Source of the DNA: Dactylonectria macrodidyma | Lineage: Eukaryota; Ascomycota; Sordariomycetes; Hypocreales; Nectriaceae | Length of the DNA: 64,000 bases | Direction: 5' to 3' | Assembly: GCA_020744425.1 (NCBI GenBank) | Contig: JAGMUV010000022.1 | Location: forward strand, 1,054,001-1,118,000 | Part shown: one piece after another, positions 1-64,000 of the stretch | Layout: each line of letters opens with the position of its first letter | Position numbering within the stretch: position 1 is the stretch's first letter | Translations under genes and position numbers: made by a program | The notes under the pieces: model-generated | Databases searched by the model: none | What the model was told of the DNA's origin: nothing | Seen by the model: the letters and a program-made list of their open reading frames with translations, nothing else

Positions 1-1107
1 GGCCTAGCTAGTTGCAATATACTACCTTGAGACCGTTACAGTCCGAGGCGTGAGTTGATCGATCGAGCGGATCAGGATATCGTAGTGAGCAATGTAGGTC
101 ACGGTCTGGTAATGTGCAAAGGGTAGTTTGTGTAACCAAGTGTGTTAATAGCTGGGCCGTCATCTATCTACGAAAGTGCTAAACGAACGTGTAATACTGT
201 GGTGATCAATGCAGTGATCACAGTGATCGTATAAGTGATCGCCAAAATCACTTGTCTTCTGATGTAATCACGTCCATAATTGGAAGAATAGTGGGGGGTG
301 ACATGGCTCTCCCAGTCCCGCTACATATTTGGGTCTGACTGGCATACGCCCCCCTTGGTTTCTTGCCTATCCATGTTTTTTTTAACCCCGCTTGCCTGTC
401 TCCGTAGCTAGCCTGAATCGAGGCGGCTTGTGGCTAATGCAAATCGGATTGTCGCTCGAACGGCCTTCATGTTTGGTGTCCATTTTTGGTCATCGGATGA
501 TGATTTCCCTCCAAGATAGAGAGGACATATACTTACAGTGGGGTGCGGGTCCAGCGTCAGTAGCCCATTATTGTAATTTTGTCAAAAGTGCCCAAAAACG
601 GACCAACTGTGGCGCATGCACAGTGCACGACTCGTGCCGACATTACCCCTGCCATCTCTTAACCCTAACAGCTTCTGGTGCCTTGCCATTCGAGCATCAA
701 AATAGTTCGTCTTATGACCAACTTGTGACTGCTTACACCTCGAAAGATTGACCTTGATTATCCCAATGTCCGTTTTTGACCAAGAGCTATGTATAACCAG
801 CGAGCTTACACATGCACCCTATTGACGAGCACGTAAAATACGTATCGATTATAGCAACTTTCAAGTTCAGTTTCCCAGATGCCTTAACTATGAATGAAGA
901 GGCATATCGGTCTAAGCCCCATCATGCTAGATGTAGTTCCTGTCATGTGCACTGTATTCATCCCTGTCCTCGAACAAACAGTAAGTACTGTTTCATAAGT
1001 GTAGAGACATTGCGTAGCCGCTAAGTAAAAAAATTAAGAACTCACCCCCTTTGATAACCAGGCCGGATTCATGTCAACAATCTGACAAAGACAAGTACGT
1101 TTACGAC
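1..1107. other. Intergenic, no gene supported
   Basis: No open reading frame here has convincing protein character. The one structured item is a copy of an inverted repeat at 536-627, described separately. The rest is unassigned spacer downstream of the minus-strand NLR gene. Confidence 0.5.
536..627 (+). repeat. Inverted repeat copy 1, flanking the NLR gene
   Basis: About 92 bp that match, at roughly 75% by eye, the reverse complement of 4871-4962. Shared core strings include CAGCGTCAGT and TGGCGCATGCACAGTG. The pair lies on either side of the PNP-NB-ARC-TPR gene and the small NLR remnant. It could be two insertions of one short repeat or the ends of a larger unit. No target-site duplication was found. 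Confidence 0.55.
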
Positions 1108-4100
1108 TTAACGATCGCTGCCCGAGACGTCACTTTCGCCTCGGGTCTTCTCCAAGCTCTCATAACAGTCCTGTAGTAGGTCCCTTGATAGCTGTCGACT
1201 AGGGTCGTCCTCGGCTAATATCTTTGCTTCGATTGCAACCACGCGTTTAAGTATCTCAATAGCATCCTTAATCCGTCGGTCATTGAGGTATGCTCTTGCA
1301 AGTTCGTGCTCTGATACCAGTCGAGAGTGGTCTTTCTCGTCTAGTGTCTCCTTCTGAACTGCCACCACGTGCTCGAATATCTCGATAGCATCCTCGATCC
1401 GTCGGTCATCGAGGTATGCTCTTGCAAGTTCGTGCTCTGATACCAGTCGAGAGTGGTCTTTCTCGTCTAGTATCTCCTTCTGAACTGCCACCACGTGCTC
1501 TAATATCTCGATAGCATCCTCGATCCGTCGGTCGTTGAGGTATGCACTTGCAAGTGCGTGCTCCGATGCCAGTCGAGAGTGGTCTTTCTCGTCTAGTGTC
1601 TCCTTCCGAATTACTACCACGTGCTCTAATATCTCGATAGCATCCTCGATCCGTCGGTCGTCGAGGTATGCACTTGCAAGTGCGTGCTCTGATGCCAGTC
1701 GAACACCATCTGTTTCGGGATGAAGGCCCTGTCTCCACCAGCACACCTCCTCAAAACACTTTATCGCTTCTTTGAATCGTCTGTCTGCTTCAAAGGAGTC
1801 TCCAACCTTTTCAAACAGATGATAAGTTTGATCTGTCTTATTCTTATAATTTCGACTTAGCAGCTGCATCGCATGTGGCAGATACTCCCTTCTCAAGTCA
1901 TGGTGAGCATCGTTTTTTGCAGGGAACCTCGCTGCAAGGTGACATATCACATCGCTCGCCACCTGCCCGTCCGGGTCCTGTTTTCCAAGCCAGCCTCGCG
2001 TTGCCGCGTGTACAAGGCTGTGCATGTCGAATACATCGCCTTCTCTCCTGCGAACCAGAAATGAGTAGCTACAAAGCATGCCGATGGCCCATTCCAGCTC
2101 GTCAGGTTCTGCATCAGGCAATATTGATTTGGGAATTGCTTTAGGCTCGATGTGAGACATGAAAGATAACAGATCAACGGCAAGCTGGTTTGACTTTTGG
2201 ATCTGATCGAAAGATACCATCCATGTTGTTCCTATGGCGTTTCGAGAACCTCTATATCGGGTGTTGTCTCGGAATTCTCTCCCAAGAACTCTCGCAATGT
2301 CGTCCTCGGCGCCTCGTAAGAGGTCTAGATATGTTTGTATTAGCGCCTTGGTTGAGGTATGCGGCGGCCTGCGTGATGGCCAGCGGGAGAAAAGTCAAAT
2401 GTGTAAGCAGTTCGGCGACTGAAACTTCGTCCTGAAACAACTGTTTCTGAATCAGAGAGTTCTTCAAGAGGTCCGCTGCTTCTTCCTCGTTCATTTGCTC
2501 AACATCAATCACGTCGGATTGGGCGAACTCTACGGCGACGAGCCTAGACCGCGTCGTCAACAGGATGATACCATTTTCGCTCTGAGGCAAATACTCTTCC
2601 AACCCTGGCTTGTCAGCAGATCCAAGGATAAGTTCCTGGTCGTCAGCATTGTCCACAATCAAAAGCCATTTGTCAGCTTTATCCGAGCTGAGGTGCTGGC
2701 AAACTAGGTCTTTCACATCTTCGTCCTCGCTGCTCCTGTGCAACCCCAGCTTTTTGGCAATTTCCACAAAAGCACGTTCTGCACTTTCATTACTCAGAAT
2801 CGGCACCCAGAAGATCGAATAGTCTGGCCTTTTCTTCTTGATCTGGTAGGCAAAATGCAAGGCTATTTGAGTCTTGCCAATCCCGCCAAGTCCGACAAGC
2901 GCCGTCTTCTGGCTCTGCTCCTGGCCGAAAAACTTGTCTTCTAGTGCATTTATAATGGTTGCACGACCAGTGAAGCGTATGTTTCTGGGAAATGGGATAT
3001 AGTAACACGGTTCGTGAACTTCGTCTGGCTTATCGTCAGTGATCAATCCCATCCCCATTCATAACGCGTTGTCTTCGAATAAGTTACCTATGATGCTATG
3101 TCTATTCGAACGGAATTGGTCTATGCGCACATTAGTTTAAGAAAAACCCATGGAAAGAAGACTGGGTACCGTTCCTCTGGGTCGAACCTCGGTCTCCATC
3201 GTGGACTGCGTATCGTCCCAGAATGGCTTTCGCCACAGATGCTGCAGTAGCTGCTGCAAAGTCTTGCCAAGCCTTGTTCTTGTGGCTATCTGCATAGTCA
3301 CAGATACCCTTGACAACGATACACGGAACCTCATCGCACGCTCCTGCGCCTTCCATCTCGAACGCGATGAGGTCGTGTCTGGCGGCAATTTGATCTCGAT
3401 CCTCCCCGCTCTTCATGACTGTGTTGCCTGAACCGATTCGACCGATGAAGATCTCAGGGCTGAAAGCTCCACCCTGGACGAGCTCCTCAAAACGCTCTCG
3501 CGCAACCAGATTAGCGGGATCACATCCAGCCTCGATACATGAAGCCTTGGAGGCTGACTCGCAGAAGACGTCAGGGTCACCAGCACACACGCCACACCAC
3601 TTTCGGTGTCTGTGCATATATGTCGGAGGATATAGCTTGTCTTCATTCATTCCAGGGTATTGGTAATTGGCTCGGCGTCGTCCTTTCTTAGCGGCTTCTT
3701 GCAAATGCTTCAGGTGCCTTGAAGCCTCAGCCTGGAGGCGCTCTCTCATGAGCTCTGTTTCGAATACTGCAAGCAGACTTCGGATGTCCCTGTTTGCTCT
3801 TCCAAGACTGTCTTCAACGGTACTCTTTACCGCAAAATGCCCATGATATTGCCTGCCGTAGTCGTACTGGATGATACTTTTGCTCACTACGACATCACCC
3901 AGGAAGGCATCGTAATTAGCGATGCGGGGCACACCACCACAGATGCCGACGAGGATAGCGAGCTTGAGATCGGTATAGCTCGATCGCAAGCTCGCGGTTG
4001 CAGCCGCTGCGCTGTTAGTGCCCATGCTTGGAAGAACAGCTAGAACAATGTGGTGGTCTCCGATGCGCCCAGTGATGTAGATATTTGTGTCGCCATCTGC

Positions 4101-4235
4101 TCGACCGTAAGGGTCACGGTCTTCGTCCCAGAACTGATCGAACAGTAGGTTGACAGCGTCAGCCTCGCGGGGCAAAGCGCATATTATGGCGACTCGAAAG
4201 CTTTTGCGGTCGGCAGGTGGTTTTTGAGAAGCCAT
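1108..4235 (-). pseudogene. PNP-NB-ARC-TPR NLR-like protein, one frameshift
   Basis: Fungal NOD-like receptor architecture. Exon 1 (4235-3170, ATG at 4235) encodes a purine-nucleoside-phosphorylase-like domain with the family's opening (AIICALPREADAV) and VGICGG motif. A probable intron at 3025-3169 (GTACCC..CCAG, branch site CTGAC) joins in frame to NB-ARC; an in-frame TGA just before 3058 rules out reading straight through. NB-ARC shows Walker A GLGGIGKT, Walker B LLIVDN and the LPLAITQAAAYL region. Near the TTT at 2334-2336 the frame slips by one base: the expected downstream sequence (..YLDLLRG..) is in the adjacent frame, and the ORF that follows carries the winged-helix-like part and TPR repeats. 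In this family the NB-ARC acts as a switch, the TPR as sensor and the PNP-like domain as effector. It is either a recently inactivated gene or a sequencing slip. Confidence 0.8.
1208..1710 (-). repeat. Four 42-residue TPR units with near-identical DNA
   Basis: The TPR sensor end of the NLR gene has four consecutive 126-bp units. Each encodes a kinesin-light-chain-type TPR with the core RIEDAIEILEHVV and linker DEKDHSRL. The units differ at only a few positions, mostly LAS/LVS, DD/ND and IRKET/VQKEI. The last unit is the most diverged. Such high internal conservation is characteristic of fungal NLR repeat domains that exchange units by recombination. Confidence 0.8.
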
Positions 4236-4410
4236 GACATGGATTGTGATTGTAAGAGGATGAAGAGGTGCGAAGTGGGCACGATTGCGGGGTTTGTGCT
4301 GTTGCCTTGTACCGTCACGTGGGGAGCTGAAGTTGCGTCAGGGTTGTCTTCAATCGCCACATCACTGGCTACAAGCAAGTTATTCCGCAGTATCTAGGTA
4401 CATTACTGTC

Positions 4411-4663
4411 ATGATGGCAGCGTTGGTTCATCGCCAGCACGACAGTAGACAGAATCGGATCGGTCGGAAAGCATCTATCGACCAGGGGACCGTTCGAGAT
4501 ATCAACTACGGCCTGCCCCACCCGCCGGCCCGTGCCGAAGTCGTACGCATCATCCTATGTCCTCGCAACGAGGATCTAGTCCATCGTAGAGATCTTATCG
4601 ACAGGCTAGATAAGCTTTTGCCATCGACTCCAGGATCTCTTATCGCCGAATATGCGTTGAACG
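4411..4663 (+). pseudogene. N-terminal exon remnant of an NB-ARC NLR
   Basis: A 134-codon frame whose last part, from ILCPRNEDLVHRRDLIDRLD to AEYALNG, resembles the stretch just before the P-loop in fungal NB-ARC/TPR proteins (V-P-x-R-x-x-x-F-V-x-R...). It ends at a good splice donor (GTGAGT at 4664). No P-loop exon follows; the next sequence is the inverted repeat. The ATG at 4411 is a guess. Read as a truncated 5' exon; resemblance is weak. Confidence 0.35.
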
Positions 4664-4870
4664 GTGAGTATTCAGAACTTGCTAGCTAATTAGGCCTGTG
4701 CGCATTATTGTCGGGTTGATGCAGACTTCGGTCAGGGTGGGGGATATCGGGATAAGGGCGGGAGATAAGCGGCCAGAATGTGGTCCTCAGCGAGCTGTTG
4801 ATGCCTGAGTCTTTACGCATACTTGTACTGTTAGTACTAGAACAGGGCAGGGGTCGCCTTGGCGCTAGCG

Positions 4871-4962
4871 GTACACTGTGCATGCGCCACGCTTAGCCAT
4901 TTTTGGCTATTTTCGATAAATTTACAATGATTGATCACTGACGCTGAACTCGTACCGCACTG
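4871..4962 (-). repeat. Inverted repeat copy 2
   Basis: Reverse-complement partner of 536-627. Read on the minus strand, the two copies also share a reading frame with similar residues (C-G-x-x-x-A-S-V ... H-x-x-C), so the repeat may derive from a short coding piece. It lies in a gene-free stretch, 4690-5418. Confidence 0.55.
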
Positions 4963-5418
4963 TACAGTAGCGGCCGCGAAGATTGTCCACCAATTGAATG
5001 TTAAATCCACCCGGACCACATTGGGGATCATGTGGCAATGTACAGTGTGAACACCTCTTGACATGGAGTAGTCCTGCAAGGTGACACTAACATTGCCTAT
5101 CCATTTTTGGCTCCAGCAGATATGGCAGAGACGTAAGGCACGCTACTCCGCACTTAAAAACACCCAATCACCCCCTGAACTTTACGTGTCGCAACCCTGC
5201 AGGCTGTGTTGATTCAGAATGGGAAATCTATATCTTTTCCCCATCAGATTGGACTGCCAGTAAGAACAGAATATATCCCTCCCGCTGATGCCTCTAGTAA
5301 CATACAATATGATTATTTATTTGACACATCTTCCTCTGCCCTGGTGTGTAGTTAGTGTCTACTCTGAAGTTAACCGCTATGCCCAAGTAGCAACTATCGA
5401 CAATAAGGTCCATCAGCC

Positions 5419-6788
5419 ATGTCTCATCAAGCCACACTACAAACCGTTATCAATCAGCTCAAAGCTCACGATGCATTGGTACTCAAAGAGGCGTTTCCCG
5501 AAGATCTTAGTGTCAACAAATGCTATCAGTCGCGCATCGACCCAGTTACGTATCTCTCCAAAACTTTCATGCATCCAGTTACGCTAATGTCGGCTATGTT
5601 CGATTCTGGCTATGTTATTAGTGGATCTCGGGCATTAGAATTCTTCATCCCAGGGTCCATCACACCGCAGTCAGACTGGGACTTCTACGTCCCCGGTTAC
5701 AAAGAATCCGTCGCCGATACGATTAATGTCCTAGCTTTATGTGGCGTGACTTGGGACTTAGAGGGTGATGCAATCGTTACCGCTTTGACGCAAAGTGGAA
5801 CTGTGGAAGCTGCCGTTAGAACCATGGAGACCTTGGCATCATGGATGTCGCAGTTGGATGCAGCCACAGCAACCACATTGATGGGGGAGAGCTTGTATCA
5901 AGTCTTATCTGCCTTTCTAAGATCCACACGGAGCTCTTGCGATAAAAGCTACACTATCAGCATTGACCCAGACAACCAAGTGGTGGTCATGACGAACCAA
6001 TTCCTACCAGACGAGAGGCCCGTAGACTCAGCGACCTATAAAGACAGTGCAGGGCAATCCTTCAATCTACTGCGTGGTTCAATAATGACAAGCAAAAGCA
6101 CACAGCCTGTGCAATTAATTGTTAGCTGCCATTATTCGGGCGCACGAAGTTGCTTGAGCTTCATCAAAGACTTCTACGCAAGCCATGTGCAATGCTTTAT
6201 CAGTGGATAGTGTGCAAGCCATTTGTACTACGCTGACGCTAGTGCTGGGAAGGCATACCTGTGGCAACAGCCTGAGATGAGCGCAGCTGTTAAGACAGCC
6301 ATCGTGAAATACCAGAAAAGAGGTTTTGAGTTCTTCCCTGCTCCTAACACCAGTCCTACCCCTCGGCGGCTAAAGGATAGTCGCGGAATATTTTTGGACT
6401 ATGGTAATATATACTAGCAATTCATACGAAGCAGCAACCAGAGCTTGCTTCAAAATGGCTCACTAAGCGCCGCTAGAACATCGACAGTGTACAGTGGACC
6501 GAGTTTCAAGGCGAGATATTGTCAATGTATAGCCCAATGGAGGTTTGCTGGAAAAGAAGTAAATCGTATGCTGTTGCAGCATATGGCCTGCCACTTGACC
6601 GTCTTCGGCGTCTTGTAGACACCATCTCTCTGAACACGCCGAGTACTGATGCTATGAGGACTAAATCATTCTTCAGTACAGTGAGAAAAACGGTGATGGG
6701 CGACGAATGGTACTCTAGAGAGGCCGCAAGATCAGGAGCAGTCTATTTTACTTTTCGGGACGCTACTCCTTGGTCTTGGTTGATGTAG
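5419..6788 (+). pseudogene. Fungus-specific protein with a G-S-R ... SDWDFYVPG motif, decayed
   Basis: A 263-codon ORF (ATG at 5419) contains GSRALEFFIPGS followed by SDWDFYVPG, an arrangement of a common uncharacterised family of filamentous fungi that looks nucleotidyltransferase-like (inference). The frame is stopped by TAG at 6208-6210 but continues in the same frame to 6417 with family-like sequence; TGG is the likely ancestral codon. A frameshift between about 6418 and 6490 moves the tail (TEFQGEIL ... to 6788) to another frame. One nonsense change plus one frameshift supports a pseudogene. G-to-A at a TGG codon fits RIP but does not prove it. Confidence 0.65.
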
Positions 6789-6930
6789 GAGGAACAACTA
6801 CTGAGTCAATGCAAGGATGAGCGGAAGTAGGTTGCTATGCGTATATCCATTACGAGATCTCTAGCACTCACAGCCTTTCTTACTTGCTGTAGAATACTAT
6901 ATACCCAATGACGAAACAGAGAACAACAGA

Positions 6931-7350
6931 CTAGGTAGCAGTCTCGCTCCACTCATTCCCGACCCGTATCCTTGCCATCTCTTCACTCTTGATGTCCTTT
7001 GCATAGTTTCTCCCCGCGATTCCCTCAATCTTCTCCGTAACGGCCTCTGACAAGACACTATCGGTACCGGCAGCGGCGTCCTGCAGAGCCATCAAACTCG
7101 GCACGTCGTCCACCTCCTCAATTTCTAGCTCCACGAGCTTGCAACGCATGCTCTCCACGGGAAATAGCATCTCTAGATCATCCACAAATCCCGTGATCTG
7201 TTCTACCAGCCTGTCGAAGTTCTTGCCGTCGTACAGCGCCCACGCCGCCTTCTTCAGCAGGCCCGTTCGCTTCTGTCTCTGCCGAGCGGAGTGTGCCGGA
7301 GAACAATCAATCGAGCCAGCGGAGAGCCTGGACTCAAGCTGATTCAGCAA
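6931..7350 (-). pseudogene. HET-s-like HeLo protein, 5'-truncated, with amyloid motif
   Basis: The 139-residue frame matches the C-terminal half of the HeLo (prion-inhibition and propagation) domain of HET-s/HET-S: KKAAWALYDGK, FVDDLEMLFP, LVELEIEEVDD. Residues 113-133 (GRNYAKDI ... RVGNE) have the pattern of the HET-s-related amyloid motif, which in known proteins carries a prion-like signal between an NLR and the HeLo effector. The stop falls six residues after the motif, so there is one copy where HET-s has two. The frame opens with TTG, not ATG, and about the first 130 residues of HeLo, including the membrane-active N-terminus, are not found upstream. A repeat-like segment lies directly at the truncation. 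Probably no longer able to kill; whether it is expressed is unknown. Confidence 0.8.
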
Positions 7351-7365
7351 CTGGTTTCCGCCCCT

Positions 7366-7682
7366 CGCACTAGCGGGTTACTACCGAACCTAAACTCTCT
7401 TGCGCCGGGCGCGGCACATTTTAGTGGCCTGAGAAAACATCATGAGCAAAGGTTGGAGTGTCTCTTCTACGAGAGTCTCGGATGAACAGGGTTGAGCTGA
7501 AATGAAATGACGCAACCCCCCTCGTAGAGAAATGATCAAGTGTGTGTGAATCAACTAGCGTGCACAGCCGAACATCCGGGCTCTCCTTCGCCGGGCGCAA
7601 GCTATTTTAGCGGCTGGGGAAATAGCAGGGATTTGCAATCTGCCACACGCCTAAGTCTGGCATTAGCCCGCTAGCGCCTTGC
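7366..7682. mobile_element. Possible MITE-like insertion at the HeLo truncation
   Basis: Ends carry an imperfect inverted repeat around CTAGCGGG (7369 onward, and reverse complement near 7668-7676). Inside is a direct repeat of about 48 bp, CGCCGGGCGC..ATTTTAGYGGC, at 7396-7443 and 7579-7627. No transposase and no clean target-site duplication were seen. Its position exactly where the HeLo gene loses its 5' half makes an insertion plausible. Confidence 0.3.
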
Positions 7683-7683
7683 G

Positions 7684-8191
7684 TACGAAGGTTACGGCGG
7701 TTAGTTTGCCTCACGAGGCTTGTGATAACTGCAAGGGCCCTGGGAAGTCTGGAAAAATCGGCAACACTGGAATATTCCCTTCAGGTGCGATCGAGTTACT
7801 TCGTGAAACCTCTGTAATTACTGAAAGCCCGTGGGGCAAATTAACAAAACTTTTACTGTATCCTTCGTAGTAGACTACCAGAATTGTGGGCTTATTATCT
7901 TAGGCTACATAGACCTGTGCAGTTCCGCAAACAGGCGAGATTTCCAGGATATACTCTCGTAGAATCAACATTTAGGAAATCTTAAAGAGTTTCAGCTTAT
8001 CCGACTAACTTGTACATAGATAGATGTTAACAGCGCCAAGACGCATGAACTTGGATAAGAAGGGTAACAATGATGAAGGAGTATAAAGGTGAATGAAAGT
8101 GTTGATCTAAGATTATTCTAAGCTACCTATAGAAAGCAAAGTTTTTACAGTATTGGGGGTAGGGGACAACAGCAAGCAGCCTCAAGAATTA
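7684..8191. other. Intergenic, nothing recognised
   Basis: AT-rich spacer between the HeLo remnant and the 3' end of the esterase gene. Short ORFs have no recognisable content, and the missing 5' exon of the HeLo gene is not here on either strand. Confidence 0.5.
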
Positions 8192-10297
8192 CTAGTACGG
8201 GACCTTTGCTGAGACCGCCCGCCAGAAACCACATCGTGCCCCGCGGCCCCCTTCCCAGGTCCAACCATTAGCCAGGCGAAAGGTATTTACGATACCCACG
8301 CCAGACCGAACGTAAAAGCTCAACTCATCGGTAACAGGGATGAGAGTGACCTCGCCGCCAGTAGTATTCAGGTCCATATGCTGGGGATTCTTCAGCGAGT
8401 ATTCCGGCCAGCGAATCTTGTTCCCTCGCTTTGGAACGGTTGCATTTTTGTAGCCCGCGGTAGCATCTGCCACAGAAATGATGGGGCTGTTGTGTATGAC
8501 GAAGTTCCCCCAAATCTTCTGGAAGGCATGGCGAAAGTCGGCGTTTGGGACCGCTGCCCCAACGGCGAAGTAGGCGGATAGGTCGGCTCCGTGGTGGGAT
8601 GGCGTAACCGAGTACTGGTATTTCCAGACTTTGCGAGAGTCAGTGCTGTAAGCCTCGGCGAACCACTGGGCCGGACAGTCGAATGTTGACTCGCCAGCGA
8701 TGTTGAACACGGCTTGCTGGATGCCAGTGGCGTAGCTGGATTGGTTCAGAGCGGTAGGGCCTCGATCGCCGAGAGTATCGAAGCGAGGGTCGTCGTCGCC
8801 GGGCTGTGCCTGGTCGAGCTGGTAAGTTTCGTGGAGGCGGGCAGTGTCGGAGTTGCTGAATAGTGGGAAGGTATTGGTGACGAAATCATTATACTGGGCT
8901 TGTGTATTGACAACCGGGTTTGTTAAGGGGACGCCCTCGTTTGCGTTGTTCTGTGAAAGAAGATGTGAGAAACCGCAAGACTTTCCTCACGGGAAACGCT
9001 GGGCCAGAGCCACTCACCCCCACAAGAAGATGTTTACCGCTAACGCGACCCAAGTGCAGCTGTCGAGATGGACGGCCTTGAATAAAGTCACCGTCAATTA
9101 CGGGCAGCCAGGAAAAGCTTCCAAAGTAGCCTCGGGTAGTTGACACTGTCCCGCTAGCACTTTGCAGTACGGCGCTATCAGCAGCAACCAGACAATCGAA
9201 AGCGTTTCCATGTTTCTTGCGATCAGGAGATCCCTTGCCGCATCCAGCCAGCTTAACAAACGCGGCGTAGTGACCAGTGGGAACAGTCTCGTCATAGCTG
9301 TAGATAGGTGGTGCGTATGGACTAGCAGCAATGACCTAGGTGAAGACACAGAAATCAGCTGCGATAATACAAATGGAAAAGGCGTTGGGCGTGGAGAAGC
9401 ACCGACATTAGTAAAGAGCTTGGAGTCCTTGCCACCGTATGCGAGGGCATGGTGCATGACGGAGCCCGCACCAGACGACTCTCCTGCTATCGTGACACGA
9501 TCTGGGTCGCCGCCGAACTTGGAGATATGCTTCTGCACCCACGCAAGAGCAAACTGTTGATCCAAGAGTCCGGCATTGAGCTTGCCCTTCTTCTTGACGG
9601 CTTTGGAGGAAAGGAACCCGAAGGCGCCCAAACGGTACTGTATCTCGACAACGATAAAGCCATTGTTGTTAGTATTTATCCACACGCTTGGGTCGTACGC
9701 AGCTCCGAATAGCTGGTAACCTCCCCCGTCTACACGCGCCAGCAGTCAGTACCCAGAATGGTGGAAGAGGCGACATTATGCGAGGAAATACATACGAATC
9801 CAGACCAGAACAGGCAGGTCGGAAGCATCAGGTGCAGCGTAGACGTTCAGATACAAGCAGTCTTCATCGCCCGGACCGGAGTTGAAGCCGTAGACCTCGG
9901 GCGTTCCAAAGGCTCCGGATTGAGGACATATCGGTGGCTGGTCGACAGCTGCGGTGACTGGAGGAGGGCCGTATTTGGGCGTTTTGACGGCTTGAGGAGC
10001 CTGCCACCTTAGTTTCCCAATGGGAGGCGCTGCATACCGGATCCTGGATTCAAGTCAGCACGATTGGCCCGTGATGGATATCGGTTTGCGGATGGTGTGA
10101 CAATCCACGCACCCCTTCCAGATGTTCAGATCGTAGGTATCATTGTAGTAACCTTCGTAGGTCGCATAGCCGAGTTTGACGACGGGGCCACCTGCAGCGT
10201 CGGATGAATCGCGCATGTGTACATCGTGTCTGGCTGTTGTTCCTGAAGCCCATACAACCACTGTCGCTCCTAGGAGCCTGAGAAAGGTGCCCTGCAT
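8192..10297 (-). pseudogene. Secreted type-B carboxylesterase, five exons, frame slip at the oxyanion hole
   Basis: Carboxylesterase/lipase of the alpha/beta-hydrolase fold. Proposed exons: 10297-10113, 10043-9796, 9730-9407, 9335-9018, 8950-8192. An N-terminal hydrophobic segment suggests secretion. Visible landmarks are YAAPPIGKLRW, PVLVWI, the nucleophile elbow GESSGAGS in exon 3 and a C-terminal SHHGADLSAYF region that likely holds the catalytic His. Four introns have plausible borders (GTGCGT, GTATGT, weak GTCGGT, GTGAGT) and phases agree except at intron 2/exon 3. There the G-run that should encode the HGGGY oxyanion-hole motif has one extra G. Without it, all phases close. So this is either a one-base pseudogene or a homopolymer error in an otherwise intact gene. 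Confidence 0.8.
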
Positions 10298-10810
10298 GAT
10301 GGTGGTCGACTGGCTCAGGCAGGAACGAAAAGGAGGGGGAATGGAAAGTATTGGCCTGGGTTCTATTTACCTCATATGGAGAGTGAAACAATGTGGGACA
10401 TGGGTAGCACGGTCCACTGGTCACCCATCCCTCTCTCAAGAGGGTGTTTCCATGGGAGAGTATTTAAGTTTGCGCTGATGCAGGGGTTCGTCCAGGGTAT
10501 AAAGCTTGGCTAAATAGAAGTGTGTGCCTACAACTGATGCAAGCCCACTTGCCAGAGAGGCCAGTCTTGATAGTACCGTGGCTTGAACGGTAGCACCAAG
10601 GCTAGTTTCAGCTGCATCGACTACCGACTTTGGGTCCCCTCGGCAGTTCGCCAAAGGGGAATGCTGGCGCATAACGCGGTCAGGAAACACATTAAATCCA
10701 CTTGCCTCCCAGTTTGGCATCCAGGTTAATAAGGCCATGCGGAAGCGTGTCGTCGTCGTGAAAGATCAAACGACCACGGCCCTCCAAAGCCCCCCGGCCC
10801 CGAGTACAAC
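10298..10810. other. Divergent intergenic region
   Basis: Separates the minus-strand esterase from the plus-strand membrane-protein gene, so it probably contains both promoters. No confident core-promoter element or other gene was seen. Confidence 0.4.
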
Positions 10811-12178
10811 ATGGCAGCAACCAGCGTACCGAGCGCCGAGTATCTCGCCGAGTCCAAGACGACCTTGCTCAATGTCTTGTATTCCATTCCTATCCCTCTG
10901 GAACTCACCAGCACCTCCTTGAGGCTCTGGGTCAGGTCACGATCCACAAGTCTTGCTTTCGACGACTACCTTATGATATGGGCCACGGTATGCGTTCGGT
11001 TTTCCGTCCTAAATACCCTTCTTCGTTGGGCATTGACAGTTGGATTGTTGGCTGACCCCATGGCTTAGATCACGTCGATTGGAGTATGCGTCTGTGGTCT
11101 AGTATATGGTAGATGCCGCCTCTCTCTTTGTTTCGTCAATGAAGCAGCTGCTGACAAGGTCAACAAGGGCCACCTTATGGGCTCGGCCGTCATCTGGCAG
11201 CTGTCCCGCTTGAGCATGTTCAGATGCTCCTCCTGGTACGTCAGCACGGCACGCCTCGTTGATCCCAATAACGCAACAGAACATAACCAAGCCTATAGGG
11301 CGACTACATCTTCAGCCATTTCTACAACATGGCAATTGCCTGCACCAAGCTTTCGGTCCTGGCCCTTTACTACCATGTTTTCGAGAAACCCAAACTTCGA
11401 ATCGCTGTCGTCGCCACATTTACGTTTGTCGTTGCTTGGATCATCGTCATGGAGGTTATCCTCGGTTTCGGTTGCCGTCCCATAAGAGCTTGGTGGCATG
11501 CCACTGACGGGGATTTTACCTGTGTCGACAAAGTTGCTTTTACTTTTTTTACTAACATTACAAACCTCACCACTGACCTCTGGATTTTTGCCATGCCAAT
11601 CCCTACCATTCTTAAGTTGAACGTCGCCAGGGAAAAGCGCATCAGTCTTCTGTTCCTCTTCACGATTGGCTTCGGTACATGCGCCATAAGCGCCGCGCGC
11701 CTGACTTTTATTGTCGGCGTCGGAGCCGAGGACTTCACCTGTAAGGCCCCCCTTTGCATCGCCTTAGCCTCACCGTCTTGCTTTATCCTGTTGTACTAAT
11801 CCAGCTGGTGTAGGGACAATGGCTTCGTTGGGAATCATGTCTGCGTGGGAGCCATGCGGCGGTATCTTATGTGCAAACCTTCCAATGGTTTATCGGTACT
11901 TGAAGGACATATTTCGGACCGTCAAAGCTACAGTTCAGAGTTCAAAAAATACGGCTGGAACCTCGGGACTCTCGGAGAGGCCTTCTCAGACAGCTCTATC
12001 CAATGACTGGAAACGCCTTCATAATACTGACAATCTCGCCACATACGAAAGGCAGGCTACCTGGGAGATCTCATCATCTTCTATGACCTCTACCGTAGTT
12101 CCCGACTACGAGATGAGGCCCATGATGCGGTCTCAACATACTCTAGCGAGATCAAAAGATTCACTTCGCACCTATTAA
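10811..12178 (+). CDS. Fungal rhodopsin-family integral membrane protein
   Basis: Five exons fit together in frame: 10811-10987, 11069-11108, 11159-11235, 11299-11740, 11814-12178, giving 366 residues. Introns show GTATGC, GTAGAT, GTACGT and GTAAGG donors and branch sites such as CTAAT and CTGAC. The protein is a multi-span membrane protein of the fungal rhodopsin-like family (SAT4/PTH11-like GPCR group). Typical signs are FDDYLMIWA after helix 1, GLGRHLAAVP, YNMAIACTKLSVLALYY, CRPIRAWW and DFTW before the final helix, then a polar C-terminal tail. Function is unknown; relatives are thought to act as surface receptors or membrane enzymes. No lesions seen. Confidence 0.85.
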
Positions 12179-12395
12179 AATCCTGTTGGGTTATATACTG
12201 GATAATTCCAAGCTGTAATAATAAGCGGGGTACCCTAAACTTTTGCCCAAAATGGCGCAGCTGGTGAATCTAACAAATCCCTAGCACATTCTGATAAATG
12301 GAGTGTAGTAGAAGCAGATTGTAGGTGCAAGTCAACTTTTCAATTCACTGTTCAATTCACTCTTGCTCCAGAAAATCCACCTCAAAAACGTCACC

Positions 12396-12836
12396 ATGTC
12401 GAAGCAGCGTACTGTCCTTGTCTCCGGGTTCGTCACGCCACGTCTTAGTCCCGCCTTAAACTTTCTACTAAACTAACATCTCCTCTCGCGCATAGCTGCT
12501 CGGAAGGCGGAGCCGGTCATGCTCTCGCCCTTGGGTTTGCCGCCCAAGGGTTTCGAGTCTTTGCTACCGCTCGATCTACGAAATCGCTTGCTCTACTCCA
12601 AGAGAAAGACATCGAGATCCTCACGCTTGATGTGACCCAGCCAGAAAGCATTTCCGCCCTCAAGACTGAGATCATCAAGAGGACCGAGGGAAAATTAGAT
12701 GTCCTGTTTAACAATGCTGGATCAAGTAAGTGACTGAGTGTCGGGGCTCATACAATTATTCAGCTGCTGATCGGCCAGTGTACGAGGCTCCGGCTATTGA
12801 GGCCGACCAAGAACAAGTCCGGACTATTAGTCAACT
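12396..12836 (+). pseudogene. Short-chain dehydrogenase/reductase, 3'-truncated
   Basis: SDR of the AYR1-like type (1-acyldihydroxyacetone-phosphate reductase is one possibility). ATG at 12396; intron 12428-12495, second intron 12726-12763, both in phase. The Rossmann motif reads GCSEGGAGHALA, followed by FATARS, LDVTQPESI and NNAGS, all cofactor-binding features. Exon 3 keeps YEAPAIEADQEQVRTI and then similarity stops near 12836. The catalytic Tyr-x-x-x-Lys region and substrate half are absent, and repeat block A begins about 30 bp later. A gene cut off by repeat insertion or recombination. Confidence 0.75.
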
Positions 12837-12868
12837 CCCTTACTACAGGTTTGAAGTGGTTTTAACAG

Positions 12869-13112
12869 CTTCGTGCATTTCGCAATTATTGTCCCGACAT
12901 AGTACTATCGCTATTTAGATGCAACGGCTAGTAGTGAAAATAAGCACAAGAATCTGTTCAATGGAAACGCTTGCTCCCCTCAATGTCCGCGGTCAGCGGT
13001 CTCCGAGCGCTGCTGTGGGGCAGCGCGGCATGCAGAGGACGATTGTTAAGACCTGGCCCGAATTAGTGGGCAAGGGCGGGGTCGCCGGGCCCTAGATGGC
13101 TACCAATCAGCC
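12869..13112 (+). repeat. Dispersed repeat block A, copy 1
   Basis: Matches 59657-59964 in the same orientation with substitutions and indels. Shared strings include GTGCATTTCGCAAT, GCACAAGAATCTGTTCAATG, GATGTCCGCGGTCAG and GCTACCAATCAGCC. It directly follows the truncated dehydrogenase. Element class unknown; no transposase or terminal repeat visible. Confidence 0.7.
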
Positions 13113-13186
13113 ATGAGGTATTCGGCATTCTAAGAGTGTACCAACAAGATGACTACCCCGTTGGCATTGTGGGGCGGGCCGCCTAC

Positions 13187-13285
13187 CAACCTCGTCCCGA
13201 GGTTGGCCCGGAAACCCTGTGTCAGCCGGGAAAAGGCCCCCACTGGAACGGTGCCCAGGCGCCGCAAAAGAATCGGCGCCCGGGC
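13187..13285. other. GC-rich hairpin cluster
   Basis: Contains a perfect 9-bp hairpin (CCAACCTCG/CGAGGTTGG, loop TCC) near 13192-13212 and a 12-bp stem with one mismatch (GCCCAGGCGCCG/CGGCGCCCGGGC, 9-nt loop) near 13252-13284. A short CCGG..CCGG element lies between. Could be a structured RNA or a transposon terminus; not assignable. Confidence 0.4.
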
Positions 13286-13321
13286 GCTGCGATAACGTTT
13301 TTGTGGGTCAACCGAAACTCG

Positions 13322-13383
13322 GATGATGTTGCATCAGATAGGAAGGGTGCATTGTGATGTGAATAGAAGCTCTTGATTTCTAT
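13322..13383 (-). mobile_element. LTR-end fragment
   Basis: Reverse complement of the 3' end of the solo LTR at 36631-36856: shared CTTCTATTCACATCAC and CCTTCCTATCTGATG. Only about 60 bp align, so this is a relic of the same or a close LTR family. Confidence 0.55.
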
Positions 13384-13417
13384 CTAACTGAGGGCTCGCG
13401 GCAGATCTATTTGTAGG

Positions 13418-13560
13418 TTGCTCTCATAGTTACGATAAGGTTCTCTTGAGACCGGATCCCAAGGGATCCGGGTCTTCGAGACCGGCTTGTTAGGAAGCCG
13501 GGTCTTCGAGACCGGTTTGCTAGATATCCGAGCCTTTGAGACTGGTCTTCAGTCTTGACA
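13418..13560 (-). mobile_element. LINE 5'-UTR fragment
   Basis: Reverse complement of about 23312-23435, the 5' leader of the Tad1-like LINE. It holds the same repeated near-palindromes of the form CCGGGTCTTCGAGACCGG and the flanking CTACGATAAGG / GATATCC strings. The coding part is absent, so this is a 5' relic. Confidence 0.6.
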
Positions 13561-13561
13561 G

Positions 13562-13813
13562 TTGATAGATGTGACAGATGAATTCATCGCCAACGACAAG
13601 ATCGACAGAAGAATCAACGCTCTCAGCTGCGGTTTCGCAGAGATTGTCCGATCCAACAATGCCCGCATCGTTCAGTTCATCCATCAGTCGGTCAAGGACT
13701 TTTTTGTCAATGGCGGATTGATGGCTCTAGACAATACCACGAAAGCGGCCGACCTGGTGGTCCCCGCTGCCCACTGCCGTCTATCGCGGACTTTAATCAT
13801 CATACAAGGATAG
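13562..13813 (+). pseudogene. NACHT-family STAND protein fragment
   Basis: The 83-codon frame reads RRINALSCGFAEI ... RIVQFIHQSVKDFF ... AHCRLSRT, the conserved segment just downstream of the NACHT domain in fungal NACHT-ankyrin/TPR proteins (winged-helix-like region, HQSVKDFL motif). Neither the P-loop upstream nor sensor repeats downstream are present. The fragment abuts the LINE leader relic. Confidence 0.65.
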
Positions 13814-14251
13814 ATGACTTATTACTAGCACGGGGGGCCCCGACTATACCTGGCTTATATGGCCTACAGGTTTTATTCGCCGAACCCTCAAGTACTATCT
13901 GATATGATGCTCCCCACCTGGTTCAGGGTTTTCTAGGATTATTCGATGTTTACGCAGTCTCTGAAGGTCTTGATAGAAGTGCTTAAGCTTTTCTTCTGAT
14001 GATTCTTGATCTTAAAGTTCAGGCAAGAACCTTTCGTACATACGGACTGATTACGAATCGAGTATGGCAGTTCTGCTCTTTGCTACTTCAGGCCAATTGC
14101 TACAGTGGCCTCAATGACGCTAGAAAGGGCGACGAAGAAGGGACCATGACTCAAGATGCTGTCATGCATTTGGACCAGTCGTAATGGTAGACAGTTTGTG
14201 AGAGCTTCAACACAGAAGCTTGGAGTATCATGTCATTAATTCAATGCAGGA
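13814..14251. other. Intergenic, nothing recognised
   Basis: No coding or structural signal beyond short unsupported ORFs. Confidence 0.4.
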
Positions 14252-14500
14252 CGACGCTTAGGAAACCATGAATGTGATACCCTAGCGCATGAATCTTGGC
14301 TTGCTTTGCCTCAGTGGACGAGCAGGTGACAGGGCTGCTCAGGGGAGATTTCTAAACAGGGACTGCTTCCCGTTGTTTGCCTAGGCGAAAACAGGTCCGG
14401 AAAGGTGCTCTAGCTCCAGATGAGATCCTCGATGCCTGAATATAGAAGCAGGGCCGGTGGTAGGGAAACTATGATGCCACATTGCCACATTAGCGCTGAC
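14252..14500 (+). repeat. Dispersed repeat block B, copy 1
   Basis: Matches 60631-60897 in the same orientation. Shared strings include GCATGAATCTTGGCTTGC, TTTGCCTCAGTGG and TCCGGAAAGGTGCTC. At the second copy the minus strand of this block looks like the promoter and 5' end of a small gene; here the coding part is lost. Blocks A and B occur in the same order at both loci. Confidence 0.7.
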
Positions 14501-14792
14501 GGTTCTGAGCCGCCTTGTTCTCTGATACACCTCTACCGTGATACATAGTGGGAGCGGTTTTGGCATTCAAGCCTAGGCCATTTGTATAAAGGCCTGTATT
14601 AGCGCACCATTGTGTCAAGTCATGTGCAGATCATGTTTGCTACAATGCAGGTCACCGAATACCGTGAGGTTAACGAGGTCATCCCACCCGGCGTTGCATA
14701 TCAAGACCTCGTTGAGACTTGTCGCTAACTTGCGAATGACCTAAGAGAAGCAAGAGTGAATCTAGATGAGTTAATTATAAAATCTTACTTCG

Positions 14793-15065
14793 ATGCAATA
14801 CGACAGGCTTAAAGAGGAGGTCATAAAACAGCAAATACAAAACATCGACTTAGATCAGCATAAAGAAGCTCTTAGCCAAAAAGTCAGAGAAGGTTATATT
14901 AAAGATCAAATGATCCAAGATCAGGCCAGCTCTCTCCAACTTGTCCTAAAGAATGCTCAAAGCAAGGACCAGCTCATCTCCAGCCTCTACACCCAAATTG
15001 AAAAGTTTAAGGCCCTCCTACAAAAGTATGACGACAGTCAGTTCAGCAAAGAGAGAAAACTTTAG
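14793..15065 (+). CDS. Unrecognised coiled-coil ORF
   Basis: 90 codons rich in Q, K, E, D and L with heptad-like spacing (LKEEVIKQQIQNIDLDQHKE), predicted to form a coiled coil. A separate frame from ATG at 14645 (TEYREVNEVIPPG) stops at a TAA and runs into this one out of phase, so this may be the tail of a decayed longer gene. No family recognised. Confidence 0.3.
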   Translation: MQYDRLKEEVIKQQIQNIDLDQHKEALSQKVREGYIKDQMIQDQASSLQLVLKNAQSKDQLISSLYTQIEKFKALLQKYDDSQFSKERKL

Positions 15066-15299
15066 AGACTCATTAATGATATCATCGCACTTGGTAATTT
15101 CTTTTGCCATTTATATTTTCTAGACCTAAGTTATCTATAGGTATACTATACAATACCAGCATGCTCCTATTTAATACTCCACACGGAACCGTGAAACGAA
15201 CCACATCTGAGGAGCCACGGCTGACGTAGTGTCTGCTCCTAGCCTAGCCTTGGATGACGAAGAGGCTACCATGGTTCTAGGATGGCTCTAGGCGTCGCC

Positions 15300-16214
15300 A
15301 TGAGACTGCCACCGTCCCCGTGATGATGTGGTCTGAAACAGGGCGGCCTGGGTTCTGGCGTCGGCCTGGCGCCAGAGAGGGTGTAAATGGGGCAAGCAAC
15401 AACTAGAGTTATAGGGCTCAGAGATTAATCTGATAACATCACCACCCCCAACCTTCTATTCTATTGCTATTGACCTGCGTCCCTCACTCTTCTCATCTGG
15501 CTCATCACAAACAGGGTGGCCGGGGTTCCGACGTCGCCTTGCGACCGTCGCCGTCCCCGCGATGATGTGGTCTGAAACAGGGTGGCCGAGATTCCGCGCC
15601 GTGTCCTCAAAGATATGTGCCTCTATGACTACATGTCCATGGTTACCCTGGTCCGTAGCCGCGGCCGGGACGAGGACGAAAACCACATATCTCTCGAGGG
15701 GCCCTCTCCAGAGCACCATGGCTGATTTCAGAAGCTCCGGCGACCTCACGAGTACGCAGTGCCGATTTTTCAAGGATTCATCAGCGACGATCACCGGGAT
15801 GAGCACCCGGTGTATTTCAGACGGTACGTTCTTAGTCAATAATGCCAAATCCGAGCCTACTCTGACATTCCGTGCAGTAACTCTGTTCTCCATCTGGCCC
15901 TGTTTGTGCCTTGGGAAGGCTTTCTTTCCATCATGCAGGGGGATATCGCCGACATATGGTCCGGATATGAAGCTTCTCTCTGTTGCAGGCTGCGTTTTCA
16001 CGTGTTGAACATCTCCCTTCTCAGTAAGTCAGCCGAGGACGCGCGGAAAGACGCAAAGCTCTGGGCCAGCCGGTCAGAAGGTGATGACACGGTCGATGTG
16101 GAACTCCCCCTGGATGAGTATGACTACGGAGAAGAGGTAGAAACAACGGCGGCGCATCACCAAAAACTACACAGCTCTCCTCCAAACTCTGCAAAATGCC
16201 GTACGGGATTCTGA
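15300..16214 (+). pseudogene. Helicase-like (Helitron/PIF1-type) remnant
   Basis: A discontinuous plus-strand reading encodes LKDMCLYDYMSMVTLVR ... RRPHEYAVPIFQGFISDD, then after a candidate intron (GTACGT donor near 15823, AG near 15877) NSVLHLALFVPWEGFL ... DIADIWSGYEASL and an acidic tail. The layout recalls the linker regions of fungal PIF1/Helitron helicase proteins, from memory of the family. A TGA near 15720 likely replaces TGG. No Walker motifs remain. Upstream, a GATGATGTGGTCTGAAACAG segment is duplicated at about 15321 and 15562. Confidence 0.4.
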
Positions 16215-16509
16215 CGCTACGAGAGACTCCCCAATCTTACGGAGCCTGGCCGCATAAACTAGACGGATATACGAGGGTCGGGGCTGCGATACGTAGAAAT
16301 AGCATGGGAGCATGAGAGATCATTCTGAAGATAGTTTGACCTTTGTCTCCGACCTTGCAGTATCCAGAACTGACCCTCCTTGCCCATGCCGGGCCTCTGA
16401 CCTGAAGCTTCAACCTAGCGCAGTTTCAACGCGACTTAGGAGCGCCAAGCAACAGCTAGACACAATAGTTCGTGATTCAGAACGGACGCCTAACCCCGTT
16501 TTAGCAATC

Positions 16510-17091
16510 TTAGATCTCATACGGCGACCTTACCGCCCGCCAATCATCCGGATCATTCTCCCCTCCCTTCCCAGGCCGAAACTGTTTCTGTTCCTCACAA
16601 TAATCTCCCCACCACTTTTCAAAGGCCTGCCGATTATACAGCCATCTCGGCGCACCTTCTCCTTCGCCGAAGAGGTCCAGAATGTGGTCGCAGTACATCC
16701 ACACGCCTTCAAGATGGTGCGGTAGTAACGGCTTCTTGTCCTTGCGCGCGACCACGACGGTGCCAACATGTGACCGCCACTCCGGAGGCGCAAAGCCAGA
16801 GTCGGGGTTGATGTTCAGGTACGTGGCGATCTCGTTATCGAGGTCCGCCTGGTTGGCAGACTGAGTGCCAACATGGTGGAGGACTAACGGAACCTCGATG
16901 AGCCCTGGGACGGGAGGAACGGGCTGCGAGAAAACGGCATGATCTGCGGGTATTGTGGTAGTAGACCAAAGCGCAAATTTGATTTTCTCGACGTCGCACC
17001 GGACGATGACGGCTTGGATAGGTCCTGAAGCGCTGTGTACTGCCGTCGAAGTGGATGGGGACGAGTGGGAGGAAGCTAGAGCAGGTGCCAT
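16510..17091 (-). CDS. Uncharacterised 193-residue fungal protein
   Basis: Uninterrupted frame with ATG at 17091 and normal composition. A Ser/Ala-rich N-terminus precedes a conserved-looking C-terminal half: EGVWMYCDHILDLFGEG, PRWLYNRQAFEKWWG and a DDWRAVRSPYEI ending. Tryptophan-rich and free of membrane segments, so probably a soluble protein. I recall similar hypothetical proteins in fungi but know no function. Opposite-strand ORFs are shadows. Confidence 0.65.
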   Translation of the reverse strand: MAPALASSHSSPSTSTAVHSASGPIQAVIVRCDVEKIKFALWSTTTIPADHAVFSQPVPPVPGLIEVPLVLHHVGTQSANQADLDNEIATYLNINPDSGFAPPEWRSHVGTVVVARKDKKPLLPHHLEGVWMYCDHILDLFGEGEGAPRWLYNRQAFEKWWGDYCEEQKQFRPGKGGENDPDDWRAVRSPYEI

Positions 17092-18997
17092 GGTTGCTTT
17101 AGGCGCAGGCGCCCTGCTGAGACACCATCTCCGACTCGGAATCCGTATCTATGTTGTCCCATTTCGAGTAATCTATAGGTGCCATGGAATTGTGATAAGT
17201 CTTCACAATGGTGGAATACTGAATTCAATCTGCGTGAAAGGTTAGAAAAGACACTAGATTGCGAGATGGCGGGGCTCGTCGCAGGACCTCAAATACCCCG
17301 GTCTTCCCAAACGCTCGGATCACTTAACGCCCTATGCCTCCAAGTCATGTCGTAAGCTTCGTTCCGAAAGGCGTTGGCGGGCCCCGTAGGGGACCGGTCT
17401 CCTGTTTACCGCTGCGGACGTCAAAGCCACGTCAAGCCACAACCCAAACTCACGCGCCACTTTAAGCCACAGCCCATGCGCCATAACAATCGAGCCGCCC
17501 TTACCACCTTTTCTGACCTTGGCTCTGTCTCTTCGCCTCTATGATCCAGCTCGTCAGGTCCAAATTCGTACTACTACGTTTGGTGGACGGCAAGTCGGTC
17601 GCGATACAGCTTGATTGGGCTTGGAACCGAGCATTAGCAGCACTTCTAGAATAGGCTTAGCGGATCTCACATAGATGCCCCGACCTCCGAAGTCATTACC
17701 AGCGTAAAAAGGTTGGTCCACATTCTGGACCACCGCTGCTATTTCTGTTGTCCGTTTCACGCGCATGTGTATTTTAGTAGGTTGGTCCAGAATCTACTAT
17801 AGCGAGCATCGATTGGCACCAAACTCTTCCTTACAATCCTCTTCTGCGAACACCTCTACTTGAATTCTTGCAGACATCCATTCAACTTATCCTGCCTCCA
17901 GTCTTGTTAAACCCTCGATAAGTAGGCCTCATTTAAGGCCTTTCCGCGGCCTCAAAAAGTATTTCTTCTCCTTTCAGGTGCCGAATCTGCAATTGTGTCA
18001 GCCCTCAGGTAATTATTTCGGGATAGAGGATAGCTTACGACTCGCCAGGCGAAGGTGGCGCTGTTGCCAGAGCGAAATAAGCCCGATAGTTAACTGAAAG
18101 ATGCCGAAGATAATAGAAGTAAGCACTTCAGCGGACAGTCTTGTTTGAGCCATAGTGCGACGTCTGGAGATGAGAATTGACGTGTCCCATGTGCGTTGAT
18201 GCTTGCGCCAGGTTGGGGGAGGGTTGACGGGCCACTGTGAAGAGTCTTGTATCGGTTTTAAGTAGAAGACTTGTGTAAGTGCGAGTACAGAGCCTTTTTA
18301 ACAGGACTCTGTTTAGGAGTTTTGCAATAACAGTAAACTGTCGATGCAGGGATTGCGACAGTTACTGAAAAAAAAGAAAAAAAACTTAAAATTTTGTAGA
18401 ACGCCCAGTGCTCACTAGTATGACCTACTCAGCATTGAAAACCTATCGTCTGAGTCATCTATGACCGTTGTTAGACGCGAAATAGTACTTTTGAGTGAAG
18501 AATCCATTGCGGCTGGGAGCGCCGTGAGGCAGAGAAACAAACACACGAACCGTCCAAGCTCCACATTTTGTCAGGGGAAGAGAATCGTGTGGATAATCCG
18601 TCGTATCGGCGATGGAAGACAAAGCCTGACAAATAGTAGTTTTGCAGGTCCCCCAACCGAGAGATGTGTCCCCAGCAAGATAGTAGTTTTGCAAAATGCG
18701 CTAAGCCCCCCGGACTAGTGGTGAGCTACCATCATGGCCCCCTGTCATCACATACGGCTCAGCCCCGCTCGGGCCACTATAGGACTTTGTGCTTGGTCCA
18801 ATCAACCTCTTCCAGCCAACTCAGCTCCTTAGGCATTATGCAGTATATCTTCAAAAGTCTCCGCCGCCGCGAAATGCAGCATCATTCACCCTCCCCTACA
18901 TTCTTTTTCTTCCCTAGCAGGTATATTCGCTCTCGACTCTTCGACCAGCGAGGTAGTTTTGCTGGCCGACACAGCCGAAGCGCGAAGGGACATCAAC
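17092..18997. other. Long intergenic stretch
   Basis: No supported gene. The notable items are an A-rich tract at about 18369-18392 and a repeated GATAGTAGTTTTGCA-like string near 18631 and 18678. The last few hundred bases are presumably the promoter of the Clr5-TPR gene. Confidence 0.45.
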
Positions 18998-21601
18998 ATG
19001 AATTCCTCGACCGCCAATCCACCCGTTTTCGGGGAGCTCAATCTTCCGCGTCCCATCCAGAGTCCTTACGTCGCACAGCAAGCTTACGAGTCCCATGGTA
19101 ATCACTTGGCGCTCGACGACTCGGCTTCGCAGACACAAGCACTAGATAGACAGTTTACGACTGACGGAAGCCACATGTCGCATTCGTTCAATTCGTCTCA
19201 AGCACTTCGCATCCACGCGCCCTATAATGCGGAATCTTTTGGTGATACCGAAATCATACCCGCAATTCCCATGGGCCCGCCCACCAAGCCTCGAAAGAGA
19301 AAGGCCCCGACCCTGCGCGCCGAGGCTTGGGAGCCATACAAAGCTCGAATCCTCGAGCTCCATATTACGCAAAAGCTACCACTGAAGGAAGTTAAGGAGA
19401 AGATTGAGGAGGAGTTTGACTTTACTGCTCAGTAGGATACTCTTTTCAAGGTGAAGCAAGATAGCCTTATATGCTGATGCGATTATGCTTTACAGGATAC
19501 GTCAATATCGAACACGCATAACCCAATGGGGGAAGGACAAGAATATCAAGCCAGTGGAGATGACGGCAATTGTCAGGAAACGACAACAAAGGAAGCTTGT
19601 CGAGGTTGACAAAGGGGAGTTGAATTTCACGGTTAGGGGCAGTACGGTGGAATCACAGAAGATCGACCGATGGATGAACAGGCATAGGGTCCCTGAAAAT
19701 CTCTTGTATGCTCCCAGCCCCGCGGCATGTAAGTCAACGTGTGACGGATATTGCCTGCATACGACGGCTGACATGCTGAAGCCACCCCATCCGCTGTGTG
19801 CTGTCGAACTATTTCCGAACGCGGTTCCCCGGCCCCCAGTCCCGCATACTCAGCACAAATTCTGAACCTCTCACCGGCAGGCATTATGTCGGTCAGTCCG
19901 GCGGTTTTCTCTCCTGCCCTCTCCATATCGAGCATAGTTCAGCCTCAGAGCAGTACTTTTGCTGGACACAGTCCGGCCCCAAGCTATGGACCTCTTCCAA
20001 GATTCCTTTCGGGCTTTCCCCCTATTCCAAGCGCCTTTGAAGACCAACTGGATACTGCAGCAGGTTCTCTGCAGTATCGGTATAAACAAATGGACGAAGA
20101 GCGCCTGCGAGAAGAACTGTCTCTAGCAGAGACTCTGTTTGGGACCAGCCACTCTATGACCCTAGACATATTATCTAAATTAGGCAATGTGCTCATGGAG
20201 CAAGGAAGATACAAATCAGCAGAGGAAATGATTCGCAGATTGGTAGAAGGTGGCCGACGTGTGAACGGAAACGATGGAGTTAAGACGCTTGATGCCTTGG
20301 AACTGCTTGGAGCAGTTTTAAGCTGCCAAGGATTCTACACCAAGGCTGAGAAGCTGCACCGACGGACATTCGAGTCCAGGAAGATTATGTTAGGAGAGGA
20401 GCATCCCTCTACGCTGACCAGTATGGCCAACCTAGCATCGACATACTGGAACCAAGGTCGATGGAAGGAGGCGGAAGAGCTGGAGGTGCGAGTGATGGAG
20501 ACGAGGAAGAGGGTGCTGGGAGAGGAGCATCCCTCAACGCTAACTAGCATGGCTAACCTAGCGTCAACATATAGTGACCAAGGTCGATGGAAGGAGGCGG
20601 AAGAGCTGGAGGTGCGGGTGATGGAGACGAGGAAGAGGGTGCTGGGAGAGGAGCATCCCTTAACGCTGACTAACATGGCCAACCTGGCGTCGACATATAG
20701 TGGCCAAGGCCGATGGAAGGAGGCGGAAGAGCTGGAGGTGCGAGTGATGGAGACGAGGAAGAGGGTGCTGGGAGAGGAGCATCCCTCAACGCTGACTAGC
20801 ATAGCCAACCTGGCATCGACATACAGGAACCAAGGTCAATGGAAGGAGGCAGAAGAGCTGGAGGTGCGAGTGATGGAAACGAGGAAGAGGGTGCTGGGAG
20901 AGGAGCATCCCTCAACGCTAACTAGCATAGCTAACCTAGCGTTAACATATAGTGACCAAGGTCGATGGAAGGAGGCGGAAGAGCTAGAGGTACAAGTAAT
21001 GGAGACGAGGAAGAGGGTGCTGGGAGAGGAGCATCCCTCAACGCTAACTAGCATAGCTAACCTAGCGTTAACATATAGTGACCAAGGTCGATGGAAGGAG
21101 GCGGAAGAGCTAGAGGTACAAGTAATGGAGACGAGGAAGAGGGTGCTGGGAGAGGAGCATCCCTCAACGCTGACTAGCATAGCCAACCTGGCATCGACAT
21201 ACAGGAACCAAGGTCAATGGAAGGAGGCGGAAGAGCTAGAGGTACAAGTAATGGAGACGAGGAAGAGGGCGCTAGGAGAGGAGCATCCCTCAACGCTGAC
21301 CAGCATGGCCAACCTGGCGTCGACATATAGTGGCCAAGGCCGATGGAAGGAGGCGGAAGAGCTACAGGCGAAAGAACTAGGAATTTGCTCAAAGGTGCTA
21401 GGAGAGGAGCATCCCTTAACGCTAACCAGCATGGCCAACCTGGCTATTACCTGGAGAGACCAAGGCCGCTCTGGAGACGCTTTAGCTCTGATGCGAAACT
21501 GCGTTGCCTTGCAAGAGCAAGTGCTTGGTATAGACCATCCGGCTGCAGCATCCTCGTCGGCAATACTGGCTAAATGGGAGGGAGTGAGCGACCTGTCATA
21601 G
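18998..21601 (+). CDS. Clr5-domain protein with kinesin-light-chain-type TPRs
   Basis: Three exons, 18998-19431, 19496-19728 and 19782-21601, join in phase to 828 residues. Intron 1 (GTAGGA..ACAG) removes an apparent TAG stop and restores the spacing of the Clr5 domain (residues about 108-165: AEAWEPYKARILELH ... FDFTAQ|IRQYRTRITQWG). Intron 2 has GTAAGT, branch CTGAC and AAG. A low-complexity Ser/Pro linker follows, then nine 42-residue TPR units from about residue 425. Clr5 domains head many fungal proteins and are presumed nucleic-acid or protein binding; the TPRs give a binding surface. The repeat type matches NLR sensor repeats, so a recognition role is possible but inferred. Intact. Confidence 0.85.
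20390..21480 (+). repeat. Nine near-identical 126-bp TPR units
   Basis: Each unit encodes GEEHPSTLTSMANLASTY..QGRWKEAEELEVRVMETRKRVL with few changes. Units five and six (around 20897-21148) look identical over nearly the full length. Differences cluster at the S/L after HP, M/I, SDQ/RNQ/SGQ and the VR/VQ position. The opposite-strand ORFs of this interval are repeat artefacts. Confidence 0.85.
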
Positions 21602-21778
21602 GGAGGAACAATCTGGGATGACAAACATAAAGGGGCACTTGCTAGATGAATCAATCCTATGTGCTAATTCATGATCAAAATCACTTCTCGGTCCCTGCCA
21701 GCATATGTGCTGTATATCTAAGGAAGTAGGAACGATTAAGCCAGTCCGACTAGGCATCCACTGCCAACAACGTCCTAG

Positions 21779-22030
21779 AGTCTCTCGCGTCTCTTGAGTT
21801 TTATAGAGTAATGCACCTGTAGACTCTCGACGGACCGCCCTGGATGGGCCTCACAGAACCGCTGGTGAATTTCGGGCCACGCTAGCATCTCTCTGCCCTC
21901 CTTTAACTCGATGAGAAGATCATCTTCTTGTGAGCTGTATTTGGCTCTCGGAGCTGAAGCACACTTGGCCCGGCTCCGCGTCCGAGTCGAGGGCAAATCA
22001 ACTCGATTCCGAACGGTGCTGCTGGCATGC
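21779..22030 (-). pseudogene. Myb/SANT-like C-terminal fragment
   Basis: The minus frame reads RAKYSSQEDDLLIELKEGR ... LAWPEIHQRF ... RSVESLQVHYSIKLKRRE, the pattern of a single Myb-like DNA-binding repeat found at the C-terminus of many fungal proteins. It overlaps, in another frame, the end of the NACHT fragment, suggesting two unrelated pieces were joined. Only the C-terminal part is present. Confidence 0.5.
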
Positions 22031-22904
22031 CCATGCTCAAGCCAGCAGGTATCTTTCCGATGGCGTCTAGTACATCCCAAAAGTCTGTGGTTTGAAGCTC
22101 CTGGCAGACCAAGGCCACCCAGAGAAACGTGTCATTAGCACCAGAGACCAAGTGCTGTTCAACGGTATCCCTTGTTTCCTTGTCGTATTTCTTATGGCAT
22201 GCTAATCGATCCACCTTATATGCAATGTACGTGTCAACAGCCATGGAGATTGAGTCTTTGTTCAACTCGAGGTATAGCCTGACTTTCTGCTTTATGTTGC
22301 CCATTTTCTCCTTAATGTCCCACCAGTTGCGGCTAGACACGATCCACTTGACGCGAGAAGCCTTGGCAATTAAGTCGAGAAGCTGATGTCGATTCGTTTT
22401 GCATTCGTCGAGGGCATTAACAATCAGGATCGCACTATCCAAGCTCGGGTCATTAAGCATGGCCGCAAGGATCTTGGATAAGGCTTCCCAGGCATTTCCG
22501 TCCTTAAAAAGCTGTTTACCCGCATGGTCGTGCTTCTTCCGAACATGCGAGGTGAGCGACGGCTGTTGGTCGACGAGAAGGTAGATCAGGCCGCGCAGCA
22601 CGGCCGTCGCATTACTCAGTCGTGCCTCGGTGGCCTGGCAGAAGAAATAGGACAGGCGATTGTCGGGTTCCTTCTCCAGCCACTGTCTTTTCTCTTCAGC
22701 TTGTGGGTCGCGTTCTCTTTCTAGTTCCTGCTGTCGCATCCTCTCCTCTTGTTGGCGGCGGCGTTCTTCTTCCCGCTGCCGAATCGTCTCCGCTCGTTGG
22801 CAGCAGCGCTCCTCTTCCTGCAGCCGTATTGTCATATGCTGCTGCTGGGTAGGCAGTTATGTCTGTGGTGGAGTGGGTAGGGAAAAAGGATCATGTGAGT
22901 TAGA
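21903..22904 (-). pseudogene. NACHT fragment without P-loop, coiled-coil N-terminus
   Basis: The frame begins with a charged coiled coil (QREEERRRQQEERMRQQELE) and passes directly into the middle of a fungal NACHT domain: LSYFFCQATEARLSNATAVL, LIYLLVDQQPSL, Walker-B-like ILIVNALDEC, then VKWIVSSRNW. The Walker A strand that should precede LSYFFCQ is missing. An upstream ATG near 22904 leads in the same frame through one TAA (probably a former CAA) to the coiled coil. After the NACHT part the frame loses family character near a candidate Myb fragment. Either a chimera or a deletion product; unlikely to bind ATP normally. Confidence 0.65.
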
Positions 22905-23194
22905 CATGCTGAAGTTCTCAGTGAGGCTCCTGTTCAAATACATTGGCGTATAGCAATAAATTACGTCGGTGAGTTCTATATCAATGACTCTATAGGTTCC
23001 TTAAAACGAACTCTTTCTCTAGAAAGGAGAGATATATAAAGAGGTCTGAAGGCGCATAACGACAGACCCACAGGATAGAACACCTTTCTAAACCCATCTC
23101 AACTAAGGTTACAGGCTCTAATCACTATCAAAAGCAACACCAGCCGCTAAACTTCTATTAATATTTCATATAAAAAAACAGTTATATCTCTCTA

Positions 23195-23274
23195 TAGCAA
23201 TAGCTGCTATTTATTGCAATCGCTGCTATCTATAGCAATCCTGCTGTCTATAGCAATCGCTGTTATTCATTGTC
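23195..23274. repeat. Short tandem repeat, about 20 bp unit
   Basis: Four diverged copies of a unit like CTATAGCAATCGCTGCTAT, partly self-complementary (AGCAATAGCTGCT). It lies between the NACHT fragment and the LINE leader. Confidence 0.5.
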
Positions 23275-23540
23275 AGATAGAACAGGTATGCTAGGAAAGC
23301 CCTATGCCACATCTATCAGCTATTGAGACTGCGGCCCGGTCTCAAAGGCCCGGATATCTAGCAAGCCGGTCTCGAAGACCCGGACCCCTTAGATCCGGTC
23401 TTAAGAAAACCTTATCGTAGCTCCTATGACAATGAGGGCAACTTCCCTCCTACATCTAACTTCCTTAGCTGCTAATGTTAAGGATTTGGCCGCCCACACA
23501 CCCAATCTGTTAACACCCACCCGATCCACCTACCTTTGCG

Positions 23541-25088
23541 ATGGCCTCTGTCGAAATCAGCATGCAGGATGTATTCGAACCAGCAGCCTTCCTAGAAGAC
23601 CCTCTCGCAGACCTTCTTGCAGACCTTCCAGCTCAACCTAGCCCTCAGCCCGCCCCCCAGATCAGCCTACAGCCCGGCCCTCACAGCCCTCCTAGCAGCG
23701 ATGTCTTTGAATATAGTGAGGTCTCAGAGCCTGCTATCGCCATTAACCTCTCTGCAGCTGCAGCTGGAGTCGCAGCCGAAAGCCAGGCTGCCCTGGACGA
23801 TAAGATGAAAGTCTTCCGGACCTTCTGCGCAGCCTTCGACGAGACAGCAAAGCAGTTCCCAACGGGGCGTATGTTCCGTTTTGCTCAAGAGATGTCCCAG
23901 AGCTTCCTCAGTCATTGGGCAAGTGCCCTGACTGGAGATAGCCAGCCGCAACCGCAACCGCCAGCAGCTTCATTACCCATCCGATCATACGCCTCTGCCC
24001 TCGCAGCCGACCTCCCAGTGCGCCTCGCGGCGACGCGCGACAACGATTTCCAAACCGCCCGTGGGACCGCTCCTGACCCCCAACGACGACCCCTTAAGCC
24101 CCGCCAGGCCCGGCAACCCCAGGAACAACAGCAGCAAGGAAACCCTACTATAGCCTATGATGATACCAGGGTCTTCGTACGGCTCCACGAGAAATCCCCT
24201 GCTTGGGAAAAGCAACCCTTCGCGATGCGAACCCACTTAGCCGAGATGCTAGGCATTAAGCTCGACGCTATCCCTCAAGCATCAAGGACTAAGGCGGGCT
24301 GGGCTATTAGACCGGCGAACCTCGACATCCGCAACAAGATCATTAACGAAGAAGCCTGCTGGGCGCCGGCTCTAGGGGCCGACGCTGTTGAGCTCGCGAC
24401 GAAACGGATCACTTACGTGGTCTCCGAATGCCCTCGGTCCCTGACGGACCTGCTAAGAAAGACTGTGGATTACGAGGCTGCCCTTAAAGACGAAGTGGAG
24501 GCTCAGACAGGTCTACGGGCTGTTAGCTGCCGCCCGTCCCGTCACGATGACCCCACTCAACCGACGAAGACATTGCTTATTTCCTTCCTTGAGCAGCCGA
24601 AGCACGCCTTCCGTCTCTTTGGGACGAGTCGGCTAGCGAGACTGATCCGGAAGACCGCTAGACCCAACCAGTGCAACCTCTGCTGGGACTACCACTCGCG
24701 ACACAGCTGCGACCGCACTGCCCGTTGTGTTAGCTGCGGAAGGACCCCCCACGAGGGGATGCCCTGCGAATACAAGACCCAATGCCTCAATTGCCGAGGC
24801 CCTCATGCCTCTGACGATAGGAAATGCCCTGCTCGACCCCGACGACAAAACGGCGTCCTGAAGCGACTAACACAGCCGGAAAAGAGAGGGATCCGGGAAA
24901 TCGGCGAGAGGCTGTTCCGCCAGCTCCACCCGGAGCTAGCCGTAGCCGCAGCCGGGTCGTCTCCGGCCCCCGAGGCCGGGGCCCGGCTCTCGTCGCCTTG
25001 TGAGGCCCTGGCCCTACGACCTACGGAAGGAACGCCCCCGCCCTCCCTGAATAAGCGCAGACGACAAGCCCTCGAGACCCCTAAATGA
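23541..25088 (+). CDS. LINE ORF1, gag-like zinc-knuckle protein
   Basis: Intact 515-residue frame. A Pro/Gln-rich N-terminus leads to three cysteine knuckles near the C-terminus: CNLCWDYHSRHSC, CVSCGRTPHEGMPC and CLNCRGPHASDDRKC, the nucleic-acid-binding signature of LINE ORF1 proteins. It would coat element RNA for retrotransposition. Its TGA stop (25086-25088) overlaps an ATG (25085-25087) that starts ORF2, an ATGA junction suited to termination-reinitiation. Confidence 0.85.
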   Translation: MASVEISMQDVFEPAAFLEDPLADLLADLPAQPSPQPAPQISLQPGPHSPPSSDVFEYSEVSEPAIAINLSAAAAGVAAESQAALDDKMKVFRTFCAAFDETAKQFPTGRMFRFAQEMSQSFLSHWASALTGDSQPQPQPPAASLPIRSYASALAADLPVRLAATRDNDFQTARGTAPDPQRRPLKPRQARQPQEQQQQGNPTIAYDDTRVFVRLHEKSPAWEKQPFAMRTHLAEMLGIKLDAIPQASRTKAGWAIRPANLDIRNKIINEEACWAPALGADAVELATKRITYVVSECPRSLTDLLRKTVDYEAALKDEVEAQTGLRAVSCRPSRHDDPTQPTKTLLISFLEQPKHAFRLFGTSRLARLIRKTARPNQCNLCWDYHSRHSCDRTARCVSCGRTPHEGMPCEYKTQCLNCRGPHASDDRKCPARPRRQNGVLKRLTQPEKRGIREIGERLFRQLHPELAVAAAGSSPAPEAGARLSSPCEALALRPTEGTPPPSLNKRRRQALETPK

Positions 25089-28000
25089 TAGGACGACCTT
25101 CGCAACAGACCACCGACAAGACCGCCGATAAGAGACCATTACGCATCTTCCAAGCTAACGTCGGCAAGGACTCGGCATCGCATGACTGTGCGCTGGCCTT
25201 GCTGATAGAAGCGGATACGGCGTAATAATGATCCAAGAGCCTTAGACCAGTACGCAGAATAACCGTTGCACGACGAAGAATCATACTGCATACCGAACCT
25301 TCTCTCCTATATCAAACTGGGAGGGAATCAGCATACGCCCGAGGGTCATGACCTATGTGTCTCTCCGCAGCAAGCTGAACGCCGACCAGCTGAGGCCTAG
25401 GCCGAAGCCCTCTCGAGATATCCTTCTAATACGAGCTCGTGGCATCTCTTTCCTTAATATCTATCGTCAACCGGGTACGCTAGAGACCCTCGATTTCCTT
25501 GACAGTTGGCTGGTCCCTGGCCGGACCCTTATCGCCGGAGACTTCAACGCCTCACACACGCTTTGGCAAGCAGGACCCCATCGGAACCAAGGGGCCCGGA
25601 TCGCAGCTTGGATTGAAGGCAACGATCTTACTATTCTTAACCAACCGAACCAACCGACTAATAAATACAATAATACCCTCGATCTCGCGATCTCAAACAT
25701 CCCCACTGCACAAGCTAGAGTGGAAGACCACCTCGCGACTAGCTCAGACCATCACACACTCAGTACCTCTCTTCCCGTCCAACTAACGCCTCCGCAAGCC
25801 AGCCGGATCCGGGTCCGGATCGAGGACCCCGACGACCTAGCCCGACTCGCCGAGTCCGTCGCACGAGGACAGGACTTCCTGCTAACAGCCGCGACAACAG
25901 CCGAGGAACTTGACTTTGCAGCAGCCCAGCTGCTTAAGCTCTTACAGGATGCAATTAGGGTCATCGGCCGAAGCCCTCAGCAGAACGGGCGCTCTGCCCC
26001 GTGGTGGAACAAAGACTGCGCCAAGTCCCACGCGCAATACTGAGCAGCTAAGAGACAGGACCCCGAAGAGGACCTAGGGCCTATAACACTCGCTAGGAAG
26101 GACTTCCGTAAGATCGTCAGGAAAGCAAAAGTCGACTTCTGGAGGAATATTATTAATAACGCTATAACGAACGCCGATATCTTCCGTATCGCCGGATGGG
26201 TCCGTACCCAAAGCGCCTTCCAGCCCCCGCCCCTCCAGGTAGGAGACGAGGTCTTTGAAACGCAAGAGGATAAAGCAAACGCCCTCCGCAAAGCTGCGCT
26301 CAAGAGACGAGACGCAGGGGATGACATTGAGGACCCGTGGGCCCCTCAGGTGCCTGACGCCCCTGACCTTCCCTTTTCTACGCTGATCTCAGCTGAGGAA
26401 GCGGAAGACGTAACGACAAGACAGGAAACACATCTCCCGGCGCAGACAACGTGACTACAGCGATTATCCGGGCCTGCTGGCCAGTTATCGGCGAATACAT
26501 CCGGTGGCTTTACGAGAGATGTCTCTGCTTAGGGCACCACCCGAAGGCGTTTAAAGGCGCGGAGGTTATTATGGTCCCGAAGCCCGGAAAGAGGAATCTG
26601 TCTTCCCCGCGCGCTTGGAGACCGATTTCCTTACTTTCCTGCCTCGGCAAGGGATTGGAAAGATTGATCGCAAGACGTCTCGCCTTTGTGGCGATCGGCC
26701 GGAAGGTCCTGCACAAGAACCAAGCCGGGGCTCTGACGAAGAGGTCTGCTGTAGACCTCATCGCTGCCCTGGTCCACGACATCGAAGCTGCCCTCGCCCG
26801 AGGGCTCGTCGCGACCCTTGTGACGATGGACGTTCAAGGCGCCTTCGATACAGTCCTCCGGAACCGACTTCTGCTGCGACTCCGTCAGCAGGGTTGGCCG
26901 GACCTGCTGGTCCGCTGGGTGGCCTCTTTTATGACTGACCGCACAGCCCGAGTCCACTTCCAAGATGCGGTCACGCCTATCTCTGCTCTAGAATGCGGAC
27001 TCCCTCAGGGCTCGCCTGTCTCGCCAATCCTTTTCCTGCTCTACACAGAGCCGGTCTATAAGATCAGAATCAAACCAAACCCTTGCCCTGGGTTCAATCC
27101 GGTTCCTACCATACGCTACGGCTATGCAGACGACATTACCTCTCTCCACATTGGGGATACGCTCCGTGAGACGATAGACGAAGCGGAGATCAATATCGAA
27201 GAGATAGACCATTGGGGGCTCTGCAATGAGGTCAGTTTCGACTCAGCTAAGACGGAGATAATGCACTTCTCGCGGAGACGAGAAGACTGCAGCCCGACGA
27301 TCGTACATAAAGGTCAGACTAAGGTGCTGGAGGAAGCCCTCCGCTGGCTGGGCGTCTGGCTGGATAAGAAGCTATCGTTTAAGATACATGTGGAAAAATG
27401 GGCGATCAAGGCCCGAGCTATCGCTAACTTCCTGCGAGGCCTCGCCAATACAGCCCGCGGCCCTCCTCTAATAAGGTCCGTCTCGCCATCAAGGCCTGTG
27501 TCCTTCCTGTTCTATTCTACGGGGCTGAAGCCTGGTACCCGGGAAAGACAGCGCCGTCCTTACGAGCAGGAGGACCCCAGGTCTCGACAAAGATCGATCA
27601 CCTTCTTGACCGCCTTAAATCCGTCTTACATATCGGCATCCGCAGCATCCTTCCAACCTGGAAGACGACCCCATTAGCTGCCCTCTATCGCGAAAGCGGC
27701 ATTCCGCAAGTTGAGCAGCTACTAGATGCTACACGCCTGCGCTACGCAGCCCGCCTTCAAGCCCTAGATCCGAGGCACCCCCTCACAGCAAGGGCTATCG
27801 TCCCAGCCCACAGGCCGGGCCGGAAGCCGATCTACAAGACCCGTCTGCAACGGACTGCGCTACTTCTCCCGCCCTCGCCTCGGCCAGACCTCCTACAACG
27901 TCAATACAGATGCACCGAATTACACATCCAGCCGAAGGCTAGGGCTGTTCCAGCCTTCCTTGCCTGAATCGAGACCTTATTTACGGAAGACCTCATCGTT

Positions 28001-28842
28001 TACTCAGACGGATCCCGATCGCAAGACGGGGCCGCGGGCTACGGGTATGTCATCCACCGCAACAAACACTCAATCGGCGAGGGGCTGCCCGGCTAGGCCC
28101 CGTTGAGGTATTCGACGCAGAAGTGGCCGGAGCCCTAGCAGGCCTACGTCACGCAACGAGCCTAGCTTTAGAGCCAGACTCACGAATCTACGTCTGTCTC
28201 GATAACACATCCGCAGCGGCTGGTTTGCTAGGCCAGCCATCGGAATCCTCGCAGGCTCAGTTCCTGGAGTTCCAATTGATCGCACAAGCCCACGGGGCAA
28301 CATCAGTACGATGGTGCCCTGGCCATAAAGGCATCCCCGGAAACGAGCAGGCCGACAAGCTGGCCAAAGCAGGAACAGAGCTTCCAGAACCACCCAGCGC
28401 GGCTCCGTCCCTCGCTTTCAACCGAAGGAAGGCCAGAGCCCTCCTCCGTACTGCTTTCAAGGCCTGGTGGCAAGACCACGCCCCAGACTCTTATCAACCC
28501 TATATGCTAGAGGCAGCCGCCGCTAGCCCAGCTGAACTGCAGCTTCCCCGGAAGACTCTTCGCTATCTCTTAGCAGCCCGCTCCGGCCACGGAGACTTTG
28601 CTGCATACCACGAGAGATTTGCCCACGATGCAGAGCTTAATTGCTCGTGCGGACGGCGGAAATCACCCGACCATCCCTTCTATTGCCGTAAGGTTGACCG
28701 TCGCTATCGGATAAAGTTGGGGCTTTTTCCGAAGCTGACGATCAATCGCGTAATAGGACAAGATTTCGGCGAGTTCGTCGCGATGATAGAGGCAGTAAAA
28801 TTCTTCGCGGAAATCTGCCCACAACATCGCTCCCTCGCCTAG
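25085..28842 (+). pseudogene. LINE ORF2: endonuclease, reverse transcriptase, RNase H
   Basis: The ORF starts at the ATGA overlap with LRIFQANVGKD, the start of an APE-type endonuclease, then continues as GDFNASHTLW and SSDHHTLS. The reverse transcriptase (about 26451-27480) shows WRPISLLSCLGKGLERLIA, MDVQGAFD, LPQGSPVSPILF and catalytic YADD. RNase H (about 27990-28440) shows YSDGS and WCPGHKGIPGNEQAD, then an HxxC-like end. Lesions: frameshift near 25220, TAG near 25240, TGA at 26041, frameshift near 26420, frameshift near 27470, TGA near 27967, frameshift near 28095. Several stops look like former TGG codons. Not functional. Confidence 0.85.
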
Positions 28843-29070
28843 AACCCCCGGAAGTTGCGGTAGCAGCCGCTTCGGCCCCAGACCACAATTCAATCTTTTC
28901 TCTTTTCCTTTGTCTCTTATTCTTCGACGTGGTCAGAAGGCTCGGATCGTCACTCCGGGCCTGAAGACACGCCGCGCTGCACAGCAGCTTCGAATGCGGT
29001 TTCCCCTGGTTCCCTTAAAAATCGGATGCTATTGCAGTCGTCGGGCTGCGCCCTGAATATCCGCTGACGG

Positions 29071-29361
29071 ATGTCGGGCACGAAATAATAGGTCAAATAG
29101 GGCTGCTTAATTGTTAGATGGAAGAGGAAGAAGGATCACAATTTCGGCTCGTGGAGGGACGCAATTAGACTTACACGTGACACCGGATTGCGGGTCCGAG
29201 CCACGGGCCCGCTGGGCCCGTGGCCCCGGCCCCGGGTCGGCTCCGCCGAAGCTAGCTACCCTGTACCTTGGTTTCTTTAGCTGTAGACTCCAGCCTAGCA
29301 CGTCGTCTTGCCCCTAGGGGATTCTGTAGACATCTAGATGTCTTCACGACGGTAATTAATC

Positions 29362-29408
<47 letters not shown>

Positions 29409-29409
29409 C
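29071..29409 (+). repeat. LINE 3'UTR module shared with 61084-61423
   Basis: Over 90% identical by eye to the second copy, apart from a 19-nt indel near 29238. It contains a perfect hairpin CCACGGGCCC/GGGCCCGTGG, a CCCCTAGGGG palindrome and AGACATCTAGATGTCT just before the (CAA)n tail. Such 3' structures are usual recognition sites for a LINE's own reverse transcriptase. Confidence 0.8.
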
Positions 29410-29962
29410 GCCGCTCCTAGGCCGAACGCACCGCTTGAGTATAGCAGCCCCCTAGCCCCGGAACGGCCTCAATTGGGCCGCTGGCCGTCAAGATATTCGC
29501 ATGTGTGGTGCCGGGCACTTATCAGGTGGTAGTTGTGTAATCGCATACGATTTCCCGAAATTATTCCGCAAAACGACCCTAAGTTAAGTTCTGCGTATCA
29601 AGTACGTTAAGTTATAGATAAATGTGCCTCGAAAAATCAAATCTCGAATCTTCAGCATTTTTCTTGATCCAAATGTTTTGGCTGTCGACTGGAGCTACAT
29701 TATCCAGGGCCGACTCGAAGACTACCAAGGTAATGGTCGCCTAGGCCTTGCAATGACTTTCGACGGCGAGGCCGAGGGTGCCCGTCAAGGTCTTCCCGCA
29801 ACCCAGTGCAGAATGTCAGGCTGCACACGGTACAACAGTGCCCAGCCCCAATGTCCTCCAAAAATACGGCTTCTACACTGCGTTTCGAATAGTCATGTGA
29901 TGCCCATGATTCGCGTTTCAACACAGCCCCTCTCGAGCCTGCGTCTACGCCAACGCGTATTA
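29410..29962. other. Flank between LINE and pogo element
   Basis: No supported gene. Near 29597-29611 it holds ATCAAGTACGTTA, the reverse complement of the terminal motif of the pogo elements at 34.6-36.5 kb, so part may be a relic of a related element. It ends at the TA duplication at 29961-29962. Confidence 0.4.
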
Positions 29963-31839
29963 AGTCAGGCCACCCACTTACGGATCAGGGGCTTAGCTGA
30001 CCGCCCCACTTACAACCGCGTCAACCACAACGCGTCTCTAGCCACACGCGTTTCTTCCTTCAACAACACTCAATTGGCCAATTCAACTTCATAACCTTAT
30101 TTATTATGCCTAAATACACCCAAGAAGACCTTCAAGGAGCCATTCAAGATGTCAGAAATGGCATATCAATGCGAAAAGCAGCCAATCAGCGCGGAGTTCC
30201 TTATTCAACCTTACGCAACAGGCTTAATGGCGTACCTAGCCGCAACGAAGCCCACGAATGGCGCCAGGCGCTTTCCAGATATCAGGAAGACCAGCTCACT
30301 GATTGGCTTATCTTACAAGATAAGCTCGGCATGGCGTTGACTCATGGCCAGATCCGGAAGTTGGCGATTTCCTTGTTGGGCCAAAATGGCACCAACCAAC
30401 GACTCGGAAAACCCTGGATGAAGGGCTTCCTGCGCCGCAACCCGCGAATAAAAACGCTCAAAGCAAAGGGAATCGACCGGAAAAGGATAAATGGAGCAAA
30501 TCCAGCTGCTATTCGCGGGTTCTTTGGCCTAATGGACCAACCAGAGCTCGCATCGATCCCTCCACGTAACCGTTGGAATTTTGATGAAGTTGGACTCTTC
30601 CAAGGGCCCGGAACCAACGGGCTTGTTGTTGGCCAATCAGAGCTTCGATCAACGATTAAGAAACAGCCACAAAACCTTAACTGGATTACTATTCTTGAGG
30701 CTATTTCCGCAACAGGAAAGTGCCTTGACCCATTGGTCGTCTTCAAAGGCAAACACGTCCAACACCAATGGTTTCCTGAGGAATTGGACTTTCTGACCAA
30801 TTGGAGGTTTACAACATCTAAAAAGGGATGGACCAATGACGAAATTGGGCTTGCGTGGCTACAGGAAGTCTTTCTTCCGGGCTCAAAGCCTGCCCGGGCC
30901 AATGAAAAGCGGCTTCTTATCCTAGATGGGCATGGATCACACATAACGCCTGATTTTATGCGTATTTGTATGACCAATAGGGTCCATTTACTCTATTTGC
31001 CGCCTCATACAAGCCACGTTCTTCAGCCTCTTGATATATCAGTCTTTGGGCCACTCAAAGCTGCATATCGGACCGCCTTGACACTAGCCAATCCAGTCAC
31101 CGATGTTGGCCCAACTAGGAAGGAAGACTTTCTTTCTTGCTATTTTCAGGCTAGGAAGAAAGCTATTACTATTCGAAATGCCCGTTCGGGTTGGAAAGGA
31201 GCCGGGTTGTGGCCAATCAACATCTCAAAGCCAATGGGTAGTAAATTTGTTATTGAAGACCCTAATGAGTCAATTACGGTCCAATCAGGAGCCCCTCTTT
31301 CTCCAAAAACGAATCAAAGGTCCGAAATCAGCCCTTTTACAACCCCTACTACTTCGAGAGACGTTGCCTTATTGGTTCATTCTCATAAGAAGGAAATCCT
31401 AGCTAGCCCAACCACAAGGCAGCTCTTTCGGACTATTTATCGGGGAATTGATAAGCTCCACGTACAAATGGCCCAATTAGAAGATCGAATTCTAGTCCAA
31501 GACCAAAATTCAGGCCAATCAAAGGCTAAGAAGAGAGGAAGGGTTTATAAAGACCCAAATGAGGAATTTTCTAACATCCAGAATGTAAAGAGAGCAAGAA
31601 GGCGAATAGAAACGCCTGAAATTGAAGATTCAGAATAGCTTGTTTTTCCTTTGTTTTTATTGGTTAGTTTTTTGATATTTAGAAAATTTATTAGCTATTT
31701 TATTAAAAATCAGTTAAAATGGACCAATTAGGCCTCTTGGTTGTTCTTTTATATATAAGTGAAGTTGAATAGGGATTTTGGTTGTTGTATAAGTGGGGCG
31801 GTCAGCTAAGCCCCTGATCCGTAAGTGGGTGGCCTGACT
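29963..31839 (+). mobile_element. Intact pogo/Fot1-like DNA transposon
   Basis: 1877 bp with terminal inverted repeats of 50 bp that are identical in both arms (starting AGTCAGGCCACCCACTTACG). Both ends are flanked by TA (29961-29962 and 31840-31841), the target duplication of the Tc1/mariner-pogo superfamily. One intact transposase gene lies inside. Perfect repeats and an open ORF suggest recent insertion and possible activity. The right end lies 110 bp upstream of the start of the HET gene at 31950. Confidence 0.95.
30106..31638 (+). CDS. Pogo/Fot1-like transposase
   Basis: Intact 510 residues. The N-terminus is a psq-type helix-turn-helix (MRKAANQRGVPYSTLRNRL) followed by a CENP-B-like HTH region (GKPWMKGFLRRNP). 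The DDE_1 catalytic core shows Asp160 (NFDEVG), Asp274 (LILDGHGSH) and Asp310 (LQPLDISVFGPLK), a DD35D triad. The tail is basic with coiled-coil character. It would cut and paste the element between TA dinucleotides. No lesion seen. Confidence 0.95.
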   Translation: MPKYTQEDLQGAIQDVRNGISMRKAANQRGVPYSTLRNRLNGVPSRNEAHEWRQALSRYQEDQLTDWLILQDKLGMALTHGQIRKLAISLLGQNGTNQRLGKPWMKGFLRRNPRIKTLKAKGIDRKRINGANPAAIRGFFGLMDQPELASIPPRNRWNFDEVGLFQGPGTNGLVVGQSELRSTIKKQPQNLNWITILEAISATGKCLDPLVVFKGKHVQHQWFPEELDFLTNWRFTTSKKGWTNDEIGLAWLQEVFLPGSKPARANEKRLLILDGHGSHITPDFMRICMTNRVHLLYLPPHTSHVLQPLDISVFGPLKAAYRTALTLANPVTDVGPTRKEDFLSCYFQARKKAITIRNARSGWKGAGLWPINISKPMGSKFVIEDPNESITVQSGAPLSPKTNQRSEISPFTTPTTSRDVALLVHSHKKEILASPTTRQLFRTIYRGIDKLHVQMAQLEDRILVQDQNSGQSKAKKRGRVYKDPNEEFSNIQNVKRARRRIETPEIEDSE

Positions 31840-31949
31840 TAGTCACTCTCACATGACAGGCCTTACGACGCGTCGCGTTGCGTTTTCTGCAGCCCGCTGT
31901 TCCATTCATCATCTAGTCATCTCTAGAGATTGTCTGCAAGCACCTGGCC

Positions 31950-33961
31950 ATGAACCCGACGACGCCGTCTACCAACCTTCAACCACATTCCTGTTGCTTC
32001 TGCAACAGAATAATCCTTGTTCGTCATTGTGACGGCAATTATGTGGAAGCGAACCTCGACTACGATCAGGTACTGCAGGGAGCTCGTTCGGGCTGCGCAC
32101 TTCTCCAGGGACGCCTGGATCGACTGCATTCCTCCCCCTGTTACTGGGAGTGTTCGGCTCCTAAGCTACAATGTTACACTATGAGAGATGATGAGGATCT
32201 GATATTCCTTGAGTTCTACTGGGAGGGCATTCAGACAGTGGATTCCGAAGATCAATCGGACAGCCTCCAAATATTTGCGCCAGAAGGTATTTTTAATTAT
32301 TTCAGTCACGTTCCGCAGGGATAGACAGTGTTAACAATGGATGTCAAATAGGAACTTTGGCTCATCGTTATCTTAAACATCAACCTCTGAACATGGAACC
32401 CGCGTCGAGAGAGAATGTCGCCTGGATGAAGAGACATCTTGATAACTGTCGCCGTCATCATCCATGTCGACGTCTTCGCGAAGTGCACCATTCGCTTGCC
32501 ATGCCTAGCCGACTGATTAACGTAGGTTCATCCAGCGATCCCCTTGTGCACATATCAGCAACGCGCTTACCGATGATGGAATGCTATGCCATAGCTAGTT
32601 ATGCATGGGGATCCGGTGTTATTCATGCGATCAAAACAACCACGTCGAATCTGCAGCAAAGGATGGTTGAGGGCATCCAGCTTTCGGAGATGCCGAAAAC
32701 TATCCAGGATTTGGTTCAAGTGACGCGACTCCTTGGCCTTGAATACCTTTGGGTTGATTGCCTATGCGTTGTTCAGGATGACGATGATGAGATAACGCAA
32801 GAAATGGGGAGAATGGCAAACTACTACCAGCGAACCGAGATTCTCCTCTCTGCTGCCACTGCTGAGCACAGTGACGAGGGGTTTCTCAAAGTTCGTCATG
32901 CTGATCAAGTGTATGGTGCTATCTTTGAGATTCCGTACCGATTGGATCTCAATGGCGAAGATGAGCAGGGTGCAGTGTTATTATGCGAGAAGCCACTCTA
33001 CAATAACTCGAAGGAAGAACCCCTTCACAAGCGCATATGGACGCATCAGGAGCATATACTTGCCTCGCGGGTTCTAAGTTTTGGCTCAAAGCAGGTCAGG
33101 TGGGAATGCAGGCGCGGCATCGCTGTTGACGGTGGCTCTTGCTGGTCGCCAGTGGATGATCCTGCTGTCGCCGAAGCATGCATTTCAAGCGGCTCCTTGA
33201 AACCGGCCGAATACGCTCGAGGCTATAAGCTACAGGAGATTCTGGACTCTTGGACAGAGACAGTTGAGGCATATTCTTCCCGCGATTACACAAACAAATC
33301 CGACAGACTACCTGCTTTTGCTGCGATGACATCGCTGCTCGCCTCTGCAACCGGATGGCTGGTATCAGATTGTTACGCAGGCATTTGGCAGGGTGATGCT
33401 CGTAGGCAACTACTCTGGTCCAAAACTGAAACCCAAGATCTGGGCCAATATGACCAGCCATCATGGTCTTGGGCCTCACTACCAGGCTCGGTGGAATATT
33501 CTACCATTAGTAGGCTAGACTGGAGCGGTGACTCTCTTAAAATAGTGGCGTTTAAACCCCAACTTCATGGAGGAATCCTGCTTGAAATTAGGGGCTTTAT
33601 CCGCCAAGCGTTCTGGAACGGCCTCTATATTCAGCAGCTTTCTAATGAGACATCGTCTCCAGATGCTCAAGGCATATTCCTAATGGAGCCAGAGCTTCGT
33701 TGGGACGTTCTTTTACCTCCCCAACCAGTATGGCTCCTTGAGATGGTTTACGCATACAGGGTCCCAGAAAGTCTTGGACTCGTTCTCGTACGAAGCACTC
33801 GAAATTTAGAGCATTTTGAACGGAGAGGGTATTTCGAACTGAACTACTCAGAGACTGGCAATTCAAGTCTTTCCGAAGCAGGAGAGAAAGGACGCCTGAA
33901 GTTGATTGCGGAACCTAATTGGATTCAACGAGGAAGATATCAGAGTGTTTTTATCGAATAG
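31950..33961 (+). CDS. HET-domain protein, intact
   Basis: Two exons, 31950-32286 and 32352-33961, join in phase (GTATTT..AAATAG) to 648 residues. The N-terminus has a Cys-rich opening (CCFCNRII) and a GC(A)LLQ segment common in these proteins. The HET domain spans about residues 185-330: YAIASYAWGSG, LEYLWVDCLCVVQDDDDE, YYQRTEILLSAAT, then RIWTHQEHILASRVL. HET proteins trigger heterokaryon incompatibility and regulated cell death. The promoter is interrupted by the pogo element at 29963-31839, only 110 bp from the ATG, so expression may be altered (inference). Confidence 0.9.
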
Positions 33962-34572
33962 TGCTAGAGGCCGTGGCTAATTGATGTCTAATAATTGAAC
34001 GCATAGCTAGTACTACTAATATTTTATGATAAGCATATAATAGCAGACGCTTGGTGGGATGAACAAATTCTATACGTACTTGGCTTACGAAATGTACAAG
34101 GACAGGAGGTAGACTGAGGTAGGCAACTTGTATACAAAGCCAATTCGGGCATAGATGCATATACTGATAGTACAGTACTCCGTACTGTCGGCAAAACAAT
34201 GTTGCTATAAGTTATCCGTCCGGGCGTTATTGTTAAGTACCAGTACAACATAGTAAGGAGGTCACGGGGCGGGAGTCTTAGGTAAGGCAGAATGGGGAGA
34301 TGTAAGGGCGGGGATCAGGGGCGCTCCTCTTCACCTCCCGCCTTTTATCCCCGATGGAAATGGTGATGCAAGAGCTCACGGCGACTGTCCCACGTTTTAC
34401 CTCGAGGATGGTGAAAACATGCTATGATACTTGACAGCAGACAATGGTATCCAAGTTGTAACATGTTGCTCATTTACTTACATGCACTTTGGAATCCTCG
34501 AGCCTAATTATAATTTTCATCCTGTTTCTTTCAATATATAACTAGTAAGCAATAAGTAAACTAGATTAGGTA
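33962..34572. other. Intergenic, nothing recognised
   Basis: AT-rich spacer downstream of the HET gene. No coding or repeat signature identified. Confidence 0.4.
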
Positions 34573-34653
34573 TAACGTACTTGATAAGTGAGTGGGCCAA
34601 AAATCCCTCAATCTCTTATCTTTTCAATTGATCAATTAATTCTTAACCACTAA

Positions 34654-36524
34654 AGATAACGTACTTGATAAGCATGCGCCGCATCCAAGTATGCGCCGCA
34701 CTTTTCCCTCTTACACTTAACTATCTACTTTATCAATCAAATCTCAACCACGAAGCATGCCACAGCAAAATACCGAAGCTAGAACGCTTCTCGCCCTTAA
34801 AGCCCTTCAAAATGACCCAAAACTAAGTATCCGACACGCCGCATCGATATACAAGGTAGATGAGCGAAGGCTACGTCGCCGACAGAATGGCATTCAATCT
34901 CGACGCGATTGGATCCCCCAATCGCGTCGACTAACCGATTTAGAAGAGCAGATCATTGTTCAATTCATTCTCGACCTGGATTCGCGAGGATTTCCCTTGC
35001 GACTGCGTGGTGTTGAAGAAATGGCTAACTGACTGCTCGCTGACCGCGACGCGTCACTAGTTGGCAAGCGCTGGGCTTCAAACTTCGTCAGGCGACACCA
35101 AGAGCTTAAGACGCGTTTTTTTTTATAAATACGACTATCAGAGGGCTAAATGCGAAGATCTGACTATTATTCGCAACTGGTTTAGGCTCGTGGAGAACAC
35201 AATCGCGAAGTATGGTATCGACCTCGCTGATATCTACAACTTTGACGAGACTGGCTTTATAATGGGCCTTATTACAAGTAGAATGGTCATTATAGGCGCA
35301 GAAAGGCGTGGAAATCCGAAATCAGTACAGCCTGGAAACCGGGAATGGGTTACGGCCATTCAGGCAATTAATGCAGAAGGCTGGGCGATCCAGCCGTTTA
35401 TTATGGTTGCGGGCCAATATCACCTCGCCAACTAGTACCAAGAAAGCAACCTCCCAGGCGATTGGGCTATTGCGACGACTTAAAATGGCTGGACCGACAA
35501 TGAGACGGGTCTTGAGTGGCTCAAGCACTTCAATCAGCACACAAAGGATCGATTGATCGGTCACTATCGTCTTCTGATCCTCGATGGGCATGAAAGTCAC
35601 TACTCCGTCGACTTTGAGAAATATTGTGAGGAGAATTAGATCATTACGCTTTGCATGCCGCCTCATTCGTCTTATCTACTTCAGCCTCTTAATATCGGGT
35701 GCTTTGGGCCGCTTAAAACAGCCTATGGTCGAGCAATTGAGCAATTGATCAGATGCTCTATAACCCACGTTTCCAAGACTGAGTTCTTCCCAGCCTTCTA
35801 CGCTGCCCACGCAGCCGCTATGACAAGGAGTAATATTGAAGGAGGTTTTCGAGGGGCCGGACTTGTTCCCCTAAACCCAGAAAATGTCATATCAAAGCTT
35901 GATGTGCAGCTACGGACTCCAACACCGGCTGCAGAGGAGGTCGGCCTCCCTGACCCTTGGGTCTCGAAGACCCCAAAGACAGTGCTTGAGGCCAGTTCTC
36001 AGTCTGAATACCTTAAAAGACGAGTAAGAAGACATCAGAGCAGCTCTCCAGCATCAATTCTTGAGGCGCTTGAGTCATTCACTAAGGGAATAAAGGCAAT
36101 AATGCATCAGATGGCATTATTGAAGTCTGAGGTCCAGATTCTTCGACAGGCAAATGAGACTCTTAGCAAGCGGCGTAGAGCGAAAAGAACCCGCCTACGT
36201 AAAGGAGGGAAGATGACTTTAGATGAGGGGAGGGATGAGATGGACCAGAGAGATGTTGATGCGCAGGTAGTGGCTGAATCGTCGAGAAGTGGTGGTCGAC
36301 GGAGGTCGGCGCTGCCGAGGGAAAGGCGCTGTGGAAATTGTGGAAAGACTGGTCATAATATAAGGACCTGTCAAGTTGTAATTGAGACTTCTGGAGAAGA
36401 GTATAACGATTAGTTTTAATTAATTTGATGTTTTGTTGTGGTTTTATTGAGGTTTTAATCTTGAAGGTGAGGAAAAGTGCGGCGCATACTTGGATGCGGC
36501 GCATGCTTATCAAGTACGTTATCT
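34654..36524 (+). mobile_element. Pogo-like transposon with 54-bp TIRs, decayed
   Basis: Left end AGATAACGTACTTGATAAGC and right end GCTTATCAAGTACGTTATCT, with the inverted match running about 54 bp (through GGATGCGGCGCATG). Flanked by TAA on both sides (34651-34653, 36525-36527), consistent with a TA target. It sits inside the older relic and carries the transposase pseudogene 34757-36413. Confidence 0.85.
34757..36413 (+). pseudogene. Pogo-like transposase with C-terminal zinc knuckle, decayed
   Basis: ATG at 34757; HTH N-terminus (DPKLSIRHAASIYKV), then DDE_1 motifs YNFDETGF and LLILDGHESH. The third catalytic position reads LLQPLNIGCFGPLK, Asn in place of Asp. Lesions include TGA near 35031, a frameshift at a T10 run near 35118, TAG near 35432, and stops near 35481 and 35638. 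Most fit G-to-A changes, as expected from RIP. A CCHC knuckle (CGNCGKTGHNIRTC) near the C-terminus is unlike the intact element at 30 kb, so these are different families. Confidence 0.85.
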
Positions 36525-36630
36525 TAATCAAATAAAGAGGGAAATATCCTTCTTACTCTTCAAGCCCTTCGAAATGACCCAAAATTAAGTATCCAGAGCG
36601 CCGCAGAGATCTATAATATGCATCATAATA

Positions 36631-36856
36631 TGTCATAACTATCATCAGACTCTCATCAGACTCTAGGATCATGTTTGCTTTTTTGTGCCCTCATGACAGG
36701 CCACAGGCTCGAGCCCCTGAAGGCTCGGATCCCTGACTTAGGTCACGAGACCGTCTTTTCCTTCATGTATATAAGGGCTGATTTAGGCCCTTCAAATAGC
36801 TAGAAATGAAGAGCTTCTATTCACATCACTATGCATCCTTCCTATCTGATGTAACA
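36631..36856 (+). mobile_element. Solo LTR, 226 bp, TSD TAATA
   Basis: Begins TGTCATAACT and ends TGATGTAACA, with the usual TG..CA ends. The 5 bp on each side are identical (TAATA at 36626-36630 and 36857-36861). A TATATAAGG box near 36767 and a downstream leader fit an LTR promoter. No internal domain, so it arose by LTR-LTR recombination. Inserted in the older pogo transposase gene. Confidence 0.9.
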
Positions 36857-36961
36857 TAATACCTTGCATCGCCAGCAGAAAGGCATACTATCTCAATGGA
36901 GTACGGAATGCTAGGACTTCAAGCTGACGCCAGGATTTGCTTTGTGCTATCGGCTGGCAAG

Positions 36962-37986
36962 CCACCATCTCTCTCGGTTTCTTTGAGGGTAACGCTGGAC
37001 TTGTGGACTTGGAAGAGGTGGAAGAGGTGGAACGTTTTTAAAGACTGCCAATCCCAAAAATTTCATAGGAACGCCATCACCTCTGAAGTTCAGAGCCAGC
37101 ATGGACTCATCACGGGCAGCATCGCATTGCCCCATGCTCTTCTCTAATGTCGTCCGGCCCCATAAATGGGACAGGTCCCAGTTTCAGTCCTGAAGAAGCA
37201 AGCTTGCTGAGGCTAGCGCGGCTGACATGACAGGGGTACTCCATTACAACATATCACTCCGCTCCTACATTCCCAGTTTGCAGTAAATTCATCAAGTCCC
37301 GCAACCTCAGCTTAGGTGGCCTGTTCATATTTATGCCTAACCAAGGATGGTGGCCTGTGATCAATACTAGCATAGAAGTTTCCGGCCCGTAGTTTTCTAT
37401 TAGTGCCATGTATAAGGCTTGATGCTGAGAAGACAACGATTAGTCCAGCCACAGCCATCATCTCAAGAAGGCATCTTTCGTTGACAGGAAGGGCTTACTT
37501 AGGGCTAGAGGCTGTAATCTCACTACAGGTGGATGATAAAATTAAACCTGGCCTACACGACACACAGACGGGGACAAAAACATGGCACTAGGACTGGAAA
37601 AGAAGTACATTTGACATAGGATAGGAATACCGCACCGTAACGAAGGCCAGCTGAGGCTGGTCGTGAGACCTAGTCAATCAACACAGCGGTGTGCAGCCGG
37701 TGAGGGGGTGGCTTGCGGCTGAGGTAAGTTTGCATTCACTTTTGCACTTCTGGAACGCCTCAGTGTGCCAATTGGATCAGGCTCTCGAAGGACGCGTACG
37801 CACTGTCTTGGCTCCTCCAATGAAGGCGCCCTTCTGACATGTGCTCCGACTTGGAGCGGCGATGTGTACGACAGGCAGAATCAGTGGCCTGAACATTAAC
37901 CAGATCGTCTCTCTTTCTTCTTCATCGACTTGGATATTATCATCTACACAATGCGTCTACCTTGAGTAACGCGCACTGTCTTCGCA
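36962..37986. other. Intergenic
   Basis: The first part may still be transposase-derived but no frame is convincing. The end is the promoter side of the membrane-protein gene at 37987. No other feature seen. Confidence 0.4.
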
Positions 37987-39561
37987 ATGTTGGAACCCAA
38001 CTTCTTCACGCGCATCCGACTCCTCGGACCCGTCTCGCTCGCTGCGCTCTTTGGTGGCGGAGTGATCTTGGTTCTCGTCGGCCTTAACGCTCTCCTCGGT
38101 CCCAAGACTGAATTCTTCCAAACAGCCAGAGAGACGCCTTACTCAGACGACTCTGAACGCATGTTCCTTCTTTTCGCTGAGGAAGACATCTCCTTTTGGT
38201 GCACCGTCGTTGGCATCGCCTCCGTACTTCTTTGGTATGGGCTCACCGAAGCATACATCCACCTGTCCGCCCGTTGGTGCGCTCGAAAATCGGGATGGGG
38301 GGCTGGACTGGATGAAAGCTCGCACATCAACTCGCTCGCTCGACGAACAGGGCTGTTGAGCCTGCAATACCTGTTCCCGCTGCTTTGTTTTGCTGCCGCC
38401 GTCGTTTATCATTTTGGCCTGATCCAAATTGATATTTGGTCCAACGGTGCGATTGATCAAGGGTTATTGAGGGTCTATTCCCTTCCTCCGCTTGGGGTCT
38501 ACAACACCTTCTACGGTCCATGGGCCATAGAAAAGACATGGACTGGCCACGACCAATATTTTGTTCATCATCAGGGCTATGACCAGGGACCAGCAGATCC
38601 GCCATCTAGTGCTGTGATGGTGGGGACGTTAGATTGCCAGTCTCTCCTGGACCCTCTCAGCTTGAAGGGTGGAACGCTTGTCAGTCGAGAAGTCGTCATG
38701 GTTGCCAACTTGACAAACGAGGAAGGGTCGTTCCAGATGGCGAGGGATCATGATGGCTGGATGCGGACACAAACATCCAACAAGTTCTGGCTCGGCGAAG
38801 AGAACAAGGGGGATGGCGGTGCTGTTGTTGACTACCGCATTGCCGAGCCTGGCAAGGTCCAGATTCAATGGGCACGGCAAGGATCTTGGCTCTGCGAAGA
38901 TGGTAATGGAGAGAGCAACTTAAAGATGACACCTGTCGTCCGCCGTGTTACCTACACCATTCGTTACGCAGTTGCGATGATTGTGAGACAAATCCACGTC
39001 ACCAGGTATCACGACGACTGCGCCACAGCTTTTGACGCGGATATCTTGTCCATCGACAGCAATCCGCCCCCCACAGATTTTAAGAATGGATCCTTGCCTC
39101 ATATCTGGAAATGGGTGGATGTCATGGTAGGCCTTGACCACTCAGGTGTGAACGATGGAGTCACTTATTTCCTTCGGGCTGTGATGGCAGGCTGGACATC
39201 TCCAGCGATGCACAGGATCCAAGGCCCACGCATTGGACTTGTCGCAGAAGGCAACAAGCCATTTGGCCCTGAGAATACTGCCGTCTGGACAGACGGATTC
39301 CAGAGAATTGGTCGCCTGGGTTATCCATACTTCAGCGGAGGGCGTACGGCTGTGTACAGGGGGTGCGACCGGGATGCGGCATGGATATTTCTGGTCGTTG
39401 GATGCATTGCCATCGTTCTGGGACTGGCGCGGATTCGGTCTTGTCCACGCGGTTCAACTCATGAAATTAGGCAGGATTGGTACATGGATCTGAGCGGTGA
39501 ATGGTGGATTAAGGAGAAACAAGGTGGATTGGTTGCAAGAGACGAGGTGGATGCCGAGTGA
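37987..39561 (+). CDS. Uncharacterised multi-span membrane protein, 524 aa
   Basis: Uninterrupted frame with ATG at 37987. Hydrophobic segments near residues 15-37 (LAALFGGGVILVLVGLNALL), 70-90, 120-142 and 465-485 suggest three or four membrane spans. Between them is a long soluble part with many Trp and Gly residues, probably extracytoplasmic. The C-terminus is charged and short. No family recognised; context gives no clue. Confidence 0.75.
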   Translation: MLEPNFFTRIRLLGPVSLAALFGGGVILVLVGLNALLGPKTEFFQTARETPYSDDSERMFLLFAEEDISFWCTVVGIASVLLWYGLTEAYIHLSARWCARKSGWGAGLDESSHINSLARRTGLLSLQYLFPLLCFAAAVVYHFGLIQIDIWSNGAIDQGLLRVYSLPPLGVYNTFYGPWAIEKTWTGHDQYFVHHQGYDQGPADPPSSAVMVGTLDCQSLLDPLSLKGGTLVSREVVMVANLTNEEGSFQMARDHDGWMRTQTSNKFWLGEENKGDGGAVVDYRIAEPGKVQIQWARQGSWLCEDGNGESNLKMTPVVRRVTYTIRYAVAMIVRQIHVTRYHDDCATAFDADILSIDSNPPPTDFKNGSLPHIWKWVDVMVGLDHSGVNDGVTYFLRAVMAGWTSPAMHRIQGPRIGLVAEGNKPFGPENTAVWTDGFQRIGRLGYPYFSGGRTAVYRGCDRDAAWIFLVVGCIAIVLGLARIRSCPRGSTHEIRQDWYMDLSGEWWIKEKQGGLVARDEVDAE

Positions 39562-39683
39562 TTTGGAACCGTCAGGAAGAGATACTCGAGAGGTGCAACA
39601 CTGGACAACTAGCTTACGGTATTTGGATGTGAGGACACTCATTCTTGATTTTCATGCCACCCAATATTTACCAACGTTCATTT

Positions 39684-40484
39684 CTATAAATGTCCCCAGC
39701 ACAACGCCAGACGAGGCAAAGACATGTCTTCCCCCTGGACCACTCTCCATCTATCGAAACTCCACTCCTCGTGCGCATTGCAGATTTGGCATTTGACGCC
39801 TCCCTTCGTCTCATCACATTCGTCGCCACGCAGCGGGCGAAGCAAGAGCCCATCATCGAGCGCCATTCCCCTATCCAACTCGATGCTGATTTCAGGAATC
39901 GAGCCCGCCACCTTTTTCAGTCCGTCCAGAAGAGCCCCTGCCGTATCCTTCATCACCTCCAGTCTCTCCGCCTTCGTCCCACGTCCTTTATTCTGACGCA
40001 GCCAGTAAACTGTGAATCTTGGGCATTGTGATTCCATTGCCACCTTCACTTTCAAGGATTCGATCTTCATGTCAGCAAGCCGCCCAAGGACCCACCCCCA
40101 CTTTTTTATGACATTCTTTCGACGCTTCTCCTCTTCCGTATCGTTCTGGACGTTTTGGAATGGCGTCAAGGTGAGGAGGAGATAAATATTCCTAACCCTA
40201 CTAACGAGATCGGGGCCGAAGGATTCGAGGAAGACCTCGAGTGTCCTGAGATCTGCGAACGTGAGGGTTCCGTCGCATAGTGGTGCAACGTCCTGGTAGA
40301 GCAGGCGGCAGCTGAGCAGGAGGCCGATAGGGTATCCAATCGACTCCAGTTTTTCGTCATTTGGTTTCGACCACTGGAACCTGTGACATCGAGAAATAGT
40401 CATTCCAGGCCCTTTCGATTCTGACTTTGCCTCGGCCAAAATATGTGTACTGTCGTGCTTGAGGTAGGATTTGGGCAATGGCAT
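39684..40484 (-). CDS. Fungal hypothetical protein with a GLLLSCRLLYQD motif
   Basis: The frame is open from a TTG at 40511, but the first ATG is at 40484 (MPLPKSYLKHD), which is preferred; a 5' exon further upstream is possible. IGLLLSCRLLYQDVAPLCDGTLTF is the recurrent signature of a large family of fungal DUF7730/F-box-like hypothetical proteins (G-L-L-x-x-C-R-x-x-Y-x-E). The C-terminus has a CQICNAHEEW segment. Function unknown. Confidence 0.65.
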   Translation of the reverse strand: MPLPKSYLKHDSTHILAEAKSESKGPGMTISRCHRFQWSKPNDEKLESIGYPIGLLLSCRLLYQDVAPLCDGTLTFADLRTLEVFLESFGPDLVSRVRNIYLLLTLTPFQNVQNDTEEEKRRKNVIKKWGWVLGRLADMKIESLKVKVAMESQCPRFTVYWLRQNKGRGTKAERLEVMKDTAGALLDGLKKVAGSIPEISIELDRGMALDDGLLLRPLRGDECDETKGGVKCQICNAHEEWSFDRWRVVQGEDMSLPRLALCWGHL

Positions 40485-40511
40485 CCTAGTATATAAGCCC
40501 ACGTCGTGCAA

Positions 40512-41872
40512 CCCTGATCTCCGAAGTTCAAGACTAAGCCGCTCGAAAGTAGCCTTCTCCTTTATATGGAGAAACTAGCTAGGAGCTATGTCTCATCTAG
40601 GACTGCCACAACAGCCGCTAAGGCTTTCACTTTATGCCATTTTGTTAGCAGAGTAGACTGGCTGAGAGCTTTGTATATGCTTTTAAATAACGCTCCGGAT
40701 GATCTACGCTGATTCTACGCTGTGAAAGCGGCCTAAAATGGACATGTTAAAATTTTAAAGCTACTATAACTGCGACGCGGACGGCTTGCGTGGGCGACGC
40801 ACGATTTCCGGCGCCAAGAGGTCCGTAATTATCTAACCCAGCTTCCTCTATGGCCGTTCTGTCGATTTCCTGGGGCCGGAGTGTTAAGATGCACGGCTGT
40901 CCAAGTGCAAAGCAGAAGCGTGGCAAGGCACGGCGATAAGTTGCCCCGATGCCCCACGTGCCGCGGAATGTTGGTTGAGCCTGCCACGACACTGTCGCAT
41001 TCGCAGCTGCGTTTCCGAATAAGCCGGTTGCTCCAGTTATTTAGTTTGGTTACAGTTAAGCAAGTGGCGTCGAGTCAGCAGGTCGACGCCGATATCAAAC
41101 GGAGAAGGCTTGAATGGGTCGTGCGATCGCTGAACATTAAATAGCCAAAACGCCTGAGGAGAAAGCTACGTAGTGCAGGCAAGTATCTCGAGTCACGGTC
41201 GTGGGGTTACAATGTGCGAACCAGAGCGCAACTTGGACGGAATTTACCGAGTCTAGTGGCCAAAATACTTTGTACTTGGGATTTTATAACTTATCAACAA
41301 GGCACCCTGGACAGAGGCTTGGCCGAGTCTTGGTAGCGAGGCAAAGAGCAACCTTTCCGGAAAAAGGATGCTCAAAACGGGCAAAAGCTTCGCAGTAGGA
41401 CATGTGAGAGAAGAGGGAGTCTGGGCCCCCTCAAAGTGGCTTGGGGATGGATGGATGCGCCTCCCACGCACCAGTGGCGAGACGCCCATAAGGCAGATTT
41501 CACCCCAAAAGGCTAACCTCGCGAGTCAAGCCAGAGAGTTGTCGGGCAATCGAAGCCTCAGCTCCCGCAAACCACACCGCGACAATTCGTCAAGCTAAGC
41601 AGACTATCGATCATAATGCGATATTCTTAACGCCTCTCCCTTTTAGCAATGGAGGTGGCTGATTCAGCTTCTACCAGGTCGGGTCGGCTGGGCCGCATTC
41701 ACGTCCAGCCTTATTATTCTCGACATTGTGCTGCATAACCGCTGTGCTCCGTAGCTGTAGTACATGATCCCCAGCATCCCCAGCATCCCCAACATCCACC
41801 CCCATCAGTTTCCATATCTCCTCTTGCGCAGCTTTTCTATTATCCTCTGACCATTGCTAAGACGGTTTTGCC
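40512..41872. other. Long intergenic stretch
   Basis: No gene supported. A short tandem repeat of CCCCAGCATC (about three copies, near 41767-41797) lies just before the next gene. Confidence 0.45.
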
Positions 41873-43073
41873 ATGTCTTTGACACCCCTTTCTGTAGAGG
41901 CTCTACTCCTTGGAGCGATGCTCCACAACGTCAACGCCATGAAGCCAGGATATGCAGCCAGAGAGGAACACGTGCGGGATCTCCCAACAGCAACGGCAGG
42001 CCCGCTGGGGCTTCTTGATGAAGCGAGGCTCATACGGGGATAAGGACTGAGACAACGCTAGGCGTCAACATCATCCGCGCTTAGTTTGACTCTGACCATC
42101 GCCCCGGATGAGACCTGCGGTTACCTGTCAGGTGAAGTGGGTGAGCCAATTACCTGTGACAACGGCGACTATTGTACGTGGGAGGTGAAAGAGCTCGGTG
42201 TCATCGCTTGTGGAAAAGCCCATTACCTACAATGCGTCGAGTCGAGTGTGGCGGTCGACCCAGTCAAATACAACGACGTATGCCAGAGCGACGTCTAGAA
42301 TTTGCTATGGTGAGATTTACCTGTCCGCCTTCTCCTTCCCAACCCGCTGCTAACCTGGTCGCCTTTGCAGTACTGACTCCGATGCGCCTTACTGTCGCAC
42401 GTACGTTTACCCAAGCGGCGTTTTGGACTACAAATGCGCATCCACGTCTGTGACGGCGATTCAGAGTATCGAATTTACCTTCGACGGCGACGACGATCCT
42501 GGATTCATCACTACAACTATCAGCGACGAAGCCCCATCCACAGTGTCGGGGGGGCTTCCTCCAGTGACCGTGACGAATAGTAGAACATCGACCGGCCCTG
42601 ATGAAACGAGCACTACGACAAGCTCAACTGCTCCTGCCGAGACCACCCACCATAGCAAGTCGACACCTGTGGGTGCCATTGTTGGAGGTGTAGTCGGCGG
42701 CGTGGCTGTCATCGCTCTCGTGGTGTTCGGTATCATCTTCATACTTCGACGGAGGAAGACCAACCCTCCGGCCAACCAAGCCCCGGTCAACCAACCAGCC
42801 ATAAGCTACGGTCCCCCCCCATAGACCAGATTCTACAGCACCGACAAATGGTCATGTCGCCTGATGAAGCCGGGCATGGCAACCTCTTCTGTCCAGTCGG
42901 ACTGCCGTCAATCAACGCTGAGCGGGCCATCCTCTGCCGTCAGCCCAGTCTCCCAGGCCGGCTGGACTCACCAACCTCCTCCTGCCCCCGCTTACGAAGC
43001 TCCCAGCCATGAAGCTCGTGAGCCCATCCCAGTCTACGAAATAGGTGGCGATCACTCTCCGAAAAAAAATTAA
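41873..43073 (+). pseudogene. Single-pass surface protein with Ser/Thr-rich stalk, broken
   Basis: A putative signal sequence (ATG at 41873), a Cys-containing ectodomain (ETCGYLSG, CDNGDYCTWE, CGKAHYLQC), a second exon TDSDAPYCRTYVYPSGVLDYKC, a Ser/Thr-rich stalk, one membrane span (AIVGGVVGGVAVIALVVFGI) with an RRRK stop-transfer signal and a Pro-rich cytoplasmic tail. The layout is typical of fungal cell-surface proteins of unknown function. Lesions: frameshift near 42030-42085, TAG at 42296-42298 just before a GTGAGA donor, and a frame change after a C8 run near 42815 that truncates the tail. At least three lesions support a pseudogene. Confidence 0.65.
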
Positions 43074-43146
43074 AAATTGAATTGTCATGGTTCCAAGGAA
43101 GATAATTTGCATTTAGTTTGAGCTTCAATCAACATCCTGGACCGCA

Positions 43147-44212
43147 TCAGTCCATGGAAGCACCTGATAAAACCAGGAAAATGTTACCATTGTGTTGGGT
43201 ACTTTGGTGTATAACAGCCTCAGTAGGTGCGTCCTCACTATGAGTCTTTCGTAACACCCACATAAAGCATAGACGACCGGCGTAAGCAAGGAAGATACCA
43301 TACCCAGCCGCGACGAGTAGAATATAGACTGCTGTGGCGCCATCGTCTGAGTTAACTAGAGTAACGCAAAGAGCAAGTAAGATCCAGCCTATAATGTCGT
43401 TCTTAATGCCGGAGGTGAGGATAATGATACTAAATTTGGTGTTGTAGATACGGCAGAGGACAGGAAATGCGGTAATAGTAATGTACAACCAATGAAGAGG
43501 GCTAAGACAGGGAACGTAATAAGCGCCAGTTTAGGATCGCTACTGAATTTTTAGTAAAGGCTATAAGCTAGAGCAATACTATAGCTAAAGGGAATAGCCA
43601 AGTCGAGAGTCGTAATACTAACAGCGGTTCGCCAGTTATAAAAGAGATTAGGATTAGGAATAAACTCTATGCCTTCGAGGAAGAGGTATAGAATGAGACT
43701 GATATTAGTAGTGATGCAGAAGGGCGTCATGCCTTCTGCGGGGAAGAGAGCAGCTGTGAAGCCGGGGATACGTCCTAGGACGGATGGGCTAAGGATAATA
43801 CCCTAGAGAATAAAGAATTTAGTTAAGATCAAGAAGAGATAAGACAGAGGGTGGCCTAATAGTGATTACTTCATGGCCTCATAGTGATTACTTCAGTAAT
43901 GACTCCTCTTGGTGCACGAATCATATCAAGCGGCCGGTAGAGGAACCTTGTGAGCTCAATTACAATGGTCGCCTGAATGATGAAGAGAATGATAAGGCCG
44001 GCTGGATTATAGACTAATGGGTTTATGCCTTCAAAGATGCCACCCTGCGACGGTGCTCGATCGCCCGCCGCAGACATGGCGGCAGTGTCTGTGGTGGTAG
44101 TTGATGCAGCACACACTGGGAGCTCGCTGCTGCGCAAGAGTTCGCTTTCGCGCTCGTGATGCGCAAGATCAAGGTGGTGCTTCCAAATATTCGACAAAGG
44201 ATCCGTCTGCAA
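43147..44212 (-). pseudogene. K+/H+ antiporter (CPA2 type), truncated
   Basis: N-terminal part reads GGIFEGINPLVYNP ... IQATIVIELTRFLYRPL, the start of fungal KHA1-like cation/proton antiporters. Next come, with interruptions, ILGPSVLGRIPGF-like, LYLFLEGIEF and NDIIGWILLALCVTLVN, the last being the conserved transport-core motif. The frame breaks around 43560-43860 (stops, a possible intron) and ends at 43147 long before the expected C-terminus. A 22-bp tandem duplication (TAGTGATTACTTCA..) at about 43859-43895 sits at an exon junction. Confidence 0.65.
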
Positions 44213-45137
44213 TTGAGGAGTGTCAAAGTTATGATGGTGCAGATTCTGGGTAGCTCTCCTCCATGACCGAAAGATGATGGGTGTCAGAAGGAGGGTCGGG
44301 ACTAGGGCCTCATGAGGATTCCAAGGGTGGGACTAAATGCCTCAACATATTCCCTGCTGCCCTGCTAATTATGGCCAACTTCCTATGCATCTAGGGGAGT
44401 ATACAGTAGCACATAAGCCCCTGCTGTGTCCCTTCCTGAGGACCCTCTTCAGTAGTTCGATTCAATGGACTCTTGGCCCTGACCCCTTGTTGCACCCCTT
44501 GTTGTGTGAAAACCGAAAACAACCTTCTCAACCATATCTGTCGTGACTGAGCGTGCTAAAAGGGTTAAAGTGAATATGATAAGCAGCAGAAGTGTGTTGA
44601 TTGATTTCTAAAGTGCCGGGTACTCCATCGCACAGATTTACTTGAAGCACATAGTTTGATTACTAAGTGCCGTTGTTTCTTGAGGCTCGTTAAGATCATG
44701 CCTGACTTGCGACAATATCTCTTGACTACTCTGGAGCATTCTCAGTTGACCCCTGACTCGGAGTGGGTACACGTCCGAATGTCGGCTTCCGACGGAAGGC
44801 ACCCCGGCACTAGTTCAGCCCTACAGGGATGCATCCTAGGCGCTAGGCTGGGGCCATTAGGTGGGCCAACCTTTCATCGGTCACGCTTCACGCATCTTCT
44901 GACCTGTCATCTGTCAGTTGGTGTATCTTGACTCTCCCCTTCCCCCTTCCCCTCCACGAACTTCGTCTGCTTTTCTACTTTTCTACAACCGTCTCCTGAA
45001 CAGAGTTTTAGAAAACTGCAAATCCCGCTATATGACATGTATAGCCTACCTTCCCTCTCTTGCCACTCTTGCCACTCATGCCACTAGAAACAACAGCATT
45101 CGTCTTCGTTCGATAACGCCTGGCATTGTCGCTTACA
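44213..45137. other. Intergenic
   Basis: No gene or repeat recognised. Its ends are the upstream sides of the antiporter remnant and of the rhodopsin-like gene. Confidence 0.4.
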
Positions 45138-46489
45138 ATGGCAGCACTAGCTTCGCTTGTACCAGACATGGCCGCCCAGAACAGAAGGCCTGTTATGCTA
45201 GTCATCATCTACCTTTTCACTATCCTCGCCTCCCTCTTCGTCGCAGGCAGGCTATTCTCGAGATGTAGGAAGCTCGGCCGGTTGACTATTGACGATTATA
45301 TCATCCTCCTGTCTCTTGTCCGTGCCTCTCCCCCGACAATACGACTCCGCGACCCCATACTAAGGGAACACCCACTAGGCTCTTGCGATCCTCTATGTTG
45401 GTTTCATGACAGCCGCCGTCTCAGCCGGCCTCGGCCGCCATGCCGCAACGCTGTCCGTTCCGGATCTCGAGCGCGCCATGTTCCTCACGATGGTCGGCAT
45501 GTTCCCGGGCGGCCCATCACACGCTGTGCCGAAGTTTGCCGTTGTCAGCTTGCTTACCAAGATCCTCTCTCCGTCACCGTCGCACGTGCGGCTGCTGTGG
45601 GGAGCTGGCAATCACCAACCTGCTGCTCATACTAGCGGCCTATGCGGTATACTACACGCATTGCGACACGATAGAGGCGCTGTGGACTGTAGGTGGCGAT
45701 GCCAGGTGCGGGGATCCAATCGTCGGTGTTATTATTGGGATTTGTGGGGGTTGTAGGCGTCCCCCTTTTCTTGGATAAGGAGAATGGTCTGAAGACTGAT
45801 ACTTGGAAGTTGCAGCTTTTTCGGCCTTACTCGACTTCTACTTCGCCATATACCCCGCGATAGTCCTGTGGCCAATGCGGATGAACCTGAGGAAGAAATT
45901 AGCTTTGAGCGTTGCGCTTGGCTTCGGTATCTGGTTAGCACCTCAGGGCGGATTGTAACTCAGAATCCAAGCTGATGATTTATAGTGCCGGCACCGTTGC
46001 TCTATATAAGTGTATAACTATTCCAAGAATCGCGAACAGAGACGATTTCACTTGTAAGATAGGGGTTTCACTTAGTCCAACAGCATATGCGCTGACGATA
46101 TCCGGTAGATGTCACGGGGAACCTTTTTATGTGGACAAGGTTAGCAGTTGTCATAACGTATGCTGGCAAATTGCTGATCTACTATCCGCTCCCACAGTAT
46201 AGAAACAAACAGTGTCATAATCGCTGCTTGTATTCCGATGCTCCTGCCTTTAGTTGAGTTGTGCTTCGGCAAGCGCTTCTTGTCTGACAGGCCAGCTCCA
46301 GTTATTTTGTCCGGCCGATGGGACCAAAGATCGGGTGACAGAAGGCCGAATATTGACCAAGGTACTACGTCACAAGCAGAGCAACAAGCAGCAAAGTATG
46401 AGCGTCAAAGCCTGGAAACAATCATAATCCGGGAAGGAGTGAGCCTGCATGAAGAACGCCGCAGGATTAGGCAGAGGAATTATGTTTAG
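45138..46489 (+). pseudogene. Second rhodopsin-family membrane protein, frameshifted
   Basis: ATG at 45138; exon 1 has VIIYLFTILASLFVAGRLFSR and LTIDDYIILLS. A probable intron (GTCCGT..CACTAG) leads to AILYVGFMTAAVSAGLGRH. Later pieces ELAITNLLLILAAYAVYYTHC, CGDPIVG, LDFYFAIYPAIVLW, KCITIPRIANRDDFTC and ETNSVIIAACIPML are all family landmarks but fall in different frames. One slip is at the GGGG near 45598; another near 45925. The C-terminal tail is polar. Most likely a pseudogene, though unrecognised introns could explain some breaks. Confidence 0.6.
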
Positions 46490-46909
46490 TGCGCCACAGG
46501 GTTGTAGCTCAAGGTCACAGCACGTTGCTGTCATCGACCGCCTATAAGGTACATGGAGGGCAAATTCCGGCCCAGTATATGTATCATCTTATCCAACAGA
46601 CAGCAAAAACCCAGGTATGGTTTTATGGTCTCCTAGCTTTATTATATATATATATATATAGTGTGATGGTGTCAACGGGCACTGGCATCGCCCGTGGAGG
46701 CATGTGACATGCTAGTACGGAGAAAGCTTTTGAAATTTTTCGGTTAAGAAAAAGCAATAACAACGCCACACCAGGGGTAAATACAAAGGGGTACTTAGAG
46801 CACACTTGAGCCCATTAAACGCAATCATAAAATAGCAGGTCCTAGTCGGTACTTAAAAAATAAGCTTCCCCCATAACCCCTAAGGTTATAGGGGAATTAG
46901 GGAGAGACC
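46490..46909. other. Intergenic with (TA) microsatellite
   Basis: Contains a (TA) tract at about 46641-46661. Nothing else recognised. Confidence 0.45.
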
Positions 46910-47134
46910 CTACTGTAAGTCAATCCTCGTGTGATGTATCATAGCTGCGCGGTTTGGATGGTCATCTGGCGTCGATTCCACAGCTTGTCGTGCTGTCTGG
47001 ATCGCCTCTTCTAGGTCCCTTATCTCTCCAGTCCGTTTATATCGGCTCTTAAGCTTGTTTCCAACGTTGTTTAACCTGCCTGCCCGGTCTGGAGTTGAAT
47101 CGCCTTGGGACCATGGGAATGACGGCGTTTGCAT
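46910..47134 (-). pseudogene. TPR fragment of a CHAT/TPR-type protein
   Basis: The frame reads RAGRLNNVGNKLKSRYKRTGEIRDLEEAIQTAR ... ESTPDDHPNRAA, the repeat unit of fungal proteins that combine long TPR arrays with a CHAT protease domain. One and a half units remain; no CHAT domain, start codon context or further repeats are found. Confidence 0.6.
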
Positions 47135-48453
47135 CGACGCTTTCTATAAGCTTCATCCTCATCCTCGTCGCCATCATGATCCCGCTCGCTGCCCTCGGCG
47201 CTCTGAGCAGGACGGTATTTGGCATTTTTAAGCAAGACCTCAATAGGAAAGCCTAGGATACGGAGAGGCGGCTTCGCGGGTGAGAGAGGAGCACTCGTTA
47301 ATAAAGACTACCTAGTGGGGTTTATATTTTAAGACAGTACTCCATAATACCCTTCAGATCCTGTCAACCCACCATTAGCCGCTCAGTCATAATGGGGTCA
47401 TGGGAAGACTTTTCTAAATCACGATCGGCGTTTTCCTCATTTGATTGAATGATTTGTCCAGCCGATCGCACGTCGTCCGGCCCCGTTTCGCTTTCTTCGT
47501 TGACCTTGCGCTAATGATCCGTGAGCTAGCGCAAATTGTTTGAGATTCGCATAGAGATCGCCACCAGGGATTATGACGGGCGAAAATGGGCCCCCCCCAC
47601 TAACCTTGCCATTCGCCACCACCAGGACGTGTCGGCCCTACTGGACCTAGCCAGATCATGATCGCCACGTATCCAATCGGTCTAGACTTCATGTGGCTGA
47701 CAACTCACAATTTCCCTGAAACTACTGTAGTAGTATCTGGGCTAGCTAACGCACTGATGAACTAGGACGAGATCGGCAAGCGAAACGGAGGCACCCGATA
47801 TACCCTACCATGAGATGTAGGAACATAGCGAGGTTTCATTCTAAGCATTTGATGCATGTAATATCCTAGTTATGTCAAAAGCTTATGTCCTAAGACTTAT
47901 ATCGGTTATTAGCGCATCGTTCGTCCTGGGTTGGTGCAGGGTTACTGCATTATGGTAGTAGGTCAGTATTCGGGCAAGACTAAGGAGTATGGAGGACGGA
48001 GTACTGGAGTTCAGAATGGACAACCATCCTCAGTTGTGGTTGCAGGGTGTGGAGCAGGCTAGGTATAACGTTAAGCCTATTAAGTGAGCTGCTGTGAGCT
48101 GTGAGCAACCATTGATTGCCTATATTACATACAAAGTGAGCGGGGTATCCTACGCTAAATCGCTAGCCCAAGAGCTGCAGTAGTTGAAAGTCAATTGTTC
48201 TAACTCGGGGACAGCCACAAATCAGAAGAGCCCACAATGAACTCGGATTGCACCCATTAGAGTGTGTGGTCTGTCATTGTGAGACATGCCTGCGAGTCCA
48301 TACCTCTTATCGTAACGCTATAGCATCCCTTCCTTGGCCGGGCATGGACCCTCCGTGTCGGGGGCGGACGCCGTTTAGTATAACTTTGCACCCCCATCCC
48401 TGCCCCAGTTGGTTTCTGCATCTTCCGTCCCTTCCAAGCCGCCGGATTCCAAA
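47135..48453. other. Intergenic, nothing recognised
   Basis: No supported gene. The last few hundred bases should hold the promoter of the HET gene at 48454. Confidence 0.4.
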
Positions 48454-49540
48454 ATGGCTATCCCATACAAGCGTCTCAACCCCCGAAGCCGCGAGATCCG
48501 CCTGCTCGAGATCCAGCCGTCGCACAACCTCGACGATCCCATCAAATGCCGCCTTATCACTGTCCGCCACTCCAAGGAACTGGAGTACATCGCCCTCTCG
48601 TCCCTCTACGGCGACCCGGCTGAGACAGAAACCATCTTCGCTAGCAGCCGCCCGGTCACCATCACGGCTCATCTCGCATTGGCCCTGCGATACATGCGTG
48701 CCGTCTTCTATCCCGGTATCCTACAGCGCTGCCAGCGCATGCCGGCCAGTCGTCTGCAAAGCGTCCCACGTTGGCTGAAGCATTTATTCGCATCGAATAG
48801 CTCGCACTTGTCGGATGGCGAAGTCAGCCGGCCAGGCGTTCTGCGTGTCTGGCTCGACATTCTCTGCGTTAATCAGAACGATGAGTGGGAGAAGTCGAAA
48901 CAGCTGAGCGACATAAAGTACATTTACGATTACGCTGATCTCGTCGTCGGCTGGCTAGGCGAGAAGGCCGAGCATACTGACATCACGATAACAACCATGG
49001 AGGAGATCGAAGACGCCATGCCGCCATACTGGGGTGAGTCCAGCCACCGAAAGAGCCATCCGGAAGACTACTCGCCCACGCATGTGTGGACAAAGTCAAT
49101 ACAGTACATGTGGGAAGAGGGACCGAATGGTGAGCCGCCGTTTCTGATGCCGCGCTGGCTGGGGTGCGTGGAGTTTATGACGCGCCCGTACTTCCAGCGG
49201 CAGTGGATTGTCGAGGAGATTGCGACAGCTTCGTTTCCGGCTTTCTTAGTGGGTGATACGCTGGTGCCGTGGAGGCAGGTGTTGTCGTTGTATAGATTGA
49301 TGGAGGAGTTCAAGTTCTACCCTTCAGATGTCTTTCCAGCGGTAAGTCGCTTGAAGATTAGCCCATTGAGATGCTACTGTGTACGGAATTCGTTACTGAC
49401 TCGTTTGTGAATAGCATCTGAGGGCTGAAGTCGCTTCTGTGCCACTAGAAATAGCACAGAAACTCTTGGATGAGTACGCGAAAGAGAAACCGAGCCGGGA
49501 TTCAAGCTCATCTGAGAACTTGCCGCGGCCTCCTGGATAG
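48454..49540 (+). CDS. HET-domain protein, intact
   Basis: ATG at 48454 (MAIPYKRLNPRSREIRLLEI) is chosen because Y-x-x-L-x-x-x-x-x-x-I-R-L-L is the usual start of these proteins; an in-frame GTG/ATG region upstream (48409) adds only low-complexity residues. Exon 1 ends at 49341, intron 49342-49414 (GTAAGT..AATAG), exon 2 ends at 49540, giving 337 residues. HET landmarks: YIALSSLYGDP, VWLDILCVNQNDEWEKSKQL, DYADLVVGWLGE, RPYFQRQWIVEEIATA. Compact, with no C-terminal effector extension. Role: incompatibility or cell-death signalling by family. Confidence 0.85.
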
Positions 49541-50209
49541 TATATTGATGGGCGGTATAAGACGCAACGTATGTATGAATCTAGCGTGATTGGAGTTTAC
49601 CGTTATGTGGTGTTATTACATTCAAAGGAGGCACCGGAAGAGAAAATGTGCATTCTTGCTAGGACATCACTTGGCGGGCATCGCCTTTGTAATTACCTTT
49701 GCCACTTTCCCTTGTGTTACTGCCACTTCACGTCATGAAGGCACCATCTCGAAACCGTGGAATAGCCTCACTTTTATTCCTTCGTATTACTTTATTCCTT
49801 TTCCTATTTTTTTGGTTTTTTTCGTCACGAGCTCATAATGATACGGGGAGCGAGTACCAGCACATCCTCATTACCCCAAGCATATCCAAGACGACAGAGG
49901 CGTTCAACGCGGAATGCACGGCGACAGCAGTCAGAACTGCCAAATTCCAATCAAATCACCGTCAGAGAGGATACAGGAGAGGTTGGCCAAACATCACCTA
50001 CAGGCAGTTCTCCTATGGAAAGTTATTAACTCAGATCAGCGCTCGATACTATCGACGAATCTAACCCAACCGATACGCGAAATGGATCAGCACCAGACAC
50101 CATCAACGAGTCTAACCTACCCAATATGAGAAAAGAGGAGGCTTTATTCCTATTAGATAAGACTAATGGCAATTATGCAGAAATAGCATTTGTAGCCTGG
50201 AGGAGGAGA
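49541..50209. other. Intergenic
   Basis: No convincing gene. Scattered plus-strand frames near 49838-50209 (for example NYAEIAFVAWRRR) may belong to the decayed coding stretch that follows. Confidence 0.35.
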
Positions 50210-50462
50210 TGCCTGTAGATCCCTCCGGCACATCGAATTCAGGGGCAGAGATTGATCAGCATGACCCATTTTAGGCAGAAGATACGATTAACGTACAATA
50301 CCTGAATGAAGATATTTGCATGGAAGGATTCATTTGGGATGATGAGCCTATTGAAGGATCTCCCAAGGCGATAGTGCCAGCTCCCGAGCCAAGTAAGACG
50401 ACTCATGCACGAAATTTAGTACGATTTCTCGATAGGTGTCTTGCTCGATTGACCCTAGAATA
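50210..50462 (+). pseudogene. Unrecognised acidic coding remnant
   Basis: One frame from MPVDPSGTSN runs through a single TAG to NVQYLNEDICMEGFIWDDEP ... THARNLVRFLDRCLARLTLE and a stop at 50462. Composition and length look protein-coding, but no family is recognised. It lies about 340 bp upstream of the LINE fragment. Confidence 0.3.
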
Positions 50463-50805
50463 GTTTATTTTACAGTCTTAATATGTAGGAAGATTCTTCT
50501 CTCCTAGCGAGACCGCAAGCTGGAGCTTTTCCATCATAACGAGTTATTAAACAGTACCTCGATAACAGTTAATTCCAGGACAAGGAGACCATGCGGACAT
50601 CAGTCAAGAGTGGTTTCTTCCTTTGGAAAAAAGCGAGGAATCGCAGAATCACGACTACTAAGATGAGAATACACATAGACATAACGAAGCCAAGGCACTA
50701 TGGTTGTAATGAATGGAGACCCATGAAGACGTCGGCATGAAGTATAGAAAATTAGAAGGGATGTAAAGACGGAAATGCGGGAAACCCGCAGTTAGTGGAC
50801 CGGAG

Positions 50806-51580
50806 ATGAGGTATCAGCAAGAAGACAAGGCGAAGCCGAGCCAATCATCGACTTAATGAACGAGCACGGCCTCTGCAGCCTCCTTCTGAGTGTGAGGTGC
50901 CTAATGAGAAGAGTGAAGGACGCAGCCCAATAGCATCTCAATAGCAATAGTATAGAAGGTAGGGGTCATGATAGATACAGTCTGATCGCTGGCCTCCCCT
51001 ATTCTAGGGGTCGGCCCCCCTTATATACATGCTCTCGCCGGTGGCTAGCTAGTAGCTAGCCCGGCCCTCGCTGGAATCCTCTGTCAGGCCTATAGGCACG
51101 TGACACTGAGGGGCACGAAGACGTGGCAAGGCCCGGACAAAGAGAGCACCATCGACTTAGTGCTCGCAACGTCGGAACTGGCAGACGAGATGGTGACGTG
51201 CGCCCTCCATCCGACCGATCACGGGTCAGACCACAGAGCGATCCAGACGATATTTGATATCGCGATGCCCGAGAGGATTACGACATAAAGATTGTTGTTT
51301 AAGAACGCTCCTTGGACTCTTATCGGAGCCAGAGTGGAAGATAACCTCCGGCCGCTCCCCTGGGCATAACGTGCAGACGCAGACGGACCAGCTGATGCGA
51401 GTCGTCATAGAGGCAATCCACGAGCTGACGCCTCGAGCACAACCTCCACTGTATGCGAAACGCTGGTGGACAAAGGACCTAACACGACTGCGGCGGGCAT
51501 ACACGTTCTGGCGGAACCAAGCGAGAGCGCAACGGCGAGCAGGTCAAGCGCGGCCAGACCTGGAATGTCCAATGACGCCT
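50806..51580 (+). mobile_element. Tad1-like LINE endonuclease fragment, split by a solo LTR
   Basis: Endonuclease-region sequence (WSGDEVSARRQGEAEPIIDL ... GLCSLL) is interrupted at 50891 and resumes after the LTR with RGTKTWQGPDKESTIDLVLA, TDHGSDHRAIQT and YAKRWWTKDLTRLRRAY. Removing the LTR and one CTGAG copy restores an uninterrupted reading across the site. Later TAA and frameshift lesions are present. A different subfamily from the 23-29 kb LINE; 5' and 3' parts missing. Confidence 0.8.
50891..51105 (+). mobile_element. Solo LTR, 215 bp, TSD CTGAG
   Basis: Ends TGTGAGGTGCC and GGCACGTGACA form an imperfect terminal inverted repeat. Identical 5-bp flanks CTGAG lie at 50886-50890 and 51106-51110. 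A TATATA box near 51022 fits an LTR promoter. No internal retrotransposon sequence remains. Unrelated in sequence to the LTR at 36.6 kb. Confidence 0.92.
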
Positions 51581-51911
51581 TGATTCAGTGTCTCTGTGGG
51601 CAGATTTGCCACGGTTGGTTGTATCGCAATCGCTTGTCATTGGTCAACGCTAATGCCGGGTCACACCAAGTCTCCGGACATGTCATCCAAAAAAGCATGG
51701 TTATAATCCCGCCTAGACACTGCCGTTATAGAAATGCAGACGGCAACAGCTATCATATAAAGACAGATCTGGGCAAAAAGCTGAGGGGTTTATGGCCATA
51801 AGGAGTAACCTGGGAAGTATATAGTAGTAGCGTGCGTTAAATGGGCAGGCCGGATCCCTTTCTCTAGCGCATTAACGGTTGAGGACTGTAATAAATGAGA
51901 ATAAATAAACC
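51581..51911. other. Spacer between LINE fragment and NLR 3' end
   Basis: Nothing recognised. It would include the 3'UTR of the minus-strand NACHT-WD40 gene. Confidence 0.4.
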
Positions 51912-54900
51912 CTATCTTAACCCAAAGGAAGATGCCAATTTAAAAAAAGTTACTCGGCCGGAAGCATGTCCCAGAACAAGAACGTTATTGCAGAAAGCCG
52001 AGCACGTTGCCCTATAATCTGCTGGAAGTTTGAGGCGATGCTGTCCATCATTAGTTATCCAATCCTCCTTGGCAAATATCATGCAAGTTGGATCTTTGCA
52101 GTGAACGGGCTGGCCAGGTTCGGAGAGATTTAGCAATCCTTGGTCAGTGTTGAGAAATGAACCATCCTCCGAAAATGACAGACTTTCAAATGGTCCATGG
52201 CCTGTAAGCGTCTGCTTAGCTTCGCCGGTCATAGTTCCAGGATCGATGGCCCAGAGCCGGACTGTCTTATCCCGGGAAGCCGATGCGAGCATCTTACCGT
52301 CCGGCGAGAAGGCGACGGCCCTGACCCAATCGTCATGGTCTCTGAGCGTCTGTTTGAGCTCGCCAGTTATTGTTCCAAGATTGATGGCCCAGAGCCGGAC
52401 TGTCTTATCCCGGGAAGCCGATGCGAGCATCTTACCATCCGGCGAGAAGGCGACGGCCCTGACCCAATCGTCATGGTCTCTGAGCGTCTGTTTGAGCTCG
52501 CCAGTTATGGCTCCAGGATCAATGGCCCAGAGCCGGACTGTCTTATCCCGGGAAGCCGATGCGAGCATCTTACCATCCGGCGAGAAGGCAACAGAATTGA
52601 CCCGATCGTTATGGCCTACAAGTGTCTGGCGATAGAGATCCCAGGTCCCCTTAATACCTTCTACATTCTCAATAAATGGTAAGCGTTTCCCCCAAAACAA
52701 CCTTCTCAGTTTGCTTTCAGTTGGACAGAACACAAGAGCGGCCCCATATGTCTGTAGGGGTGCTTGTTCTATAATGGACCTGTACGTCGCTGCGAATCTC
52801 TCCGCATCCTCCAAGAAGTCACAAAACTTAGAACTCAATTCTGGGAGCGACTATCACGGCTTAGTATATGTAGACGTAATCAGGGGCTACAAACATACCC
52901 GGAGGTCGTGGAGAAGTCCTCTGACGGAAACGATCCCATCCAGAAGTTTACCTAGGAGACTCAAGCTCTCAAGCCAGTGGAGGAAATGCTTCTCCAGAAA
53001 CTTGAGAGCACGGTCACAGAGCTCCTCGCCTTGTTGGGGGCTCTCCTTAATCGCATCGCGCAAGTGATCGAGCCAGAGCACGCATGAGTATCGTACAGGA
53101 GCTAACCGGTCTGGTTCAAGCGGTGTTATATCTTTTGCTTCGGGCCTCCAGCGTCCGAGGCGGAAGATGTCTTTTTCCGGCGAGGACAGTACGTCGATAG
53201 AGTGTTTGGCGATATCCGCATGCCCTTTAATTGTCCCATCCCGAAGTCTATCCCGGTGCTCCACCAAGTAGTCCTTGGCCGACTTGTGGTTCACATCAGC
53301 GGTTTTCTTCTTTTGGATGACATCCTCCTTGATGGTCAGGAAAGAGTCGCATTCTTTCACATACGTATATGGGTCAGTCTCGACTGACCAAGGAACGAGG
53401 ACCTCAAGCTCAGGAAGAGACAGTGGGAGACTATATGCAAGAGAAGCAACCATCAGGACATCGCAGCAATGCCGCGAATGCTCCGTATCGCCTTTCTTAA
53501 GCTTAGTCATCTTGTGATCGTATAATTCCGACAGACCAGAAGGATAATGCTTGATATTCTGGACGGCGTACGGACCACGCATGCCTTTGAGGTCGTTGAA
53601 TACGAGAGCCACCCAGAGGAGATTGCTCTCTGCTCGCCTACGGACCTCCTTCGTCACCGAATCCAAAATCTCCTTAGTATATTCGAGTTTAGGGTCCCTT
53701 AGGTCCGACAGCCTGTGCTTGATGTATTTCTCGACTCGATCTTCCTGACTTAGAACTTCCAGCTCATCAAGGGTCTGTGCAGAGTCCGGCTTCAATCCGA
53801 TTTCTGTGAGAACATCGACCTCAGGCCGACTGGAGACGAGCCACCTCACTTTATTAGAGACAGTGAGGGAGGTGGAAATGAGTCCAATAAGGTGCTTTAA
53901 CCCCTCATCACACTCGTCAAGCTCATCAAGAGCATCGACGATGAAGTAGACGGGTGACGGGATATGTCTCAGCATCGCCAGGAACGGTCCAGACAGAGAG
54001 TGGAATGCACTCTTGTCTTCGAAAAGCTTCGAAAGAGGAACACTGGACTCTTCTCGTACACACGTGATAAGATGTGGTTGTTGGAGAAGTACCATCCACA
54101 TTAGAGATCTCAAGGCGCCCGTCGCGCCCCTCCGCTTAGCATCTTTATATTGACAGAAAAAGTGCGAGACATGCGGCGTAAGCACGGCGGACTGTTCTGA
54201 GAGCTTGCGAATGATACCAATCAAGAGCATGGTCTTCCCTGTGCCCGCTGAGCCCTTGATCCATAGTAGTCGACGTGATGAGACGCCAGGCTTGCCATCG
54301 CTCCAATCCGTGAATCTTTGGTACTCTTCGGTCTCGAAGATCCAATCGCACGCGCCTTCAAATAATTCTTCCTTGTCATCTTCGATTTGCTTCATAACAG
54401 ATTGCGGATCCACCAAGACAAGGTCATCGAGGTATTCCCTGTTCTTGGCGTCTATGGCCTGCCGCTTCTGCTGATCGACATACTCCGTAAGGGTCTGACC
54501 GATGTCCCGAAGCTGAGCCTCCATATTTCCAGCACTCTGCACGAGCTTGCCACGGAGGTCGCCCGCCTGCACTTCCTTATAGAGGTTCCAATCGTTCAGA
54601 AAGCCGGTTTCGGCTGTCTCGACAGCCTTTCGGGCAGCCATCCAGTCGTCGAATTTTGCAAGTTGGAGGAGAAAATTGAAGCCTTGGTGTCTGTAGTAGG
54701 AGCAGACACTCTTCATCTGATAGAGAAGAATGGCCTTGTACAGGTCGACAATCTTGCCTTCTAACTGCTCTTGGATTGATTTGGGAGGCTTGGTCACGCT
54801 CGCTTTGTTGTTGTTCTTGAGCAGGTGATCAGTCAGTGCGTAGTACCAGTACATTCTGGAAACAACGTAAGCGATACCATCACGGTTGGATTTGGCCGCC

Positions 54901-55938
54901 TCTCCAGGGTTCGATAAGATCTGGTAAATATCAGCTGTCGTGCAACGAGAGGGATAACGGGGTGATTGCTCACGTTTAGCCCAAGACAAACACCAGCCCA
55001 CGGAAGCGCTGCTGGCGCAGCCTGGGGGATCTGCAGCACAATGTCGGCCGCTGGCTTGGCCGATAGAATGGTTCCAGCGACATCACCGATTGTCTCTGAA
55101 ATCTTCCACGCCTTCTCCACCTTATTCTTGCCTTTTTCCACCAGCATCTCCATGTGCGTCTGTCGCATGGACTGGTCTTTGAGTTTGGCTGAAATATCGG
55201 CTCTGAGCTCATCCAAAGTATTGGTGGTTACCGAAGCGTTGGTGGCCTTTTTGGCCATGACGTCTTCGAGCTTGTCTAGAATCTCGGCCCTGATTCTCTT
55301 ATGCTCGGCTGAGGAGGTATCGGTACCGTTCTTGTCCTCGAGGTCTTTGAGCATATCATCCACGAGGACCTTCGCCAAGGTATTCCTATAAGCTTCGGCG
55401 AGTTCGCCATGTTCGCTCTCAAGCATATCGTAAGCTTTATCCCAGAGTTCCTGGGAAAGTTTGAGGCCTAGTTCGGTCGCGGATTTTGTAGCTGGCTGAG
55501 AATCTGTGGCTCTGGGGTCGGCAGGCGGACGTGCAAAATCAGTGATGGGTGGGCCTGTGGGTGAAACTTGCACTTGCGCGGTAAGGCCGGATGAAGCTGT
55601 CAAAGACTGTTGAGCGGTGGACGCCGTGGCTGGCCGGCGAGGCTCTTTGGTTTCCTCGTCTGCGTTGGCGGGAACGCCGGACGCTCTCGAAGGAGGAGCA
55701 CGTGGCCCTGAACTATCTCTCACATCTCCCCGCTCACCAGACCGGTTCTCGGTAGCTGGAATTTGTTAGCTGCGATCACTGGGAGCTCCTCTGCCGTCAA
55801 TAAGTCTTGCGTACCTGGCGTTGACGTCGCTGGCTCGGCGGGCGAGACAACCTCATCGTGTTGGAGTCGGGACTCTCCAACGTCCTTTCGGGTATGGCCC
55901 CAGACGAGATCCTTCAGTCGCTCGAATTTCGGACACAT
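51912..55938 (-). CDS. NACHT_N-NACHT-WD40 NOD-like receptor, intact
   Basis: Four exons close in phase: 55938-55815, 55755-54974, 54920-52899 and 52850-51912, giving 1288 residues. Introns are 59, 53 and 48 bp with GTACGC, GTGAGC and GTATGT donors. A Pro/Thr-rich N-terminus precedes the fungal NACHT_N domain (LWDKAYDMLESEHGELAEAY ... GIAYVVSRMYWY ... LYKAILLYQ). NACHT shows Walker A GSAGTGKT (about residues 525-532) and Walker B FIVDALDELDEC (about 628-640), with RWLVSSRPE after it. From about 1052 three near-identical WD40 repeats follow and a degenerate blade-like tail. In this family (het-d/e-like NWD proteins) WD repeats sense a ligand, NACHT switches, and the N-terminus signals cell death. 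Three or four blades are fewer than a full propeller, as in shortened alleles. Confidence 0.92.
52190..52640 (-). repeat. Three near-identical 138-bp WD40 units
   Basis: Each 46-residue unit reads VAFSPDGKMLASASRDKTVR then LWAI..G..TGELKQTL. The second and third differ at only a handful of bases. Variation is concentrated in DPGA/NLGT/DPGT and NDRVNS/DDWVRA, positions on the propeller surface. The array would be prone to copy-number change. Confidence 0.85.
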
Positions 55939-56077
55939 AACTTCGAAAAGCACAACCGCAAACAATGGGAGAACATAGAGTCAAACCAACTCTCTTCGCA
56001 TCTTCATTGAATATCCAGAAGCCAATGTTATATACCAGAAGATCAGACGCATACTCTCCAAGCCACTTCGTTTTTCA

Positions 56078-57022
56078 TTAGCTCATCTCAAAGATATCCC
56101 CGCATGGAACACGAGCTACAGGATTGACGCATATCGTATTAGTGGCTGCACAGAAACCCGGCCAATTAGACACCGCGCACGACGCCAAAAGCACATGCGT
56201 TTTGCTAGGTGCTATGGGGCAGACCATATGACGTCCGAATGACAGCATGCCAGAGAACATCTCCACCTCGCTAATGTTGAATGGCCACTTGAGGGCACAC
56301 AGTATACCCCCCATGAAACAAATTGAAGTGTTAAGGGTTGGCCAGTAAAGATTGTAGCCTCGAGTCTCTCATCGATACAAGTATGGCAGTAGTCGAAACT
56401 CACCGTGGCCTTTATGATGCGATCCCAATCAACAGCATACGGACCGCATACCACCAAGGCTCTCCTGGCGAGGGTGATCTCCTGAAGGATCCATGCACGA
56501 TCCCACCATTCGCGCTGCAGAAGCTCGCCTAGGGCAATCCAGTGGTACTTGAAGGATTGGTCTCTGACGACGTAGGATATGAATTCCTTGGCAGGGTCAA
56601 CGCTCCATTCGTAAATCTCCGCTAGGCCAAAGAGAAGCCGAAATGCAGGCATGGTATGTTCTGTCGCCGTTCCGAGCCAGACGATTACCTGCGATGCTCG
56701 AGTATATATCTCTCGCATCAGAGCCACCTGCTGCGTTCGCTCCTTGGCGGTACTTTGGTTGATGCAAATTGCATCAATCCACAACAAAGTTGGGAAAACG
56801 AAATCACAGCTCGAGGTTGCGTCTCACTGCCAACTGGCACCCATTGACAAATATTTGTGAAGTCGGTGACGACACCCCCATACGTATGATAGCGCGGTCG
56901 TCTAGAGGAACCTCGACTAAGCAACAAGAAAGCGTCGGGTTGCCATCGTTAGTTGCTTCGTAGAGCGAGAGCATGCGAACGGATCGCTCCGTGGACAAAG
57001 GTTCGTAGGCGTACGTCGTCAT
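56078..57022 (-). pseudogene. HET-domain pseudogene
   Basis: ATG at 57022 begins YAYEPLSTERSVRMLSLYEA, the usual HET N-terminus. The ALSYVWG motif is in a second frame near 56890, then the first frame resumes (SQIFVNGCQLAVRRNLE), and a third frame carries LLWIDAICINQSTAKERTQQ, REIYTRASQVIVWLG and REWWDRAWILQEITLARR. The C-terminal end shifts again near 56310 (MGGILCALKW). At least three frame changes with no plausible introns indicate a pseudogene. It lies 140 bp upstream of the NACHT-WD40 gene, same strand. Confidence 0.8.
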
Positions 57023-57623
57023 TGTGACTGGTGGGCGCTGAGGCGTTGCTTGGCTTCAAACAGAAGGCTACCAGTGACAGTCGTGTGGTATACAGCCCAG
57101 TTCAGTCAGTTAGTCACCCCGAATCATGTCATTGGATGACGTCAAGCGCCGGGAATGTTCTGGCACTTGTGGCTTGCGAAGTGCATAATTGCGCCGAATG
57201 CTGCCCTACTGAGAGTCTCTGCTTCCTTCTCCGGAAACACTTGGTCCCGGACATGTTCGACATCGTCTGCTCATGTCGCGGTCAACTTGTAACAATGCGC
57301 AGCCGCGATTGTGTGGGCGAATGAGAGACTTGGTTCGCCTAAACTCTGGAGCAATTGTAATTCACCGATATCCGAAACAATGCCTGAGGATGTACGCAGC
57401 GATGCAATGCATGAGTCACACACTTTCTCTCTACCACCACGTTATCTACAATCATGGCGCCAAATCTACCAGCCACTTCGCGTATCCTAAACCAGGATAT
57501 TATTATCAGTAAGTTCTACGTCATCGTACTCCGAGATGTTGTTCTACGTAGCCTATGCGTGACTTTCGATATTACTGGTGGGCAAGGAATTCAGCTGTAG
57601 GGGCAATAGTTGCTTTGTCATAG
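57023..57623. other. Intergenic
   Basis: No gene recognised. It may include the 3' end of the truncated transposon; no terminal inverted repeat could be matched. Confidence 0.4.
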
Positions 57624-58589
57624 CTACAGTAGGGGGCCACGTGATCGCAGTCTTGCCTTACAGTGTGACTTCCAGCTTCTATGAAGCTCGCGAATAACGG
57701 CATATCTTTTATTCATATTATTATTTGAAGATAACAGCTTCTGGCGTGCCTTCTTCGTCCATAAGCCTCTTCTGGCTTCAACTCCTTTGACAGTGTTCAG
57801 ACTAGCCCGTAGGAGACTTCGTACAGCCCTCATCCACCTACGGATATACTTCACTTCGTTTATTGACTGTTTCTTCTGGATCCGCTGTGCCTCGTCAGCC
57901 TGAGCAGCTTGTCGATGGTGTTCATCCCTAGCCGTACGGAGTCTTGCATCGTGGACGCGAATTGGGCCGTAATTGCATACAACAGATGTCTTTTTCTGCA
58001 GCGCCTGTCGACGTAGGTTGTTCTCTTTCAGACGCTTCATCTCTTGAGTTGCTGTGATGCCGTTGATCATGAGGGATTCGGCGGCCTTACGGGACTTTTC
58101 GTGTACATGAGCAACTGACGGTGTAAGCCGCACGCCAGAAATGATAGATGCCTCGATCCGTGGTGCGACATATTCCTGATAATGTCGGATAACACGCAGG
58201 TTGAAGGGGGGGGGGGGGGTCTCGACGGCGTTCCAGTTGAGTATCTTGGGAGTTTTTGGTATTGCTGGAATCTCCTCTTCATTCTCATCATCCGAGTAGT
58301 CTTTCGCTTCAGTTTCGTCTTCATTCAGGTTGTCAGTCGCGCTTTCAGATGTGTCACCAAGTGTTGCATAACCAGGAAGCTGTTGGTCAGTGATCTCTTG
58401 ACTTAGGGATGATAAAGGATCAATCATGTGATCCAATACAACTGATGGGTTAAAGGGATAAATACCACACTTTGCCCAAGCAGAGATAATCGTAGACTTC
58501 TTAAAAGTTCGGTCTCTTTTCTCTTGGAAGTGATATAAAAAGTCGGCTTTGCTAAAGTCCGTAGCACCATCGCTGATTTCCCGATACAA
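57624..58589 (-). pseudogene. DDE transposase C-terminal fragment
   Basis: 321 codons beginning inside a pogo-type transposase: DFLYHFQEKRDRTFKKSTIISAWAKCGIYPFNPSVVL is the conserved stretch after the DDE core. The rest is the acidic and then basic tail, ending in RSRGPLL. The catalytic core and N-terminus are missing; the fragment starts where NLR sequence ends. A G14 run at about 58205-58218, read as Pro codons, is a likely slippage site. A third transposase type in this window. Confidence 0.75.
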
Positions 58590-58599
58590 GACTTGCTGA

Positions 58600-59479
58600 T
58601 GCCAATGCTTGTAAGGGCTGAAGCTAGCCCGAGCACGTCGACGCTGGGATCGTTTCGCCTAGGTAGCCGTAGATTGTCCGCAATGGACCGGTATGCCTCT
58701 TCAAACCTTGGCTTCGAACTCGCGTGTACCCAGAAGACGCTGGTTTGCGGTAACGTGTCGTGAATGTGATGCGCAAATTGAATAGCGACCTGCGATTTAC
58801 TACGGCCAGTTAGCGTGATGATGGTCTTGCACAAGCTCGTTAACCACTCTGGCTCGTACCCGAATCCGCCCATGGGTCGGTCGACGAAGTCAGGATCGCG
58901 TTCGAACGGTAGGCTGAAGCAGGGTTTGCGAGCTATCGATAGGTCCTCTTCGGGTTGGAGCGAGACGCCTTCGATCCTCTGCCTGATGTCGAGGAGAAGC
59001 GTACTGTAAGGACGATGCCATCAGCCTGGTCCATCGTGCTCAAAACATCCAGACGGTTTGCTGACTTACGTTTGGCCGATTTGCAGACCTAGAGTGATGG
59101 TCCGTTCATAGCGTTCTAGGTTAGAGACGATATCGCTGACCTTGCTATCGAACGGCCACTTGAGGGCACGAATTCCGAAGCGGCGCATCGCCTTACGGGC
59201 CTTACCCGGATCCAGCCTGCTCTGCAACTGGGCCAGCTCTGATGTGCAGGCATCAACAGAGTCGACCAGTCTTCGCGACGTCGCGAGCGCTTGGCTACTC
59301 GGGTCATCAAAAAGATGCCGAACTCCTTGGGGGGTTGTGCCTAGGTCGTATAACCGGCTTCGGAGGCGTGTGATGTCGGCCCTAGCATTGCTGACGGCGG
59401 TGGAGTAATCGAGGCAGAGGACGGCGACTTTGGCGGAGATTGCGATGACGCTCGCGGCGAGTCCCGCCGCCTCGGCCAT
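58600..59479 (-). pseudogene. NLR with fungal STAND N-terminal domain, truncated in NB-ARC
   Basis: ATG at 59479. Exon 1 encodes a helical N-terminal domain (AGLAASVIAISAKVAVLCLDY) of the type heading many fungal STAND proteins. An intron (59068 down to about 58997, GTAAGT..TTACAG) joins in phase to LLLDIRQRIEGV and PFERDPDFVDR, the lead-in to NB-ARC. The P-loop region reads TLTGRSKSQVAIQFAHH instead of GLGGVGKSQ, so Walker A is damaged. SVFWVHASSKPRFEEAYRSIAD follows and the frame loses identity near 58610, where the transposase fragment begins. Sensor repeats absent. Confidence 0.75.
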
Positions 59480-59656
59480 GGTACGCGATATCGTACTAAT
59501 AGTCAGGGAAGTAGTTTTCGAGGGAGTCTAGCTAGCGCTTCAACAGCCCGAGATGATGAGGGAGGGGGCCTAGCAACGGTACTAAAGGTGAGTGCCCCAC
59601 GAGGCTGCAGCGTGGCTGAGTTGCGGCTTACACATCCGCCGAGGAGGCAGAAGCTC

Positions 59657-59964
59657 TTTCGTGCATTTCGCAATGATTGGCCCGACATAGTACATCGCTA
59701 TTTTGGGAGAGAGGCAACGGCTGATAGTGAAAATGAGCACAAGAATCTGTTCAATGGAGGCGCTTGCTCTCCTCGATGTCCGCGGTCAGTGGTCTCCTAG
59801 CGCTGCTGTGGGGCATAGTGCGTCGTAGACTCGTTGGGTCGCTCACTACTCCGTGGGCGGCTAGAGTGTGTGACACGCGTAGGACGATCGTCAAGACCTG
59901 TCCCGGATTTGTGGGTAAGGGGCGGGTCGCTGAGCCCTGGACTCGTCCTGGCTACCAATCAGCC
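59657..59964 (+). repeat. Dispersed repeat block A, copy 2
   Basis: Same-orientation partner of 12869-13112. This copy is about 60 bp longer, with extra sequence in the middle (around 59820-59880), so copy 1 carries a deletion or copy 2 an insertion. A short plus-strand frame here (FRAFRNDWPDIVHRYFGRE) shows no recognised family. Confidence 0.7.
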
Positions 59965-60407
59965 GAACCAGAGAAGGATTGTGTATCAGTAGAAGAAGAC
60001 CAGGCTCTACGGATTGGCCTGACCTAAATATTCTCTCCGATGTCTGTGGCCCCAGCCCAGCACGCGTAGCACGAGGCACTGGGCGCTCATACCGAGGGCA
60101 ACACCTATGGTACCTGTGCATGCAAGTCGCGTTACCTGCAGTCAGGGATCCGTTGATTACTTCTACGTACTCTATTGATCAGAGAAATCGAGGTGCTACA
60201 TCTTTCGATCAGTGTTTCTTGCCCAGGGAATCATGATGCCGCTACCATCGGTGTAGATGCGTATTGTTCCTGGCTCCACCGCATCGTCGGCAGATCCGGC
60301 GATTCGGACGAATGGTGGGGTCGGGACGTTCAGAAATCCTTAATACGTTGAAGGATCAACTGGGACACAAACAACGAACAGGTAGTACTTCTCAGGCAAG
60401 AGTATCA

Positions 60408-60690
60408 CTACATGGCTTCAAATCCCCGATCATGGTCTAGTGGCGTCAAGTTCTCAATTTTTGAGGAGGTCGTGTTGAAAGAGGGTGGTAGGCGACGAAT
60501 ATTGTAACCCACCACCGTCGAGCTGCAGGCAGAATTAGACTCTGAGTCCGTCATTCCAAGGCTTCTGTCTAGGCAAGCCCGGGGATAGCCGATATCTGTT
60601 ACAAGGAGGCACCCACCTGTCTGTACAGGAAGACGCTTAGGGAACCAAGAGTTGAATGTGATACCGTAGCGCATGAATCTTGGCTTGCTT
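60408..60690 (-). pseudogene. Unrecognised 5' gene fragment over block B
   Basis: The frame from ATG at 60674 (MRYGITFNSWFPKRLPVQTGG) has TGGCLLVTDIGYPRACLD and CSSTVVGYNIRR, coding-like but of no family I can name. A TATAT box near 60845 on the same strand and an AT-poor leader suggest its promoter. The frame stops at 60408 with no convincing continuation. Confidence 0.3.
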
Positions 60691-60897
60691 TGCCTCAGTG
60701 GCTGAGTAGGTGACCTGGCTGATCGGGGGAGATTTCTAAAAAGGGACTCCTTCTCTTTGTTTTCCTAGGCGACAGCAGTCCGGAAAGGTGCTCTTGATAT
60801 TGCAGGACACGACTCGACCTTCAGCTGAGATCCTTGATGCCTGGATATAAAAACAGAGCCGGTGAGAGGGGAATTATGATGCTACAGTGCCATATCA
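60631..60897 (+). repeat. Dispersed repeat block B, copy 2
   Basis: Same-orientation partner of 14252-14500, with an extra segment of about 25 bp near 60800. Distance from block A copy 2 is about 670 bp, against 1140 bp at the first locus, where LINE, LTR and NACHT relics lie between. Confidence 0.7.
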
Positions 60898-61083
60898 GTT
60901 ATATCAATCCATACTGGGCATAGCTTCAGAATAGGGATGTTGCGATGCCCGACCCCTCATTCCTTGGTCATCGTGGAGTCTTAGTTGTTCCAGGAAGAGC
61001 TCAAGCTCCCTCTGTGTCCCTGGTGGAACTGGCCACCCCGATGCAGTTCTCAAGGTGTTGCCATCCCTCTCTGGCCTCTTTAC

Positions 61084-61392
61084 ATGTCGGGCATGAAATA
61101 ATAGGTCAAATAGGGCTGCTTAATTGCTAGATGGAAGAGGAAGAAGGATCGCAATTTCGGCTCGTGGAGGGATGTAATTAGACTTACACGTGACATCGGA
61201 TTGCGGGTCCGAGCCACGGGCCCGCTGGGCCCGTGGCCCCGGCCCCGGGTCAGTATTAGCTACGCTGTCGGCTCCGCCGAAGCTAGCTACCCTGTACCTT
61301 GGTTTCTTTAGCTGTAGACTCCAGCCTAGCACGTCGTCTTGCCCCTAGGGGATTCTGTAGACATCTAGATGTCTTCACGACGGTAATTAATC

Positions 61393-61423
<31 letters not shown>
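61084..61423 (+). mobile_element. 5'-truncated LINE copy, 14-bp TSD
   Basis: 340 bp homologous to 29071-29409, with the same hairpins and a (CAA) tail at 61392-61423. Flanked by TCTGGCCTCTTTAC at 61070-61083 and 61424-61437, a perfect target-site duplication. Lacks any ORF. Consistent with 5'-truncated target-primed reverse transcription of the LINE family. Confidence 0.92.
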
Positions 61424-61437
61424 TCTGGCCTCTTTAC

Positions 61438-62950
61438 CTGTTTCTTTTCGAACCTTTCCGACTTTGAATAGTTCTGGCCGATTGGTTTGCCTTATTCGCC
61501 TTGCGCCTTCCCCCAGGCTTCTCAGTTGGAGTAGTGCCAGGACGGCCTACACTTGCGGTCAGAAGCTTTCTCGTAAATACCTAGTAGAGAGCCAACCTGT
61601 ACGATCTCCATCGGCAGGATGGACTGGATTTGGATCGGTGGGAGCGTTCGCTGGAATACTGGTATTGTGCTTTTTGAGAGGCATGCGATTCAAGTGTATT
61701 TCCTCTCCCCCGGGACGCTTGTTCAGAGAGGGGCTGTCGCCAAGAATAGGAGAAGACATTGCTTGTAGGTATAAAGACGAAGTCTAGGAGTCGGTAAGAT
61801 TGGAGGATCAGAAGAAACGGATAGAGGGTGTGAATTTATGTTCCTCTAAGCGGAGTTGAGCCCGTGAAAAATGGCCCGAAGCAAGGTGGTGCATGAAGAT
61901 GGTGTACCGCATATGTGATGTTGTGAACCTGGAAGGAGGCCATCTCAGCCCGGCTACATAACCAGGCCCGGCCAGGCAGCATAGAGATACAAAGAGGGAT
62001 ATTTGCCCCATGCGGAAAGGATCCGGACATGGCGACGCTACTTGATTCAATGAGGTAGCGCCCGTAAGATGATCGAACGTCCTCCCACAGCCATTTTGGC
62101 TTTGTATACCGAGCTCGTTGATGACGACATCCCCACCACTCGAGGTGCTGCTGTTACAAGCCGGTCTGACATCCCTGGGCGTAAGTCAGCATCCACACAT
62201 ATCATCGACCCCTGAATCTACTGAACCAACTGGAAGATTCTTCACCCTCCATGATTCCTACCACACCTCGCTTGGCATGACCATGTTGGCGTTGCCCTGA
62301 CCCGTCGGTCTCTCCGTGCTGTTAGCCCGCCAGACCGGCACAACAAGAGTTAGTCTTGTGATCATTGATCTGTGCCTCAGCTGTGCCGTCCTCCTTTAAC
62401 CATTCTACTGGCCAAGAGTGGGAGCTGCAGATAGTAAGGTATACTCTCTACACCTCCTCAAGATCCAGTTTACAACAACACCCCCAGGGTCACTGACTCC
62501 CCTTCCATCACATTCCACCTGGCCCTGACCCCACCTGAGACGGACTCCTCCTCAAAATGTGCCTCGTGTATGGGGGGATCAAACCAACGTCGTAGACGTC
62601 TCAGGGCTGTGTACCACACTTTCTTCTTCGGCTCTTGACGCAGTTCCTTGAGTTACTTAGTTAGTGAAGACGTGGCCTCGATGGCTTAGCCATCGACGCG
62701 AGTTGATAACGAAGCACATGTCCCTTCGACTCTTCTGGCTGCCACCCCTCGCTTAGCATGATCATATTGATGTTCTCCTCAACCTCTCCATGACGTGATC
62801 TGACCGACGTGTTGAGGCATAATTCTTGATTCTCAAGTCTGCCTTACCTATACTTGTGGAGATGCGGCGAGTGATCCTAACTCTAGACAATAAGTCAAAC
62901 ACACATAGGGGGAGGGGATCCAGCCATCTAGTAGCATGAACTCAGTGAGG
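61438..62950. other. Intergenic and unassigned
   Basis: A minus-strand frame at 61559-61760 (ATG at 61759) and a basic stretch near 61450-61540 (GRRKANKANQSARTIQSRK) look like pieces of a gene split by the LINE insertion; no family is certain. A 30-bp direct repeat with TCGCTTRGCATGAYCAT occurs at about 62268 and 62748. Nothing else recognised. Confidence 0.35.
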
Positions 62951-63592
62951 TAACTTGGTCAGCTTGTTAGACAAAACATCCCAAGGAATCCTCACAAAAG
63001 TACTCTATTTGTCTGTATCATACTGCAGATCCATTCCTATCTCTATTGCAAGGATCTCTTTCAAGTCTTCTAGAATATGTGAGAAGCTATGTGCGAACTC
63101 TGACGGAACTGTAACACAAACCTTAACAATGAGATCATCAGAGTTGATAACAGTGGTGTACTTCAAATCCCATCCCTTGCTGGACATTGGGTCCTTAATA
63201 CGATTGACTGATAAGGGGGTGTTAATAGAAATCTTGTACTTCTCCTCTCGAATAAGCCTCTCTTGCTGCATGATTTTTAATGGCCCTTCGATAAAAGAGT
63301 CCGCCTTCTATGGTGTAGGTAGTGAGTCTCTGAAGTGCGTTTCTTTCAAACGCTTTACTGCTAAATAAATTAGATTTATGACTACAGATGAAAGGGCTCT
63401 CGTACCTACTTATCGCTCTTCACTTTCTATTCGCCTCTTTCTTAAGTCCAATGCTCCATTAGAAACATCCGCGTCTTCTGCTTGCTGAATACCAGGAAGA
63501 ATTTTAGTTACCAATTCCTCACCAATGAATGATTCCCCCAAGACTTAGTCAGAAGCAGGCAGGATGGGAATAAGACTCTGCAGAGCGCTCAT
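62950..63592 (-). pseudogene. Unrecognised minus-strand gene remnant
   Basis: From ATG at 63592 (MSALQSLIPILPASD) a frame continues past a TAA as GEELVTKILPGIQQAEDADV ... LRKRRIESEER. After a gap come VKRLKETHFRDSL and then, beyond a TAG, the 88-codon frame 63271-63005 with PLSVNRIKDPMSS, WDLKYTTVINSDDLIVKV and LKEILAIEIGMDL. A further TAG precedes FVRIPWDVLSNKLTKLP. The pieces read as one protein of about 190 residues with three nonsense codons, all possible C-to-T or G-to-A changes. Family unknown. Confidence 0.4.
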
Positions 63593-64000
63593 AATATCGA
63601 TCATATGAATATGTGATGTAACAGATTTGAGAGACGATTGTTAAGGGATTGGGACAACGGGAAAATTCGTGGGCTTTATAGTTACACTTAAAATTGCCAG
63701 TGCAGCGAGCCAAGGATAACAGCTGCTAATGGTAACCGATGGTAAGGCATATGTCACATATCGGGATATCGGATTTTACAGCTATGACAACAGTCAAGCT
63801 TTCTGCTCTTCATCATAAGGTTCCACAGCCACTTTCCTCGTGACTGGCCTCGTCATCAGCTTCGTCACAAGCTATGATCAGGAGGATAGCTAGATAAAGT
63901 CAAATAGTCCGTAGCATCCGGACCGCCTTGGCTGTCCGAGGTCATCATCAGTCTCTTCATCTATAAGACTGACCCAAAGACCCTCATTAGATAGGAAGAA
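63593..64000. other. Window end, nothing recognised
   Basis: Presumed upstream region of the remnant at 62950-63592. No gene or repeat identified. Confidence 0.4.

What the first reader, a model, noticed from the sequence alone, without database searches (positions are those of the whole stretch)
6931..7350. HET-s-like HeLo remnant that kept a single amyloid motif
The frame aligns with the second half of HeLo and ends with one HET-s-related amyloid motif (residues 113-133, NYAKDI ... RVGN) six residues before the stop. HET-s proteins carry two such motifs. The membrane-active N-terminus is lost. A truncated protein that retains the prion-forming segment could act as an inhibitor or decoy rather than a killer, which is inference. 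No NLR in the window shows a matching N-terminal motif.
Basis: partly seen in the sequence, partly recalled or inferred. Interest (0 to 1): 0.75.

Follow-up and report, generated by a model that had tools for sequence, protein, structure and literature searches.

The report
Broken het-S gene scrap
A fungal genome carries a small broken-off piece of a self-recognition cell-death gene, joined to scraps of unrelated DNA; it still spells the end of the killer domain and one amyloid motif, but nothing found here suggests a working inhibitor, so it is most likely ordinary genomic debris.

Summary
On the minus strand, frame 7377..6931 (148 codons) matches the last third of HeLo (E 3e-17) and the first of two HET-s repeats (E 2e-12). 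DNA shared with the three nearest longer paralogs is exactly 351 bp (6938-7288, 91-93%) and stops inside the coding sequence at both ends. One end is fused to a piece of a repeated methyltransferase-type gene, which supplies the stop codon; the other runs through 26 bp of filler into DNA near an esterase. No in-frame ATG precedes codon 70, no 5' HeLo piece lies in the window, and no annotated protein was found. The 'single motif' is where the DNA broke. The decoy/inhibitor reading is unsupported, and its sign is doubtful: the lone NLR-type motif tested in Podospora activates HET-S. A weak shortage of nonsynonymous private changes (P about 0.03) leaves a small chance of an expressed peptide. 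NLRs with HET-s-type N-terminal motifs exist elsewhere in the genome, two of them divergently paired with broken paralogs. Low interest by itself.

The parts
6938..7288 (-). 351-bp fragment of a het-S-like gene: end of HeLo plus first HET-s motif (R1); both ends broken inside the coding sequence
   Evidence: blastn block 90.9-93.2% to L001/L003/L004 with identical limits in all three; Pfam HeLo + HET-s_218-289
6931..7377 (-). open frame (148 codons, no ATG before codon 70) containing the fragment; codons 1-30 and the stop come from other DNA
6955..7011 (-). R1 amyloid motif, about residues 123-141 of the frame
   Evidence: PF11558 positions 1-32; aligned to the first repeat of 2mus
6934..7170 (-). 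stretch from the first in-frame Met to the stop (79 aa), with only the very end of HeLo
6822..6937 (+). piece of a repeated methyltransferase-type gene (six other copies; five match from 6822, L084 from 6837), joined directly to the fragment
   Evidence: Methyltransf_23 downstream in copy L080, read with X at stops
5082..6836 (.). dispersed repeat of unknown function; full or partial copies at 10 other places at 88-98% (pieces on one contig near each other counted once), one more at 75%
   Evidence: no significant Pfam match for its ORF 5407-6210
7289..7314 (.). 26-bp stretch of no known origin at the right junction; AGCGGAG occurs at 7285-7291 and again at 7318-7324
7315..9683 (-). esterase gene region and its downstream DNA, duplicated on contig C23 (7315-7425 79%; 7895-9683, the limit of the DNA held, 84%; 7426-7894 not shared)
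   Evidence: COesterase in frame 8192-8986 (E 5e-6, 26.1 bits, just under the cut-off of 27)

Best explanation
A non-functional gene fragment. A piece of a het-S-like effector gene (the kind that pairs with an NWD2-type NLR) came to lie here by illegitimate joining of broken DNA, next to a methyltransferase-gene piece, a dispersed repeat and the 3' side of a duplicated esterase. It keeps R1 because the break fell just after R1. It most likely makes no protein and does nothing. Shown: the family, the exact limits, the flanks, the lack of an early start codon, and longer copies elsewhere. Inferred: the joining mechanism, the lack of expression and the lack of function.
For: Homology to the three nearest longer paralogs starts and stops at the same two window bases. 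The left end is fused base to base to a methyltransferase-gene repeat that runs on past this point in all six other copies read (five over the whole stretch compared, L084 for about 83 bases more). The right end has 26 bp of unplaced sequence and a repeated 7-mer before DNA shared with C23. No Met before codon 70. No other HeLo match in the window at E<=1. No identical protein among the hits (34 of 34 listed; 7 of 7), although one search lists four other HET-s-type proteins of the same assembly. Its private substitution rate (12 of 351) does not differ from that of the adjacent repeat piece (4 of about 101; Fisher p 0.76). The open frame is uninformative: 71% of simulations with 10 random substitutions keep it open. 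Interrupted or partial relatives are common here: of 13 PF11558 matches over cut-off only those on C6 and C31 lie in one stop-free frame with a HeLo match; the one on C1 has stops in the HeLo stretch but an annotated protein, P0025, so introns are likely.
Against: Private changes are nonsynonymous less often than expected: 4 of 10 in ungapped columns against 7.2 expected, P about 0.03. This may date from time as part of a working gene. dN/dS to paralogs is 0.21-0.24, but pairs of the paralogs themselves give 0.24-0.30, including two copies with premature stops at 0.26. The fragment carries no more family-rare residues than full-length relatives in general (4 of 117; median of 114 relatives 4). 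No expression data were available, and a gene model under 43 or over 259 aa would have escaped.
Confidence: 0.87

Rival explanations
1. An expressed single-motif peptide acts as an amyloid template: like the N-terminal motif of NWD2 it would seed or be seeded by HET-S-type proteins and would activate, not inhibit, an intact HeLo effector.
For: R1 is complete and aligns without gaps to HET-s R1. [quoted passage not shown] Slight deficit of nonsynonymous private changes.
Against: No start codon before codon 70, no annotated protein found; fused to other DNA at both ends. [quoted passage not shown]
Confidence: 0.05
2. An inhibitor or decoy: the truncated protein co-polymerises with het-S-type amyloid and poisons signalling.
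For: It has an amyloid motif and lacks about the first two thirds of HeLo.
Against: Same lack of expression evidence. The published behaviour of a lone motif is activation (PMC4344463, passages). The listings (9 of 9 papers shown; 10 of 43 shown) and the passages read showed no truncated HET-s decoy; the 'decoy' passage of PMC5485727 shown is about plants. This is not a full literature search.
Confidence: 0.03
3. It is the last exon of a longer spliced or fused gene whose start lies upstream, for instance a read-through of the esterase.
For: Same strand as the esterase, about 0.9 kb downstream of its stop; the frame is open for 30 codons upstream of the homology.
Against: No HeLo N-terminal piece in the window. 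The upstream 30 codons have no Pfam match of their own, and most of them lie in DNA shared with the esterase duplicate on C23. Splice sites were not modelled.
Confidence: 0.04

Closest known systems
HET-S/HET-s family (HeLo + HET-s_218-289; Podospora anserina small s protein; 288-aa relatives in Dactylonectria estremocensis and Fusarium)
   Same: 88.9% identical over 117 aa to D. estremocensis P0035 and 91.5% to Fusarium nematophilum P0040; first amyloid repeat complete
   Different: lacks about the first two thirds of HeLo, the second repeat and an early start codon; 111 of the 114 proteins P0035-P0148 carry both repeats by a crude column-coverage rule (one search listed 120 of 300 hits)
NWD2-type NLR with a single N-terminal motif (r0)
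   Same: one copy of the 21-aa motif
   Different: no NACHT or repeat part; the fragment's motif is R1-like: 19 of 21 identical to a paralog R1, 5 to 8 of 21 to the 11 r0-type motifs compared
Podospora het-s/nwd2 decay (nwd2 disrupted by a transposon in het-s strains; PMC3321046, and PMC4344463, passages)
   Same: degeneration of one partner of a het-S/NLR pair in paralogs of this fragment
   Different: in the pairs at C32:186-188 kb and C21:486-488 kb the effector is broken while the matched NLR frame is open (585 codons each; the whole NLR was not examined)

Membership tests
HET-S/HET-s effector (HeLo + two HRAM repeats) | complete HeLo domain | tested here: not met
   only profile positions 134-205 of 205; no other HeLo match in the window
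HET-S/HET-s effector (HeLo + two HRAM repeats) | two 21-aa amyloid repeats | tested here: not met
   PF11558 positions 1-32 of 65 only; the stop comes from the neighbouring repeat
HET-S/HET-s effector (HeLo + two HRAM repeats) | adjacent NLR with r0 motif | tested here: not met
   no NLR match next to the fragment, and no motif seen at the window's NACHT NLRs; paralogs L001 and L004 do have one
HET-S/HET-s effector (HeLo + two HRAM repeats) | common descent of the remaining piece | tested here: met
   90.9-93.2% DNA identity to paralogs, PDB 2wvo E 7e-29
HET-S/HET-s effector (HeLo + two HRAM repeats) | amyloid/prion formation | not testable with these tools
   needs a peptide or in vivo assay
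Transposon-captured gene fragment | terminal repeats or target-site duplication around the piece | tested here: inconclusive
   The repeat finder on 4500-8300 (minimum 14 nt) shows none flanking the fragment; a 7-bp repeat only at the right junction; shorter duplications not tested
Pseudogene fragment | no complete coding unit and homology limits inside the coding sequence | tested here: met
Pseudogene fragment | no selective constraint after truncation | tested here: inconclusive
   4 nonsynonymous of 10 private changes, P about 0.03; rate like that of the neighbouring repeat piece
Pseudogene fragment | no transcript or protein | not testable with these tools
   no RNA data; only absence among database proteins of about 43-259 aa

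The most novel reading that the evidence does not exclude
A het-S fragment too short to be a good target of RIP survives while full-length siblings are mutated, and yields a small single-motif amyloid peptide that can cross-seed with the genome's motif-bearing NLRs or effectors, giving a free-standing trigger or modulator of cell death.
Probability: 0.05. Interest if true: 0.7.

Novelty: new member of a known kind. Interest (0 to 1): 0.17.

Why it matters
By itself little: it is a gene scrap. It is a caution that an HRAM profile match plus a clean frame is not a protein, and that 'one motif instead of two' can be a break point. In context, the close het-S copies looked at here are interrupted or partial while some neighbouring motif-bearing NLR frames stay open. 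That makes the fate of orphaned amyloid-signalling receptors testable.

Tried and rejected
Selection tests: dN/dS of the fragment against paralogs is 0.21-0.24, rejected as proof of constraint because pairs among the paralogs give 0.24-0.30, with 0.26 for the two copies that have premature stops. Open-frame argument rejected: 71% of simulations with 10 substitutions stay open. Rare-residue test: fragment 4 of 117, 68 of 114 relatives have 4 or more, but the 12 closest ones tabulated show 0-5; inconclusive. Mobile capture: the repeat finder shows no terminal repeats flanking the fragment, and the copies of the 5082-6836 repeat do not coincide with any HET-s match. The extra HeLo bits that the genome search gave upstream (profile 72-205 read through stops, 68.4 bits, against 63.4 bits) are not backed by DNA identity and were set aside. 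In one search two paralog rows were shifted by one column in the tree; one search repeats it correctly (the fragment groups with the C21:722 copy, support 0.79, weak). By DNA the fewest differences are to L001 (19, against 29 and 32; L001 has a 5-base gap). Structure prediction was not run: it would not decide expression. One-motif count: 148 proteins, P0001-P0148: 128 with both repeats, 13 R1 only, 7 with neither or R2 only, by a crude 70% column-coverage rule; 10 of the 13 come from the length-limited search, which favours short or truncated models. Paper searches (no hits; little use) led nowhere further.

Full report
What was checked. Pfam gives HeLo at residues 29-98 (profile 134-205 of 205, E 3.3e-17) and HET-s_218-289 at residues 116-147 (profile 1-32 of 65, E 2.3e-12). 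Against the PDB the best hits are the small s protein crystal structures, aligned from chain residue 134 on, and then the HET-s amyloid over its first repeat. So the match is the last third of HeLo and the first of the two amyloid repeats.

Where it lies. The lengths of contigs C1, C21 and C32 equal those of Dactylonectria macrodidyma contigs; that this is a root-associated fungus linked to black-foot disease of grapevine is recalled. The genome has 66 HeLo matches at E<=1 and 28 HET-s_218-289 matches at E<=10, 13 of them over the cut-off.

Exact limits. DNA comparison with the three nearest longer paralogs, L001 (C32:187 kb), L003 (C21:722 kb) and L004 (C21:486 kb), shows one shared block, window 6938-7288, 351 bp, 90.9-93.2% identical, with the same two limits in all three. 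Beyond the limits the paralogs continue like one another and the window does not. The left neighbour, from 6822 to 6937, belongs to a repeated family with six other copies (five match from 6822, L084 from 6837) that run on past 6937, five of them over the whole stretch compared and L084 for about 83 bases. Copy L080 carries a methyltransferase domain there (Methyltransf_23, E 8e-15, stops read as X). The stop codon of the frame lies in this neighbour. Further left, 5082-6836 is another dispersed repeat. The right side has 26 bp of unplaced sequence and then DNA shared with an esterase duplicate on C23 (79% and 84%). The 7-mer AGCGGAG stands on both sides of the 26 bp. This looks like end joining with filler DNA (inference).

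Is it a protein? There is no ATG in frame before residue 70; from there 79 aa remain. Database searches covering protein lengths of about 43-259 aa list other HET-s-type proteins of the same assembly (P0002, P0025, P0030, P0032) but none identical to this frame; a model outside these lengths would have been missed.

Selection and age. Against L001, L003 and L004 the fragment has dN/dS 0.24, 0.23 and 0.21; pairs among the paralogs give 0.24-0.30, so the ratio mostly reflects time as a working gene. Private to the window are 10 changes in ungapped columns, 4 nonsynonymous and 6 synonymous; random placement expects 7.2 nonsynonymous, P(4 or fewer) about 0.03. This weak hint cannot separate selection before from selection after truncation. 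With two more changes in columns where L001 has a gap the private count is 12 of 351, like the adjacent repeat piece (4 of about 101, p 0.76). RIP-type context (C to T before A, or its complement) accounts for 9 of 15 private changes in L003, 9 of 14 in L004, 0 of 3 in L001 and 0 of 10 in the window; of the window's two changes in the gapped columns, one is of RIP type by my own reading of the alignment, so 1 of 12. A 351-bp piece is below the roughly 400 bp that RIP is usually said to need (recalled; a 400-bp cut-off for that reason is used in a passage of PMC4920403), which may explain why its frame looks cleaner than its longer siblings (inference).

Partners. A genome search with the N-terminal 300 residues of one motif-bearing NLR gave 130 matches at E<=1e-6 (131 of 240 candidates scored); 13 of them, the query itself included, start within the first five residues, where the motif lies. 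In the nine of these 13 whose DNA was held, a GN-type N-terminal motif is readable (in two, C20 and C52, the frame also has a stop). Two, C32:186194-187096 and C21:487439-488341, stand divergently beside L001 and L004, the arrangement known from het-S/nwd2. Their motifs share 5 of 21 residues with the window R1; the others compared share 5 to 8. At the two NACHT NLRs of the window (21903-22856; 52887-55082 with its own NACHT_N domain) no HET-s motif was seen.

What it would do if made. [quoted passage not shown] the same paper notes that it was not sufficient in mammalian cells (PMC4344463, passages). R1 alone was not the tested piece in the passages read. A free R1 would be expected to act as a trigger or be inert rather than as an inhibitor (inference). 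HET-s-type proteins normally carry both repeats: a survey that looked for repeat pairs describes 155 such proteins (PMC4518210, passages), and 111 of the 114 proteins P0035-P0148 have both by my crude rule.

Verdict. A fragment of a known gene family, most likely without function.

Noticed in passing
C32:186194-187927 (L001) and C21:486605-488341 (L004): Divergent het-S/NLR pairs in which the effector is broken (5-base gap within the first motif in L001; premature stops in L004) while the matched NLR frame is open over 585 codons; the reverse of the Podospora het-s/nwd2 case. The full NLRs were not examined.
   Followed up: partly
L003 (C21:722396-723190): het-S-like copy with five premature stops in HeLo; 9 of its 15 private changes in the 351-bp block are in RIP context.
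   Followed up: partly
window 1108-4337, minus: NLR-type locus in several frames: phosphorylase (PNP_UDP_1) and NB-ARC parts, followed by a repeat-rich stretch.
   Followed up: no
window 51912-55765, minus: NACHT NLR with a NACHT_N domain and WD40 repeats, split over several frames.
   Followed up: no
window 21903-22856, minus: Partial NACHT NLR, 56% identical over residues 98-297 of the 300-residue motif-NLR query and without its N-terminal third; looks like another broken member.
   Followed up: partly
window 32297-33961 and 48379-49410, plus: Two HET-domain (heterokaryon incompatibility) ORFs: the window holds several self-recognition-type genes.
   Followed up: no
window 26397-27677 and 30001-31638, plus: Reverse transcriptase ORF (RVT_1) and a DDE_1 transposase ORF with a Tc5-type DNA-binding domain.
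   Followed up: no
window 5082-6836: Dispersed repeat with a 267-codon ORF (5407-6210) of unknown function; full or partial copies at 10 other places at 88-98%.
   Followed up: partly
window 7395-7436 and 7581-7622: 42-nt direct repeat (74%) with a GC-rich core, 186 bp apart, in the DNA downstream of the esterase.
   Followed up: no
P0001, P0003, P0017: Thelonectria and Mariannaea gene models also end soon after the first HET-s motif; probably truncated models of decayed copies, but a recurrent one-motif form was not excluded.
   Followed up: partly
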